Positions 1 to 64,000 of a DNA stretch of 64,000 nt are shown here, piece after piece; the first letter of the stretch is position 1; each line of letters begins with the position of its first letter. The stretch is from Cafeteria roenbergensis (Eukaryota; Sar; Bigyra; Bicosoecida; Cafeteriaceae): assembly GCA_008330645.1 (NCBI GenBank), contig VLTN01000021.1:475583-539582 (forward strand). The letters are read 5' to 3'. Under the pieces are notes generated by a model. It ran no database searches, was not told the DNA's origin, and worked only from the letters and a program-made list of their open reading frames with translations. Both the position numbers and the translations under genes were made by a program.

Positions 1-2644
1 CGGGGCCGGAGCTGGGGCCGGCATCGCGGGTGTTCCCGATGAGCTTGCTGTGAGAGGGCGCTGACACGAGCTTTCGGCCGCTCATCTGAGACGCGAAGCT
101 GTCCTGAGAGGGGATTCCACAGGCAGAGCTGCCTGCGGACCCTTCCGACGGCATCGCCACGTCCCACACTCCGCCGGCGAGGCCGGGGGCGGACGCCGCT
201 GCGCGGGCGTTCAGGGCCGGGGCGGACCTCGCAGCTGCCGCTGCGGCCGTCGAGCCCATGGCCCCGTCACCGCGCCGGCTGCGGGAGGCGGGCCGTGACA
301 GGTCCACGCGCTTCGCGCTGGCAGCGGCCCGTGCGCCGATGGTCAGGAGCGACTCTGTGTTGCCGTGCACGGGCGTGGCCGCTGAGAGCACCGCAGCCAC
401 GATGCGCCGCTCCTCCTGCGACACCGTGGCGCGGCCAGCGTGCCACGCAGCGTCGGCCAGCTCCACGGCGTCCAGCCCCGTGCCGCCCTCCGCCCCCTCT
501 TGGAACGACACAGCCGCCCTCAGGAGGCCTCTCTGCGCCGCATCCGCCTGCAGCAGGGCGGGCGGCGCGTCGCCCGATCCGAGTCCGTCTTGCTCCACGG
601 TCGCCGTGGCGGTCGCCGCCGCCGCCGCCGCCGCCGCCTCCAGCGACGCCTTCGCAGCCGCAGCCTCCTCTGCTGCCAGCGCCGTCACAGCACCCACCGC
701 GCCCGGCTCCAGTCCCGCGCTCAGCCACCCGGGGATGGACGGCATCGCCGCCGCAGCGTCAGGCCAGCCGAAGCCGTCACCCGCTGCCGCCCCGCCCGCT
801 CGCCTCACTTTCCGGCCGTAGCCATCGCCCCGGTCGCCGCTGCTGCTGCTGCTGCTGCTGCTGCTGCCGCTGCCGTCGCTGTCATCGATCCCCACGATGT
901 CGGGGTCGTCGAGGGCCTGACGGTCATCCCCGCCGGCACGGGCGGCGGCCGTCACGTCGACGCCAGCGTCGCCTGCAGCCGCCCACAGGTCGGCTGAGGC
1001 AGGGGCAGTCGCGGTCGTCCCCAGTCCTCGCCGCCTCCCCGGCTGGCCCAACCCCCTGGCGGCGAAAGGGCGGCTGCGCCTCGGCGTGGCGCTGGCAAGG
1101 GCGCTGTCCAGCGCTGCCCTGTCCTGCACCTCGAAGCAATCCACAGCCACCGCGGGCGTGCCCAGCGTGACAGGGAAGAGCACCTCTGGCGAGGCGGCCG
1201 CCCCGATGTCGTAGGCAGCCGCGTCGGCCGCCGCCGCCCTCGCCAAAAGCTTGAGGGCCCATTTGCAGCTAGCCGTCTCGCCGACAGTCGGAAACACGCT
1301 GAGCCCCTCGGCGCTGCGCGGGTGCAGCGGCTTGGCCAGCAGCGACACGGGCCCGTCCAGAATGAGCTCCGCGCTCCCGGACGCGAAGCCAGTCAGGCCG
1401 GGGTCTGCGAGGCGCCGAGCTGTCGACACGAGGCCACGGAGGGCCGTGGCAGTGGCGCGCTCGTCGGCGGAGAGCGCTTCGGTGTTCACAAGGCCGGCGG
1501 CGAGCATGTCCCTGCCCAAGGCTGCATCCACGGCCTGGTTCAGCTCAGCGAGAGCGCGCTGCAGGCGATGCGACGTCGCACCCCAGCGCAAGAGCCGGCG
1601 CAGGCTGATGTGGCCAGCAAAGTCAGCGCCGTCGAGCCGGTCCCCTCCGCCGCGCCCCCCCCTGCCGCCGCTCCGTCTTGCGCGCGAAAAGCGGTCCGAC
1701 TGCCCCTTTGTGGCAGTACCAGCGGAGCCAGCACCAGCCGCGGCCGGGGGAGCAGGGCTTGAGGCGCCGCCTGCTCCACCCTCCGTGTTGTCAGCAAGCT
1801 CACCCACGAGGGCAGACGCTGCGCGCTTGCAGTCCGGCACACCTCGCATGCTGACAGCCCCGAGGCTGGTGCCGACCGCGCTGGTCGCCTTGAGAAGCAC
1901 CGCCCACAGCGCCGACAGCGGCACGGCGGACGCGCCGCCTGTAGGAACCCCCGCTCCTTGTGCTGCAACCGTTGCGGCCTGCGTGAGGCGCCGAAGACTG
2001 GCGCTGCCACCACCTGCTCCGCTGTCTCGACTCACCGGGCGGCTAGGGGTGCTTTCGAAGCTCAAACCGTCTCCCAGCGCCCGCAGTCCGTGGCGCCCCC
2101 CGGCAAGCTTGGACTCGCTCGCCTGGGGCCCAAGGTCGCCCCAGTCGTAAGGAGCCTCGGTCTCTGCAGTCGGAGAGAGCTTGGCCGCCACCTTCCCAAA
2201 CCCTCGCAGTCGCAGGTCGCGCATTGCTGCAGGCTCCGAGGGCGGCCGACGAGGGTCGCTCTCGCCCCCCTCGAACGATGTTGACACACGCCTGCCTCGA
2301 GACAGGCGCTTGTTTGCTACCTGGACAATCGCCTCAAGCCTGGCGGCCAGAGGAATGCGCCGGGCGAGCGAGGCCACGACCGCAAACGCCTCAACCGCAT
2401 CGACCATGCCGTCATTTTTGGCCCGCAAGTCCGGAAACAACGCGGCCGCCGCAGCATCCGTGTCGGCAAACACAGGGCCAAAGACTTTTCGAAACTCCTC
2501 GCCATCCAGGAGCTGCCCGGGGCTCGTCTCCACGAAGAGCTCGACGGCCTCACGGAGCGTCCGCTCGTCGCACCGGTCTGCAACCAGGCGAACGTGCGTC
2601 GCGGCTTCCTTGCGGAAGCTGACGGAGCTCACCTGGCCGCCCAT
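1..2644 (-). CDS. Large unrecognised protein, 5' part (3' end beyond window)
   Basis: The minus strand stays open from the ATG at 2644 to the left edge (881 codons, no stop), so the gene is partial at its 3' end. The next in-frame stop upstream of the ATG is near 2839, with no other in-frame ATG between, which fixes the start if there is no upstream exon. Residues 1 to about 120 are compact and mostly helical, with acidic loops around DGEEF and FADTD; this could be a degenerate EF-hand-like fold, but I cannot prove it. The rest alternates between ordered helical stretches and low-complexity runs: a Ser run encoded at 838-863 and an Ala run encoded at about 609-640. No catalytic motif, signal peptide or membrane segment is evident. 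It looks like a cytosolic or scaffold-type protein of unknown function. Confidence 0.75.
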   Translation of the reverse strand, partial: MGGQVSSVSFRKEAATHVRLVADRCDERTLREAVELFVETSPGQLLDGEEFRKVFGPVFADTDAAAAALFPDLRAKNDGMVDAVEAFAVVASLARRIPLAARLEAIVQVANKRLSRGRRVSTSFEGGESDPRRPPSEPAAMRDLRLRGFGKVAAKLSPTAETEAPYDWGDLGPQASESKLAGGRHGLRALGDGLSFESTPSRPVSRDSGAGGGSASLRRLTQAATVAAQGAGVPTGGASAVPLSALWAVLLKATSAVGTSLGAVSMRGVPDCKRAASALVGELADNTEGGAGGASSPAPPAAAGAGSAGTATKGQSDRFSRARRSGGRGGRGGGDRLDGADFAGHISLRRLLRWGATSHRLQRALAELNQAVDAALGRDMLAAGLVNTEALSADERATATALRGLVSTARRLADPGLTGFASGSAELILDGPVSLLAKPLHPRSAEGLSVFPTVGETASCKWALKLLARAAAADAAAYDIGAAASPEVLFPVTLGTPAVAVDCFEVQDRAALDSALASATPRRSRPFAARGLGQPGRRRGLGTTATAPASADLWAAAGDAGVDVTAAARAGGDDRQALDDPDIVGIDDSDGSGSSSSSSSSSGDRGDGYGRKVRRAGGAAAGDGFGWPDAAAAMPSIPGWLSAGLEPGAVGAVTALAAEEAAAAKASLEAAAAAAAATATATVEQDGLGSGDAPPALLQADAAQRGLLRAAVSFQEGAEGGTGLDAVELADAAWHAGRATVSQEERRIVAAVLSAATPVHGNTESLLTIGARAAASAKRVDLSRPASRSRRGDGAMGSTAAAAAARSAPALNARAAASAPGLAGGVWDVAMPSEGSAGSSACGIPSQDSFASQMSGRKLVSAPSHSKLIGNTRDAGPSSGP

Positions 2645-2953
2645 GCGCACGGCCCTCCTCCACCCCTGCTCGCCTTTCGGCGGGCCGCGTGATCGGCGAG
2701 GCGCGCGTGAGGCGTTTCTCGGCAGCGCGAGCTTTGAGGGCAGAGGCCGTTGGCGCAGCTCTGGCCGCTTCCCAATGAACGGGGTTTCCGAACGCGCAAA
2801 CAACGCAAACTCGAACAAAAATGCAATACGCACGGTGTGCTTAGGGCGTCGTTGCGGCGAGTAGTAGTGGTGGTGGTTGTGGTGGTGGCGGCGGCGGCGG
2901 TGCGCCAGGTGCCAATGTCCGGGCAAGGCGCAAATCGCCGCGCGGGGCTGCAG
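2645..2953. other. Intergenic, between SF3A2 3' end and the 5' end of the 1-2644 gene
   Basis: No gene is seen in these 309 bases. They should hold the SF3A2 3' UTR and the upstream region of the minus-strand gene starting at 2644. A GTG/GGC-rich simple-sequence tract lies at about 2862-2900. Confidence 0.6.
2862..2900. repeat. Simple-sequence tract (GTG-rich, then GGC)
   Basis: Imperfect GTG triplets run into GGC triplets just downstream of the SF3A2 stop. This is probably ordinary microsatellite sequence in a 3' UTR. Confidence 0.7.
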
Positions 2954-3954
2954 CTAGGTCGCGCTGTCGGCGACGGCAGCTGCGGCCGAGGCTGAGGACG
3001 ACGCCGAGGGGGGAGCGTCCCTGAAGAAGAACTGAAGCCGGAAGAGCTTCGTCGTGGGGTTCCAGTCAGTGAAGAAGCGGCCTTCTCGCCGGTCGATCGG
3101 GTCGGCGGGGATCTTGAACGCCACTGTCTCGTACGGCTCAGCGGCGAAGAGGAGGTATTGCTTTGTCTTGTCAGGTACCTCCTTGCGCTGCTCAAAGGCG
3201 CTCATGAACCGGTGGCGGGGCTGCGCGTCGTCGTCGATGTCCGGAAAGCTGACCTCGAAGAGGAGGCTCCGCTGCCCCGTGCTCGCATCGCGCTGGCGAA
3301 CAACGCGGTAGCCGGGGCAGCCGATCCGCACAGAACGCCGCGTCGCCGTGGTTGCCTGCGCCAGTGGCTCCGGCCCCGTCTCCACCCTGGCTTCCTCCTC
3401 TGCCGCGCGCTTCCTCAGGTTGTCCTGGTGCTTCTTGGCCTGCAAGGGACCGGCACGCGAGAAACCGCGCCAGCGGGGAGGGGACCACGCGGACATTTGG
3501 TGCTTGGCATAACTCGCGCATCGTGTCGGCGCGCAAGAGAACCAGGCTTTGGCGGCAACTCGTCGCAGCCCCGGCAACTCGCGGACGGCAGCCCCGTCCC
3601 TCCCGCGCCCCCTCCCCAGCTCGGGCGCCTATCCCCAGACATGCCGCGGCGCACATCGCTGCCTCAGCGCCTTGGGCGGGGCCTCTGTTGGCGCTGCATC
3701 GGGCACTGGACGGCACTGGGCGACTGGCTCACTTGCGTATGCGCGATGTAGCTGGGCAAGTTGCGGTGCACTGTCAGGCACATCTTGCACACGAACTGCC
3801 CGAGGTTGTTCCGGACGACATAGGGGTCCTTTTCGATGTCAAAGGCTTCGAGGCCGAGCCTGTACTGGCGCGCCTCGCGGTCGGCGGCGGCTTCCGCTGC
3901 CGAGGCCGGCCCGCCTCCCCCGAACTTGGAGCCAACGCGATTCTGAAAGTCCAT
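2954..3954 (-). CDS. SF3A2: Splicing factor 3A subunit 2 (SF3a66/Prp11 type)
   Basis: This is the SF3A subunit of the U2 snRNP, needed for branch-site recognition and pre-spliceosome assembly in the nucleus. Two exons: 3954-3733 and 3439-2954, with a 293-nt intron (GTGAGC donor, CTTGCAG acceptor). The product is about 235 residues. It starts MDFQNRVGSKFG, as in animal SF3A2. The U1-type zinc finger is clear: CKMCLTVH, then the second half SYIAHTQ joined across the intron to AKKHQ. Further family motifs are PGYRVVRQRD, SLLFEVSFPDI, PRHRFMSAFEQR and LLFAAEPYETVAFKIP. Animal SF3A2 is much longer because of a proline-rich C-terminal tail; here the protein ends soon after FRLQFFF with an Ala/Ser tail, so it is core-only, closer in length to yeast Prp11. 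It is head to head with the CDIN1-like gene. Confidence 0.96.
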
Positions 3955-4115
3955 GGCCCAGTCCCTGCGCCGCGCGTCCGGAACTGCCCTCGGCCGCTCG
4001 CAGGGGTGGCAGGGGGTGGGAGCGCTGGCCGCCCGGAGGCTCTGCCGGCAGCGAGAAATTTTTGTCGCTGCGACGAGCTCTGCGCGCCTACGTAAGCCAA
4101 ATTGGACACACCGAG
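3955..4115. promoter_or_regulatory. Short divergent promoter, SF3A2 / CDIN1-like
   Basis: Only 161 bases separate the two start codons, so both promoters must lie here or overlap the first exons. A 9-bp palindrome CCAAATTGG, containing an inverted CCAAT-type core, lies at 4097-4105, about 11 bases before the plus-strand ATG. Its role is inferred only from position. Confidence 0.45.
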
Positions 4116-6425
4116 ATGAGAGCTACAAGCGCCGCGAGAATGGCGACGACTACACTCCCAACAGAGACAGTGCCCCCGCACCCCCCCGCCGTGGGTGAGG
4201 CAGCAGCGAGCAGCGGCGCGGGGGCCGCTGCAGCGGACGCAAGGCGCAGTTTAGGAAAACTTGATTTTTCTGCAACCGGCTGGGAGGCGACCCCCGAGTC
4301 TGCAGAACTGACGTCAAGAGCAGCAAAGGCGCTAGGCAAGCTGGTTGACGCAATGCATGCGTCCAGGCAGGCCTTCATCGCTGCATACGAGAGTGAGGTC
4401 GACGGAGAACTCGAGCGGAGTGTGTCGGAGGCCGTGAAGAGGAACAGTCTGGCGGAAAAGCGTGCAGCTGCCCTGGTCTTCCCGATACTCCGGACCTACA
4501 AGCGCACTGCAGGACTGATGAACGCTCTGAAGAGGGCAATGGTTGCGCAGCCAGGCGGGAACCTCCAGAGCAATCCGAAGCTGCGGCAGGCGGTTGCTGC
4601 TTGGGTCCGCAGCGGCAAGCCCCACACCGACCTTGTGAAGGCACTTTTCGGAAGCCCCAGCGAAATCGCGCGGGTCGTGGCTCAGGAGACTGTGTCCAAG
4701 ACTGGGAAGCGCTCAAACGCGGAGGTGCGGCGAGTCTTGGCAGGCTGGCGTCGGGCCGTGGACCCCCTCGACGTGGCGGCGGCCGGAGCCACCGCGTGCG
4801 CCTCAGAGGACACATCCCCAGGGTCGGGGTCTGACTCTGAGGACGATGACAGCAACGCGTCTGCTTCAGAGTTTGGTTCCGTCATTTCTGAAGCGGCAGC
4901 CACTTCCACCGCGGCAGCGGCTGCCAAAGCGGAGAGAACGGCAACACCTCTGACCGACGCTGGCCCACCCGCTGCCGAGGGCCGCCCAGATGCCAAGGGT
5001 GCGGCTGGAGAGAGCCGCGCGAAGGAGTGGCCGGCCACAGCCAAACCGAGAGCCGTAACTGGTCCGGGAGCGGCCCGACCAAGGGCGAGGACGGCCGACG
5101 CAGCGGTGGGACTTGGCCCCGCCGAGCCCAGCGCCTGTGATGCCGCTCTTGTGGACTGCCTCTCTGCGGGGGTGGGCGATGCGTGCTGGGAGCTGCTTCC
5201 CGAGACCGGCGAGGTGCTGCTCGCGACGAGGAGCATCCGCTCTGTTGGGGACAAGCTTCGGATCAAGCTGAGCGTGGCAGCAGCGGCTCTTGACGCGTTG
5301 ACGGAGGCAGCGTCGTGGCCTGAGGCCGGTGAGCCCGAGCGGCTGGCACTCGTGTTTCTAGCCAGCGTGATGGCCGGTCTTCGGCTCAACGACAGCGAGT
5401 CCGACGTTCTGGAAGTGTGCTCTGCGCCGGGGCGCCGCCAAGTCCTGGCGCGCGTCTCAGACGTCGTCCTCAACGCTCTTCGAGCAGCAAGGGCGTGGTG
5501 CGGCCTCAGCATCGTCAACGGCTCGGTGCGCAGCGGCGCGCCCGTTCCGCCGGCCGGAATGGTCTGGAAGGCGAAGGGCAAGCCTTGCGCGATCCGTTCG
5601 CAGCTGGCGCTCACCAACTGTCGTCCATCGGAGTGCCATGCCCACGCCTCGGGGCCCTCGTTTGCTGCTGGTCTCAAGGCGGCTCGCGCACTTCTGCTGG
5701 AAGATGCGCGGGAGGCCAAGAACTCCAGTTGCCCCTCCTCGATCCGGAAGCTGGTCACGGCCGCCAGCAAGTGCAGAAAGGTCCCGCTTCCCGCCGCGCG
5801 CCGCGGTGGCCAAGCCGGGACGAAGGCCACGGGAAACTGGTTCGAGGACCGAGTGCTGAGCGTCATCCTCGCCAACTGCCCCGGCCTGAGGCGGGAAGAC
5901 ATCATCTCAGAGGACGAGCATCGGGAGGCTTGCGCGGCATCGGGCATGGCGCCCCAGTCGACGCCGGACATGCTGTTCCGAGGCACGTTGACCGTGCTTG
6001 GACGGCCCGTGAACTGGATCGAGTGCAAGCACGGCTGGGTCGTGCCAGGAGTCACAGCTTCCGGGCTGGAGCGACAGCTGGACGGGCAGTTGAGCCGCTA
6101 CACCTCGGCCTTCGGCCCCGGCCTTGTTGTGTGGGGCAAGGGCGTCACGGCAGAAGTGTTGGCCATGTCAGAGGACGTGCTTCACGTGTGTGCGGAGCAC
6201 CGTCCCGAGCCTAGAGGGGCCAAGGGCGGCAAGGCCAAGGGCGGCAAGGCAAAGGACGGCAAGGCCAAAGGCGGCAAGGCCAAGGGCGGCAAGGCCAAGG
6301 ACGGCAAGGCCAGGGGCGGCAAGGCAGGCAAGGCCAAGACTGGAGAGACCGAGTCTGAAGAGTCCGGGCACGGAGAAGCACGAGACGCTGGCCCGGAATG
6401 CACTGCCCCTGCGTCATCTGCTTGA
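4116..6425 (+). CDS. CDIN1: CDIN1-like TPD-motif nuclease with inserted region and Lys/Gly repeat tail
   Basis: Single exon, 769 residues from the ATG at 4116; an in-frame ATG at 4140 is an alternative. The C-terminal third matches CDAN1-interacting nuclease 1 (C15orf41), a PD-(D/E)XK-type protein partnered with codanin-1 in animals. The motifs are GNWFEDRVL, then STPDMLF (the family's TPD signature), then NWIECKHGW, where IECK corresponds to the E-x-K active-site pair, then SAFGPGLVVWGKG, the counterpart of NRFGPGLVIYW in the human protein. The N-terminal 200 residues are helical and may correspond to the family's helix-turn-helix region. Human CDIN1 is about 280 residues; here roughly 350 residues, partly acidic and Ala-rich, separate the two parts, and the C-terminus carries tandem KGGKAK/KDGKAK repeats (6217-6330). 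A nuclear role is inferred from the family and the basic tail. Confidence 0.85.
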   Translation: MRATSAARMATTTLPTETVPPHPPAVGEAAASSGAGAAAADARRSLGKLDFSATGWEATPESAELTSRAAKALGKLVDAMHASRQAFIAAYESEVDGELERSVSEAVKRNSLAEKRAAALVFPILRTYKRTAGLMNALKRAMVAQPGGNLQSNPKLRQAVAAWVRSGKPHTDLVKALFGSPSEIARVVAQETVSKTGKRSNAEVRRVLAGWRRAVDPLDVAAAGATACASEDTSPGSGSDSEDDDSNASASEFGSVISEAAATSTAAAAAKAERTATPLTDAGPPAAEGRPDAKGAAGESRAKEWPATAKPRAVTGPGAARPRARTADAAVGLGPAEPSACDAALVDCLSAGVGDACWELLPETGEVLLATRSIRSVGDKLRIKLSVAAAALDALTEAASWPEAGEPERLALVFLASVMAGLRLNDSESDVLEVCSAPGRRQVLARVSDVVLNALRAARAWCGLSIVNGSVRSGAPVPPAGMVWKAKGKPCAIRSQLALTNCRPSECHAHASGPSFAAGLKAARALLLEDAREAKNSSCPSSIRKLVTAASKCRKVPLPAARRGGQAGTKATGNWFEDRVLSVILANCPGLRREDIISEDEHREACAASGMAPQSTPDMLFRGTLTVLGRPVNWIECKHGWVVPGVTASGLERQLDGQLSRYTSAFGPGLVVWGKGVTAEVLAMSEDVLHVCAEHRPEPRGAKGGKAKGGKAKDGKAKGGKAKGGKAKDGKARGGKAGKAKTGETESEESGHGEARDAGPECTAPASSA
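6217..6330 (+). repeat. Tandem 15-bp repeats encoding KGGKAK/KDGKAK
   Basis: About seven units of a 15-bp motif (AAGGCCAAGGGCGGC and variants with GAC) sit near the 3' end of the CDIN1-like gene. They encode a highly basic, flexible tail resembling nucleic-acid-binding tails of histone H1-like proteins. Confidence 0.9.
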
Positions 6426-6920
6426 CAAGTTCGGTTGCGCGAACGGTATTGTCGTGGGAGTGTATTTGCTAGCACTGCGGTTTCGTCTTGTAGTGTTCAC
6501 ATTGTTGGTCAGTTATTTGCGCGCGTGAGTGTGCTTCGTGCGCGAAACCTATGGCGACCTACTTGTATAGCCCGATCGCGACGCAGCGCGCACTCTGCAA
6601 GGGGGGCCGGGGGGAGGTTGCGTCAAGGTCGAGGCATCGACGCCCCTTTGCGTCACATCGCAAGGCGCAGCCCAAAGAGAGCAGGGAGTACGACGATCGC
6701 GCGAGCAACGACATTGGTACAGGGTTCCAAGCAGGCGCTGGGAGAGCCGGTGTCCCCGGGGATTGTGGGCGCCAAAGAGGCCAGTTCATCAAGCTTTGGC
6801 GCGGCTCGCGGCGGTTTCTGCTGTCAGGCCCTGCCATATCGCAGGGCATCATCCCGCCGGCGTCCTGTCGCAAGCCGCCTCGTCGACCCCATGCGAAGAC
6901 CGCACGCGTTTTCGTTCATT
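6426..6920. other. Convergent intergenic region
   Basis: No gene is seen. This should hold the two facing 3' UTRs of the CDIN1-like gene and the FAD oxidoreductase gene. The first 120 bases are noticeably more AT-rich than the coding sequence, and a weak hairpin (GTTCG / CGAAC, 6-nt loop) lies just after the CDIN1-like stop. Confidence 0.6.
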
Positions 6921-9021
6921 TCATGCCAATGCGGAGCATTCTACTGACGGCGCAGGAGCCGGGGCGTCTTGTGCTGTCCATCCTGTCGGGGGAGGCGCGG
7001 CGCCCCCTCCCGCAGCGTAAAAGAGCGACTCTCCTTCATGCGCCACCCGCCAGTCGCCCTCCCAGCGGTACAGCTCGTGAGCCTCGTCGAGTCGCCACAC
7101 CGGAGCGCCATCGCGCTCGAGACCTCGCACCAAGGCGTACGCGCCGTTGCAAGCCGAGTCGCCTGCGCCGCTCACCCGGAATGTCTGACACTGCCAGGGC
7201 ATTGGGGAGGAGCAGTTGCGCCGCTCGGGGAAATGAACTACCACTCCCAGCTCGCGCAGCGCTGCCTGGAGCTGGAGGGGGTTCACGTCCTGCAGCGCCG
7301 CGTTGGAGTGCGAGAGCGCCAGGGCCGCCGCCGACCCCGCAGCCTCCCCGAGCTGCACCAGCGTGGGCTCCTCCCGCAGGGCAGCAAACGCCACGTGGGA
7401 CACCGACGGGCAGTTCGGAACGGCAAGGTTCGTGCAGTCTTGGCGGCGAGGCAGCAGCACGGAGTAGGGAATCTCGTACACGGGCTTGCCTCCCGTGCCC
7501 GGGTCCGTCAGCCCCTCGTTGAAGGCGTTGCCGCCACCGACCACAGGCCGCTGCATCTGGTGAATGTCGAAACCCCAGGCGCCCGTTCCGATGGAGTTCT
7601 CCCTGCAACCCCCAGGGCTGGCCGAGCTGACGCGGTCGTTTTGCGAGAACACGGCGTCGCCCACGAGCCGCGCGGCCTCGCGCACGTACAGCTGCGGCGG
7701 CCAGTGGCCGTGCTCCGGCCACTCGTCCTTGCACAGGCCATACTCTGCCAGCGCTTCTCTCATGGCCGGCGGGACGCCGCTGTTGGGATCGGCCATGTAA
7801 AAGAATGCGAGGCCCTGCACGTAGAACCGGTGCGCGGCCGCAATGGCATCGCGCTCGGCGTAGGTGCCGTTTGCGTAGCCCCTCGCGAGCCCCGCAGCAT
7901 CGATCCCCATTGGCGAGTTGCCGCAGCAGGCGTCGAACTTGTCGCCTGGCGGGTACGACCTGTACGGCAGGTTCCCCCAGGGCGAGTGCGGCTCCCCGCC
8001 GGCCGCAGACGCGTACCGCCGCGCCAGCTCGAAGCGCTCCGTGGAGTAGCCTGGCGGCGCCTGAATGGGCACCCTGTTGTCAGCCCGCTTGGTGAGGCAG
8101 AGCCGGAACGAGTACGCCATCACGTTGTCGTCCGCCTCGCCCACCACCTTGCGCGGGTCTGGCCCGTCCTGGACCCAGTCCAGCAGCGTGCCGTTGGGCC
8201 ACAGACCGTCGACGCTTCCGGGGAAAGGGTTTGTGCTGGAGGCGGTGACGCCGCCCAGGCTCTCGTTGTAGCGCGTGGCCGGCTCCCTGCCCCACGTGTG
8301 CCGGGCGCCCGAGAAGCGCATCACGTCGCCCTCGTATGACGCGTCGATGAAGTAGGCGCCCTCGAACGTGCGCTGGTCCGCGCCGCCCCCAGTGGGGCCC
8401 GCGGTTGTGATGGACACGATGCGGGATCCGGACATGGATACCCCGCCTCGCTCCCTCACCCGCTCGGACAGCACCACAGTCACGCCGGGATGCTGGCCCA
8501 GCAGCGCCCAGAAGCTGGCGTTCCCCACAAAGTGGTCGGGCTGCCACACAGGGTAGTCGACGCCGTAGTGGAGCGCGTTCCGGTTCGCCCATGCGAGCGC
8601 GGTCGAGTTCACGATGCTCAACACGCCAATGTCCCGGAAGCCGATGCCCCCCGCGGAGGCCATGCCCCCAATCTGCGAGCTTGGCTCCACGACAGCGATC
8701 CTCAGCGTGCCGTTGGCTCGCGCGGCCGCGATCGCCGCCCCGATTCCCGCCGGGGTCCCGCCATAGACGACGAGGTCGAACTGGCTGGAAGCGCCGTCTG
8801 CGGGAACAAGGCCACCACGCGCACGCCCTCGCGCCAAGCCAAAACAAAAGGAGAGGCGAGTCACCTCTCCGAAGCTTGGCCCCGTGCGCTTCTCCCCATG
8901 CGCGACAGCGAGCGGCCAGCAGCCGCGATCGGCACCGTCGGCAAGTGCAACCGGACGCACCTGCGCTGCCGAGCAACAGCGGCGCCGCGGCCAGCGCCAA
9001 GGCCGCCTGAGCAAGCCGCAT
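6921..9021 (-). CDS. Secreted FAD-dependent oxidoreductase (FAD_oxidored, PF12831 type)
   Basis: Two exons. Exon 1 (9021-8961) encodes only MRLAQAALALAAAPLLLGSA, a signal peptide. Exon 2 (8797-6921) encodes the enzyme. The intron is 163 nt with a GTGCGT donor and CAG acceptor, and the joined product is 645 residues. The mature protein starts with a Rossmann dinucleotide-binding motif, FDLVVYGGTPAGIGAAIAAA, then VVEPSSQIGGMASAGG and the family's FIDASYEGDVM motif. The family is common in bacteria (it includes proteins annotated as xanthan lyase or glucose-inhibited-division-like) and its substrates are mostly unknown, so I give no specific reaction. A C-terminal module of about 80 residues (VSGAGDSACNGAY to ELYRWEGDWRVAHE) is separate from the FAD domain. 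Several NxS/T sites fit secretion. It is divergent from the HADEL protein gene. Confidence 0.88.
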
Positions 9022-9324
9022 GCCGCCGGGCGTCGCCGAATCAAGCCCCCCAGGTCGACACGCTGTGGGGCCCGCCTGCCGGCGCCCTCGCGTCCTCCGC
9101 CGAAGCTTGACGTCTCCTCATTGGCGGCCGTTCGCGGCTCTGGCGCCGGCTGGGCTCTGCCGAGTCCAGCCGCACGGCTTGGCGGGCCACAGGCCAGCCG
9201 ATCGTCGACGTCCGCCTCCTCGCGCCCAGCGCACGCTTCTGTCAAGGCGCTCGTCTGATCCAAGGGCGAGCCTTGCCCACGAAGCTCGCCGTGCACTCCC
9301 CCTACAAAAAAAAAATCGCCGAGC
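9022..9324. promoter_or_regulatory. Divergent promoter region, FAD oxidoreductase / HADEL protein
   Basis: These 303 bases lie between two outward-facing start codons and contain no gene. An A10 run at 9306-9315 ends just upstream of the plus-strand ATG at 9325, an unusual tract in such GC-rich sequence. Both products are secretory, so co-regulation is possible but unproven. Confidence 0.45.
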
Positions 9325-9960
9325 ATGGTCCGATTGCGTTCGGCAAGCGTGGCAGCGCTGGCTGGCCTGGCAGCTGCGCTCCTCCTCGTGGCAGCGAACG
9401 GGGCTGAGCTTGCGCGCGGTGCGGCCGCTGCTGCTACCGCGACCGAGTGGGTGTTCAAGGTTTTGGCGGTGGACGAGTTCGATGTCGCTGCCGGCGACTC
9501 CAGTGCTCCCGGCCTCTCCGTGGCTGTGGTCCGCGTGCGGCTCCTGATGCCCAGCTCAGGAGACGAGGTCTCGTTGGCTGGCAGCATTGGGCGGGTGGTT
9601 CTGCGGGCTCGGGGCCAGGCGAAGCCGCTGCCCATGGTCGGCACCATCTGCAGCGCCACGCTCTCGCCCTGGGGAGGCGACGGTGAGGCCGACGACCATG
9701 GGCTTGTTCGCGCCGTGCTGGAGCAGTCTGCGTGGACAGCACGCGCGGCCGCACCGACGTCCGTGCCAGGGGCCAAGGACAGTGACCGGCGCCTGTCATC
9801 GCTCGACCTCGTGTTCGTCCCGCAAGGCGGGGCGGCGGGCATCCGCGACGTCAGCGACGACGCCGCCGTGCTGAGCGCGCTGGAAGCTCGCGCGCCCACT
9901 CCGCCTCCGGCCGTCGAGGGCCCGGACGTCACGTTCGAAGGCCACGCAGACGAGCTGTGA
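9325..9960 (+). CDS. Small secretory-pathway protein with KDEL-like C-terminus (HADEL)
   Basis: 211 residues in a single exon. The N-terminus is a clear signal peptide: MVRLRSAS followed by a hydrophobic stretch AALAGLAAALLLVAANG. The body contains a beta-rich segment (WVFKVLAVDEF, LSVAVVRVRLLMP, GRVVLRARGQ) and a short CSATLSPW motif. The protein ends GHADEL. The final ADEL resembles ER-retrieval tetrapeptides (KDEL, HDEL and variants), which with the signal peptide suggests an ER-lumenal resident. I do not recognise the family. There is no membrane segment after the signal peptide. Confidence 0.75.
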   Translation: MVRLRSASVAALAGLAAALLLVAANGAELARGAAAAATATEWVFKVLAVDEFDVAAGDSSAPGLSVAVVRVRLLMPSSGDEVSLAGSIGRVVLRARGQAKPLPMVGTICSATLSPWGGDGEADDHGLVRAVLEQSAWTARAAAPTSVPGAKDSDRRLSSLDLVFVPQGGAAGIRDVSDDAAVLSALEARAPTPPPAVEGPDVTFEGHADEL

Positions 9961-10568
9961 AGGCGAGTGGAAGGCGGCTGTCCAGCTTGCCCTCTCAACT
10001 GCAGGGCCGGTCGTTGTGTGACGCGCCCGGCCGGAAAGCAAATGATCATTTGCTTTGTGGCGTGTTGGAATCTGTGCTGACGCGGCGACAGCGAGGTGGA
10101 AATGCGCACACGACGCACTCACGGTCTCAGGCTTGCAAGACAGCTCTGCTGGCCAAACCATCACTCCCCGACGGAGCGCGAGCCGCCACTTGCGCCCGAG
10201 CAGCCGACCGCTGCCCGCGCATTCCACCCTCAGTGGCGACCGCACTGGACTGCAAAGGTGAAGCGGGTGCCGGGGTGGAGCGCAGGGGCGATGCGGAGGC
10301 GCCAGGGGCTCGCTCGGGGCCAGGAACGCGCTCGCGAATTGCCGCCCGCAGCACAGCCGGCTCAGACAGGGCCACCGCTGAGCGGGGTGCGCCCCCGTCC
10401 CCCCCATCGCGTGCCCCGAACCCGCCTCACTCCCACCCCAAGCCACCCAGCCCGGCGGAACCCCGTGTGCTTGCGACTCTTGGCCGCAGGCTTGGGCGGC
10501 TCTGTGTGGAACTTGCCGCAGGCTCTCGCGAATCCTTTGCTCAGTTCCCCGGCGCGCCAGCGGCAGCA
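9961..10568. other. Intergenic region with a 22-bp perfect palindrome
   Basis: No gene is called in these 608 bases between two plus-strand genes, although the frame of the downstream gene stays open through most of it. It should contain the 3' UTR of the HADEL gene and the promoter of the 10569 gene. The one striking element is the palindrome at 10035-10056. Confidence 0.55.
10035..10056. repeat. 22-bp perfect palindrome, AT-rich
   Basis: Two 11-base half-sites, AAAGCAAATGA and TCATTTGCTTT, abut with no spacer. It lies 75 bases after the HADEL stop and over 500 bases before the next ATG. It could be a dimeric DNA-binding site or a transcript hairpin (terminator or 3' processing signal). AT-rich palindromes of this length are not expected by chance in this composition. 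Confidence 0.9.
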
Positions 10569-13500
10569 ATGGCGGATAGGATGCGCGAGGCGGACGAGAT
10601 CCGTGCGCGCAAACTCGATGCGATGGACGCGATGGATCACGGCGCCGGGAGCAAAGCGCGGCCGAGCAGCGAATTCGCGCAGTCCCTGCGCTTCGTTGGG
10701 CGCGTCGCGGCCCAGAACGTGTGGGCGATGGCGACGCTTGGGGGAGCAATGCTGGTGATGGTCACGCGGTTCACGATCGGCGACTGGTTCAGCCTGCAGC
10801 TTCGGCTCCTGGCGTCGCTGGTCGTGTCGCCCCTCTCCGACGCGCAGCTGAGCGACTCCACGTTCGTCATCGGCCAGATTCTGGCGGCAATCTTCGTCAG
10901 CATTTTGACGTCGTGCACAATCGGGAGCACGGAGTGGTGGGGGGGCGTCGTCAAGTCGGCCAGCTTCCTGGAGCCGTGGCAGCGGCTGGCCATCAGGCTC
11001 GTGATGCTTGCTCGGGTGCGCAGCACCGCCCTCATTATGCTCATCAAGGCGCTCGTGATGCTCTGGAGCTGGTCGTTCCGGCCTCCCCTGCACGACCCGG
11101 GGGCCGTGCCGGTGCTGCCCCTGTCCGCTGCAGGACTCAGCTTCCAGAGCATGGCCGCGGCGGCCGCGGCGCGGTGGGAGCCTGCCGCCCACCCGCTGGC
11201 AGGTCGGGCCGCGGACGGCACTGCCGAGACGCTCAGCAGCGGATACCACATCGAGGAGGGCCTTCGTGCCTCCGGCTGGGTGCTGTTCAACGAAGCGGCC
11301 AGAGGCAGCTTCAGCCTCAACACAACGCTCAGTGCGGCGCTGGGGCTCGTGAGAGAGGACTGCCCCTCCTGCGACCTTACCTCCGACGCGGCGCGGTCCA
11401 AGCAGTCTCTGGTTGAGCTCTCGCGCCACGCTGCCAGCGTGGCCCGCGACACGCAGTTTCGCGCCCCGGGCGTGGGCGTTCGGGGACTCGGCGTCGTGCT
11501 GGACAGCTCTTGCCTCACCTCTGATTACTCGGGACTGGCGCGGCCGCCGCCCACCGTCGGCGGCGGCAGCCCGTGCCTCGGCGTCCCGTCCTCCTCCGCG
11601 CCGCTCGACCCCGAGCACGTGTGGGCGCCGTTCCCAGTGCTGACGTCGCCGCGCCAGCCCCGGGTCCAGGCAGCGGGCTGGATCCCGGACCACGTACGGC
11701 GTGCCGCCGACAGCGGGCTGGCGCTGCTGCTCCACGCCTCAGTCACGCTTTTCTGCATGCTGGTGGAGCTGGGAGTGGTGCGCATCAGCCCGCTGCGCGG
11801 ATCGCTCGGACGCTGGGCCAGCTACGCGACCGTTGTGTCGGCCCAGGCGCTGGCGCTGGGCGTGCTGCGCTCGTTCGCCAGGCTCAACAGGGCAGGGATT
11901 AGCTTCCCCGTGGCGCTGCTGGGCCTTTTGCGGGCGGCGCCGCTGCCCCTGCTCGGCATGGGGCTGGTGAACATCCTGGTCGGCGCGGTGACGTCGCTCT
12001 TCATCAAGGAACACTTCGGCTGGGGGGCCACGCAGGTGGTGATGGTGGTGGTCGTGAACTTGCTGCTTTCGCTGTGGACGGCGCGAGCGGGCGAGGCCCT
12101 GGCCGAGGCGCTCGCAACCGACCTCGCCGCGGGAGAGCACATGGGCTTCGCCGGGGGCGTTGTCGCCGTCAGCGCGTCGCTGCAGGGGCCTGTGGCAGCC
12201 GACCCCGGCATGATCCGAGGGGCGGCGGAGCTCTCTGCCTGGGCGTCCGCGCACGAGCCGATTCCGCCCTTCGTCGAGGCCATGGCTGCGGGGGCCCCCT
12301 TCGCGCCCACGTTTGACACCATGGCACTGACTGTCAGACTCCTCGTGTTGGCGTTTGCGGGGTGGGTCGGGCTCGTCTGGGTCCACGTGGGCACCTTCGT
12401 CGCCAGAGCCAGCTCCGTCTTCAACCTCGTCTTCACCGACGCAAAGCTCAAGGGCCGGCCCGAGCTGGGCGAGTCGCCGCAGCTCCTGCGTGTCCTCATC
12501 GCCATCGTGTCGGACATGACTGATGCCACCCGGAGCTGGGCGGTGGAGGACTCGCATCTGGCGCACGAGCAGGAGGAAGCGGGCGGCGCTCACTGGGAAG
12601 CTGTGGCGGACACCATGCAGCTCGGCTCGGCACCTGCGGCCGCTGGCATGGGCCGGGCCGCGGCGGCGGGTGGCCATGGGGACTCAGCTCCGCACGACGC
12701 GTTCCCGGCGGTGCCCGCTCACCCTCCGGGCGGCGTCGCGGCCTCGGTCGGTGCGGCCGCTGCTGCCGGCCGGCGGACCACCAGTCGCACGGGCACCGGC
12801 CGCGGCGATGGCTTGGCCGGGCAGCCAGACAGCCCCTACCCTCGGCAGCCCATGTCCACGGAGCGCCTCTTCAGCACGGCCGCCATGTCGCTGCTCGGCG
12901 TGCTCTCGGGCGTGGAGCGCCTCTGCAGCCACACCGAGCGGCTCGTGGCGCGGCAGGCCATCGATTTCGTCGCCGCGAATCTCGGGCCCACAGCCGTTGA
13001 CACGGGCCGCATCAGCATTCGGGTCAGCGTGACTCCGTCTGTGGCGCAGCTCGAGCAAGCGGCAACCAAGGCAGTGAAACTCTCTGGGCTGCCTGGCCAC
13101 GTCCTGGGGGCAGTCTGGGCGTCGCTGCCCGGCATCGCCCCGCCGTCGATGCCGCTCGTCACGTTGTCCTTCAATGGAATCAGGCTGCCCAGCGCGCAGG
13201 ACTGCATCGCCGTGACCAACGCCGAGCGCGCAGCCGCATCCCTCCCGCCGCTTCCGGAGGACAGCGGCCCGCCCCTGCGGCAGTTCCGGTCGCAGGTGTC
13301 CGCGGAAGTGGGGCTCCAGGCCGTGGGCGAGCAGCTTCGCCACGTCCTGGCGGCCGGACTCTCTGGTAACTCGCTCAGCAGAGTTGACGTGACTCTCATC
13401 GTGGACCCCCCGCCGCTCACTGGCGAGGAAGGAAGGCTGCTGTCGCTGGCGGGCGTGGCTACAATGGCGGCCGGGGCGCTGGTCCCAGAGCGGGCCGAGT

Positions 13501-15020
13501 TCCAGCTGCTGTCGTGGGAGGACGGCCAGTTCAGCGGCATCCTTGCCAAGCACCACGAGCCCATCACGCTGAGCCGCCACGCCAAGAAGCTCGAGGCAAT
13601 CGAGGGGGTCATCACGGACCGCATTCACTCGCTTCAGGAGATGGAGCACACCGCCGCCGCATCCAGGGCGGCAGGAGTGCTGGCCCAGCGCCTTGCCAGC
13701 GTGAGAGAGGCAGTGCATACGCTTCGGGCGGATGTCGTTGCCGCCAGGGGGGGCGGCAGCAGCGCCGCAGAGATGGTTGGCCACCTGCGCCTTCGCATCG
13801 TGGAGGCCATCTTCCTTGCAGCATCCGTTCACCGGGCGGAAATGGGCGTGTCGGAACATCGCTCGGCCTCCGCTGTGGCGGTGTCTCAGCTGGCCACCGC
13901 GCTCACGGAGCTCTTCGCAGACACCGTCATTGCTTCCCAGCTTCGCGACAGCAGCCCCATCGTCACCGTGGCCGTGTCTGTCCTCATGCTGGCCATGCAA
14001 TACCGCTTCTTCCCCATGTCGCGCGCGAACATCGACGCAGCCGTCAGCGCGGCCTTGGGCGTCACAGCGGCTGCGCCACAGGGCCCGGACGGCGCCGGTC
14101 TCCCGGTGGGAGGCGACGAAGTGCCCCCACGGGGCCCAGGTGCAGGCGGTGGAGGCGACGGCAGCGCAGGCGAGCGGCCAGGCGACGGCGGCAGCGACGA
14201 CGGCGGGAGCGGGGACTGCGACCAGCACCGTGCGCCCTCCTCCGCACCCGCTGCAAGCGTTGCAGGCCAAGCGCGAGGCTTGCCTCCTCTGGCGGGCGAA
14301 GAGGCAACTTGCCGTCCCGTCCCCGCGCCGTCTGCCCCCCCGTGCCTGACCGGCGCGCAAGCGGGCCAGCCGCCAGCGGCAGATGCCCCGGAGGATTTGG
14401 CAGAAGACGCGGAAGCAGCGGCAGAAGACGCGGAGGACGCAGAAGCAGCGGCGGAAGCAGCGGCGGAGGACGCGGAGGACGCGGAAGCAGCGGCGGAAGC
14501 AGCCGCAGCCGCTGCCGCGCCTGAAGCCTCAGGCGCCGCGGCCGCCGCAGGTGCAACGGCGGCGTCGACGGCCGGCGGTGGCCCGGCAGCACCTCCCAGC
14601 GCTCGCGATCACCATGGCTCCTGGCCCGCTGCCCCCTTCCCCGAGCTGCTGCAGGAGGCGTCCCACAAGGTCGCCTGCGATCAACCTGGCGCCAGCCGCC
14701 CAGGCGAACGAGAGCCCGCCCCCGCAGCCAACGGCGGCGCCGAGCCTGCTGGCAGGCACGGCATGCAGCCCGGAGGGGACGACCTGTGCGGCTTGGAAGC
14801 GATGGGCGGGGCTGCCGAGGCTGCGCAGCGCCCCGACGCGAATCGAGTTTGGACCGCCGGGCGCGGAGGTGTGGGTGCTGCGACGGGCCGCCAGCTCCCA
14901 GGCAGGGAGATGAGGAGGATGTTTCTGATACCGGCTGGCTCGCCGCTGCCCTCGGCCCCGCCGCCGCTGTCTGAGGACGTCCCCGCGAGTGGCGCGCCCG
15001 CGCACGACGAGCGCGCGTAG
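10569..15020 (+). CDS. Large multi-pass membrane protein, unrecognised
   Basis: 1483 residues from the ATG at 10569; the frame is open upstream but reads as low-complexity leader, so this ATG is preferred. Three hydrophobic segments lie around residues 50-180 (for example GGAMLVMVTRFTIG, ILAAIFVSILTSC, ALIMLIKALVMLW). A soluble loop of about 200 residues follows, then about five more segments around 380-620 (LLLHASVTLFCMLVELGVV, VVMVVVVNLLLSLW, LLVLAFAGWVGLVWV). The C-terminal half (about 750-1170) looks like an ordered helical cytosolic or lumenal domain, followed by one more hydrophobic stretch (VTVAVSVLMLAM). The last 300 residues are low complexity, including repeated AEDAEDAEAAAEA units. 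No transporter or channel signature is recognisable. Confidence 0.75.
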   Translation: MADRMREADEIRARKLDAMDAMDHGAGSKARPSSEFAQSLRFVGRVAAQNVWAMATLGGAMLVMVTRFTIGDWFSLQLRLLASLVVSPLSDAQLSDSTFVIGQILAAIFVSILTSCTIGSTEWWGGVVKSASFLEPWQRLAIRLVMLARVRSTALIMLIKALVMLWSWSFRPPLHDPGAVPVLPLSAAGLSFQSMAAAAAARWEPAAHPLAGRAADGTAETLSSGYHIEEGLRASGWVLFNEAARGSFSLNTTLSAALGLVREDCPSCDLTSDAARSKQSLVELSRHAASVARDTQFRAPGVGVRGLGVVLDSSCLTSDYSGLARPPPTVGGGSPCLGVPSSSAPLDPEHVWAPFPVLTSPRQPRVQAAGWIPDHVRRAADSGLALLLHASVTLFCMLVELGVVRISPLRGSLGRWASYATVVSAQALALGVLRSFARLNRAGISFPVALLGLLRAAPLPLLGMGLVNILVGAVTSLFIKEHFGWGATQVVMVVVVNLLLSLWTARAGEALAEALATDLAAGEHMGFAGGVVAVSASLQGPVAADPGMIRGAAELSAWASAHEPIPPFVEAMAAGAPFAPTFDTMALTVRLLVLAFAGWVGLVWVHVGTFVARASSVFNLVFTDAKLKGRPELGESPQLLRVLIAIVSDMTDATRSWAVEDSHLAHEQEEAGGAHWEAVADTMQLGSAPAAAGMGRAAAAGGHGDSAPHDAFPAVPAHPPGGVAASVGAAAAAGRRTTSRTGTGRGDGLAGQPDSPYPRQPMSTERLFSTAAMSLLGVLSGVERLCSHTERLVARQAIDFVAANLGPTAVDTGRISIRVSVTPSVAQLEQAATKAVKLSGLPGHVLGAVWASLPGIAPPSMPLVTLSFNGIRLPSAQDCIAVTNAERAAASLPPLPEDSGPPLRQFRSQVSAEVGLQAVGEQLRHVLAAGLSGNSLSRVDVTLIVDPPPLTGEEGRLLSLAGVATMAAGALVPERAEFQLLSWEDGQFSGILAKHHEPITLSRHAKKLEAIEGVITDRIHSLQEMEHTAAASRAAGVLAQRLASVREAVHTLRADVVAARGGGSSAAEMVGHLRLRIVEAIFLAASVHRAEMGVSEHRSASAVAVSQLATALTELFADTVIASQLRDSSPIVTVAVSVLMLAMQYRFFPMSRANIDAAVSAALGVTAAAPQGPDGAGLPVGGDEVPPRGPGAGGGGDGSAGERPGDGGSDDGGSGDCDQHRAPSSAPAASVAGQARGLPPLAGEEATCRPVPAPSAPPCLTGAQAGQPPAADAPEDLAEDAEAAAEDAEDAEAAAEAAAEDAEDAEAAAEAAAAAAAPEASGAAAAAGATAASTAGGGPAAPPSARDHHGSWPAAPFPELLQEASHKVACDQPGASRPGEREPAPAANGGAEPAGRHGMQPGGDDLCGLEAMGGAAEAAQRPDANRVWTAGRGGVGAATGRQLPGREMRRMFLIPAGSPLPSAPPPLSEDVPASGAPAHDERA
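14395..14520 (+). repeat. Ala/Glu/Asp-rich coding repeat
   Basis: Imperfect GCGGAAGCAGCGGCGGAAGA-type units encode an alternating acidic and Ala tract (EDAEDAEAAAEAAA) in the disordered C-terminus of the 10569 gene. Confidence 0.8.
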
Positions 15021-15329
15021 TCAGGTCTCACTTCTCGCTGCATCTGCCGCTGGATCGGATCGGGCGCGTGGGCGCGCGTAGGTTGCCGCTGCGAGCTTCG
15101 TGTGCGCTTGGAGTGTGAGTGAGCTGCAGCTTGCTGGGCGCTGCCGCGCGCGCGAAAAAAAAGGGCGGCCCACACGTCTTCCCCCCCCTGTGCGTTCTGT
15201 TCGGCAGGACAGGCCACTGCTCAGCACGCAATCAGGTCCACTCTCGTCACAGTGGCTTTCGCGCGCATGGCGGGCCAAGATCCAGGCCGTCCAGCACCCG
15301 ACCGCCACGGATAATGTGGCACGCGCTGC
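15021..15329. other. Convergent intergenic region
   Basis: No gene is seen in these 309 bases. They lie between the stop of the membrane protein and the stop of adenosine kinase on the other strand and presumably hold both 3' UTRs. An A9 run (15155-15163) is the only notable tract. Confidence 0.6.
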
Positions 15330-16795
15330 TCACTCGGAGGTGGGCACGACGCAGCCGGACACGCGGATGATGTGGGACGCGGCGTCGTTGCCGCAGGTCA
15401 CGCACTCCGGGATGGACTTGCCCTGGGCGAGGGCGGCGAGGTAGCCGCCGACGAAGGCGTCGCCGGCGCCGTTGAGGTCGACGATCTCCTCGGCCGGCAC
15501 GGTGGGCACGGCGAACTCCTCGACGGTGCCGTCGTGCGCGACCACCACGGGGTCAACGCCCTGGGTGATGCACACCACGCGCGCGCTGGCGCCGCTGGCA
15601 AGGGGCAGGGCGGCGATGTGCTTGGCGACGTCGGCGACGGCCTTGCTGGCGAGGCCGTTGGCCTCGGCGTAGGCCTCGGCCTCCGTCTCGTTGCCGAAGA
15701 CGAGGGTGGCGTAGGGGAGCACGCGGTGCATCTGGTCCTTGAAGAAGCTGCAGAGGAAGGGGGCGGAGAGGTTCATGGCGAACGTCTTGCCCTCGGCGAC
15801 GCAGTGCTTGCCGGCGAGCTCCATGGCCTCCGGGGACACGGTGAGGTGGAAGCCGGCGGAGTAGACGATGCGGGCGGCGGCAAGGGCGGCCTGCACGGGC
15901 TCGGAGTTGAAGTGCTCCACCTTGTACTCGTTAGCAGCGGCGAGGTTGGCGCAGAGGGAGCGCTCCTTGTCCACGACGAGCACGGCGCAGGTGCCGGTCG
16001 GCTTCTCCTCGTCCTCGCGGTACAGGACCTGCACGCCGTCGGCGGTGGCGGCCTCGCGCAGCTTGGCGCCGAAGTCATCCTTGCCCACGCAGCCGACAAA
16101 GGCGGTGGCGCCGGCCTCGCCGACCTTCCACTGAGCAACGCGGATCGAGTTCTGGGTGGCGCCGCCAGCGATGTACTTGACGTCGTGCTTCTCGACGAGC
16201 TCGGAGTAGAGCGGGAGGTGCTTGTCCTCGGCGAGCGCGGCGTCGCCCATCTTCAGGCCGTACCTGCGACGCAGCGAGGGCAGAAAGGAGGGGCGCACGT
16301 CGGGCGTGGCTTGAGGTGTTCGAGCCCGCGCGAGCGGAACAGACCCCGCTGTCGCTCCCTCGAAGCCGTGGGGGGTTTTCCGCGAGGAAGAAGGGTCAGG
16401 ATACCCCTCGCTTGTCCCTTGGTAGCTCGTGGTGCGCGAGGCGCGCTGGCGGACGTGGCATCCTGACGCGCGCGCTTCCGCAGCCGGTTGCGGCCCGGAA
16501 GCGACGGCCAGCCTTGCGCCCCCCCCGCCGCGCCCTCCCCTTCCCCGAGCAGAGTCCTAGGCGCTGTCGCCGCGCAGCGGCCGGGCGCCGATTGCGGGCG
16601 GGGCGACTGCGGCGCTGCCCGCGGGGCAAGAGGCGCGCGCAGGGAGGACGAGGATCGAGCGGGACGGCCGCCCCGCGCGACTCACTTGGTCACCGTGTCC
16701 ATGGTGGTCTCGGCGGAGATGTCGAGGAGGGGGTTGCCAAGGCCGAGGATGGCGCCCTTGAGCGAGCCGGCGGCGGTAGAGGCAGCGGAAGCCAT
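15330..16795 (-). CDS. ADK: Adenosine kinase
   Basis: A PfkB-family ribokinase that phosphorylates adenosine to AMP (purine salvage, methyl-cycle support). Exon 1 is 16795-16686 and exon 2 is 16263-15330, with a 422-nt intron (GTGAGT donor, CGCAG acceptor). The joined product is 347 residues, the usual length. Motifs in order are LGLGNPLLDISA; LAEDKHLPLYSELV; YIAGGATQNSIRVAQW, the adenosine kinase signature; GCVGKDDFG; EEKPTGTCAVLVV; NLAAANEYKVEHF; NLSAPFLCSFF; LVFGNETEAEAYA; and DLNGAGDAFVGGYLAAL, the PfkB signature 2 with the catalytic Asp in GAGD. The gene is head to head with importin-4 across 188 bases. Confidence 0.97.
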
Positions 16796-16983
16796 TGCGA
16801 GGATGGGGAGCGCTGTCGAGCGAGGGGGCGGGGTGGCGAATCGTCGGCTCTGCAGCGCGGCGCAGCTCTGCCGCGGCAGGTCAGCGCGGCCTGTCGAAGC
16901 TGGTGCGGCTCTGCGGGGACGGCTGACGGGGACGGGGTCGCCGCGCACGCCCCAGGCTCGCGCTATCCCGCAAGGAACACCCA
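16796..16983. promoter_or_regulatory. Divergent promoter, ADK / importin-4
   Basis: 188 bases between two outward-facing start codons, GC-rich, with no recognisable TATA element. Inferred as a bidirectional promoter from geometry alone. Confidence 0.45.
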
Positions 16984-19900
16984 ATGGCGTCCGCCCCTCC
17001 TGTTGGGGCGGCTGAGCTGCGGGCTGCGTTCCTGTCCCTGCAGGTGCCGCACACCGAGACCGTGCGTGCGGCAGAGGCCTGGATTAAGGACTTCTGGATG
17101 CGCAAGGCCAGCCCGGCGGCGTTCTTTTTCCTCCTTGAGCACGACACGGATGACTCGGTGCGTGCAATGGCCGGCGCAAGCCGCTCTTCGCTCGCGTACC
17201 TCTGCCCGGCGTGCGCCGGGGCTGGGGGAGTTGCGGCTCCGCGCGCTGCGCACTGCGCGGCGGCAGGAACCGCAAGTGCCGGCGAGCCCGTTGGAAGTCC
17301 TTGAGCGGGCGTTTGTATACGTGCAACGCTGTGGCTGCTGGGCGGGGGAGGGGGTTTATGCGGGCCGGGTGCGGCAGCGTGCGCCCCGGGTCGGGCTCGC
17401 TCAGGCACGTCGTCGCGGCCCATTGAGCGCAGTCTACTGCCCCGCCGCTCCCCAGCCCCGTTCCCCTGCGCCGTGCCGCGCAGGTCCGCCAGATGTCTGG
17501 CGTGCTGGTCCGCCTTCGCATCCACGCGTACATTCGCAAGTTCGAGCCGGCCACCCTCGCCCACGTGAAGTCCCTCCTCCTCCGCCGGCTGGCCGAGGAG
17601 CCCGAGCGCCCCGTGCGCGTCGCCATCTGCGCAGTGGCTGCCGCAGTGGCCAAGACCCACCTGGCGACCTGGCCGGAGCTGCTGGCCTTTGTGGGCGAGC
17701 GCTCCTCCAGCGCCTCGCCCCAGGACCGCGAAACCGCGCTCCTGCTCCTGAGCGCAGTGATGGAGTCCGCCGTCTCGGCGATGCTGCCCAGCCTCCCGGC
17801 GGCCGTGCCCATCGTGGGCCGCGGGCTCTGCGACACGGACACCAAGGTGCAGATCCAGGCGCTGCGGGCGAGCACCCAGGCGCTGCACATGATCCCCTCC
17901 AACGCCGACCTCGACCCGTTCAAGCCGCTCGTGCCGCACCTGCTCAACGTGGTCGGCAGCTGCCTCGCCGGCCGCCACAACGACCTGGCCGGCGACGCCT
18001 TCGAGGCCCTGCACGACGTGGTGACGGGCCACATGGGCCTGCTCACGGAAAGCATGCAGACGCTGGTGACCATGCTCGTGCAGGTCGTGGGCTCCTCGGC
18101 GATGGAGGTGGCCACCCGCGACAAGGCCTCCCTCCTCCTCATGGACATCATCTCGGCCCGCCCCGTGGCGGTCACCAAGATGGGCATCGTGCCTCACATG
18201 CTCGCAGAGTTGCTCAAGGTCACGTCGGACCTCGACGTGGACCCCATGGAGGAATCGCGTGCCGCACTGCTCTCGCAGGACAAGGCCGCCGGAAGCGGGG
18301 TGGCGGCCGGCAGCGCCACCACGGCCGCCACCGAGGGGTCCGGCCCCGCCCTCGCGGCCATGCCGCTCGGCTCCGGCTATGACGGCGGCGGCGAGACCAA
18401 CGCGGTGTCCGTCGCGGCGCGCGTGCTGGAGATCATGGCGCTCCACATTCCCGGGCGCACCTACTACCCGCTCGTGTTCGACGCCGTGGCCAGCTGCCTC
18501 AAGAACCCCGACTGGCGCGTCCGCTACGCCGGCCTCATGCTCGTGTCGGTAAGCGCCGACGGCCTCAAGACCGCCATGCGCGACAACCTGGAGCCCCTCG
18601 TCAACGCCGTCCTCACGCCGCTCGCGCTCTCGGGCCAGGACTCCGCCCGCCCCGTCGTCTACGCCGCGCTCTACACGCTGGGCAAGCTCGGCGAGCACGT
18701 GAGCAACTTCCTCCTCAAGCACGCTGACACCATCCTGCCGCCCGTCCTGGCCTGCCTCAGCGACCCCGACCTGCTCATCCAGGACACGGCAGGCTACGCG
18801 ATCGAGCTGCTCGCCGACTGCGAGGCCGCGAGCTCGCTGCCCGCGCACGCCGACGCCCTCATGGCAGCCGTGGGCGGCTGCCTCGTGTCCCCGCACGCCG
18901 CCATCCGCCTTCGCGGCGTCATGCTCATGGGCTCTGCCGCCATCGGCATCGGGGCGGACTTCCACCGCTTCATGGAGCCCTCGGTCAGGGCCCTCATGCC
19001 GCTCCTCAGCGTGACGGACCCGTCCCAGCTGGAGCTGCGCGGCTACGCCACCGACTCGATGGGATACATCGCGCGCGCGGTGGGCCGCGAAGCCTTCAAG
19101 CCGGTGCTCGCGCGTACGGACCTCATTGCCCGCCTCGGGCAGAACCTGGAGCTCGCCGACGCCCTGGCCAGCGGCGGGGTCGGTGGCGCCGACGGCTCGG
19201 AGCTGGGCGTGGCGGACACGCTCCGCCAGCTGACCTTCGCCTTCTTCGCCAGCCTGGCGCCCGTGCTAGGGGACGAGTGCTCGACCTTCCTGCCCTCGCT
19301 CATGCCCGTGCTGAAGCAGTTCCTGTCCATGGCCCGCGTGCACTACGAGGACCGAGAGATGCCGTTGGGCATGGGCTCCGAGGCCAACGCGTCGGTGCGC
19401 AGCATGGGCGCCGGCTTCCAGGGCGAGAACTCGACCCCCGACGAGTTTGCGGCCGAGGACGGCGAGGACGACGGCGACGACCACGCCAAGACGGCGGTGA
19501 TGCACATGGAGGACTCGGACTGCCGCTCGCAGGCCATGCACATGCTGGGCGCCCTCCTCTCGGCGGTGGGGCCCCCCATGGAGCCCTTCCTCTCGGACGT
19601 GATTAGCATGGTGGCGAACAACCTCCTCTTCTACGACGAGGCCGTGCGCGAGAACGCCGTCCTCTCCCTCGGCTTCGCGTGCAGGTGCGCTGCCAAGTGC
19701 GACGCCGCGTCGGGGGACGCCGTGACCCCACCGCCCGGCCACCCTGCCGGGACTGTTGTGTCCGTTGAGCCGGCAAAGCTGGGAATGGGGCCGCGCGCCT
19801 CGAAGCTCGCCCCCGAGGCCGTCATGACCTTGGTGGAGCGCATCGGCAAGGACGAGGAGGCCGGCACTGCGGCCGCCGGCTTCCACGCCATCTGCACCAT

Positions 19901-20912
19901 CCTCTCCGACCTGGGACCGGTGCCCATGGGCCCGCACCTGGCCTCCTTCCTCGGCGTGACGTACGACGCCCTCAACGAGCGCCTGCCCTCGCAGTACCCA
20001 GACGAGCAGGACGACGACGACGACCAGGACGCCAACGGCTCCTACGCCATCTTCGACGAGATGTACGACGCGCTCGGCATGCTCGCGCGCCGCGCCGGGC
20101 CCGCCCTCTGGGCCGCCGGGTTCGACCGCTTCTGGCCGGCCTACGTCACCTTCGCCAACCGTGAGCGGTCGGACATGGACCAGGCCGGCGTGCTCGGCTG
20201 CCTCTCGGACATGGCGGAGGGCCTCGGCAACGCGCCCGGCTGGGTCGAGGCCGTGCTGCGTGACGGCCTGCCGCTCATCGGGAAGGGCCTGGGCAGCTCC
20301 AGCGCAGCCCTCCAGCGCAACAGCCTCGTCGCCCTCGGCACGGTGCTGTCCGCCGTGGGCGCCCCGGCCGCGGGTGTGGTTCCCCGCATCATGCCCCCGG
20401 TGCTGGTCATGTGCGAGCGAAAGGCAGGCTGCACGCACCACGTGGTGGACAACGCCGCCGCGTGCGTGTGCCGCATCATGCGGACGCACGCGTCCGTGGC
20501 CGACGTGCCGCAGGCCGTGCGGGCAGTGGTGGCCGCGCTCCCGCTGCAGGAGGACCACGCGGAGGACACGGTGGTCTGGGGCGCCGTGGCCGAGCTCGCC
20601 AAGGCAGGGGAGGCGACCACTGTGGGCCTTGCCAACGCCATCGTCTACGCAGCGGCCGTGGCGCTCGAGGCAAGCTCCGGGTCAAAGCCGAACGCTCGGG
20701 GCCTCATCCTCCGCGCCGTGTGCAACCTCGCGGCCACCAACGCAGCCGCCGTCACCGCAGCCATCGCGGCCCTGCCCGCCGAGATCCAGCCGCGCATGTC
20801 GGCCCGCGTGGCCGCGGTGCAAGGCGGGACGGACATTGTTGCAGCGGCCGCCGCCATGCCTGCGGCGGGCGCCGCCGCCGCCGCCGCCGGAGCGGCTGCG
20901 ACATCCCCGTGA
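16984..20912 (+). CDS. IPO4: Importin-4 / Kap123-type karyopherin beta
   Basis: A nuclear import receptor of HEAT repeats; the family carries ribosomal proteins and histones. Exon 1 is 16984-17157 and exon 2 is 17484-20912, with a 326-nt intron (GTGCGT donor, CAG acceptor). Joining restores HDTDDSVRQMSGVLVRLRI, the conserved importin N-terminal helix pair. The product is about 1200 residues against about 1080 for human IPO4. HEAT repeats run throughout. An acidic loop (EDGEDDGDDH) and a second one (DEQDDDDDQD, followed by DEMYDALGMLARRAGPALW) match the IPO4 layout, as do FANRERSDMDQAG and the C-terminal ALPLQEDHAEDTVVW. The C-terminus ends in an Ala-rich tail, absent from the animal proteins I recall. 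Confidence 0.93.
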
Positions 20913-21155
20913 GCGTTAGCGCGGCGCGCGTGCGCGCGCGACCTGCCCTGTGTCACCCCGCGTCGTCCCCCGCTCCACCAAGCCTGCCCGTTTCTGTGTG
21001 TGCTTGTGCTGTCAGCCCTAAGCATGTGCTGCCTGTGGCGCGCCCGCCTGCCTCTGCCCGGCGCGCCTCCGCCTGCCCGTGCGGCGAGAGCGCACCCATT
21101 GGCAACGCGAGCGGCAGCCATGGCCACACATGCCGCAACCGCCGCGCCCCTGGGG
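20913..21155. other. Convergent intergenic region
   Basis: 243 bases between facing stop codons of importin-4 and the m5U methyltransferase; no gene is seen. Confidence 0.6.
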
Positions 21156-23873
21156 TCACGCCAGGTCCTCCCGCACGAAGGCTGCCACTGTCTCGACGTG
21201 CGGCGAGTGCGGGAACATGTCCACGGGCTGCGCCGACCGGAGGACGTAGCCGGCCCCCTCCGCGCCCCCAGCGTCCTGCAGCGCGGCAGCGTCACGAGCC
21301 AGCGTGTCGGGGTTGCAAGAGAGGTACACGATGGCCCGAGGGCGCATCGCCGCCCGGATTGTGGCCACGGCAAAGCCTGGCAGCCCGGTGCGCGGCGGGT
21401 TGGCAAGCACCACATCGGGAAGCTGGCCTCCCAGCGCCTCCACCACTCGCGCGCAGTCCGCCTCGGAGGCCAGATCCGCCTGCATCGCAGTGGCAGCGTC
21501 TGCGCCAAGCTGCGCCAATGCGGCCTTGGCTCGCGTCACGGCTCGGGGCATCAGCTCCGCGGTGACAACCCGGCCCAGAAGGTGCGCCACAGCCAGCGTG
21601 AGGGCCCCCGATCCGGCAAAGAGCTCGACCGCGGAGGGCCTGGCGGGCAGGACTCCCGCCTGCAGCTCCGCGAGGCACCGAGCCGCCTCGGCGAACAGGA
21701 TGGCGACGTTGCCCTCGTGGGCCTGCACGAAGTCCAGCGGGCCCGACTCGGTCGTGAGCGGGCGGCTCAGCCACGCGGCGCGGCCGACGGGCGGCAGGCC
21801 GTCGTGTTGCGCTGCGTCGCCGGCCCCAGTCGCGCCGCGGGCGGCCTCGACGTCCGCTCGCCAGATCGCCTGCGAAACGGTCACGGCTCTGCCGGCGAGC
21901 AGCTCTGCCTCGCCCTGCAGCCAGCGCTCGAGGAGGCGAGCGGGGTCGTGGTGAGCCTGCTCCGCCCAGGCAGCGCGCAGGGACCGCGGCGTGCTCAGCG
22001 GCTGCCAGGCGGCGGCGACGCCGGCCAGGGAGCGGGAGGCTTCGGCGGCCTCCTCGGCTGCGTGCCCGCCCCGCACGACGTCGGCGGCGGCGCGCCACTC
22101 GGGCTCAGTCCAGCCCTCCGGGCAGCCCCCGCCCTCCAGCTCGGCCGCGCTCCGCAAGAGGGCGCCGACGTCGGAGGCCACTCTCTCGAGCCTGGCCACG
22201 TTGGCCAGGGCCAGCGGCCGGGTGGTGCGGAGGGAGACGACCACCTCGCGCGCGGCCTCCGCCTCCGGCGCCGACAGCGCCATGGCGCCGTACATCGCGT
22301 CGGCGCCCGGCCCGCCCGCAGAGGCCCTGACAGCCAGCGGAGGGCGGAGGACGTGGCCCGCCGCGCCGGCTGCCGTGCGGTCGAGGCCGCCCTGCCCCGG
22401 AGCCACGGGCCTGGCCCCCGTCTTGACCACCACGGCCGTGACGTCGCAGTCCGCCAGCAGCGCCTCCTCGTCCGCCACCGTCGCAAAGTCTGCGGCAAGG
22501 TCCCTGCAGCCGCAGGCGCCTCCGGGTCCGGACGCGGTGTCAGACCCGGAGGCCAGGAGGCAGCCACCGGGCGCGCACGCGCACACGCGTCGGGCTGCCG
22601 CCGCCGCAGAGGACGCCCCAGACGCGGCCTCGGCCGCAGCCGCGGCAGCAGCGGCTGCAGCGGCCGCGACCCCGTCCTTGGACGAGCGACGGGCGGTGGA
22701 GCGACGGTGCTGCGCCACCCAGGCTGGCGGCGGGACGCGGTGGGCCAGCGCCGCCCTGACTGCGCGCAGCGCGAAGCCCGCCTGGCCAGGCTGCAGCAGG
22801 CACGAGGAGACCTCCAGAACGCGCCCGTGGTACACCGTCCCGGTGTTGAGCGGGTGCATTCCCAGAGCGAGCCGGTGTAGCGATCGCTCGCCCTGCGGCT
22901 CCGCGGCCGCGGCGCCCCCCGGTGCAGCCCCTGCTCGCGCCGCCGACGCGCCACATGGCCCCTGCTCCGGGACATCGCAGCCGGCCGCCGCCCCCGAGTT
23001 CTCCGCCGCCTCCGCATCCGTTGCCGCATTCGCCTCCGCATTCTCCTCCGCCTCCGCCTCCGCCTCCGCCGCCTGGGTGTGCACCGCGGTGGCCCCTGCT
23101 GCGCCCTCGTCCAATCCGGCTCCCTGCCCCAGCGGCCCCCAGCTGGGCGCGGCCGGCGCCTGCCAGGCACCGTGCGACACGGTAAAGTCCAGCCGCGGCC
23201 GGTGCCCCAGCTGCTGCGCGCTGGCGAGCGCCGGGCGCACGCAGGCCCCGCTGCCGGCAGCCGCCCCTTCCAGCGCGTCCCGCACGCGGCGGTACTTGGC
23301 GTCCAGCTGCGCTGCCTGCGATGCCGCCATCGAGGCGCAGCCCCCGCAGTTGTGAAACACCGGGCAGGGGGGCGAGGCCGACGACGGGCCTGCGCTGGCG
23401 ACCGAATCCAGGTGCGCCACGGTGCTGGGCGCGGCGAGGCGCGGCGGCCTGCCGTCCTGCGCCGCCCCAGCAGCAGCTGCCGCCTCGTCGTGCTCCTGCT
23501 CAACCGCTGACCACTGCGACCGCATGCGGGTCTTGCGAACCTTTCGAGGAGCTGGGATCACAGAAGCCGCGATGGCAACCACGTCGCTCCCCGGCGGTGC
23601 TTTGGGAAGCGTCACAGGCCACCACTTGCCGTCCTGGCCCAGCACGGCGCCTGCGGTCGCGCCGGTCTTGGGCAGCAGCTTCTCCGACGTGCGGACGTGC
23701 AGGCGCTCGAAGCGGTCAATCACGCGCCGCATCCCTGCCAGCCCCAGACAGAGCGCCGTGCACCACCAGGCCTCCCTCTCCCCTGTTCGCGGAGCCTGTG
23801 CGGGGTTGCCCTGGCTGCCGGCCCACCCCGTCTTTGCTCCCGGCCCCGGCAGAGCCAGCGGGCCGGCAGCCAT
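21156..23873 (-). CDS. RNA 5-methyluridine methyltransferase (RumA/TrmA/TRMT2 family)
   Basis: Transfers a methyl group from SAM to C5 of a uridine in tRNA (T54 position) or rRNA; the sequence does not settle which. The ATG at 23873 is the first true one; the open frame extends to 23924 only with a GTG, and an ATG at 23732 is an alternative. From 23873 the product is 905 residues in a single exon. Near residue 170 is CPVFHNCGGC, the C-x5-C-x2-C pattern of the RumA iron-sulfur cluster. The C-terminus has the SAM motif VELFAGSGALTLAV, then LANPPRTGLPG, then VYLSCNPDTLARD with the catalytic Cys at about 853, and DMFPHSPHVETVAAF. The central 350 residues contain long Ala/Glu-rich and Cys-containing inserts that make it about twice the bacterial length. 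Organelle targeting cannot be judged. Confidence 0.9.
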   Translation of the reverse strand: MAAGPLALPGPGAKTGWAGSQGNPAQAPRTGEREAWWCTALCLGLAGMRRVIDRFERLHVRTSEKLLPKTGATAGAVLGQDGKWWPVTLPKAPPGSDVVAIAASVIPAPRKVRKTRMRSQWSAVEQEHDEAAAAAGAAQDGRPPRLAAPSTVAHLDSVASAGPSSASPPCPVFHNCGGCASMAASQAAQLDAKYRRVRDALEGAAAGSGACVRPALASAQQLGHRPRLDFTVSHGAWQAPAAPSWGPLGQGAGLDEGAAGATAVHTQAAEAEAEAEENAEANAATDAEAAENSGAAAGCDVPEQGPCGASAARAGAAPGGAAAAEPQGERSLHRLALGMHPLNTGTVYHGRVLEVSSCLLQPGQAGFALRAVRAALAHRVPPPAWVAQHRRSTARRSSKDGVAAAAAAAAAAAAEAASGASSAAAAARRVCACAPGGCLLASGSDTASGPGGACGCRDLAADFATVADEEALLADCDVTAVVVKTGARPVAPGQGGLDRTAAGAAGHVLRPPLAVRASAGGPGADAMYGAMALSAPEAEAAREVVVSLRTTRPLALANVARLERVASDVGALLRSAAELEGGGCPEGWTEPEWRAAADVVRGGHAAEEAAEASRSLAGVAAAWQPLSTPRSLRAAWAEQAHHDPARLLERWLQGEAELLAGRAVTVSQAIWRADVEAARGATGAGDAAQHDGLPPVGRAAWLSRPLTTESGPLDFVQAHEGNVAILFAEAARCLAELQAGVLPARPSAVELFAGSGALTLAVAHLLGRVVTAELMPRAVTRAKAALAQLGADAATAMQADLASEADCARVVEALGGQLPDVVLANPPRTGLPGFAVATIRAAMRPRAIVYLSCNPDTLARDAAALQDAGGAEGAGYVLRSAQPVDMFPHSPHVETVAAFVREDLA

Positions 23874-24023
23874 GGCAAGCCCGTCTGCGTGCACAAACCG
23901 CAGCCAGCCGGCAGCAGAGTGCACCGGGACCGCGCTAGGTCGCCCCCACAGTGCCCTTGTGCGACGCTAGTCGAGTTGCCCGTTTGGAGGGGGGCAGCAG
24001 CTGCCCCGCGGCTTGCGAGTCCG
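23874..24023. promoter_or_regulatory. Divergent promoter, m5U methyltransferase / tectonic
   Basis: 150 bases between outward-facing start codons, the tightest such gap in the window. Inferred from position only. Confidence 0.4.
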
Positions 24024-26432
24024 ATGAGGGTGCCGGCCCTGGCAGTTGCCTTGGCAACGGCGGCGTGCGCGCAGACGCTGCCGTCGCTCTCGATTCCGTG
24101 GGCGAGCGTCCCAGAGTCGCCCGAGGCGCTCACGGTGCCTCCGGGCTGCACGTGCTTGGACCTCGACCAGTCGTGAGCCCGGGACAGGGCGCGGCCGCGC
24201 GGCCGGCGCGGGCTCCTTCAGCAGCGTTCCAATTTTTGATGGTGCCGGCGCCGTCGTCCGCCTAGCGCTACGCTCCCGAGGCTCTCCCGCATGCTTTCCG
24301 CAGGCCGTGCACCCGATTCGACTGCACGTGCACGTGCGACCTGACTGCGGGCTCTTGCGACGCCAACTGCTGCTGCGATGCCGAGGTGAGCAGGAAGCAG
24401 CCCTCGAGGCCCAGCAATGCTCGCGCAACACTCGACGCCAATCCCCCGCCGCCTTGCGCGTCGGCCCCCAGTCTGCGCGGCGGTGCAGCTGCTGCCCTCG
24501 CGTGCCCGACCCCCCACCCCCGGCCACCCGCGCGTCCGCCCCACCGTGACGCAGTGCCCCGCTGAGGCAACGGCCAGCGCTCGCGCCGCCGACACCTGCC
24601 TGCCCGAGGGCCCGAGCTCCCTGGCCGTCCTGACCTGCGTTGAGGTGGGCGAGGCGTCCCAGCTGGCGGCAATCAACACCAAGGCGCGCATGTTCCTCGT
24701 CGACGCGGCCAACCGCGGTCTCGAGGGCGTCGTCTGCGTGGCCGTGGACAACTCCCCCTACGCAGGGAGCTTCCTCTCGGACCCCGGGCTGCCCGGCGCG
24801 GCCGTGTTCTCGCGCACCGATGTGGCCGCGGACCCGACGTTCGTGGAGTCGGCGGAGGTGCGCGCCCTCGCATCGCTGCGCACCGCCACCGCCGCCGTGG
24901 CGCCGGGGCTGTACCTGCCGGGCCAGCCGGTGCTCGCGGCGCGGGCTAGCGGCAGCAGCCTGTCGTCGTCCGGCGGGGGCGTGCTGCGCCTGCCCGGCCC
25001 CGCCCTCGGTGGCGGCTGCGCCGACGCGGTGGTCGCACTGGCGCAGCAGCCGGGGAAGTGGAGCTGCTCGCAGCCAGCCCCCGTCACCGCGGCGCAGTGC
25101 GCCGCTCTCACCCCGGCGGCCAGGCTCGGCACGCTCCGCGTCGCGGCCCTGCCCACGGCGCCGGTGTCGGACCCGGCCTCGGCGCTGTGGCTCGCGCCCA
25201 ACGCCACGTCTCTGTTCGAGATCAGCGCCAGCACCGGCGCCGCCACCAACGCCACCGCCGCGACCACGGCCGCGATCCTCGTGGCGCCCCAGGCCGGGGA
25301 CACGTCTGTGGCCGGGCGCGCGGGAACCTTCGCGGCGGAAGGGGGCGGCACCGGCACCTGCAGCTGCGAGGGCGTCTTGGTGGGGTACGACGCCTCCATT
25401 GCGTCCGACGGGCAGGGCAAGCTGACAAAAGTGACGTTCGACGTGCGAGTCGCCACGCTGACGGGGCTGCCGTGCTCCGCAGGCGCCGCGACGGGCAACG
25501 CGTCTGCGGCTGCGGGTGCCGCCTTCTCGCTCGCCGGTTCCGTGGCGTACACGGCCTCCGCCGAGGCCTCTTCCGCCGTGACGACGTCGCTGGAGCTGAA
25601 CAACATCGTGGCCAGGAGCCGGTCCGGCAACCCCGGCTACGTCGCTGGCTCCCCGGTGCAGGCCGGGGTGCTGACGTCGGACCCCACCCCGGGGTCCTCC
25701 AAGACGGCAGTGCTGGCCGCCACCGACGGCCTGCAGCTGGTGGGGCCGGGCAGCGGCGGGGCGTGCGCCGTCACCGGCGGGGCGGCCGCCTCCGGCCCAG
25801 CGTCCACGAAGAGCGTCCGGTTCGGGGAGGACGTCGTGGTGGGCTGCTCGCTGTCACTCACGCCCGCGGAGCTGGAGGCCCTGTGCACGGCCGCGGGGGC
25901 GGCAAGCCTCCCCGGCGTCGTCCTCGGGCTGGCGGGCGGGCTGACCCACGTGGGCATGATGGGCAACGCGGACCCGCTCCGCAGCACGCACTGGCTGGCC
26001 ATCAGTGAGACGCAGCCCAGCGCATCGCCCACGTGGGACGCGGCGTCCCTCACCTGCCAGGGCATGCTGGTCGGCTTCGAGGTGAGGCTGCTCGCCGCGC
26101 CCGTCGGCGAGGCGGCCAACCCTCAACGCAAGATCATCGCTGCAGCCACGCGCTACATCACGGGCGACCTGACTGCCGCGTCGGCCGCCGGAGCGACCGC
26201 CTTTGCGCTGACGTCGTCGGTCAGCTTCGCCTCGCTCGGCGCCAGCGGGCTGGACCGCTTCATCCCGCCACCGCCCTCCGTCATCGCGCTGCCCCACGAT
26301 CTCTTCTACCCGTTCCAGATCAACGACATCGCGCTCGCTGCTGCGCCGGCGCAGAGCAGCCCCGCGGGCGCGATGCTGGCCGTGGCGGCGGCCGTGCTGT
26401 TGCTGGCAGCGCCGCGAGCTGCCCAGCAGTAG
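24024..26432 (+). CDS. TCTN: Tectonic family protein (ciliary transition zone)
   Basis: Tectonics are secreted or membrane-linked proteins of the ciliary transition zone that work with MKS-module proteins to gate flagellar membrane content. Three exons: 24024-24172, 24304-24385 and 24555-26432, with introns of 131 and 169 nt (GTGAGC donors, CAG acceptors); the frame is kept and gives 702 residues. Exon 1 starts with a signal peptide (MRVPALAVALATAACAQ). The exon 1-2-3 junctions rebuild the family's Cys-rich hallmark, FDCTCTCDLTAGSCDANCCC, followed by CPAE. Exon 3 carries the body, with RSGNPGYVAGSPVQAG and SVRFGEDVVVGCSL matching conserved tectonic blocks. The C-terminus has a hydrophobic segment (GAMLAVAAAVLLLAAP), a membrane anchor or GPI-type signal. 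Which of TCTN1, 2 or 3 it equals cannot be decided. Confidence 0.9.
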
Positions 26433-26763
26433 TGCTTGTGCGCTTTGCATCTGTTCGACGAGACGAAAGGCAGCCGGCCTCAGCGCAAGCCACACACGCC
26501 TTGCAAACGCGGCCGAGCTGCGTCGGGCCGTGCCGCGTCGCGCCGCGCCTTGCGTCATCGCCCCCCTCGCCACGGTCGCCTCTGATGCCGCTGAGGAGCG
26601 CGCCGCCTGAGCAAGCTGCAACTGCGCGCGCGACGACAGAGCAGGGCCGCAGCGCACCAGTTGCTTGCGGGGGCCGACACACACTCTCCCCGGCAGCCGA
26701 CCGGGCCACGTGGCCGTCGAGGCCTGCTGGCACAGCGGCCGCGCGAGGCCCGCTGGCGCCGCG
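26433..26763. other. Intergenic region
   Basis: 331 bases with no supported gene, between tectonic and the hypothetical gene at 26764, both on the plus strand. Confidence 0.55.
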
Positions 26764-27984
26764 ATGGACGGCGGCGTTGCGGACGGCGCTCCGGCAGGCG
26801 GCCGCGGCGTAGTCATGGTCGGCCACATCGCCGCGGACTACGAGGCCCGCGTCGTGGCCGCAGTCCCGGGACAGGAGAGCGTGCCAGACCCGCCGACGCT
26901 GAGTGTGGTGGGGTTCGCCCCTGCGTCGGGGCTGGCCAGCGCCGCAGCGGAGCGAGTGCTCGTGCTGCTGCCGGTGGGAAGCGCCGACGTTTGCACCGCG
27001 GCCGCGGCGTTGCGAGGCACTGCCGGAGTCACGGCCCCGCGAACAGACGCGGAGGCTGCCGCGTCTCGGTCTGCAGCTGCGGCGGCACAGCGAGGGCGCG
27101 CGGGGGCTGAGAGCGCCGGTGCGGCCGAGGCCTCTGCCCCGCTTTTCTGCCTCGGCCAGGCGCTGCTTGACCACGGCGCAGGCGCGCTTCTGGCGCCCGC
27201 CGTCGCGCCTGCCTTGCCAGGGCCGGCGCTCCCTCCCTTTGCGACGCACGTCCTGCTGCCCACGTCGGCCAGCAACGTGGCCAGCGTTCCGGCGACCTCA
27301 GCAGCGGTGGGCGCTGCGGGCGCGTCGGCACCGACTGCGCCGTCGGTGCTGACGCTGCGGCGGCTGCGGGAGAGCATCGCCATCGGCGACGAGAGGCCCT
27401 CGCCGAGCCAGGCGTGGGCAGCGGCGCCCGTGGCGGCCAGCACCGGCTCCGTGGCCGGGCCGAAGGGGGCGGCCGAGCCGGATGCGGACGCCGGGGACGG
27501 CGAGGCGCTTGCGGCCGAGACCCTGCAGGGGCTGTGGGGCGCTAGCGGCCGCCGGCCGATGCCCCGGGGCAGCAGCAGCGTCGCGGCCGCGGGGCGGGAG
27601 CGCCTCGGCTGGGCGCACGAGAGCGGGGCTGGGACGAGCACCTGGCTTCCGGCCGGGGTGGTGGGCACGGCGGAGGCGGTCCGGGCGGAGCTGGCGTCAG
27701 CGCTGGGGCGCTGGGGCGCCGCGGAGGCCAGCTCACGGCTGGAGGCCACGGAGGGCAGGCTGCCCGACCTGCAGCTGGCGGAGCGGGCCGCGCAGTGGGC
27801 GCTGGACGCGGCTGCGGCGTGCGGAGACGCGCGGCCGTGCCGCTGGGCCGCCGACCGCATCGCGGTGGCCGCAGACCGTCTGTCCTCGGCAAAGTCTCGG
27901 GGCCGCGAGCGCGAGGTGGCGTCGCTCTGCGGCCGCCTGGAGCGGCTGGCTGCCCGTCTGGAGGACGCGGCGGACAGAGCGTGA
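26764..27984 (+). CDS. Hypothetical Ala-rich protein
   Basis: 406 residues from the ATG at 26764; the open frame extends upstream only with non-ATG codons. The N-terminal half has strand-like stretches (GVVMVGHIAAD, RVLVLLPVGSAD, THVLLPTSAS), and the C-terminal 120 residues look like a helical bundle (AVRAELASALGRWG, LQLAERAAQWALDAAAACG, SLCGRLERLAARLEDAAD). The middle is low complexity. I do not recognise a family. The opposite strand is also open across most of this region, so strand choice rests on the more protein-like composition and on the convergent layout with V-ATPase C. Moderate confidence only. Confidence 0.5.
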   Translation: MDGGVADGAPAGGRGVVMVGHIAADYEARVVAAVPGQESVPDPPTLSVVGFAPASGLASAAAERVLVLLPVGSADVCTAAAALRGTAGVTAPRTDAEAAASRSAAAAAQRGRAGAESAGAAEASAPLFCLGQALLDHGAGALLAPAVAPALPGPALPPFATHVLLPTSASNVASVPATSAAVGAAGASAPTAPSVLTLRRLRESIAIGDERPSPSQAWAAAPVAASTGSVAGPKGAAEPDADAGDGEALAAETLQGLWGASGRRPMPRGSSSVAAAGRERLGWAHESGAGTSTWLPAGVVGTAEAVRAELASALGRWGAAEASSRLEATEGRLPDLQLAERAAQWALDAAAACGDARPCRWAADRIAVAADRLSSAKSRGREREVASLCGRLERLAARLEDAADRA

Positions 27985-28401
27985 CGGCGAAGGCTGCAGC
28001 GTTGGGGGTGGGGCGGCCTCGGCCGGCGGCGTCGGGACCGTTTTGCTTGCTCGCAGGGCCGGGCTGGCCGCTGCTCGGCCTCGCAGCCTATCACTCGAAC
28101 TGGCGCTTCCGTGGCGCGGCGGTGCTGCGGCGCTGTTGTGTGTGTATCTCTCTCTGTGTGCGTTTGCTCGCGCGCGGCGGCGGGGCGACTCGGCGCGGAG
28201 CTCCCGACCAGCGGCGGCCCCAGAGAGCAAGCCATCGTTCCGCCGTTCCCCGTGGCGCGGCCGCCAGCGGCGCCGGCGCCACGCACACACGCCCTCCTCA
28301 CGCAATCGACTGGCCGGCGCTCCCGCCTCCACGGCCGGGCAGGGCGCAGCGGGCCCCACCCCGCACCGCACCGCACCGAGCCCGCCCCGCCCGGGCGCCG
28401 C
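27985..28401. other. Convergent intergenic region
   Basis: 417 bases between facing stop codons, with no gene seen. A TG/TC-rich stretch (about 28136-28165) breaks the GC-rich background and probably belongs to a 3' UTR. Confidence 0.55.
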
Positions 28402-29940
28402 TCACGCCGGGGCCGCCACCTCTGCCGGGAACTCCGCCACCACGTGGGCCATGGGCAGGCGGCCGCTGAGCGCGCCGCCGCGGCGGGTGGCGGGCGCGTC
28501 GTCGTCGTCGTCGGGGGTGGCCAGGTCCGAGTACTCCTTCCGGAGGGTGGCTAGTAGCGTCTCCGCCTCCGCCGGGGACTTGGCCCGCACCAGCGCGAAG
28601 GCGAATGTGGCCGGCAGCCCGTACCGGAGGACGCTCTCGACGAAGAGGTGGAGGCCGAGGCAGTGCAGGTGCGTCCGCACGGCCTCCTCGTACCGGCCCT
28701 GGCAGTCGCGGAGCAGCCGCGCCTCAGCGTCGGCTAGCTGGGCCTGCAGGTCCGACACGGCGGCGGAGGCGTCGGCGCGGGCTCGTGCAAGCTCCGCCTC
28801 GGCCGTGCGCGCGGCGTCCTCGCCGTCCGCCGCCGCCTCCCCCATGATCCGCGATCGAACGACGGCCCTCTGGTGGGCGTCGTCGTCCATATCCGTCTTG
28901 GCGGCCGCGATGCCGCGGCAGTCTCGCGCGAGGGCTGCGCGGAACTCCTCCTTGAACCCCGAGAGGATGGTCACCATCCACAGCGCGTCCGGCTCCGACC
29001 CCGCAGGCGCGCCCGTCGCAGCGGCGGCGGCCTCAGTCAGCACCTTGAAGGCGGACCGGGGAACCACGGGCGAGTCGGGCGCCGCGGCCGCGAGCGCCCC
29101 TGCCGCCGCGTCGCCCTCCAGCGCCTCCCGCACGGCGCCCCTGCCCACGGATTCGTACCGCGCCAGCCACTCCGCCTCCCGCCCCCCCCGCACCACCACG
29201 AATTCCGACCGCAGCGGCCCGGCGTAGGCGCCGGCTCTGCCCGAGCCGCAGTCGAAGAAGCGGCGACGCAGGCCCGTGTCCTCCACCACCGCGGGCGTGA
29301 GCAGCCAGGCGAGCGGCTTGGCCTGCAGCCCGCCGCGGCTGGCCTGGGCGGCGCGGTCCAGGGACGCCTTGGCGGCGCCCACGGCGGCCACCTGGTCGCG
29401 GCGCTGCGTGTCGATGGCAGCCACCGTCTCGCGCACGCGGTCCAGCAGCTGCTGCAGCGGCTCGCGGGGGTCGTACTGCGCCGCGTCCCACAGGAAGCTC
29501 TTCCGGATCCACGCGTGGACGGAAGTCGCGCCCACGCTGAGCGCGTGTGTGCCCTTGCCGGCCGCGCCCGCCCCCGACGCTGCAGCCCCCGCCGCGCTCG
29601 CGCCAGCTGCTGCGCCCGACGTGGAAACGTTGGCGGCTCGTGCCGCGGCGGCCGCAAGCTCCGCCTCGTGCGAGCGAAGGCACTGCTCCGAGAACGCCGT
29701 GACAGTCTCAACCTGATCCGCAAGCCGCAGCAGGTCGTCCAACGTCCCCACGTGCAGCCCGTCCGGGATGTCGAACTGCGACAGCTCCGCGACGTACTTG
29801 GTCTTCTTGCCCGCGGGCGCCTTGGCCTTGGCGCAGTTGGACAGCGCCATCAGCGTGGCGTGCACTCCATCGGGCCGGCCCTCGCGGCCCACCGGGATGG
29901 ACACAGCCCAGTGCGACGGCAGCACGGAGCGAGATGGCAT
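28402..29940 (-). CDS. ATP6V1C: V-type H+-ATPase subunit C
   Basis: Subunit C (Vma5) bridges the peripheral stalks and the V1 head, and controls reversible V1-Vo assembly on acidic compartments. Single exon, 512 residues from the ATG at 29940; yeast and animal proteins are near 380-390 residues. The C-terminal block THLHCLGLHLFVESVLRYGLP is diagnostic of the family (compare HVKALRVFVESVLRYGLP). Other fitting parts are LSQFDIPDGLHVGTLDDLL near the N-terminus, YDPREPLQQLLDRVRETVAAI, and LVRAKSPAEAETLLATLRKEY with YSDL near the end. The extra length is mostly Ala-rich inserts (for example around residues 95-125 and 280-300). A vacuolar pump of this type fits a phagotrophic cell. The 5' leader carries nine CAA triplets. 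Confidence 0.92.
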   Translation of the reverse strand: MPSRSVLPSHWAVSIPVGREGRPDGVHATLMALSNCAKAKAPAGKKTKYVAELSQFDIPDGLHVGTLDDLLRLADQVETVTAFSEQCLRSHEAELAAAAARAANVSTSGAAAGASAAGAAASGAGAAGKGTHALSVGATSVHAWIRKSFLWDAAQYDPREPLQQLLDRVRETVAAIDTQRRDQVAAVGAAKASLDRAAQASRGGLQAKPLAWLLTPAVVEDTGLRRRFFDCGSGRAGAYAGPLRSEFVVVRGGREAEWLARYESVGRGAVREALEGDAAAGALAAAAPDSPVVPRSAFKVLTEAAAAATGAPAGSEPDALWMVTILSGFKEEFRAALARDCRGIAAAKTDMDDDAHQRAVVRSRIMGEAAADGEDAARTAEAELARARADASAAVSDLQAQLADAEARLLRDCQGRYEEAVRTHLHCLGLHLFVESVLRYGLPATFAFALVRAKSPAEAETLLATLRKEYSDLATPDDDDDAPATRRGGALSGRLPMAHVVAEFPAEVAAPA

Positions 29941-30259
29941 GGTCGCGCGCGCCTGAGGCGGACTTGCGGACCCGGTCCCTCCGGCCCGTGTGCCAGCGCT
30001 GGCTGCGTCGTGGTTCGCGCTCGCTAGCTTGTTGTTGTTGTTGTTGTTGTTGTTGCATTTCGGCCGCCCGAACTCTGAGGCTCGCCGAGTCTGCCCAACT
30101 GGCGGGCTCTGCCGCCCTCGAATTATGCGCCACAACTGCGCTTCCCTGCCGAGGGCCGTGATTGCCACGCGTTCCGCGCCACTCTGCCGCTGGGGCAGGC
30201 GAAGTATGCGGCACAGGCGCTCCGTTGCGCCGGACCCAGAAGCCACGGCCTTGGGCGGG
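29941..30259. promoter_or_regulatory. Divergent region, V-ATPase C / membrane protein
   Basis: 319 bases between the V-ATPase C ATG and the preferred ATG of the plus-strand gene. It contains the (TTG)9 tract. In-frame ATGs at 30125 and 30206 could extend the plus-strand gene into it. Confidence 0.4.
30029..30055. repeat. (TTG)9 microsatellite; (CAA)9 in the V-ATPase C leader sense
   Basis: Nine perfect TTG triplets on the plus strand, read as CAA in the direction of the V-ATPase C transcript, about 90 bases upstream of its ATG. CAA tracts form unstructured RNA, so a translation-enhancing leader is possible; that is inference. Confidence 0.9.
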
Positions 30260-31096
30260 ATGCCTTCAACGGGCGCGTCGATTGCCGCGGCGGCCTCGCC
30301 GGGCGAGCCTGCGGCAGCGCGGCAACGGCCTGCCATCCACAGCCTCTCCTCGTCCTCCTCGTCTGACGAGGCTGACGGAGGCGCCGTCTGCAAAGGGCGC
30401 ATCCATCAGCTTGGGGACAAGTGGCTTCGGCGCTCGGTCCGGGCCGTGTGCGTCAAGCTCCGGCAGGACATTGGCGCCGGCGACGGATCCTGCAGCTCAG
30501 CTGCGCCCAGGGTGCTCGATCTGGCTCGCGCCTTGAGGGTGTGCGATCCCCACGTCGGAGCCCAGGTCGGCGCCATGGTGCGAGCTGCCTGTGGCGCGCC
30601 GCGCCAGGACCAGCATGCGGCGCGTGCGGCCAGCTTCTCGCAGGAGCAGGCTCTGCGCTCGCTGCGTCGCCTGCGCCGCAGCTCTGCTGGGGCGACCGGG
30701 GCGACGCTGCTTGCAGCAACAGCCGCGACGGCAGTGCTGGCCGCCGTGGCGTCCGCCTCCGGCCCGCAGAGCGACGCGGCGCGCGCGGCCAGCCAAGCCA
30801 GCCGTGGCAGCCGTGGTTTGGTCGCCCAATACGGCGCAGCGACCGCGACCGCCGCGGCCGTGCCCGCCGGCCTGGACGACGCCACGCTTCGCCGTCGCGT
30901 GGACCTGGCGCTCGCGGAGCGCTTCGGCGCGGCGGTGGACCCCGCGGGTCGTTCGCTTGCCACTGTGGCCGCCGGGGCCGCTGGGACCGCCGGGGCCACC
31001 ACTGCGCAGCACGCGTCGCGCAGCGGGTCTGCGGCGGGCCGCCGGGAGGAAGCGGGCGAAGGAAGGCGCAAGGCCCGGCGCCGGGAGCGCGAGGAG

Positions 31097-31134
<38 letters not shown>

Positions 31135-32485
31135 GCGATCGACCAAGCCGGCTGACTCCGCCAGCGCCCGGCCGTCGTCGAAGCGCCCCCAAGAACCCTC
31201 GCCCGTTCCCCCGCCCGCGGCGGTCGCGGGGCGGGACCTGGCGCCCAATGGGGCCAGGGGCGGCGGCCCGGGCGTGGGGTCGCGGCTGCTGCAGGCGCTG
31301 CCGTCGCTGGTCGCAGTCGCCGCGACGGCCGCCGCAGGGAAAGCCACCGGCCCGCTGCACGTGGCAGCGGCCGTCGCGATGGACTGCGTGCTGGCGCTCG
31401 GGGGCCTGCTCGGGGGCCTGATCGGGGGCAGGGCGTCGCCGCGGTTCGCCAGCGCCCTGCCCGCGATCGCGTGCCTGGTCATGGCTGCGCAGTGGGGTGT
31501 GTGGGCTCGCGCCGTCGATGGTTCGGACGCGCACCTCGGGATCGGCCTGAGCACCGCAGCGGGCCGCGCTCTCTTTGCCCTGGAGGTGGGGGTGGGCGCG
31601 GCGGCGACGCTGGCGTGCGGGCTGTCGGCAGCGCTGCCCCTGCTGCGCTGGCGGGGGCTGGGCCGGCTGCGGCTTTACGCCCGCGACGCTGCCGCTTGGC
31701 TCTCAGTGCTGGCGCTGGCGCTGGCGGCGGCGCTGGCCGCCACCAACCACAGCATGCGCCGCGCGTGGTCGGACCCGTGCGGGCCCCCTGAGGGGCCTGT
31801 GCCCGTAACGGGCCCGTGGTCGCTGCTCGGGCGGGCTGGGCTCGAGCAGCTGCTGCCGGCCCGCCCCGTGAAGCGCAGCTGCTCCGCCATCGGCGCCGAG
31901 GGGGAGGCGGCAGGGTGGGCGAGGCTCGTCGAGGCGGCGGCGGCAACGGCTCTCGTCGTCGCCGTGACCGGCGTGCGCGACGCCGCCTCGGCCGCGGAGG
32001 GGGTGCTCGTGCTGGCCGGCCACGTGCTGCAGTCGGCCGTCAGCGCGTCCGTCGCCTGGGCTCTGCTCTTCGGCAGCCACTCGTGCATGCTCACGAGCGG
32101 GTGCATGCCCGCTGTCGCCCTCGGCTTTGACCCGCGCAAGTCGGGCCAGTCGGGCTTTCTGCTCACGGCGCACGACGTCATGGCGGTGTTTGCGCTCGCA
32201 AGCGTGGCCGCCACTGCCCTGATGCCCACCCTGCTTGCGTGGGTGGCCTCGGCCAGCCCCGTGCGGGCCGCCCTCGCTGCGATGCTGCGCGCGGTGGCTG
32301 CAGGGATCGCGCTGGGGCTGACCGCAGTGCTCGTGGCTGCCACGGCCTGGCGCATCACTGCCGTCAGCTATTCGCTCGAGTCCCTGACAGACATTGCTGC
32401 ACTGGGGGGGCTCATTGTGTTCCAGTGCGCTGCTTTCGCCGCGGCTGCGCCGATGGTGGCGGCCGTCGAGGAGGGGCAGCGATGA
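30260..32485 (+). CDS. Multi-pass membrane protein, unrecognised
   Basis: 741 residues from the ATG at 30260; in-frame ATGs at 30125 and 30206 would add up to 45 residues that look like leader. The N-terminal region has a Ser run (SLSSSSSSDEAD), then a helical Arg-rich part (RQDIGAGDG, ALRSLRRLRRSS). A polyalanine run encoded by GCC triplets (31098-31133) follows a basic stretch. From about residue 340 onward there are eight or so hydrophobic segments (ALPSLVAVAATAAAG, CVLALGGLLGGLIGG, LSVLALALAAALAAT, ALVVAVTGVRDA, VMAVFALASVAATALMP, AVAAGIALGLTAVLVAATAW, ALGGLIVFQCAAFAAAAP). No transporter signature is seen. Function unknown. Confidence 0.7.
31098..31133 (+). repeat. GCC-triplet tract encoding polyalanine
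   Basis: A run of GCC codons (about twelve) just after EREE in the 30260 gene. Polyalanine from GCC/GCG slippage recurs across this window. Confidence 0.85.
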
Positions 32486-32733
32486 GTGCGCGCCGCGTGC
32501 GAGCCTGCGGATGCCTCCGCTTGCAACCTGCCCCGCCGCACATTCGCACACCCACGCGCACGCCTCGCCGCAAATCTCGGCCGCGCGCACTCATTGCGCT
32601 CCAGCGCCCCCGGCGACGGGGCGGCGCGCCCTGGTGCAGCAGCGCCCGGCCCGCGCGCGCCCTCGCTGCCTGGCCTCTGCCGGGCTTGCCAGAGCGGGGC
32701 GTCGCTCTCGCAACGATCGCAAGGACGAGTCCG

Positions 32734-35700
32734 ATGGCGCCCGCACTGCTCGCGGCCGCGCCCCGCAGCGCAGCCCGGCCTCCGTTCGCTCGCACCAGCG
32801 GACGGCCGGCCTCTGCTTCGGTGCAGCGCTGCATGACGGACGCCGCGCGCTCGGCGCTGGCGCGCCTGGCGGCCCTCAAGACCCCGGATGGGCGGCCGCT
32901 GTGTTCTGCGTTTTGGGCTCTGCCCGACCCCGAGGCGTTCCCGGCCTACTACGACGTGATTACGCAGCCCGTGTGCCTCAACGACGTGGTTGCGCGCATG
33001 GACGAGCACGTCGAGCGCCCCCCGCCCGGGGCAGTGCTGGCGACCCCGCCCCGGGCCGGGGGCGCGGCCAGCCCGGCCACAGCAACTCCTCGGCGGCGGC
33101 GCCGCGCGCCAGCCGCTGCGACGCCCAAGGCGCCGGCCAGCGACGGCTCTGCGGTCCCGGCCTGGGTCGGCCAGCCCCCAGCCTGGGAGCGGCCTTCCAG
33201 GCGCGGGAAGCGATCCCGGGCCGGAGCGGCTTCAGCCCCCGCCGCGGCCACGGGCTCCCCGCCCGCTCGCCGGTTCGGCCTCGCCGACCTTGCGCGCGCG
33301 ATTCGGAAAATCGTGGCCAACGCCAAGCGGTTCAACCAGCCCAGCGCCGACGCGTACCAGGACGCGGTTCTGCTGGAGCGCGCGGCGTTTGCGGTGGTGC
33401 GCCACATCACCGTGGCAGCCGGCGCGCGCGACAGCCGGGGCGAGCAAGGCGCTCGCGAGAGCGGGCGCGCCGCCCCCAAGGGTCCCAGCCGCCGCAGGCC
33501 CCGCCCCTGCCTGCCAGAGGCGGACCCCGAGTCGCTGGCCGCCTGGTCGAGCAGCGACGGGCCGGGCACCGCGGCGCTGGCCGCGGAGGCCGGGGCGGGG
33601 GCGCCCGAGCTGGCCAGCAGCGACGAGAGCGGCGACGACCAGGCCTACGGCCGCACGCTGCGGGCGCGCCCGGCGGCCGAGGCGGTGGAGCGGGAGGTGG
33701 CCCGCCAGGTTCGGCTGGCGGAGGGCCGCAGGGCGGCCGCTGCCTTTGCCAACCACGGCAGCGGGGCGGCGGCGGCGCCCCAGTCCCCGCGCGAACGCGC
33801 GCTCGCGGCAGCGGGCCGGGCCATGGCGCGGGACGACCTGCTTCTGCTCAGGGGCTCGGAGGGGCACTGGGCCTTTCACCAGCGCCGCCTCGGAAGGCAG
33901 GCGGCTCCGCGCTCAGCGGCTGCAGGGGCCTGCCCGGCGCCGCTGGCCCCGGGCGCAGCGCCCGGAACCGCTGCCAACCCGGCAAACCCGGAAAATTCCG
34001 CTCGCTTCCGGTGGTTCCAAACGTTCCTCGCCGGCAGAGCCAAAATGGCACCGGAAACCGACGTGAGCGACTCCTCCTCCGGCCCCGCCAAGACTCGCCG
34101 CGCGAGGCGTCGGGCCCGTGGCGCGCACGGGGCAGGCGAGGAGCCGCGGCCGGCAGACGCAGACGCCCCGGCCGCCGCCGCCCCGCCTGCGCTGCCGGTG
34201 GCCCCGAGCGCGCCCGCGTGCCCCACGCTCGCCGCGGCGTGGAGCCTCGTCGCGGCCCAGTCGGGCGCCCCAAGCACCAGCTGCCGGGAACGCGCTGCCT
34301 CAGCCGGGGAGGCGCCTGGGGCAGCGTTCGTGTCCGTTGTGCTGGGCGGGAGGAGGCTGCCCCAGCCGCTGCTGGCCTGGGTGCCGGAGCTGGCCGGCGC
34401 GCAGCCCTGCCAGGGAGGCGCCGGCAGCGGGGCCTCAGCGGCCGCCTGCGCCTTGGAGGAGGAGACGCGTCGGTCGTGGGCGCGCGCACAGGACGCCGCG
34501 CTGTGGCGCCGGGCTCGCGGGCCCGGTTTCAGGGACCTGGCAGCCACGCCCGCGCCGGGCGGCGCCCGCTCCACGGCTTCCGAGCCGCGGGGCGGCCCCC
34601 GATCTCAGCCAGCTGCCGGCGGAGCAGCCGGCGGAGCAGCCGGCGAGCATCGACCCCAGCAGGGCTCGCCGCAGCAGCGCTCGCCGCAGCGCTCACCACA
34701 GCAGCGCTCACCACAGCGCTCACCACAGCGACCCCAGCAGCGCTCGCCGCAGCGCTCACCACAGCGGGGCCGCAAGCGGGCGCGGTCGCCGGCCGCATCG
34801 GCGTCCCCTAGCCCCCCGGCTCAGCGGCAGCGCGGCGGGGGGCGGGCTGGCAGCGCGGCCGGGCAGCCGGCGTCGGAGGGGCGCACGTCTCCCGGCGATG
34901 GCGGCGCACGGGCGCACGCGGAGCCGGCATCGACAGCGGCCTCCTGCCCGGCACCGGCCGTCGCGACGTCGTCGCAGCCAGCTCCCGTGCCGCCCGCGTC
35001 GCGCCCGTCTGCGACGTTGCTGCCGACTGCGCCGCGGCGTCGCTCCGTTGGGCTTGCGCTTGCCGACCCCTCGGGCCACTCGCAGCCGCGCCGCGGCGGC
35101 ACGGCCCCCGGCCCGCTGCGCGGCGGCAGCCCCGCCGTCGGGCGACGCCCCGAGCCAGGTCGCCCCGCCAGGGGGGGCGCCGGGCGGCGCCGGTGCTCCG
35201 TGGTGTCGCTGTCCGACAGCGCCTCCGATTGGTGTCCCACGCCGCCGCACTCGCCTTCGGCGGACAGCGCCGCGTCTCTCACCAGCAGCACGGACGCCGT
35301 GGCCCCGCCGCCCAGGCGCGCAGCTCCGTCGAACCTGCCCCAGGAGCAGGCCTCTGTGCCAGCACGGCGGAGCCAGCGCCCGCTCCGGCGGCAGCGCCAG
35401 CGCCAGCGCCAGCTGGCGAGCTCGGTGCCGTCCGCCGCTGCGGCGCCAGCGCCCGCAAGCGAGACCGCGGCCCGCCTTCCAAGGGCGGGAATCCACCTGG
35501 ACTGCTGGCAGGGCGGCCGCTGGTACCGCGCGGTGGTCCGGGAGTCTGCCCCCGCGTCGGCGCTGCGGGCGGCGGCCGCCAGGTTTCCCCGCGGCAAGCC
35601 TGTGGACGTGAGCGCCGTCCTTCGCCGCGACGCCGCGGACCGCGGCGCCCAGTTCCGCACCAAGACCGTGCCCCCGCGGCTGGCCTCGTGCGTGCTCGCC

Positions 35701-35871
35701 GGGCGGCTAGCCGGCTGCGTTCGCGTGCACTTTGTCGGCTGGTCGTCCGCCCAGGACGAGTGGCTGCCGGCTGAGTCGGAGCGGCTGGCGCCCGAGGGGG
35801 CGCACGTGCTGCGCCCGCGTCACGTCCCAGGCGCGCGCTTCGCGCTCAGTGGCGTGGTAGACGACGGCTGA
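32734..35871 (+). CDS. Bromodomain protein with C-terminal Tudor-like domain
   Basis: 1045 residues from the ATG at 32734; the ATG at 32833 is a good alternative because the fold starts right after it. A bromodomain follows: TPDGRPLCSAFWALP, FPAYYDVITQPVCLNDVVARM, then, after an insert of about 85 low-complexity residues, GLADLARAIRKIVANAKRFN with the acetyl-lysine-binding Asn, and QPSADAYQDAVLLE. The insert falls between helices A and B. The middle of the protein is disordered, with an SPQ-rich repeat (34674-34770). The C-terminus has a Tudor/chromo-barrel-like fold: IHLDCWQGGRWYRAVVRE and VRVHFVGWSSAQDEWLPAES, the pattern seen in Tudor-knot proteins (VHYxGWxxRxDEW). The combination suggests a nuclear reader of modified histones. 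The specific complex is unknown. Confidence 0.85.
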   Translation: MAPALLAAAPRSAARPPFARTSGRPASASVQRCMTDAARSALARLAALKTPDGRPLCSAFWALPDPEAFPAYYDVITQPVCLNDVVARMDEHVERPPPGAVLATPPRAGGAASPATATPRRRRRAPAAATPKAPASDGSAVPAWVGQPPAWERPSRRGKRSRAGAASAPAAATGSPPARRFGLADLARAIRKIVANAKRFNQPSADAYQDAVLLERAAFAVVRHITVAAGARDSRGEQGARESGRAAPKGPSRRRPRPCLPEADPESLAAWSSSDGPGTAALAAEAGAGAPELASSDESGDDQAYGRTLRARPAAEAVEREVARQVRLAEGRRAAAAFANHGSGAAAAPQSPRERALAAAGRAMARDDLLLLRGSEGHWAFHQRRLGRQAAPRSAAAGACPAPLAPGAAPGTAANPANPENSARFRWFQTFLAGRAKMAPETDVSDSSSGPAKTRRARRRARGAHGAGEEPRPADADAPAAAAPPALPVAPSAPACPTLAAAWSLVAAQSGAPSTSCRERAASAGEAPGAAFVSVVLGGRRLPQPLLAWVPELAGAQPCQGGAGSGASAAACALEEETRRSWARAQDAALWRRARGPGFRDLAATPAPGGARSTASEPRGGPRSQPAAGGAAGGAAGEHRPQQGSPQQRSPQRSPQQRSPQRSPQRPQQRSPQRSPQRGRKRARSPAASASPSPPAQRQRGGGRAGSAAGQPASEGRTSPGDGGARAHAEPASTAASCPAPAVATSSQPAPVPPASRPSATLLPTAPRRRSVGLALADPSGHSQPRRGGTAPGPLRGGSPAVGRRPEPGRPARGGAGRRRCSVVSLSDSASDWCPTPPHSPSADSAASLTSSTDAVAPPPRRAAPSNLPQEQASVPARRSQRPLRRQRQRQRQLASSVPSAAAAPAPASETAARLPRAGIHLDCWQGGRWYRAVVRESAPASALRAAAARFPRGKPVDVSAVLRRDAADRGAQFRTKTVPPRLASCVLAGRLAGCVRVHFVGWSSAQDEWLPAESERLAPEGAHVLRPRHVPGARFALSGVVDDG
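34674..34770 (+). repeat. SPQ-rich tandem coding repeat
   Basis: Repeats of CGCTCGCCGCAGCAG and CGCTCACCACAG type encode RSPQQ/RSPQ units in the disordered middle of the bromodomain protein. The RSP units could be phosphorylation targets. Confidence 0.85.
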
Positions 35872-36405
35872 CACACCCGCGGTGTCGGTTGGCGTACGTG
35901 AGGGAGCTGAGAGGCGCGGCACGGTGCGTCGCGGCGGCCGGCCCGCGCCATTTTGCAACTGCGTGCGGAGCAGCCTCGCCGCGCAATGCCGCAGGTGTCG
36001 CGACCCCCCCAGCGGACTTGCCTCGCCGCACACTTTGGCCGAACGCGTGGGCCTCAGCCGCCCCGAGGCGCCGCAGCAGCCCGCCACACGCATGCCCGCC
36101 ACACCACAGCCGCAACCGGGGCGGCTCTGCCGGCGCTGGCCAGCCGTGGCGTGACGCCGGGCCGGGAGCCAAGGCGCGCGCGGCGCGAAGAATCCCCTGC
36201 CGCGCGCCTGCCGCGTGCGATGCCCCACCCCTTGCGTCGAAAGCAGGGGCGCGAGCGGCGCGGGCGGGGGCGGTCGGCGCGGGGGCGGCGCGGGCGGCGG
36301 AAACGGCTGGCCGGCAGAGTCGCTCTCGGCGACAGGGTCAGCGTTGGTGCCCGCGCGCGCTGCTGTCGTCGTCGGTCACACTCGCTCGACCCCGAGCCAG
36401 CAACC
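35872..36405. other. Intergenic region
   Basis: 534 bases with no gene seen, between the bromodomain gene and the mastigoneme gene, both on the plus strand. A short hairpin (ACACC-CGC-GGTGT) follows directly after the upstream stop; it is weak and could be chance. Confidence 0.5.
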
Positions 36406-38079
36406 ATGCGCACCATCGCCGCCCTTGTGGTGCTCGCGGCCTCGGCCATGGCCTCGTGCCCCAACCTCTGCTCCGGGTGAGCCTGGCCGCCCGCGAGCGA
36501 CCAGCGCTTCAGCGGCGCGAACGGCTCCGGGCTGCCTCGAGGTCGTTGCGTTGGCTGCGGCGCCCTCTCCGTGCCGCCTCGCTGCGCCCCGCCACCGGCC
36601 CGCGCCCCCGGCCCGCCTGCGTGCGTGCGATTCCGCCCTCGCAGCAACGGCCGCTGCGGCGCCGACGACAAGTGCACGTGCTACCGCGGCTACACCGGCA
36701 CCGACTGCTCTGGCCGTGAGACGAGAGATCGCGCTGCGCTCTCGCGCGCCGAGCCCCGAGCCCCGCTCCGAGCAGCCCGCCCGCACGCGCCCCAGGGAGT
36801 GCGCGCGTGGCGCCCGCTCGCGCCCGGGGGCCGGGGCCGCCCGGCCGCCGCCGTCGGTGCTGCCGCTCGGGGGAGCCGAGCCGTCCGGGTGGCTGGCGCC
36901 TCTTCCAACGCGGCCGTTGCGCCCACCCTCCTCTCTGCCCCGTCCTTGCCGCCTCCCGCCGCCCCCGTCCCCCTCCCGACGCAGGCAAGTGCCCGTACGG
37001 CAAGGCCTGGGTTGAGGGATCGGCCGAGGACCCCCACTCCTTCGCTGAGTGCTCCAACAAGGTGAGGCCTTTGCGTTCGCATGGCGTTGAGCGAGGCAGC
37101 GGACGCCTTGGCCCGCCGCGCCCGTGCCCGAGCGGGGGCGTCTGTCCGGAGGACACCCGGAGGCTTGCCCTGTCCTCCGCCCGCAAGCGCGGCAAGCAGC
37201 CCAGCGGCCTCGCCGCAGGGCGTGTGCCTTGCCGGGCGCGCGAGCTGTCGGCCCGCGGCCCCTTTCGCTCTCCACCGCTGCCCGCCGAGTCTCCCCGCGC
37301 CCCGTCCGTCGCAGGGCGTCTGCGAGCGCGCCTCCGGCATGTGCTCGTGCTACGAGGGCTACGAGGGCACCGCGTGCCACCGCTCCACGTGCCCCGGCGC
37401 GTGCTCCGGCCACGGCGTCTGCCGCTACATCGAGGAGCTCAGCACCAACTACGCCGAGTTCAACTGGGACACCACCAAGATCCAGGGCTGCGACTGCGAC
37501 GCCGGGTTCACCGGCCTTGACTGCGCCAGCCGCCTCTGCCCCATCGGCGACGACCCCATGACCGTGGCGCCGTCGCTGAACGGCCAGCGCTGGACCGTGT
37601 CCGTGGACTTCCACGGCGGCTTCCCCACCACCGCCGAGATCCACCTCGACATCGGCAACCTGGAGGACGGCAGCACGGTGTCCACCCGCCCCATCAACAT
37701 TTTGGCCAACAGCACCGCCCCGTTCGAGAAGACCCTCCTCGACACCGGCGTTATCAAGTCCATCGCGTCCAGCACCGTCGACTACTCCGAGTCCGGCGTC
37801 GTCTACACCTTCACGCTCCAGGACCCGCTGCGCCTCTCCTTCGTGCGCAACCGGTGGGAGTCCGACTGCACCGTTGCCGGCTGCCAGCCGCGCAAGCTCG
37901 CGCCCGTGCCCAAGGACGCGCTCGAGGCCGGCGCCGCCTTCGTCTCCGAGGAGCCCCACGTCAAGGCCGAGTCCGCCCGCTGCTCCAACCGCGGCACCTG
38001 CGACCCCGCCAGCGGCACCTGCGGCTGCTACGAGGGCTTCTACGGCCGCGCCTGCCAGTACCAGACTGTGCTCATCTGA
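36406..38079 (+). CDS. SIG1/Ocm-type tubular mastigoneme protein
   Basis: Proteins of this family form the tripartite flagellar hairs of stramenopiles, or (SIG1) are induced in diatom sperm formation. Four exons: 36406-36476, 36645-36715, 36985-37061 and 37315-38079, with introns of 168, 269 and 253 nt, all with GTGAG donors and CAG acceptors. All phases agree and the product is 327 residues. Exon 1 gives a signal peptide (MRTIAALVVLAASAMA) and SCPNLCSG. The joined exons rebuild EGF-like modules typical of the family: NGRCGADDKCTCYRGYTGTD, then KCPYGKAW and HSFAECSNK joined to GVCERASGMCSCYEGYEG, then CPGACSGHGVC, CDCDAGFTGLDC, a beta-rich linker of about 150 residues, and a final CSNRGTCDPASGTCGCYEGF. 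The PHSFAECSNKGVC block is the strongest family signature. Confidence 0.93.
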
Positions 38080-38565
38080 GCAGGGCGCCCGGCCCCTGTT
38101 TGCGTGCCCCAGCGCCGGCCTCGGCGCAGTGACCCGGCCGCAGCCTGCGCTCTTGCGGACTGTTGGCGCCCACCTTCGCCTGCCCGGTCGCCGCCCTGTC
38201 GCCCCGTTCGTTTTTCTTCTTCTTCGTCGGGGTGTGCGTGTGGGAGAGGGGGGTGGGGTGGGGGATGCGATGTGTGTCCCGCGCGACCTCACACAACCGC
38301 CGACCGCCTCGCACCACCGCGTGCGCACTCGCAAGCAAACACCCTGCCACGCGACGCGCGCGCGCGCTCCAGGCGAGGTTGGCTCCGGCCGCCTGTCGCG
38401 CGTGAACGCGGCGGGTTGCTGTTGGCGCGAGCCCTCCCCAAACCACGCTGCCGCAGCTCTGCTGAGCCGCAACTGCTCGTGTGGGAAAGGGGGGCAACGT
38501 CTCTTCCCCCGGCGCACCGCACGGCCCTGGGCAGCCGGGCGCGAGCCGTGGTTGGGGCCGCGGCG
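38080..38565. other. Intergenic region
   Basis: 486 bases with no gene seen, between the mastigoneme gene and the MATE gene. A T/C-rich run (38209-38226) and a G-rich run (about 38240-38265) are the only notable tracts. Confidence 0.55.
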
Positions 38566-40752
38566 ATGGACGTGGCTGACGATGGGTCGTGCTGCGGGCG
38601 GCTTCGACTGGCCCGCGCGGAAATGGGAAGCATCATTTCACTGGCGTGGCCTGTCACTCTCACCTCGCTGCTGCAAGTCGGTCTCGGGCTCGTGAACGTG
38701 GTTGTGCTCGGCCACCTCGGCGAGGACTCGCTGGCTGCCGCAAGCTTGGGCAACCTCTACGTCAACCTCTTTGGCAACGCGCCAGCTTCGGGCCTTGCCA
38801 CGGCGGTGGACACGCTGGCGGCCCAAGCGTTTGGCGCCCGCCGCATGTTCCGCATCGGCGAGGTGTCCATGAGGGCGGCCGTCCTTCTGATGGTCGCGTG
38901 CGTTCCATCGGCGGCCATGTTTTGCTTTGCGGAGCCGGTGCTGCTGGCCATGGGCCAGGACGCGGCGATTGCGCGCCTGGCAGCATCCTACTGCCGCTGG
39001 CAGCTCATCGCCCTGCCCGCGACGCAGCTCTTCGAAACGTCGAAGAAGTACTTGCAGGCGCAGACACTGACGCTGCCGCCCGTGCTGGCGGCCGCTGCCG
39101 CGATCCCCGTCAACGCCCTGCTGGCGCTGGCGCTGACGCGATCCGACGCCATCGGCTTCGTGGGCGGGCCCATCGCCACCGGGATCGCCACCTGGCTTTC
39201 CCTGGCGCTCGTGCTCGCCTACAGCTGGCGGCGGGAGCGGTACGCCTCCTGGGCCTTGGCAGAGGCCTCTTCCCTGGCTGGCACGGAGCTGGCGTCCCTC
39301 GTGCCGCACACGGCGGGCGGCGACTCGGGCGACGCGGACCAGTGGCGCGGGGACTCCCTGACGGGTCCGCCGGGAGGGGAGGCGGAAGAGGCTGCGTCTG
39401 ACTCGGAGCCGCTGTCGGCGGGGCCGGGGTCCGCTCGCGGCGACGACCTCGCGGGGGGCGTGGCAGCGCCGCCGCCGCCGCTGCAAGGCGGCAGGGCGGC
39501 GCCTTCCCTCGGCTCCCCGGGGACATGCGACCCGCTGTTGCCGGTGTGTGGCTGCTGCTGCCCTGCGGCGCAGCGGTCGCTCCTGCGGCGCGTGGCCAGT
39601 CGGATTCGCGAGGCCGAGGCGGCAGCCGCGAGAGGCGCCGCGGTGGCGGAGGCGGTCGCGGGGGCGGTGGATGCAGACGGCAGACGAGCCGGCCGTGCTT
39701 CGCCGCGCGCTATGGTGCCGGCTGTCGCGGCAGCGGCGGCCGGGGCGGTGAGGAGAGCTCCGGGGCGGGTGGAGGAGGGCCCCCCCGCGGCCTGCGACGG
39801 GCCAGCTGCAAGCCTCGCGTCAGTGTCGGCGGAGGGAATCGAGCTGACGGCGCTTCACAGCGCGGGGGCCGCGGCTGCCGCGATCAAGGAGGCACAGACG
39901 CCCGGGGCGGCCCCGGCGTGGCAGCCGTCGCCGGCGGAGGCCGCGTCGCTCGTCGCTGCCGGCGCCACTGCACACGCGCACGAGAAGGACGTGGACGCCG
40001 TGCTGCTCCGCACGTGGCCGGGCTGGTCCTGGTCCGCTGCGTGCTCGGAGTGGGGCGAGTTCCTGTCGCTCGGCCTGCCCGGCGCCGTCATGACCACCCT
40101 GGAGTGGGGCACCTTCGAGGTCAACGCCGTGTTTGCCGGGTGGCTGGGCGTGACGGAGCTGGCGGCGCACAGTGCCTTGTCGCAGACCGGCGCCGTTGCC
40201 TTCATGGTGCCGCTGGGGCTGGCGGTGGCGAGCGCGGTGCGCATCGGCGCGCACATGGGCGCGGGCCGCCCGGGCCGGGCCAAGGCCGCTCTGGGCGCGG
40301 CCGTCTTGTGGGGGCTGCTGTACACGTCGCTCAACGCGCTTGTCCTTGTTTCGGCGCGGCAGCAGTGGGGGTACTTGTTCGCGAGCGAGCCGCGAGTGGC
40401 GGACGCTGTCGCTGGTGTGATGCCGATTATGGCATTTTTCAACGTTTTCGACACCTCGCAGGCCGTCATGAGCGGCGGGGTGCGAGGCGTTGGTCGGCAG
40501 GCCGTTGGTGCCGTGGCCAACCTCGTGGCCTACTGCGGCGTCGGGCTCGCGGGCTCGTACGCCCTCTCCACGGCCGCGGGCCTCGGCCTGGGGGGCATTT
40601 GGCTTGGCTCCGCCTGCGGGGCTGGCGTGGGGTGCCTGCTTCTCTTGCTTGCCCTGCTCTTGTCGGACTGGGGCGCCCTGTCTGCCCTCGCCATCCGCCG
40701 GGCGGAGCGAGTCGTGCCCAGCGACGCCTCAGTTACCAAGCTGCAGCAGTGA
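38566..40752 (+). CDS. MATE-family multidrug/toxin extrusion transporter
   Basis: Cation- or proton-coupled exporter of organic cations and drugs, 12 membrane helices. 728 residues from the ATG at 38566 (MDVADDG), single exon; an ATG at 38623 (MGSIISLAW) is the alternative. The N-terminal MatE half is clear: SLAWPVTLTSLLQVGLGLVN, VVLGHLGEDSLAAASLG, GLATAVDTLAAQAFGARRMF and ALPATQLFETSKKYLQAQ. The second half restarts at EWGEFLSLGLPGAVMTTLEW, with AAHSALSQTGAVAFMVPLGL and FDTSQAVMSGGVRGVGRQ, then three C-terminal helices. Between the halves lies an insert of about 250 residues (roughly 225-480), acidic and Ala-rich with a CGCCCP cluster. Eukaryotic MATEs have a short loop there, so this is a large lineage-specific cytosolic insert. 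Confidence 0.93.
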   Translation: MDVADDGSCCGRLRLARAEMGSIISLAWPVTLTSLLQVGLGLVNVVVLGHLGEDSLAAASLGNLYVNLFGNAPASGLATAVDTLAAQAFGARRMFRIGEVSMRAAVLLMVACVPSAAMFCFAEPVLLAMGQDAAIARLAASYCRWQLIALPATQLFETSKKYLQAQTLTLPPVLAAAAAIPVNALLALALTRSDAIGFVGGPIATGIATWLSLALVLAYSWRRERYASWALAEASSLAGTELASLVPHTAGGDSGDADQWRGDSLTGPPGGEAEEAASDSEPLSAGPGSARGDDLAGGVAAPPPPLQGGRAAPSLGSPGTCDPLLPVCGCCCPAAQRSLLRRVASRIREAEAAAARGAAVAEAVAGAVDADGRRAGRASPRAMVPAVAAAAAGAVRRAPGRVEEGPPAACDGPAASLASVSAEGIELTALHSAGAAAAAIKEAQTPGAAPAWQPSPAEAASLVAAGATAHAHEKDVDAVLLRTWPGWSWSAACSEWGEFLSLGLPGAVMTTLEWGTFEVNAVFAGWLGVTELAAHSALSQTGAVAFMVPLGLAVASAVRIGAHMGAGRPGRAKAALGAAVLWGLLYTSLNALVLVSARQQWGYLFASEPRVADAVAGVMPIMAFFNVFDTSQAVMSGGVRGVGRQAVGAVANLVAYCGVGLAGSYALSTAAGLGLGGIWLGSACGAGVGCLLLLLALLLSDWGALSALAIRRAERVVPSDASVTKLQQ

Positions 40753-41497
40753 GGGCGGGGGTCTGCTCGCTTCGCCCGCCCGCCCACAGCGGGCCGCAAG
40801 CTCCTTGGAACGGCTGCTTGCCGAGGCCGACTGTTTGTGTCAGTGCGTGCGCGCGCCGCAACGCTGCTGCCGGGCCGCATTGGGGTGCAAACTTGTTTCT
40901 GCGCAAGCGCGGCGCCGACGACCACGCAGCGCCGCCCAGGCTGCGCGCAGCGCGCCTTGCTCAACTTCTGTGAGTGGCAAGGGCGGAGGCCCAGAGGAGT
41001 GAGTGCGGGGCGAGGCTGCGCTGGGCGGGGAGGGGGCGAACCTGCCGGCGCCTTGCGGTAGGGGGGTGAGCAGCTGGTCAGAGCGTTGCCTGCAGGCCCG
41101 TCTCGACTTGGGTGGCAAGGCTGGCGCGACCGGAAGAAGGCCAGCGCGCTCGGGCCCAGTGCCCGGTCCCGCGGATTGCGCCTGCACAGGTGGGACACGA
41201 GCATGCCTGCTGCCGCGGGCAGCACGGGGGCTGCGGCCCGCCCGGAGCCCCCGCTCGCGCCGGGCCGGCCAGAGCAGCGGCGGGGCGCTTGCGGTGGTGC
41301 TTGCGTGTCGGGTCGGCGCTCTGCCCTGGCTCGGATTGCGCAGGCCGGCGGCCGGCCACTGCGCCTGCTGCCTCGGGGGAAGCTTAGCTTTGCTGCCGCC
41401 GGGCGCAGGAGGCGGGGCGCCAGGGCGACGTGCCTGGAACCACACTGGCTGGGACCCCCGTGCGCCGAAGCCGGCCAGCCTGGCCCAACGCCTCGCA
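40753..41497. other. Intergenic region
   Basis: 745 bases with no supported gene. The first bases after the MATE stop can fold (GGGCGGG pairing with CCCGCCC across a loop of about 17). The frame of the downstream gene is open for much of this stretch but shows no protein-like features. Confidence 0.5.
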
Positions 41498-44400
41498 ATG
41501 AGTTGCCGCCGCCAGCCCTGGCGGCTGCCGCGGCTGGCGTCCCTGGCCCACTGCTGCTTCTTCTTGCGGCCGCACTTTGTCGGCATCGTCATGGTTTCCC
41601 TGGTCATGGGCTGGGCCGCCTCGATGCACGGGGCCTTCACTTACGGCACCGCAGCAAGGGGCCTTCCCTGGCGCCGCAGCATCTCGGCCGCTGCCTTCCA
41701 TTTCGTGGTTACCGTCGTGCAGGCCACCCTCTGGTGGCGGTTCACAGACGGGGAGGCCCTGCCCTGGCCGGGGTGGCTGCTCTTTGCAGTGGGCGGCGGG
41801 GCGGCGCGCGCGGCGCTTCGCGTGTGGACGGTCGTGCTTGACGAGACCGAGGACTACCAGCACGTGGAGGACCCCGCTCTGGTTGCCCAGCGGCCCGCGC
41901 AGAAAGTGGCGTTCCGCTTTTTCTACGCCTTTGTGTTCCTTTGGCAAGTTCTGGTGAGAGTGGGGGGCAGGCGTGCGCACGGCCGGCGGGACGGCAGGAC
42001 GCGCTGGGGCGAAGCTCTCGCGCTTGCGCGGTTGCAGTCGTTCGCCGAGCACGCATGCGAGTCCGACCAAGTCGAGCAGTGGGAGGCGTGCGCCGCGCCT
42101 GAGTGCCTCGCAGGTACCACTCTTGGTGTTCGTGCCGGCAGGGGCGGCGTACAGGAAGCGGTCCAGCAACGCCAGGGCGCTGCTGCAGGCGGAGTTGGCC
42201 ATGCAGGCCCACGAGCGCCAGGCGCTCACGGGCGGGAGCGAGGATGAGCGCCCCCCGCCTGGCAAGGGCGACCAGCCAGACGAGGCATCGAGCAGCTGCC
42301 TGCAACAGGGCGCGTCGCCGCAGGGCTCGCCAGTTCGCAGACTGGGGCCTTCGCGTCGCCGGCGAAGCTTGGCACCCGGAGCTTTGGGAGTCCAGATTCC
42401 CTCTTCCGACGCCCAGGGGCCGTCCCGGCCCGACAGCCCACACCCTGAGCTGGAGTCTCCCCTCGTCTCGCCAGCACTGTCCCTGCGCTCCCGCCAGCTT
42501 TTGCGAATGCAGCTCACCGGGTTCATGCAGCGAGAGCATCCGACTGAGGGGGCGAGCACTGGCCAGCACCTGGCAGTGGCGGGGTCCGCCAGCCCATTGC
42601 GCGAGCCTGCGTCAGGAGGGGGCCGAGCTGGTAGGCAGCATCGCCAGCGGTCGGCCAGCAGCGCCAAGGCCGTGGTGCGGAGGTCCGGCATGGTCAGCCT
42701 CCCGCTCAACAGGCTCGAGACCGCGGACCTGACGGCGCTGCCAGCCCACAGCGGCCGCACGAACTCCATGCCCCAGACTGGGGGGTCTCTATTTTTCCCC
42801 GAGGCGGGGGCGCGGCAGCCGGGCCGGCGGCGCGCCGCCACGCTGGCCGGCAAGTCGCAGACTACTCCAGAAGCCGCTGCGCTGGCTCCCGGCGTCTCCG
42901 TGCTCAGGGCTTCCAGCCCGCGCAGGCGGGGTCGTGCAAGAAACGACGGCGGCAGGCCGCGCGTGGATTCGCAATCGTCAGCCCGCAGGCCGCCGCTGCC
43001 GCCGGCGGACTCCCCTGCGTGCCCCCCCCAGCCCGGGAGCGCGGTTGACCCTCGCGTTGCGGGCTCACCGTTGGCCCCGGCGCCTCGCCTCCTGGATGGC
43101 CCGGCGCGTGACGCACCCCCGTCGCTGTGCGGCAGCGACGAGGGCTCGAAGGCGACTCCGCCCCAGACTCATTCGGCTGGGGGGCGCTTGAGCGCGACGC
43201 AATCGCTGGACGCCGCGCTCGCCACAGACGCCGAGGTCGCTGCTGTCGCCGGCGGCGTGCTGGGGGCGCTGGAGGCCAGCAGCGCCCAGCCAGACGCCGA
43301 CGAGCGGCTGCTGCCCGCCCCCGTGTGGCGCGCCTGGGCCTGCTGCGGCAGCGTGGTGCCGCCGGCAGAGCTGCTCCTCTGGCGGTCTGTGCACGGCGAC
43401 TACCCGGAAGTGGGCTCCGCCGACGACATCCCGCTGCCGTGGGTCGAGGTGGCGGGCTCGCTCTGCCGCCGGAAGCGCTGCTGCCACGGCGGCGCGGCTG
43501 CGGGCAGCCGCCGGGGTCCCAGCTGCGCCCTCGTCTGCTGCTTGCGCCCCGCTCACGGCTGCCTGAGGACTGCCAGGCGATGCTGCGCAGGGCCGCGCCG
43601 CGTCGAGCCGTCGCCGAAGCCAACCGCTTCAGCCCGTCGCCCCGTCCTCGCGCCAGCACCGGCTGCGGCGGTGGGCGCCGGCGGCGCGACTTCAATGCCG
43701 AGGGCGGCTGATTCAATGCAGCGCGCGGGGCCGAGCGGCGCCGAGCAGCGCGCGGGGCCAGCCCTGGCGGGCCGCTGGGCGGACGCCCGGGCGGTGCCGA
43801 TCCTCCCCACCGTGTCGCAGTCCGCCAGAGGCCAGGCCGTGTCGCAGTCCGCCAGAGGCCAGGCCGTGTCGCAGTCCGCCAGAGGCCAGGCCGTGTCGCA
43901 GTCCGCCAGAGGCCAGGCCGTGTCGCAGTCCGCAAGAGGCCAGGCCGTGCCTGTCCTCTGCAGCCGCGCCCCTGGGTCCCAGGGCAGCGTGGGCGACGGA
44001 AAGGCAGTGCTGCCGCGCACGCGCCCGGCCGCAGCTTCCATGCGCTCGCTGCGCTCGGAAGCCCGACGGTCGATGCGGCTGTCCCAGAGCGGGGCGTCCC
44101 GGGCTGCCTCGCATCCGCGGCTGCTGGCCGACGAGCAGCCGGCCATTGCAATGGGCAGCATTGACGCGGCTGTTGCCGCCGAGCGGCTGACCGCGACCGC
44201 GCGTCTGCGCCTCGCCGCCGACCCAGCGCCGTGCCTCACACGAACGTGCACGTCGCCCGCGTGCAGGCCCCCCTACCCCCCGGCGGCGGGCTGCTGCGAG
44301 CGGCTGTGCCGGCGCACAGGCCCTCTGTGGCCTCCGGGGTTCATGACCGTCGTCGGCCTGGCCACGGCGCTCTCCTCCGTGTTCCTCCCGCTGGTACAGT

Positions 44401-45503
44401 TCGAGCTGGGCGTGCGAGCGGCCGTCGCGCTGGGAAGCGTGCTCATGGCCATCGTCTACGGCGGGACGGTGCTGTTTGACAGCCTGCGGCGGGAGGCCCC
44501 GCGGCGCCGGCTGGACGGCGGGACGCTGCTGGGAGCCACAATCTTCATCGAGACCATCACGGGCGGCGGAAGCGCCGCGCTGCAGTTTGTGCTGTCCACG
44601 CGGGAGGTCAGCGGAGCGCTCTTCGTCTTCGTCCTGTGCTGCTACATGGGCATGGCGACCGGGCTCGTGGCAGTGTGGGAGCGGGTGGCCGTGGCCACGG
44701 CCGCTCGGGAGACGGAGCAGCAGCCCTTGGTGTTTGTCATTGAGCTGGCAGTCTCGGTCTTCACGGTGCTGCCGTTTGTGCTGTCGCAGCGGCTTGACAA
44801 CTGGGAGTTCTGGCTGAGCGTGGGAGTGAAAATGGCAGGCATCATCCTCATCGACACGCGACTGGCGTCGGACGTGATCGTGTGGCTGCGCAGCGGCCGC
44901 ACGCTGGTTCGCTATCCAACCAGCAGGCAGGGCGTTGTTCTGGCCATGCGCGCGGAGCGTGGGCTCCTGGCCGAGCAGCTTGGCGTCACCGTGTGCGCCG
45001 CGGCGCTGATGGCCGAAGAGGTGGCGCTGCAGACTGGCATCGTGTCCCGCCCCGTGCTGACGATCGCGGCCCCGGGCGAGGACCGCGACAGCTGGGCCGC
45101 GGCGCTGGCCTCGCTCGCCGCGTTTCTTCTCCTCGCGACGGTCGCAGTTCCCATTTCCGAGGCCATCGTCGCCCGCAAGCTTGCCCGGTCGCGCGTGCGC
45201 AAAGCGCTGCTCGGCGTGTACGGCCTCGTGGTAATGCACAAGGAGGCCTTGCGCCGGGTCAGGCGCGTTCCGGCCTTGGCCGCGAGAGCCAAGGCGCTGG
45301 ACGAGCTCTCCCCCGCCACAGCCGCAGCCGCCCGGGCGGGGGAAGGGGCGGAGCCGGAGGCCTCAGTGGCCCTCCAGCCACGGCGCGAGCACTTTGCCAT
45401 GCGACTGAGGGCGGACCTGTCGCTCATGGCGGCGTTTGCCGTCGTGTCTGCCGTGTCCGGGGCGTATTTTACAGCAGCGAAGCAGCGCTTCGGGGTGAGC
45501 TGA
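41498..45503 (+). CDS. Long multi-pass membrane protein, unrecognised
   Basis: Two exons: 41498-41953 and 42114-45503, with a 160-nt intron (GTGAGA donor, CGCAG acceptor) joining WQVL to VPLLVFVPAGAAYRKRS. The product is about 1281 residues. The N-terminal 175 residues hold about four hydrophobic segments (HFVGIVMVSLVMGWAAS, ISAAAFHFVVTVVQATLWW, FFYAFVFLWQVLVPLLVFV). The next 600 residues are low complexity and Ser/Pro/Ala-rich, including five copies of VSQSARGQA. The C-terminal 380 residues hold about seven more segments (GFMTVVGLATALSSVFLP, SGALFVFVLCCYMGMATG, FVIELAVSVFTVLPFVL, AALASLAAFLLLATVAVP, LSLMAAFAVVSAVSG). The N- and C-terminal parts may be halves of one membrane domain split by the disordered region. 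I recognise no family. Confidence 0.7.
43812..43946 (+). repeat. 27-bp minisatellite, five tandem copies
   Basis: Five in-frame copies of a 27-base unit encode VSQSARGQA each time. The first four are identical at the base level and the fifth has one change (CGCAAG for CGCCAG). Such uniformity suggests recent expansion. Confidence 0.95.
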
Positions 45504-45694
45504 CGATCAGCCGTGTGTTGTGTGCGCGCTCGACCCCCAAGTCCTGGCATCGGCGAGCTCTGCAATCGAAACGCGCGCACCGACGCCGCCGAGCGCAGCC
45601 GGCACGAGCGGCCGGCCACACGCAGCGGCCTCGCAACACCCGCGGAGCGTGCTCGCGGCCATACCTTTCGCAAGGACTCAGAGGCTCGGCTCGC

Positions 45695-46978
45695 ATGCGG
45701 CGCAGCGGTTGCCTCGGCGGCGCGGTGGGCCGGCTCGCCCTCGCTGCCCTCGTGCCCGTGGTGGCGTTCGGCATGGCTCCCCCGCCCGCTGTGGTAGTGG
45801 ACGAGTCGCTGTCCCCCAGTGTGGCGTGGTCTGCAGCGGTGAACGCGGTCCTTGAGGCCCACGCCTGGGATGACGGCTTCGGCCCCGTGTTCGCGGCGCA
45901 CAACCGCTCGCTGTTCGACCGCGTCCCTGACGCCAAGCTTCGGGACCTCCTTGCGGCAGCCCGGAAGCACCAGCCGCGAGCGGCGGCGGCGCTTTCGGCC
46001 ATTGCGAGCGCCATCTCCGCTCACCCCCGCGGCAACTACGTTTCCGCCGAGTATCTGGCTGGCTGGCTGTGGTTCCACGAGCTTGCGCACACGGAACTGG
46101 CCTCGCCCGAGGAGGCGCACCAGCGCTCTTGCTGCGGGGTGCTGGTAGCGCCATCGAGCAATGCCTCCGGGGCGCGCGTGAGCCCTGGGCTGGGCGGCGG
46201 CGGGTGGGTGTCGCACGCCCGCAACATGGACCAGACGCCGCACGCCGTGCGCAACCTGACGCTGCAGCTCACAGTCAAACCCAACGGGACGGGGCCGGTA
46301 ATCCAGGCGGTGGACTGGTACTGGGTGACGAGCGGCTTCATGACGGCCGTGGTTCCCGGCGTCGCGTCGGTGCAGGAGAACTGGCGGTACGGCCAGGTGA
46401 GCAGCGAATCGGTCTTCGCTGCGGCGGCGCGCGGCGTCACGCCGCAGGTGCTCCTGTTCCGAGAGGCGTTCGAGGCAGCCGGGGCGCAGGCCGGCGGAGC
46501 CAAGGCTGGGTATGAGTCGTTCATCGAGGCGGTGGCGTACACGGAGCTCGCGGCGCCCATGTACGCCATCGCCGCCGGGCCAGGCGCCGACGACGGCGCC
46601 ATCGTCACCAGAGACCCAGCCGGCCCGGCGCTGCCTGTGGCCACGCACGGGATCGCGAGGCTTGCGGACGCGGCCATCGGCGCGGGGGCGGGCTGGAGGG
46701 CATTGGTGCAGACCAACTACGATCGCTGGGAGCCGGACCCGCCCTCGGACCCGCGCCGCACAGCTGCGGAGCGGTTGCTGCGGTCCATGGCGCCGGAGGT
46801 GGGGTCGTCCTCCGTCGGCGCCTTCGCTGCAGTCTCGGCTTACCCGGTGTTCAACGAAGACACCGCGTACACGGCCATCATGTGCCCCAACGACGCGTGC
46901 GCCGAGGCTGGCTTGCCGAACCTCGCCGCGTTCACCCGCCAGGTGCTGCTTCCGCCCGATGCCCTGCCCCTCGCTTGA
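45695..46978 (+). CDS. Acid ceramidase / NAAA-like Ntn amidohydrolase
   Basis: Lysosomal or secreted N-terminal-nucleophile hydrolases that cleave ceramide or N-acylethanolamines. 427 residues from the ATG at 45695, single exon. The signal peptide is CLGGAVGRLALAALVPVVAFG. The nucleophile should be Cys147, in SCCGVLVAP, the position of CTSIVA in human ASAH1/NAAA, where self-cleavage exposes the Cys. Next come SHARNMDQ (family Arg-Asn-Leu-Asp), GAIVTRD, LVQTNYDRWEPDPPSDPRRT, a highly conserved family block, and SAYPVFNEDTAYTAIMCP. Length and order match the family. Several NxS/T sites fit secretion or lysosomal delivery. The substrate cannot be told from sequence. It lies 321 bases upstream of the GH3 gene on the same strand. 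Confidence 0.9.
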   Translation: MRRSGCLGGAVGRLALAALVPVVAFGMAPPPAVVVDESLSPSVAWSAAVNAVLEAHAWDDGFGPVFAAHNRSLFDRVPDAKLRDLLAAARKHQPRAAAALSAIASAISAHPRGNYVSAEYLAGWLWFHELAHTELASPEEAHQRSCCGVLVAPSSNASGARVSPGLGGGGWVSHARNMDQTPHAVRNLTLQLTVKPNGTGPVIQAVDWYWVTSGFMTAVVPGVASVQENWRYGQVSSESVFAAAARGVTPQVLLFREAFEAAGAQAGGAKAGYESFIEAVAYTELAAPMYAIAAGPGADDGAIVTRDPAGPALPVATHGIARLADAAIGAGAGWRALVQTNYDRWEPDPPSDPRRTAAERLLRSMAPEVGSSSVGAFAAVSAYPVFNEDTAYTAIMCPNDACAEAGLPNLAAFTRQVLLPPDALPLA

Positions 46979-47299
46979 GCAGAGGCGCTCGGCAGCCGCG
47001 CACGTTCCCCACCGCCCAGCTTTGCGTGGCTCGCCGCGGAACCCGGTGGTGCGCCCCGCGCGCTCTGGGTGCTGGCCGCAAGGCGCAACCGCGGTCGGCT
47101 CTGCACTGCAACCATGCTGCGCAATCACTCACCGAGACCGCCGCTGCACGGGTGCAACTCCAGCGCCTCCGAGCCGGGGCCGACAGGAAAGCGAAAGCAA
47201 GGGCACCATCAGCCAGCGCGGCGTGGCGTGGCGCTTCCCACTCCCCCTGCATCCGGGCAGCCCCCGCAGTCCGCGAACATCGTTCGGCGACCTGGCGAC
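46979..47299. other. Intergenic region
   Basis: 321 bases between the ceramidase-like and GH3 genes on the same strand; no gene is seen. Confidence 0.55.
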
Positions 47300-49810
47300 A
47301 TGAGGCCTCTCTCCCGCGCCCTTCTGGCCGCTGCTGCGGCGGCGGCCGGAGCCGCTGTGGCCCTCGCCGACCACACGCCCAACAACAACGCGTTTACCAA
47401 CCGCACCTGCGGGCTGGGCTTCCAGTCCCTTCCGTTTTGCAACGCTTCAGCCTCGGTTGCCTTTCGGGCGGCGGATCTGGTCGGCAGGCTCCATTCGGAG
47501 GACAAAGGGCCACTGCTCACAGCCCGCGGCTCGCCCCGCGGCAACCTCGCCAGCGCGCCGTACATTGGCCTCAATGTTTTCGACTGGGGCGAGAACGCCC
47601 TGCACGGGGACCAAACGCTGTGCGTATCGGACCCGGAACACGGAGGCGTCGGGCGCTGCTCCACGTCGTTCCCGATGCCCAACGCAGCCGGCAGCAGCTT
47701 TAATCGGTCTGCCGTGCGGGCCATGGGCTACATCATCGGCCTCGAGGCGCGCGCGCAGTGGCGCGTCAGCGACACGGAGGCGTCCGTTTGGAGCGGCCGC
47801 CCGCCCATCGGGCCGCAAACCTGGAGCCCCACCATCAACGAGCCGCGGGACCCGCGATGGGGGCGGTACCAGGAGGTCCCCAGCGCGTCGCCGCTCTGGC
47901 TCGGCGAGTACGCCCGCGAGTATGTGGCCGGCGCGCAGTACGGGTTGGGGCCCGACTCTCTGGCGCGCGCTGCGGGCCTGGCGCCCGGCGACGCCAACGG
48001 GACGCTGCTGACAGTGACGTGCGTCAAGCACCTCGTCGCGTACTCCCTGGAGGGCCGCCCCGGCAGCAGCGTGTCTCGCCACAACTTCGACGCTCTGGTC
48101 GCCCCATTCGACATGGCCGACACGTACCTCAAGGCCTTCCACGCAGCTCTGGGCGGGGACCTGCCGGCCCTGGGCGTCATGTGCTCCTATAACGCCGTGA
48201 ACGGCGCGCCGACCTGCGCCGGCGGCGGCGGCGGCGTGGTCCGGGAGTACCTGCGCGAGCGCTGGGGCTCCCAGGCATACATGACCAGCGACACCGGCGC
48301 GATCACAGACATCTACGACGCCCACCACATGGAGCCCACGCCCGAGGCAGCCGTGTGCGCCGCACTCGTAAACGGCTCCACGGATATGAACAGCGGCGAC
48401 GTGTTTTGGCACCACGTGGAGTCTGCCGTGTCGCAAGGCCTCTGCGGCTGGGGCGATGTCGACGCTGCCCTGCGCCGCACCCTGGGCCTGCGCATCCGCC
48501 TGGGCCTGATGGACGACCCGGCGTCAACCCCGTACTGGAACGTGCCGCTGTCGGTGATTGGGTCCGACGCCCACGTCGCGGTGGCTCGCCAGGCCAGCCG
48601 CGACGCCCTTGTCTTGCTGAAGAACGACGGAAAGGTGCTGCCGTTCCGCCGCGGCGGCGTGGTGGCTGTCATCGGGCCGCACTCGCAGGCGCGCGAGGCG
48701 CAGCTGGGCTCATACCTGGGCCAGATTTGCTCCAACCCCGACAGCAACGCAAACGACTTTTCCTGTGTCATGTCGCCGCAGGAGGCAGTAGCGGCCGCCA
48801 ACACGGGGGGCAGCGTGATCCAGGCAACCGGGTGCAGCGTGGACGGCGACAACACGTCTGGCATCGCGGAGGCCGTGGCAGCGGCCAAGCAGGCGGACAG
48901 CGTCATTCTCATGGTTGGCAGCGACCAGTCCGTCGAGGGCGAGTCGCACGACCGGATCAGCATCGACTTGCCTGGCGTGCAGCACCAGCTCATCGCGGCG
49001 GTGGCGGCGGTGGGCAAGCCCACAGCAGTCGTGATTATGCGAGGAGGTCCCGTGGACGTGGACCCGGAGCGCCGAAACAAGGCAGTCGGCGCGATGATCG
49101 ACGCCGGGTTCCCGGGGCAGTATGGGGCGGAAGCCATCGCCTCCGCAGTGTTTGGCGACTTCAGCCCTGGCGGACGACTCGCAACCCACTTCTACCACGC
49201 GGACTATGTGAATGGGATCAACATGACCGATATGCGCATGGCCTTCGGTCCGCAGCCGCGGGGCGACAGGTACTTCCCTGCCGACCAGACGGTGTTTCCG
49301 TTTGGCGCTGGCCTGAGCTACTCGACCTTCGAACTGCAGTGGACCCCTGCCAGCGCTGTTGGGCCGGGCAGATCGCCAGCGCTGCCCACCGGCAGCGGCG
49401 AAGGGGCCACAACGGCCCACGCGGAGGTGAAGGTGTCGAACACAGGCAGCGTGAGAGCGGACGTCGTCCTGCTGGCCCGGTTCCGCGTCAAGTCGCTGCC
49501 GCAAGGATCGCCATTGACCAGGCTTGCCACCGCTCTGCAAGGACAGCTCTTTGACTTCGCAAGGCTCACCCTCGACGCTGGGGAGTCGACCACCGCCTCA
49601 TTCGATGTGTCCGCTGCTGCCCTTGAGCTCGTGGACCCGGCGACCGGGGACACAGTCATCTCGCCGGGAACATTTCTCATCGAGATCAGCGAGTTCTCCA
49701 GTCAGCTTCAAGGGGAGGTCGACCTCGTCGGCCAGACGGTCGTTGTGGACAAATTCCCAGCACAAGCTGCCGCTGCGTATCGGCAGGCGGCTTCATCGCA
49801 GGCGGAGTGA
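47300..49810 (+). CDS. Secreted GH3 glycosidase (beta-xylosidase/beta-glucosidase type)
   Basis: Retaining exo-beta-glycosidase of family GH3, closest in motifs to the plant and fungal beta-xylosidase group. 836 residues from the ATG at 47300; the frame is open upstream, but this ATG starts a signal peptide (MRPLSRALLAAAAAAAGAAVALA). Motifs in order are NVFDWGENALHG, TSFPMPNAAGSSF, TWSPTINEPRDPRWGRYQEV, TCVKHLVAYSLEG, VMCSYNAVNGAPTC and AYMTSDTGAI with the nucleophile Asp at about 331. The second domain follows: ASRDALVLLKNDGKVLPF, VIGPHSQAR, VEGESHDRISIDLPG with the likely acid/base Glu at about 548, and FVPFGAGLSYSTF-type sequence (VFPFGAGLSYSTF) before a fibronectin-III-like C-terminal domain. 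Probably digests plant, algal or bacterial glycans outside the cell or in food vacuoles. Confidence 0.95.
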   Translation: MRPLSRALLAAAAAAAGAAVALADHTPNNNAFTNRTCGLGFQSLPFCNASASVAFRAADLVGRLHSEDKGPLLTARGSPRGNLASAPYIGLNVFDWGENALHGDQTLCVSDPEHGGVGRCSTSFPMPNAAGSSFNRSAVRAMGYIIGLEARAQWRVSDTEASVWSGRPPIGPQTWSPTINEPRDPRWGRYQEVPSASPLWLGEYAREYVAGAQYGLGPDSLARAAGLAPGDANGTLLTVTCVKHLVAYSLEGRPGSSVSRHNFDALVAPFDMADTYLKAFHAALGGDLPALGVMCSYNAVNGAPTCAGGGGGVVREYLRERWGSQAYMTSDTGAITDIYDAHHMEPTPEAAVCAALVNGSTDMNSGDVFWHHVESAVSQGLCGWGDVDAALRRTLGLRIRLGLMDDPASTPYWNVPLSVIGSDAHVAVARQASRDALVLLKNDGKVLPFRRGGVVAVIGPHSQAREAQLGSYLGQICSNPDSNANDFSCVMSPQEAVAAANTGGSVIQATGCSVDGDNTSGIAEAVAAAKQADSVILMVGSDQSVEGESHDRISIDLPGVQHQLIAAVAAVGKPTAVVIMRGGPVDVDPERRNKAVGAMIDAGFPGQYGAEAIASAVFGDFSPGGRLATHFYHADYVNGINMTDMRMAFGPQPRGDRYFPADQTVFPFGAGLSYSTFELQWTPASAVGPGRSPALPTGSGEGATTAHAEVKVSNTGSVRADVVLLARFRVKSLPQGSPLTRLATALQGQLFDFARLTLDAGESTTASFDVSAAALELVDPATGDTVISPGTFLIEISEFSSQLQGEVDLVGQTVVVDKFPAQAAAAYRQAASSQAE

Positions 49811-51085
49811 GCCGCGCCAGGGACCCCCGCTGCTTTCGGCCATCGGCAGCACTGTGAAAATTGTGGCGCCGGTTTGCTCCACGAGCAGAACTGAGACGAC
49901 TCGACACGCGGACCAGCTTTGTGGCACACCCAAGCAGCAGTGGCATCGTCAATGTCGCTTCCGTGGCCCGTTAACCTGCTGAAGGGCAGCAAACGGTGAG
50001 GTTGCGGCAGCCAGCCTCAGCGCGAGCCAAACCACGACAAGCCGCCCGCGATGCGCGCTCACCAAACCACCAAGCGTTCTGTCGTCGAGGGGGACCCGAT
50101 GCCCCCCCGCCTGCCATCTGCCGCCTGCCAGCCGGCGCCCAGGAGCTCAAGCGCCGCTGGCCTGGCTCGTTCACACCAAGCCATGCCACACAAACTGCAG
50201 CAGCGAGAGTCCGGCCGCGCGCTCTCCCGCTCCTGTCCGCCGAAACCCGACCAAACGCAAATGAGGTGCGCACTCGATCCATTTTTTACGCTCATCGGCG
50301 GCTTCGTCGCTTCTGGCGCGAAAGACTCCTTCGTGCATGTGCATGTCTACTCGGAACGCGGAAAAACTGCAACCCGCCAGTTTGCAAGCGCTCGCCCCGC
50401 TGGCCGCCGAGGAACATTGCAAGGCAGAGTGGCGCGAGTGCAGTCCAAGCTCACCACGGCGTACCTCTGGGCTGTTCTGTGTGGGCCAGGTCGCCAGGCC
50501 GCGAGTCGCGCACGGGCTGGCAGCCCGGTCAGGTTGATGGTTCGCCACCCCGTCGCATGCCCCAACTGGCCAAAATCGTCATCGCCTGTGCCCTCCGAAC
50601 ATGAGGTTATGCGCCAAGATCCAGCCCCGCCGGTTGGGGCCCGGGGTGTAGCCACCCGCAGGAAGCCACCGCCCGCAGCCGTCAATCAATCCAGGACTCA
50701 TCTTGCTGAGCGACAAGAAACCACTGCTGCTCGGCCAGCCCAGCGCGCTCACGCCCTCGCCAGCCAGCGCCGACCCGCCCCTGACAGCGATCCTCGGTAC
50801 CGGAAGGATCCCGCTGAAACGAGCCAAGGCAGCCCCAGGGGACTGCGCAAGAGGCCGGCGGAAGGGGGAGAGACCTTGGGCGCCGGAACTGCAACTACGA
50901 TGCCACGCTGGCATTCTGCTCGACGTCTGGCAAATTCCGAGCCGACGGCCGCCCCTCCATCGCACACTTGCTGGCCCAGCGAGTCCGTGACGCTCCAGGC
51001 TTTGCTGTATAGCAAACGCTTGAGCGCGCAGAGTCGCAGAGTGCAGCATACCCGGCGCTTCGACCCGAGAGCGTCCCCGAAAGCT
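49811..51085. other. Long intergenic region upstream of the giant surface-protein gene
   Basis: The largest gene-free stretch of the window (1275 bases). Open frames exist on both strands but show no domain, signal peptide or protein-like composition. A possible hairpin (GCTGC / GCAGC) lies about 30 bases after the GH3 stop. The rest is the likely promoter and 5' UTR of the giant gene. Confidence 0.5.
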
Positions 51086-54000
51086 ATGCGCGCGATTTCG
51101 TGCGCGGTGTTCGCCGCGCTCGCGGTCTCCACGGCGCTTGCCGCCCCGACCGCCTCCTCGTTCGCCCCCAGCAACGGCGCCACCAACGTCCACCCGCTGT
51201 CCAGCGTCGCGGTGACGTTTGGCGCCGACGTGGTGGCACAGGCTGCCAAGCTGGTCGAGCTGCGGCGTGCTGGGACGGGACAGGTGCTGAGCACCGTTGC
51301 CGCGCTGTCCTCCTTTGTCAAGGTAACCGGCCCGACCGTCAGCATCTCGTTTCCCCTCGCGCACGTGCCGGCCGGCTCCGTGTACGTGACGATCGAGGCT
51401 GGCGCCTTCGTCAGCAAGGCGGACCAGACTCCGTTCGCCGGCATCGCCGGGTCAACCTGGTCGTTCGAGTTCCAAGGTGAGAGACAAGGAGCGCAGCCGC
51501 TGGCGCGGCCATCGGCCCAGTCCGCACGGTCCGCACGGTCCGCACGGCCAGCACCCCGGCCCAAGCGTGGGTCCTAAGCCGCTGCCCTGGGCGGGCACGA
51601 CTTGCCAGGAACCCGGCGCATGGCAGCAGCTGCTGTTGCTGTTCTCGATCTTGATCCGGCCGCATCACCAACTTGAAGTTGCGAGCAAAAGTTTCCAGCG
51701 CGAGTGCGGGAGACAGCCGCTCTCTCCGCGGAGCAGCGCGACTCCCTCGCACGCTGCCGTGCCCACCGCGAGCAAGCCTGCTTTCCCGCGCATGTAGCGC
51801 CCACGCTCGGGCCGTGGCGGCACCAGCGTTGCTGCGTCCCTCGTTGCGCCGGGGCTGCCAGCGGCAGCACGGCTGCCCTGCTCTCGCGCCAGCTGTCCTT
51901 GCGGTTCAACGCCCCGCTGCCCCCCGTTTCGTCGCTGCGCTGACTTTGGGGCACTCGCAGGAAGCCTGGGGTGCGCGGCCCTGCTCCGAGGCCCGGATGA
52001 GCCCGCCCCGGCCAGCAACAACGACGTGTCCGTGGCCTTTGCGCTCGGCACGAACGCCAACACGGCCTGCGACATGCGCTTTGATGGTGAGTCATGGCAG
52101 CCCTTGCCCCAGCAGCGCACAGCCAGGCAGCTTGCGAAGCTGCTCGCGCGCGGCATTCCAGTGTCTGCGTGGGCGACAGCAGCAGCGTGCTGGGCCCGCC
52201 GTCCCTGGCGGGCTTGCGAGCGGGCAGTTACCTCGTCGCGAGCGCCTCACGCGTCCTCCCCCCGTCCCGCCCTTTGCGTCCCCGGCGCGTCCGCGCAGGT
52301 GCCTACACCCTGATCGGCTACACCGACTCGGCCATGGGCGGCGACCTGACGTCCGCGCGCGGCTCCTTCAACGCCAGCATGCGCAGCGGGTCCGCCACCG
52401 TGGGCGACGCCCGCAACCTGGTTCGCGCCTCGAGCGCGCTCGCCTTCTCGCTGTCGGCCACCTCGGCGAACAGCGCCTCGTCCGCCATGGGCGGCGGCGT
52501 GTCCGACTACTCGCACGCCTTCCGCATGAGCATCCCCAAGCCCGGCGCCCAGCAGCTGACGCTGGCGGCCACGTGCTCGGCCAACGCCGTGGAGAACGAC
52601 TCGGACCGCTTCGGCAACGACCTCATGTCCGTCGCCTTCCCCTCGGACCACAGCGACCCGGCTGGCGCTTGCGCTGCCGCGTGCTGCGGGCACGCGCAGT
52701 GCGCTTCCTGGTCACTGTCCACCCGCGCGGACACGCCCTTTGGCGCGTGCAACGTCGGCGACAAGTGCTGCTACCTCAAGAGCACCGCCGGCTCCCAGGG
52801 CTACAACGCCGGCGGCAAGTCCGGCACCGTGACGCGCACCAACAAGGACTGCTCCGACGCCTCCTTCGCCCCCACCACGGTGGACTGCCTGCCCGGCGCG
52901 GACGCCGACCAGTGCGGCGCCGTGTCGCTGCCCCCGCGCATGCTCACCGGGGCTGCCACCATGGCCGTGGCCGGCGGCACCTCCTACGGCGCCGTGGCGC
53001 GCGTGTCGGACGCCTCGGCCGCCACCTGCAGCGTGGGCCCGCTCGGCCTGGACGGCTACGCGGCCCTCATGCTGCGCGCCGACGGCTCGTCCACCCTGCG
53101 CTCCGCCATCAGCCCCGCCGGCGGCGGGGGCAGCGCGAGCACCGTCAACGCCCAGTCGGCCGCGGTGTGGGCCTTCACGGAGCGCCGCTACAAGTCCTGC
53201 GCCGACGCGCTGAGCACGGTCCGCTCCGGCGACCTGCTCGGCTGGTGGTCCATGGCCTCCACCCGCGCCGGGGACGGCAAGATCCGCGACCTGTCCGGCA
53301 ACGGCCGCGACCTCGTGCCCGCGGACATGGCCCGCACCGCCTCTGGCGGCCTGGGCGCTCTGTCCCTTGACGGCGCAGCCAGCCGCGCGGACGGCGCGGC
53401 CGGCTCCGGCCCCGAGGCCCTCCGCGGCGACAAGGCGTCCACCGTGTGCGCGTGGGTGCGCTGGGAGGCGTCGTCCTGGGGCACCGCGGCCGCGCCCATC
53501 TTCTCGCTCAGCAGCCCGCGCACCGCGCGCACCAACCAGGGCTTCAGCTTCGTTGCCCCGGGCGGCAGGCCCGGCCTCGGCTTCCAGGGCGTGCGCGTGC
53601 TGACGCGCGACTCCGTCCTGTCCCCGCTCACGTGGCACCACGTGTGCGCGTCCCGCACCGGCCCCGGCGCCAAGCTGGCCAACACTCGCGTGTGGGTGGA
53701 CGGCGCCATGGTGTCGGCCCTCAAGCTCGACTCGGACGCGGCCGTCGCGGGCTCGCCGGACGAGACCGCCGCCGTCGACGTGATCCCCGCCCCCGTGGCC
53801 GTTGGCGTGCTGGCCAACGCGGCCACCGGCACGGCGGCCTACTGGAACGGGTTCGTGCGCGACGTGCGCCTGTACTCGCGGTCCCTGTCCACGGCGGAGG
53901 TGCGCGACGTGATGACCTTCGACGGCGTGTCCGCCACCGTGATGGCCTCCGCCGTGTCGGCCGAGCGCCAGCTCATCGGCGAGTGGGACTTTGACGCCAC

Positions 54001-57000
54001 CGGCGCGGCGGGCACCGGCTCTGCCGCACAGATCGCTGCCGTCCGCGACGTGGTTGGCGGCAACGACTGCACGCTCGAGGGCACGGCCGAGGTGGCTGAC
54101 GGCGCGCTGGTGCTGGACGGCAAGGGCCACGCCAAGTGCGGGTCCGTGCCCAAGTCGCTGAGCTCCTACTCGCTCGAGGTGACCCTGACGCTCTCCGACC
54201 TGGTGCAGCGCGGCGGCGGCGCGATGACCCTCTCCGACGGCGCGAGCGAGTCCGTTTTCGACTCGCTGGTGTACGGCGAGTCCCGCTCTGGGGAGTGGGT
54301 CGACGGCTCGGACCAGGCGCAGCGCACTTCCAACCTGCAGCCGCCGCCCGAGACGGCGTCCCCCACGGACGTGATCCACATGGTGATGACGGTGGCCTCC
54401 AACGGCGTCCGCGCCATCTACCGCAACGGCGCCCGCATCACGCAGCACACTGCCAGCCTTCAGGCGTACACGGCCGGCACGTCCGCCGTGCTCTTCGGCT
54501 GCCGCCACGAGGACTGCTCGGGCACTGGCACGGTGACCACACGGCGGCTCAAGGGCCGCATCCTGCACGCCCGGCTCTACCAGTCGGCGCTCTCGGAGGC
54601 CGAGGTGCGCGCCGTGTACGCCACCGGGACCAAGGGCGTGGCGCGCGTGCCCCCCTCGATGCGGTCGGGCGAGCGCACGCTGGTGCTCCCGCCCGGCGAC
54701 TCCACCCCTGTGACCGTGACGGCCAAGTGCGACATGGACGCGATGGGGGGCGGCTGGACCCGCTTCTGGTGGGTCGGCCCCGAGCAGACCTCCTGGCCCT
54801 CTGGCGAGAGCGACGTGCTGGGCGGCACCTTCGGCTCCTGCTCCGCCGACGCGAAGTACTGCTTCGGCAAGATGCCCTCGGACATCCGCGAGGACCGCGC
54901 GCAGCTGCTGGCCCGCGATTCTACGGGCACCGCGTACGTGTGGGACTTTGACCCCGACAACGAGGTGGCCCATGCGGCCTGGGAGGCGTTCAGCGAGGGA
55001 AAGGGGACCGAGTTCGACGAGACCAGCGGCACCGTCGCCTGGAACCCGTCGGCCGTCCTCGGCGGCACGTTCCACGGCCGCGACCAAAAGTACTTCATGT
55101 ACCGGTACGAGAACGGCGTGCGCTCCTTCCAGCTGAATGACGACCAGTGCTCGTGCTTCAGCACGCTTGAGGCCGGCATCACGCTCTGCCGCGGCTCCTC
55201 GGACCCCAACACCGTGCCCTCGACCCTCGGCGTGGACAAGCTCAACGGCGAGGGCTGCACCAGCCCCGGCTTCTCCACCAGCGTGGAGCTCTTCGTGCGC
55301 GAGCGGCCCTCCACCGAGTCGGCCGCCGTGGGCGTGCAGCGTGCCGTCGTGTTCGTGCGCGAGTCGGAGCCCGTGGTCCGCATCCCCGTGGAGCGCACTG
55401 GCCCGCTCTCCGACGCGGCCGCCGTCTCGTACATGACCATGGACGGCACCGGCGTGGCCGGCACCAACTACGTGGCCGCCCGCGGCCGCGTGGCGTGGGC
55501 CGCCGGCGAGGGCGGCTCCAAGTCGATCATCGTTCCCATCATCCTCGACACCGGGATCGGCGCCTCGGACAAGACCTTTTCCGTGCAGCTGCTCGCGCCC
55601 GAGCACGCCTCTCTCTCCACGGCAGCCGACGAGACCAGCGTCACCATCCGCGTGGAGCGCACCGGCGTGTCCGGCACCCCCGGCCCGCTGTCCTTCAAGC
55701 AGGAGGGCGGCTCGACGGACGTGCAGCTGAACATCGCGGCCCAGACCAAGGGCGGCATGGCCTTCTCGTCCGGCGCAGACACCTCTTCCGGCTCGTGGTT
55801 CTCCGAGGCCAACGCCATCGACGGCGACTACGGCCAGCTGCAGGCGTTCCGCCCCGACGCGGCCGCGCCCCTCGCGGGCGCCGGCTCCACCGCGTCCCCG
55901 AACATGCCGTTCATCGGCGTGGTGCTCCCCGAGCGCACGCTCATCGACCACGTGGCCTTTGGGCGCGACAACACGGGCGTGCACGCGAACCACTGGCGCG
56001 GCCAGGTGGCGGTGGAGGTGACAACGGTCCCAGCCCCCGATGCCAACACGCTGCAGTCGGAGTGGACTCTCGTGGACACCGTCACGATGACCACTCCGCT
56101 GCGCCGCCTGTACGCCTTCAACTCCCCCACCGAGGCCACGGCCCTGCGGCTGCGCCTGATCAACTCCACCAGCGAGGTGATCATCATCGACGAGCTCGAG
56201 GTGTACCAGGCGGGCGCGGTGCCCAGCCTGACAGCCGGCATGCTGGCCCAGTACACGTTCGAGGCCGCCACTGTGTCCGACCCCTCCAAGGTGGTCGACA
56301 CGTCCGGCAATGGCAACGACGCCGCTGTCAATGGCGTGGTGACCTTCGGCATGGAGGGCTCCTTCGCGGCCGCCCGCTTCCCGAAGCGCGACTCCGACAC
56401 GGCCGTGCCCGCGTACCTGGAGGTGCCGGCGCTGAAGAACTTCGCGTGGGACCAGGCCTTCACCGCCTCGGTGCTCGTGAAGCGCGTGGGCTCTGGCGGG
56501 TTCGCCGGCGTGCTCGGCAACGGCCGCGGCGTCGACGGCTCGTTTGAGATCCGCACGACTCCGTCCAACGGCGGCCAGGAGGTGGGCGTGAGCGTGAACA
56601 CCGTTGGCGGCCACAACTCGGGAGAGTTCGTGCTTCGCGGCCAGGCCGTCCCCGTGGGCGACTGGCACCACATCGTGCTGACGTACGGCGACAACGCCAC
56701 GTCGCTCTGGATCGACGGTGAGGAGCTGATCAAGTCCGTGTCCGGCACCGTGGTGCGCGTGGACCAGCCGCTCTTCATCGGTGTGTCGGGCAACCCCAAC
56801 AAGCCCGTTGGCTCGCGGCCCTCGGCTGCGCTTCCTGCAGCCGCGGAGGAAGGGCTTGACGGCTTCGTGCACGACGTGCGCATCTACAACAAGAGCTTCA
56901 CTGGCGTGGACGTTGCCGCACTGTGGCGCACCTACGAGAGCACGATCAAGCGCGAGGGCCTCGTGGCCTGGTGGCGCCTGGCCGAGTCCAGCGGTACTGT

Positions 57001-60000
57001 GATCGTCGACGACTCCGGCAAGAGCGTGACCGGCGCCACGTCGCAGTCCGGCACCAGCTGGGGCGACGGCGGCCTCATCCTCGACGGCACCGCGGGCAGC
57101 GCCTCGTCCTCCAGTGCCCTTGCCACTCTCAACGGGGACGCAGCCTTCAGCGTGTGCGCCTGGGTGTTCCCAGGCCGCACCGCCTACTCAACTGACATCA
57201 ACGATGTGGAGTACATTGTGGGCCTGGACGGCTCGGCGCCAGGCACCTGGTTCGCCCTCGCGCTCCGCCGCGGCGTGCCGTCGATCGAGTTCGGCGGCAA
57301 GACCCGCGTGGAGCACCAGACCGGCACGAAGCTTGCGCTCGGCCAGTGGAGCCACGTGTGCTTCTCCAAGTCGCCGGGCGTGAAGACGGGCCTAGGCGGG
57401 GCGCCCAGCTCCACACGGCTCTTCGTCAACGGTGCGGAGGCCCCCATTCGCCTCTCGTACTCGGCACTGGACGGCGTGACGTTTGACCAGGCCAACGCGG
57501 CGCCAAGCATTGCCACGTCGAACAAGCTGACCGTCGGCGCCATCGGCGGCACGAGCTTTTTCAAGGGCGTTGTGGCGGACGTGCGCGTCTTCTCGCTGGC
57601 CGTCTCGCAGCGCCAGGTGTCCTCGGCCTTCAACGGCGGCCGAGTGCTGGCCTGGGGAATGCACGAGGGCCAGGGCGAGTCCGTGTACAGCGCCGACGGC
57701 GAGGCCACCGGCGTGGCCGGCACCCTCTCCGGCTCGACCTGGAGTTGGAACGGCACCCTCCTGTCCTTTGCAAACCGCGGGGACGGCATCCAGAGCGCCG
57801 GCTCGTCCGTCGGAATCTTTGGCGACGCCGCCCTGTCGCTGTGCGTCTGGGTGTTCTACACGCCAAGCGCCTGGCCGACCGCCTCGGCGGCCACTGGGTC
57901 CAACGGCGTCGTCGAGATCGCTGGCTTCGCGCCCACCGTCGTCTCCGGCGGCAGCGGCGGGTCCACCGCCGCAAGCATGACCATCGCCAACACCGGGTTC
58001 GTTCTCTCAGTCGTGAATGGCCTGCCCGCCGTCGACTTTGGCGGCGGCGTGTTCGTGGTGGCGGACGGCGCAGCGACGCTGCTGCCCAGGCGCTGGGCGC
58101 AGGTCTGCGCAGTCAAGTCTCCCGGCGCCAAGGCGACGACCACGAAGCTGTACATTGACGGCTCGCTCGTGCCCACGAAGCTCGCGGACATGAGCGGCGT
58201 CGAGGGTGGCCTGAGCAACGCGGTGCTCGACGCCCGGCCGAGCATCCGCTCCTCGCCCCTGCGCGTGGCAACGGTGTCCCCGAAGGACTCCCTCACCGCA
58301 GCGATGCGCCTCTCGTTCGTCGGCGTGGTGGACTCCGTCAGCCTGTACCGCCGCGCCCTGGACCAGGCGGGCGTGAGCGCGATCAACTTCGCGTCCAAGT
58401 TCGACCACGTCCGCGACTACGCGCTCTCGTTGCCTGGCACCGATGAGCACGCCACAATCACCCCCTTCCTGCTCGGCGGCAGCGACATTACCGTTGAGAT
58501 GTGGGCCTTCTGCCAGGACACTTCCAAGTTTTCGCAGACGCTCTTCGACTTTGGCAACTCGCCCTCCAGCTCCCGCATCACCGCGTATCTGGCCCCCGAG
58601 TACCCGTACAAGCTCCGCGTCTCGGTGCAAAACGCCCCCACCGATGCCGTGTCCGTCCTGGAGACGATCTCGGGCTTCTCGCGCGGCCGCTGGCTGCACG
58701 TGGCCTACACGCAGTCGGGCACCACGGGCACCATCTTCCTGGACGGCAAGCCCGTGCGCTCTGGCACCATGCCGCAGCTGGCGTCGGCCGTGCGCGCCAA
58801 GATGCTCCTCGGCAAGTCCATCGGCCCGAGCCAGTCGAGCTTCTACGGCAAGCTGGACGAGGTGCGCATCTGGTCGGTGGCCCGGACGGCGGCGGAGATC
58901 ACCGCGGGCATCGCCTTCTTCCCCTTCCCGACGCTCGCCCAGGCGGACGAGATGAAGCTGCAGACATACATCCCCTTCGACATCATCTTCTCCAGCCCGC
59001 ACCACGACGAGGTCCTGCTGCAGGGGGCTTCGCCGGCCAAGGACCAGTCCGGCCACGGCCGCGATGCCACCGTCGTGTGCGAGAATGCGGACGCTGGGAC
59101 TTCGGGCGGGTCCTCTTCCGCTCTCCCTGCCGGGCTCCTTGCGCGCACCTGCGTGGTGGCCTCGCCGCGCTCCGCGACCCGCTCGCTCTGCAACAACGGC
59201 TTCCGCGAGGTCGGAGAGGAGTGCGACGACGGCAACACCGTGTCAGGCGACGGCTGCAGCAGCACGTGCAGCATCGAGTCCGGGTGGGTGTGCGAGCATG
59301 AGGACTTCAGCGCTGCCGACGTGTGCACGCAAGCCACTGTCATTGCCATGGACGGCTTTGAGAGCGCGGGAAACCCCGCGGGCATGCCCTCGCCCCCCGT
59401 GTGGAGCCCGTCGCGCGGCAGCGAGGGAACCTGGACCGTTGGGGGTGAGTACGCCTTCAGCGGAAGTAGTGGCCTTCGCATTGTGCAAAAGGACTCCACG
59501 ACGAGCGCCACGGGCTGGATTACCTTTGGCCAGACCGTGGTTTCGGGTATCAAGCCCGGCGTCTTCCTGAAGCTCCGCTACAACGTGCGAAAGGCCGACT
59601 TCGCCAAAGCCGCGGCGCCTTTGGTCGTGCAGCTCACTGACGGGTCCCAAAACCCGGCCCCCACGACCTGCCTGTCAGCCACGGGGTGCGGAACCTCCCG
59701 GGTGTACAGCATTTGCATCAACGCCGGCACCATCAGCGGCTGCGACGAGAGCGTGGCATCCAAGGCCGAGACGTGGAATGCCCTCACCGCAGACGTCAGC
59801 CACAAGTTCACCTCCAAGTACAGCATCCAAGTTGCGCCCGCCAGCGTCCGTGTCCGGCTCATGTCGGTGGCCGACGATACCGAGGCCGAAGTGTGGCTCG
59901 ACGACTTCCGCATGGTCAGCCTCACGAACTTGCAGTCATGCGGCCGAATCGCCGCCACGTCGGCTGCGGGCGGCTCGGCCGGGGGCAGCGACCCGACAGT

Positions 60001-63000
60001 GTACGTCCGCTTCCCCCAGCTTGACAGCCAGCCGACTACTGCCGCCACGCCCAACTGGAACACCGAGATTACGAACTTCCCCACGGAACAGTACAGCATC
60101 TCGTTCTGGGCCAAGGGCAAGGGATACTACCATTCCGATAGCAGCGGCATGACAAACATTGCCCTGTTCCACATCAAGTCTACCTCCAACATGTACCAAA
60201 TGATGCTCTACACGAGCTACGAAACGATGTATGTGTATGTGCATGGAAACAGCTATGGGTATTCGAGCACCTGGCAGCCGTCGTCCACGACGTCCAAGCC
60301 GACTTGGACTCACTTCACCGTCACGTACAATTCCCGTGCAAGCGGCTGCTCTGGGCGCTTCGTGTTCTATGTCAACGGGATCGAAAAGGGTCGCTCATGC
60401 ACCAGCCGCGGGGATGCAAGCCCAGCAGGTCGGCTTCTCGTCGGTGGAATGTGGTACTCTTCGAGCTACACAGACACGCAGGCGTACTACTACTACCACG
60501 ACCGCAACGGCCTTAGCTTTGCCGATGTTGCCGTGTACAACAAGGAGCTCACGTCTGCCGATGTGACGGATGTGTTCAGCGCGCCTGTCAGCAGATCGAG
60601 GACCGATCTCGTCACCCTCTTTGCTCGCGACAGCGCCGTGACCTCAGACGGGCGTCGCGTGACCTACTGGAACGACACTGTGGCCGGGCGAAAGCTGGAG
60701 GACACCCGCTCGTCGGGCATCGGCCCGGCGGAGCAGATCAACCTGTTCCACCCCAAGGAGGGCACGACCTCCGAGCCCCCTCCGCTGTCAAATGACGTTG
60801 CCATTGACAAGGACGACCGCTTCACCAAGTACATCGCGTTCCAGCGGACGACAGTGGATGGCTATGCGTACTCCTTCTGCTACAACTACTACGCTGGCTA
60901 CTCGTGGCCGCCGTCGAGCTACGGGATCCACATTGCGGCATGGACACGATTTGGGTCAGCGAGCGAAACCGGACGCACGAACACGTACCAGACGCTGTTC
61001 CACATGTACTACTCGTCTTCGTCGGAGTTCTACGTGTACAAGACCTCCGGGATGTCTCCGACCACGTATTACAAGATGGGCAACCGGGCCATGTCAATCA
61101 GCAACTTTTGGCAGTACGACTACGACTGGCATCTGTTCACGTTCGAGTACGCCCTGTCGACGGCTTGCAGCAACACCATTGCTCTGCGCGCAACGCTCGA
61201 CAAGGGGACGGTCCTCTCCCCGACGGAGTCCTGCTCGTACAGCACTGGGTACTACATGTACACCACGTCGTCCTCGAACCTTTTGATGGGGCGCTACCTC
61301 ACGTCGTCATACTACTACAACTATGACAGCTACAGGTCGGGCCTTTTCATGGACGTGGCCCACTTTGTCATTTACCGGGGAGCATCATCCAGCTCCGGAA
61401 ACTACATGCTGACGTCGACCAACATAGCCAGCTTGTACGACGCAGAAAACCTTCCGACAACGGTTGGCGACAAGACGCGCACCGGCCAGTGGGGCTACCT
61501 CACCACAGACACCAGTGCCATCGCCAAGAACCCTTCCGTGCGCTCCTCGCTCTCGGGCAGCCAGATTTCGTACCTTACGAGCCACCTGACGACGTCTTCG
61601 TCCTACTGGATGTACTGCTCCTCTGACAGCACCAGCTACAGCCCCGTTGCCAAGTTCGGTGACGACGCTCCCGGCGGGTCGGCACAAGATCCGTCGAAGC
61701 TTCCCTCTGGCGGCGTCTTCCCCCACTGGAGCATTCGCAACAACGAAGGCCTTTCCTACCTCGCTTCTGAGTCGGCAGACGCGGTCAAGACTTGGCCAAC
61801 CGGTGACATGAGCGTCAGCGTGTGGCTGCGCGCCACCAGAGGCATGGACCAGGGAAGCTCCACTCACGCGACCATCCTCTCCTTCGCGAACGAGGCATCC
61901 ACTCAGGCGTTCGAGCTGCGAGTGGGACAGGCCAAGGACGGTCCGCTGTCAGTGGTGGTGGGAGGCGACGTGCTGTCTGTGCCCCGAATTTCGACCAGCT
62001 CGATTGCGACGGGGACTTGGGTCCACTTGGTTGTGACGCGAGTCGCCGCGTCGGGCTCTGTGGGTGTGTTCTTTGAGCGGAACCTGACCGACACCGGCGT
62101 GCTGTCCGCGGGATCTGGCACCCCGGCTGGCGATGGCTGCCTTGTGGTTGGGGCTGCACAGTCCGGCGCCCCCTGCTCCGGCATGGCGGCGAGCACTGGC
62201 TTCCGAGGCGACATCGCCCAGCTCAGCGTGTGGTCTCGAGTGCTCTCGGCACAGGAGGTTTCCGACCTGTGGTATGCTGCGCCGTCCACGTACCAGGCCG
62301 GGCTGGAAATCTCGCTCAACGCTGGCATTAAGGCCGCGCCGGGAAAGGTTGGCAGGTGGCTCGACGCCCGCACTGCCACAGAGGGCGCCCCCGTGCTTGT
62401 TACCGGTGGACCTTCTGCCCCAATTTGGCGCGAAGGCAGCACCACTGCGTACGTTGCAGCTTGCGACTACTCCACGTATTCACTGTACAGCAGCTATGGC
62501 TACATTGAGACGACCACTGGACGCAAGATCTTGCAGCAGTCGAGCTACTACATGACCATGATCATCTGGGCATCGGGCACAATGGACGACTCGTACACCA
62601 TGACAACCCACTCCAGCCCAGGCTACACGAGCATCACTGCAGCAGAGCAATCCATCACGAGCGCTAGCAACGACGCGCTCATCCTGGTGATGTGCTCCTA
62701 CAACGGCTGCCAGCTTGGAGGAACGGCCAGCTCCAACTCGCTGTTCCAAAAGATGAAGCTCTTTGGAGCGACTGACGCCAACTTTCCATCAACCACTGGG
62801 CCGTACCTTCTGGTTGGCCGGAAGGGTGATTCGAAGGCCGTGATCGAGCAGCTTCAGGCCCAGGGGACGTGCGCGACGGGCTGGCTTTCCGACTCGGACG
62901 ACCTGTTCTCGTCCATCACCATCGACAACAACGGCAACGCCACTGAAGCATCGGCCAAGCAGCCGGGCCTGAACCTTGCCTTCCTCGACGAGACCAAGAA

Positions 63001-64000
63001 AACCGTCCTCGCGCAAGGCTCCTTCTCGCTTGATCTGGAAGGCCTGCAGGGCAAGGAGGGCATCCGAAAGTTCATCGCCGAAGCGCCCTCGGGCGGAATC
63101 CTGGTCGGCGCCACCCAGGCGCCCATCGGGGGCAAGTTCGATACTCCCACAACTGCGGCGCTGGAGTCCAACTTTGGCGTGGCGGTGCCGACCACACTTA
63201 CGTCGGGCACGTCCTGGGCATTCTTCGGGCTCGGCAACGCGTCGGTGGGCACTGTTCCCGCGGCGCTGGCGAGCAGCGGCAAGGCGTCGGTCGGGACGCG
63301 GCTCGCGTGCCTGATCCAGTCCGACAACATGGGTGGCGCCCGAGAACCTCGGCCAGGTCGGGTCCGCGGTTGGCTACCCCCTGGCGATGCAGCCGCAAGT
63401 CCGGGCGTACGGCTTCCTGATGGCCCGCGAAAGCAGGTGCGGCAGCGACAACAAGGCCGCCTTTGACATCGAGACGGCCACAGGCTCCATCGTTGTGTCC
63501 AACCCGGCCAACCTGGACGCTGCCACCTGCGACAAGCACCGCCTGTTCGTGGGCTCTTTCGCCGAGCGCTTCAAGACGCCGTGGCGCGCCATGAAGTCCA
63601 ACGCCAACTCGGACGAGGCCCTGTGGGAGCTCGCTCACGGCAGAACATGGACCCAGCGGAGATGGAGGTGTTCCCCGAGCTGCGCTGCAAGTCCTCCAAC
63701 AACTCTGGCTTCGTGTTCAAGCCGTACTCGTCCGCGCCCTTGACTGACTACGCCCAGGCTGTCTACCCGACGACGTACACACTGCCTCACTCGGGCTTCT
63801 TCGCGCTCTGGAGCAACTCGATCGTGCGGACGTTCCTGCCTTCAAGGTGGCAGCAGTCGTCCTCCACAAGCTACGACTTCAACCGCCCTGCAGCGTGCTA
63901 CCTGCCGCCCCACTACGGCGGAGGCAGGAACGTGATGCCCCGCGACGACAACGCCGACGTGCGTATCCGCATCGACAAGATGAGCGCGGCGCCAGGCTTT
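51086..64000 (+). CDS. Giant secreted modular protein with LamG-like array (3' end beyond window)
   Basis: Exons: 51086-51476, 51961-52086, and 52299 to past the right edge; introns of 484 and 212 nt have GTGAG donors and CAG acceptors, with matching phase 1. At least 4070 residues. A signal peptide (MRAISCAVFAALAVSTALA) precedes a Big_5/Ig-like domain (SFAPSNGATNVHPLSSVAVT). Then follow a PAN/apple-like Cys-rich domain (about 52550-52840), two LamG-like domains (53210-54640), a fibrinogen-C-like domain (CDMDAMGGGWTRFWW, 54650-55210), a Calx-beta domain (55330-55650), a discoidin-like domain (55740-56220), four LamG-like domains (56230-58930), a DUF4215 Cys-rich repeat (GEECDDGNTVSGDGCSSTC), a MAM-like segment (59340-59930) and three Tyr/Ser-rich LamG-like domains (59990-62280). 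No membrane segment within the window. Probably an extracellular adhesin, matrix or flagellar-surface protein. Two frame breaks lie at about 63330 and 63640. Confidence 0.82.
53210..62280 (+). repeat. Array of about nine divergent LamG-like modules
   Basis: Each module of about 230 residues shows the concanavalin-like pattern: W-A/W-x-F opening strand, a W-x-H-V/I strand (for example TWHHVCASR, GDWHHIVLTYG, RGRWLHVAYTQ, GTWVHLVVTRV), a V-x-V/I-D-G turn (RVWVDGAMV, TSLWIDGEEL, TIFLDGKPV) and a closing V-R-L/I-Y/W-S/N-R/K motif (RDVRLYSRSLS, HDVRIYNKSFT, DEVRIWSVART, AQLSVWSRVLS). They are protein-level repeats; the DNA has diverged and is not tandemly identical. Confidence 0.85.
63325..63645 (+). 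other. Out-of-frame segment between two compensating frame breaks in the giant gene
   Basis: Up to about 63330 the giant gene reads in one frame (ending near LIQSDNM). From there to about 63640 the sensible sequence is one base out (APENLGQVGSAVGYPLAMQ to NSDEALWELAHG). After that it returns to the original frame (QNMDPAEMEVFPELRCK) to the window end. The first break needs one extra base in GGG at 63329-63332; the second needs one missing base near GGCAG at 63639-63643. No splice signals fit such small steps. This most likely reflects assembly indels, or else a pair of real compensating indels. Confidence 0.75.

What the first reader, a model, noticed from the sequence alone, without database searches (positions are those of the whole stretch)
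51086..64000. Giant secreted multi-domain protein with a domain order I do not know from any family
A signal peptide, Ig-like, PAN-like, fibrinogen-like, Calx-beta, discoidin-like, Cys-rich DUF4215, MAM-like and about nine LamG-like modules are joined in one protein of more than 4000 residues, nearly all in one 11.7-kb exon. Single modules are known from animal and bacterial adhesins; this combination in a protist suggests a lineage-specific surface or prey-binding system.
Basis: partly seen in the sequence, partly recalled or inferred. Interest (0 to 1): 0.85.

Follow-up and report, generated by a model that had tools for sequence, protein, structure and literature searches.

The report
Giant protist surface receptor, private core
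This is the front half of one of six very large cell-surface receptor-like proteins of a marine bacteria-eating flagellate; the copies keep both ends almost identical but differ strongly in the middle, a pattern also known from nerve-cell protocadherins.

Summary
The giant multi-domain gene is real (51086 to the window's end; three exons) but neither complete nor, most likely, secreted. The window stops at a contig end. Three intact copies in the same genome (frames of 7933-7959 codons) and two relatives from elsewhere (7780, 7915 residues) continue with ILEI, seven or eight cadherin and six to nine IPT/TIG modules, a Cys-rich stalk, about nine membrane segments and a tail. The genome (probably Cafeteria burkhardae, near strain BVI) holds six copies, no two on one contig. 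Big_5, LamG, Calx-beta, ILEI and the Cys-rich repeat pass cut-offs; PAN and fibrinogen-like do not; discoidin and MAM found no support. New finding: regional concerted evolution. The copies are 90-100% identical in the first 1450 and the TIG-to-membrane residues (one window of the C80 copy: 79%), but 32-75% in a core that starts here near 59.7 kb, about as different as between species; only C21 and C51 are recent twins. The three cores that could be checked are 97-100% identical in other assemblies, so they are stable. The core holds a LamG pair, another LamG and ILEI modules. Best reading: long adhesion/recognition receptors with shared frames and private binding cores; ligands unknown.

The parts
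51086..51476 (+). exon 1: hydrophobic N-terminus (putative signal peptide) and Big_5 Ig-like domain (about 51143-51466)
   Evidence: ATG position; Big_5 27.0 bits over cut-off 23.6; splice site; a similar first exon in 5 of 5 loci searched (in C8 only residues 27-132 aligned)
51477..51960 (+). intron 1 (GT..AG)
   Evidence: junction as in P0016, P0018
51961..52086 (+). exon 2
   Evidence: P0016
52087..52298 (+). intron 2 (GT..AG)
52299..64000 (+). exon 3, open at the contig end; in three intact copies the frame has 7933-7959 codons
52604..52780 (+). PAN_4-like segment (below cut-off)
   Evidence: 25.5 bits, cut-off 27
53420..53902 (+). LamG
   Evidence: 44.5 bits
54125..54607 (+). LamG
   Evidence: 33.0 bits
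54689..54763 (+). GGGW fibrinogen-like signature (below cut-off)
   Evidence: NF040941 17.3 of 30 bits
55322..55648 (+). Calx-beta
   Evidence: 43.6 bits; matches Na/Ca exchanger chains of the PDB
56411..56914 (+). LamG
   Evidence: 54.3 bits
57086..57622 (+). LamG
   Evidence: 55.7 bits
58436..58900 (+). LamG
   Evidence: 81.2 bits
59186..59293 (+). Cys-rich acidic repeat (TIGR02232 / DUF4215)
   Evidence: TIGR02232 48.3 bits over 20.8
59740..64000 (+). private core, the part inside the window (C2 residue about 2480 onward; start approximate)
   Evidence: over 59888-61630 it is 88% identical to C51, 55% to C83, 50% to C2, 38% to C8
60068..60565 (+). LamG of the private core, first of a predicted LamG pair
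   Evidence: 45.5 bits (but hmmscan of 59876-61630 listed no family); fold match to the laminin LG4-5 pair
60866..61441 (+). second LamG-like domain of the pair, from a low-confidence part of the model
61787..62263 (+). LamG/pentraxin-like
   Evidence: 60.3 bits
62966..63229 (+). ILEI domain (best of two stretches)
   Evidence: 41.5 bits over 27
63320..63660 (+). stretch with two changes of frame, close to the contig end
   Evidence: P0016 and C51 are intact here

Best explanation
The window holds the 5' part of one of six members of a family of giant (about 8000-residue) multi-pass membrane proteins of Cafeteria. Layout, from the window and the intact copies: signal peptide, Ig-like, PAN-like, LamG array, GGGW segment, Calx-beta, more LamG, Cys-rich repeat, LamG pair, LamG, two ILEI, seven or eight cadherin repeats, six to nine IPT/TIG, Cys-rich stalk, about nine membrane segments, cytoplasmic tail. 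Shown: the family, the layout, and regional concerted evolution. The N-terminal part and the TIG-to-membrane part are kept nearly identical among copies on different contigs, while the core (LamG pair to ILEI, fading out through the cadherins) and the tail stay old and copy-specific. Inferred: the protein is a long adhesion/recognition receptor. The cadherin-TIG part is a calcium-stiffened stalk, the shared outer lectin array gives general glycan contact, and each private core gives its own ligand preference, passed on through the membrane module and a private tail. This is a protocadherin-like plan of shared frame and private recognition part.
For: Family: LamG and TM-module searches of the genome; the core search finds exactly these loci (7 matches). 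C67 starts with the last 544 bases of C80 (98%), so these two most likely form one gene and the loci number six. TM module in 5 of the 6 loci, the window copy being cut; nine C-terminal hydrophobic segments in C2, C83 and C8. P0030 (7915 aa) and P0031 (7780 aa): same layout, 55-56% identical. Regional pattern, C2-C83 dS per 250 alignment columns: 0.05-0.17 in the first six windows, 0.87-1.17 in the six at 2500-3999, 0.05-0.11 in the nine at 5500-7749. Copy distance divided by species distance: 0.02-0.32 in the 14 windows with data at C2 residues 0-1499, 0.59-0.99 in the 15 at 2500-3999, 0.00-0.14 in 20 of 21 at 5400-7499 (the other 0.31). Control: the P0030-P0031 profile is flat, 0.28-0.47 over six blocks. 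GC3 is 0.93-0.97 over the first 1500 columns (C80 down to 0.87) and 0.71-0.91 over 2500-3999. Runs of shared variants: 11 of 30 pair-by-block tests reached by 0 of 500 permutations, one of the 11 in the core. Cores with a counterpart in another assembly: C21-P0016, C8-P0029 and C80-P0017, distances 0.00-0.02 (the last over 275 residues only). Core fold: laminin LG4-5 pair ranks first (E 1.6e-9).
Against: No expression, localisation or binding data for this gene. Mean dN/dS in the core is below 1 (C2-C83 about 0.3-0.6), so diversifying selection is not shown. The boundaries are not sharp: the ratio is 0.16-0.55 at residues 1500-2499 and 0.19-0.66 at 4000-5399, and the C80 copy is only 79% identical to C2 (dS 0.57) in one N-flank window. 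The run test does not allow for rate differences along the gene. Cores of C2, C83 and C51 could not be checked in other assemblies. The membrane module matched no solved fold clearly, so signalling is a guess. The tail is not homogenised. The core model has low mean confidence (pLDDT 46.8).
Confidence: 0.72

Rival explanations
1. Passive escape: the core is copy-specific only because conversion fails once copies have diverged beyond a limit (or because conversion works from the ends); no selection for different ligands.
For: Mean dN/dS below 1 in the core; the P0030-P0031 control shows that the core does not evolve much faster than the flanks (0.42 against 0.34 and 0.28); gradual fade on both sides.
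Against: The tail past the membrane part is also private while the part just before it is homogenised; the three cores checked are kept distinct and unchanged in other assemblies.
Confidence: 0.35
2. Cassette exchange: the copies are recent duplicates that picked up old cores from a pool by recombination, instead of old copies homogenised at the ends.
For: Flanks have low dS in nearly every pair, which recent duplication would also give; mosaic runs.
Against: The gradual zones and pair-specific runs fit repeated conversion better; the private tail would need a second exchange.
Confidence: 0.2
3. The protein is structural: a cell-coat or flagellar-hair protein with no specific recognition.
For: Great length, repeats, and no known receptor fold in the membrane part.
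Against: Lectin-type folds, ILEI and private cores, with about nine membrane segments.
Confidence: 0.2
4. The near-identical flanks are an assembly or polishing artefact.
For: The window copy breaks off at a contig end and has two frame changes; C80/C67 and C51 show breaks too.
Against: Models deposited under other locus-tag prefixes (FNF27, FNF28, FNF31) have the same shared N flank, and P0029 also the shared C flank with the private core of C8; polishing should not turn saturated synonymous sites into 95% identity (my judgement).
Confidence: 0.05
5. Secreted adhesin.
For: Hydrophobic N-terminus; the C-terminal cluster of hydrophobic segments lies beyond the window.
Against: The window is cut by the contig end; the TM module is present in 5 of the 6 loci (C2, C51, C83, C67, C8) and in P0030 and P0031.
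Confidence: 0.03

Closest known systems
Clustered protocadherins (vertebrates; regional gene conversion, passages of PMC1852091)
   Same: Cadherin-bearing adhesion receptors whose copies share homogenised regions and keep a private ectodomain part; higher GC3 in the homogenised part, as the fugu paper reports
   Different: No two copies here lie on the same contig; the private part is LamG/ILEI rather than EC1-EC3; multi-pass; the tail is private; no common origin is claimed
CELSR/Flamingo (cadherin, LamG, seven-pass adhesion GPCR; features recalled)
   Same: Cadherin and LamG modules in front of a multi-pass membrane part
   Different: No GPS/GAIN or 7tm family among the Pfam matches of C2; about nine hydrophobic segments; other order; IPT/TIG and ILEI present
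TIG/cadherin proteins with the same Cys-rich plus multi-TM end (P0002-P0012, mostly metagenomic; P0012 is Cafeteria FNF28_04393)
   Same: Homologous TIG-Cys-rich-TM end, 28-34% identical
   Different: Their precomputed domain lists name no LamG, Calx-beta or ILEI, but several may be fragments cut by short contigs
Hypothetical protein FNF31_03620, Cafeteria roenbergensis (P0029)
   Same: Deposited counterpart of the C8 copy: core distance 0.00
   Different: Named only as hypothetical / cadherin domain-containing

Membership tests
Cadherin superfamily | Tandem cadherin repeats over the curated cut-off | tested here: met
   In copy C2: 205.6 bits, 7 stretches at E up to 5, 6 at E up to 0.01; not in the window, which ends before them
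Cadherin superfamily | Calcium-site motifs (LDxE type, DxND type; motifs recalled) | tested here: met
   By loose pattern count only: 8, 8 and 9 LDxE-type and 6 DxND-type motifs each in C2, C83 and C8
Clustered protocadherins | Regional homogenisation between copies with a private ectodomain part | tested here: met
Clustered protocadherins | Tandem gene cluster | tested here: not met
   No two of the six loci share a contig
Clustered protocadherins | Single membrane pass (recalled) | tested here: not met
   Nine C-terminal hydrophobic segments in C2, C83, C8
CELSR / adhesion GPCR | GAIN/GPS proteolysis site | tested here: not met
   No such family among Pfam matches up to E 5 in C2 from the cadherins to the end (L012:4797-9998 and L013 pieces)
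CELSR / adhesion GPCR | Seven-pass GPCR fold | tested here: inconclusive
   No 7tm Pfam match; AF2 model pLDDT 66 without a clear fold match
Secreted multi-domain adhesin | No membrane anchor in the full-length protein | tested here: not met
   inferred for the window copy from the other copies
Prey-recognition receptor | Binds bacteria and is used in feeding | not testable with these tools
   Only indirect expression data for domain classes (PMC7852580 passages)

The most novel reading that the evidence does not exclude
A single-celled stramenopile runs a small repertoire of giant recognition receptors by the same evolutionary logic as vertebrate protocadherins: ectopic gene conversion keeps an 8000-residue frame uniform across dispersed loci, while selection protects six private LamG-ILEI cores and tails that tell apart surfaces (self, prey types or substrata).
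Probability: 0.3. Interest if true: 0.82.

Novelty: new variant of a known kind. Interest (0 to 1): 0.6.

Why it matters
How bacteria-eating flagellates recognise surfaces is poorly known at the gene level. This gives six loci with defined private domains that can be expressed and tested for ligands. It also offers a case outside animals where conversion-homogenised frames surround copy-specific, lectin-like parts, so one can ask whether that plan arose independently.

Tried and rejected

Fibrinogen, discoidin and MAM labels: looked for with Pfam, NCBIfam and PDB sequence searches. The intelectin/fibrinogen/ficolin hits fall on the first 180 profile positions, which I read as the N-terminal domain of P0019, not the window. 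Labels dropped or kept as weak.

Subtelomeric position: several copies lie near contig ends, but the pattern TTAGGG x 3 has 0 matches in the assembly, so this could not be tested. Rfam scan of the window: 0 matches at gathering scores.

Antigenic-switching idea: not supported, because the three cores that could be checked are nearly identical in other assemblies.

Print check: the rows listed by searches showed no paper on this family or on gene conversion in it. Only open-licence papers are held, and listings are cut.

Rows left out: C21 is not in the copy set (near duplicate of C51); the second frame of C51 and the first frame of C67 were not used; one search drops rows filled under half in a block and leaves out P0017, P0018, P0019 and P0001; one search uses only C2, C83, C8 and C51; residues 100-199 gave no result. 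P0018 has no core to compare. The whole-genome searches score only their best candidates (150 of 316). One search was a script error, mended as 46. Searches were frame, wording or size errors: 13 became 16, 20 became 21 without P0012, 59 became 62, 68 became 72, 69 became 79 and 80, 75 was replaced by the smaller 76 and 78, 32 was not repeated. One search was a form error of this report.
Full report
What was checked. The window frame 52091-63466 and the upstream ATG at 51086 are real. Exons are 51086-51476, 51961-52086 and 52299 onward, with GT..AG introns, and corresponding junctions appear in protein models P0016, P0017, P0018 and P0029. The window is G000:C21:475583-539582 and C21 has 539582 bases: the gene runs off the contig. 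Its frame changes twice in the last 700 bases; P0016 (99% identical, source not shown) and the copy on C51 are intact there.

Organism. GC about 70%, 36.3 Mb and 167 contigs, and close hits to Cafeteria roenbergensis proteins FNF27_06396, FNF28_07209 and FNF31_03620, point to Cafeteria burkhardae (published as C. roenbergensis), closest to assembly CrBVI (170 contigs, 36,327,047 bases; passages of PMC6972860). This is an inference.

The whole protein. A LamG profile matched 56 places in the genome, among them long frames on C2 (7933 codons), C83 (7959), C8 (7937) and C51 (6783 plus 1007), the window copy on C21, and C80 and C67, where C67 begins with the last 544 bases of C80 at 98%. I count C80 plus C67 as one gene, hence six loci; a search with the core alone finds the same seven places and no other. 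The TM-module search gives 40 matches, of which 19 cover 380 or more of the 707 residues: five belong to this family (C2, C51, C83, C67, C8) and 14 to other giant frames at 35-40% identity. In C2 the scans show cadherin (7 stretches), TIG (6 stretches over three pieces; nine pattern matches), ILEI, a DUF7630-like Cys-rich segment below cut-off, and nine C-terminal hydrophobic segments. The mature protein is therefore most likely a multi-pass surface protein.

Relatives. P0030 and P0031 (55-56% identical over 87% of the query part) have the same layout at full length. P0019 (35% over 48% of the query) has part of the order, with an extra weak fibrinogen-like start. P0001 is 73% identical to C2 over the TIG-to-tail part. 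The order thus reaches beyond this species, but was seen only in these relatives, in searches that score a limited number of candidates.

The main finding. Distances between copies change tenfold or more along the gene. In the first six windows of 250 columns the nine pairs tested are 90-99% identical, apart from one window of C80 (79%). From 2500 to 3999 the C2, C83 and C8 pairs are 32-64% identical, and all pairs tested except the recent twins C21-C51 are 32-75% (dS 0.6-2.3). From 5500 to 7749 pairs are 90-100% identical (dS 0.03-0.19). The stretch 1500-2499 is intermediate (75-96% without the twins), and the last part is private again (41-79%). In the core the distances from C8 to C2 and to C83 (1.00, 1.03) are about that from C2 to P0030 (0.92), while in the two flanks they are 0.03-0.06 against 0.53-0.66. 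One history with region-specific rates would keep the ratio of copy to species distance constant; it goes from below 0.1 to about 1. The control pair P0030-P0031 is flat (0.28-0.47). Block trees agree: in the N and C blocks all Cafeteria copies form one tight group apart from P0030/P0031, while in the core the C8 branch (0.88) is longer than that of P0030/P0031 (0.60). GC3 is lower in the core, in line with the higher GC3 that the fugu paper reports for homogenised protocadherin parts (passages of PMC1852091). Permutation of shared variants gives 0 of 500 in 11 of 30 tests; that test does not allow for rate differences, so it is supporting evidence only.

Stability. P0016, P0029 and P0017 are counterparts of C21, C8 and the C80 copy in other assemblies, with core distances 0.015, 0.00 and 0.022 (the last over 275 residues). 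Cores of C2, C83 and C51 had no counterpart to compare. Fast switching is therefore unlikely for the three checked.

What the core is. hmmscan listed no Pfam family for 59876-61630, although the genome search scored a LamG at 60068-60565. AF2 (pLDDT 46.8 overall, about 75 over most of its first domain) gives two beta-sandwich regions in a row, the second at low confidence. Foldseek ranks the laminin LG4-5 pair first (E 1.6e-9), followed by neurexin, CELSR1, pentraxin and other lectin-fold chains. A further LamG and ILEI stretches follow.

How it may work. Shown: layout, membrane part in the other copies, shared frame, private core and tail. Inferred: cadherin and TIG repeats form a long calcium-stiffened stalk; LamG, pentraxin-like and ILEI modules bind glycans or proteins; the private core sets ligand preference; the private tail sets the inside partner. 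Against a pure feeding role, the published transcriptome found laminin G and IPT domains enriched, and a cadherin gene up, in the starved phase (passages of PMC7852580), so attachment or sensing is at least as likely as prey capture.

Verdict. The novel point lies elsewhere: regional concerted evolution of dispersed giant receptors in a protist. The pattern is well supported; its functional meaning is not yet tested.

Noticed in passing
window 47168-49807 (+): A glycosyl hydrolase family 3 gene (GH3 N, GH3 C and Fn3-like over their cut-offs) lies directly upstream on the same strand.
   Followed up: partly
   Followed up: no
G000:C1:800995-801117 (-): An open frame of 11064 codons around a weak, below-cut-off LamG match.
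   Followed up: no
C51 joined stretch 33347-37806 and C83 joined stretch 28665-40000 (downstream of the genes): Stretches of up to 4.2 kb, 94-98% identical, repeated several times downstream of two of the copies; nature unknown.
   Followed up: no
P0002 (metagenomic relative): A TIG/TM relative whose source calls it Cu/Zn superoxide dismutase: possibly an enzyme domain fused into the same receptor frame.
   Followed up: no
G000: The pattern TTAGGG x 3 has no match anywhere in the assembly.
   Followed up: no
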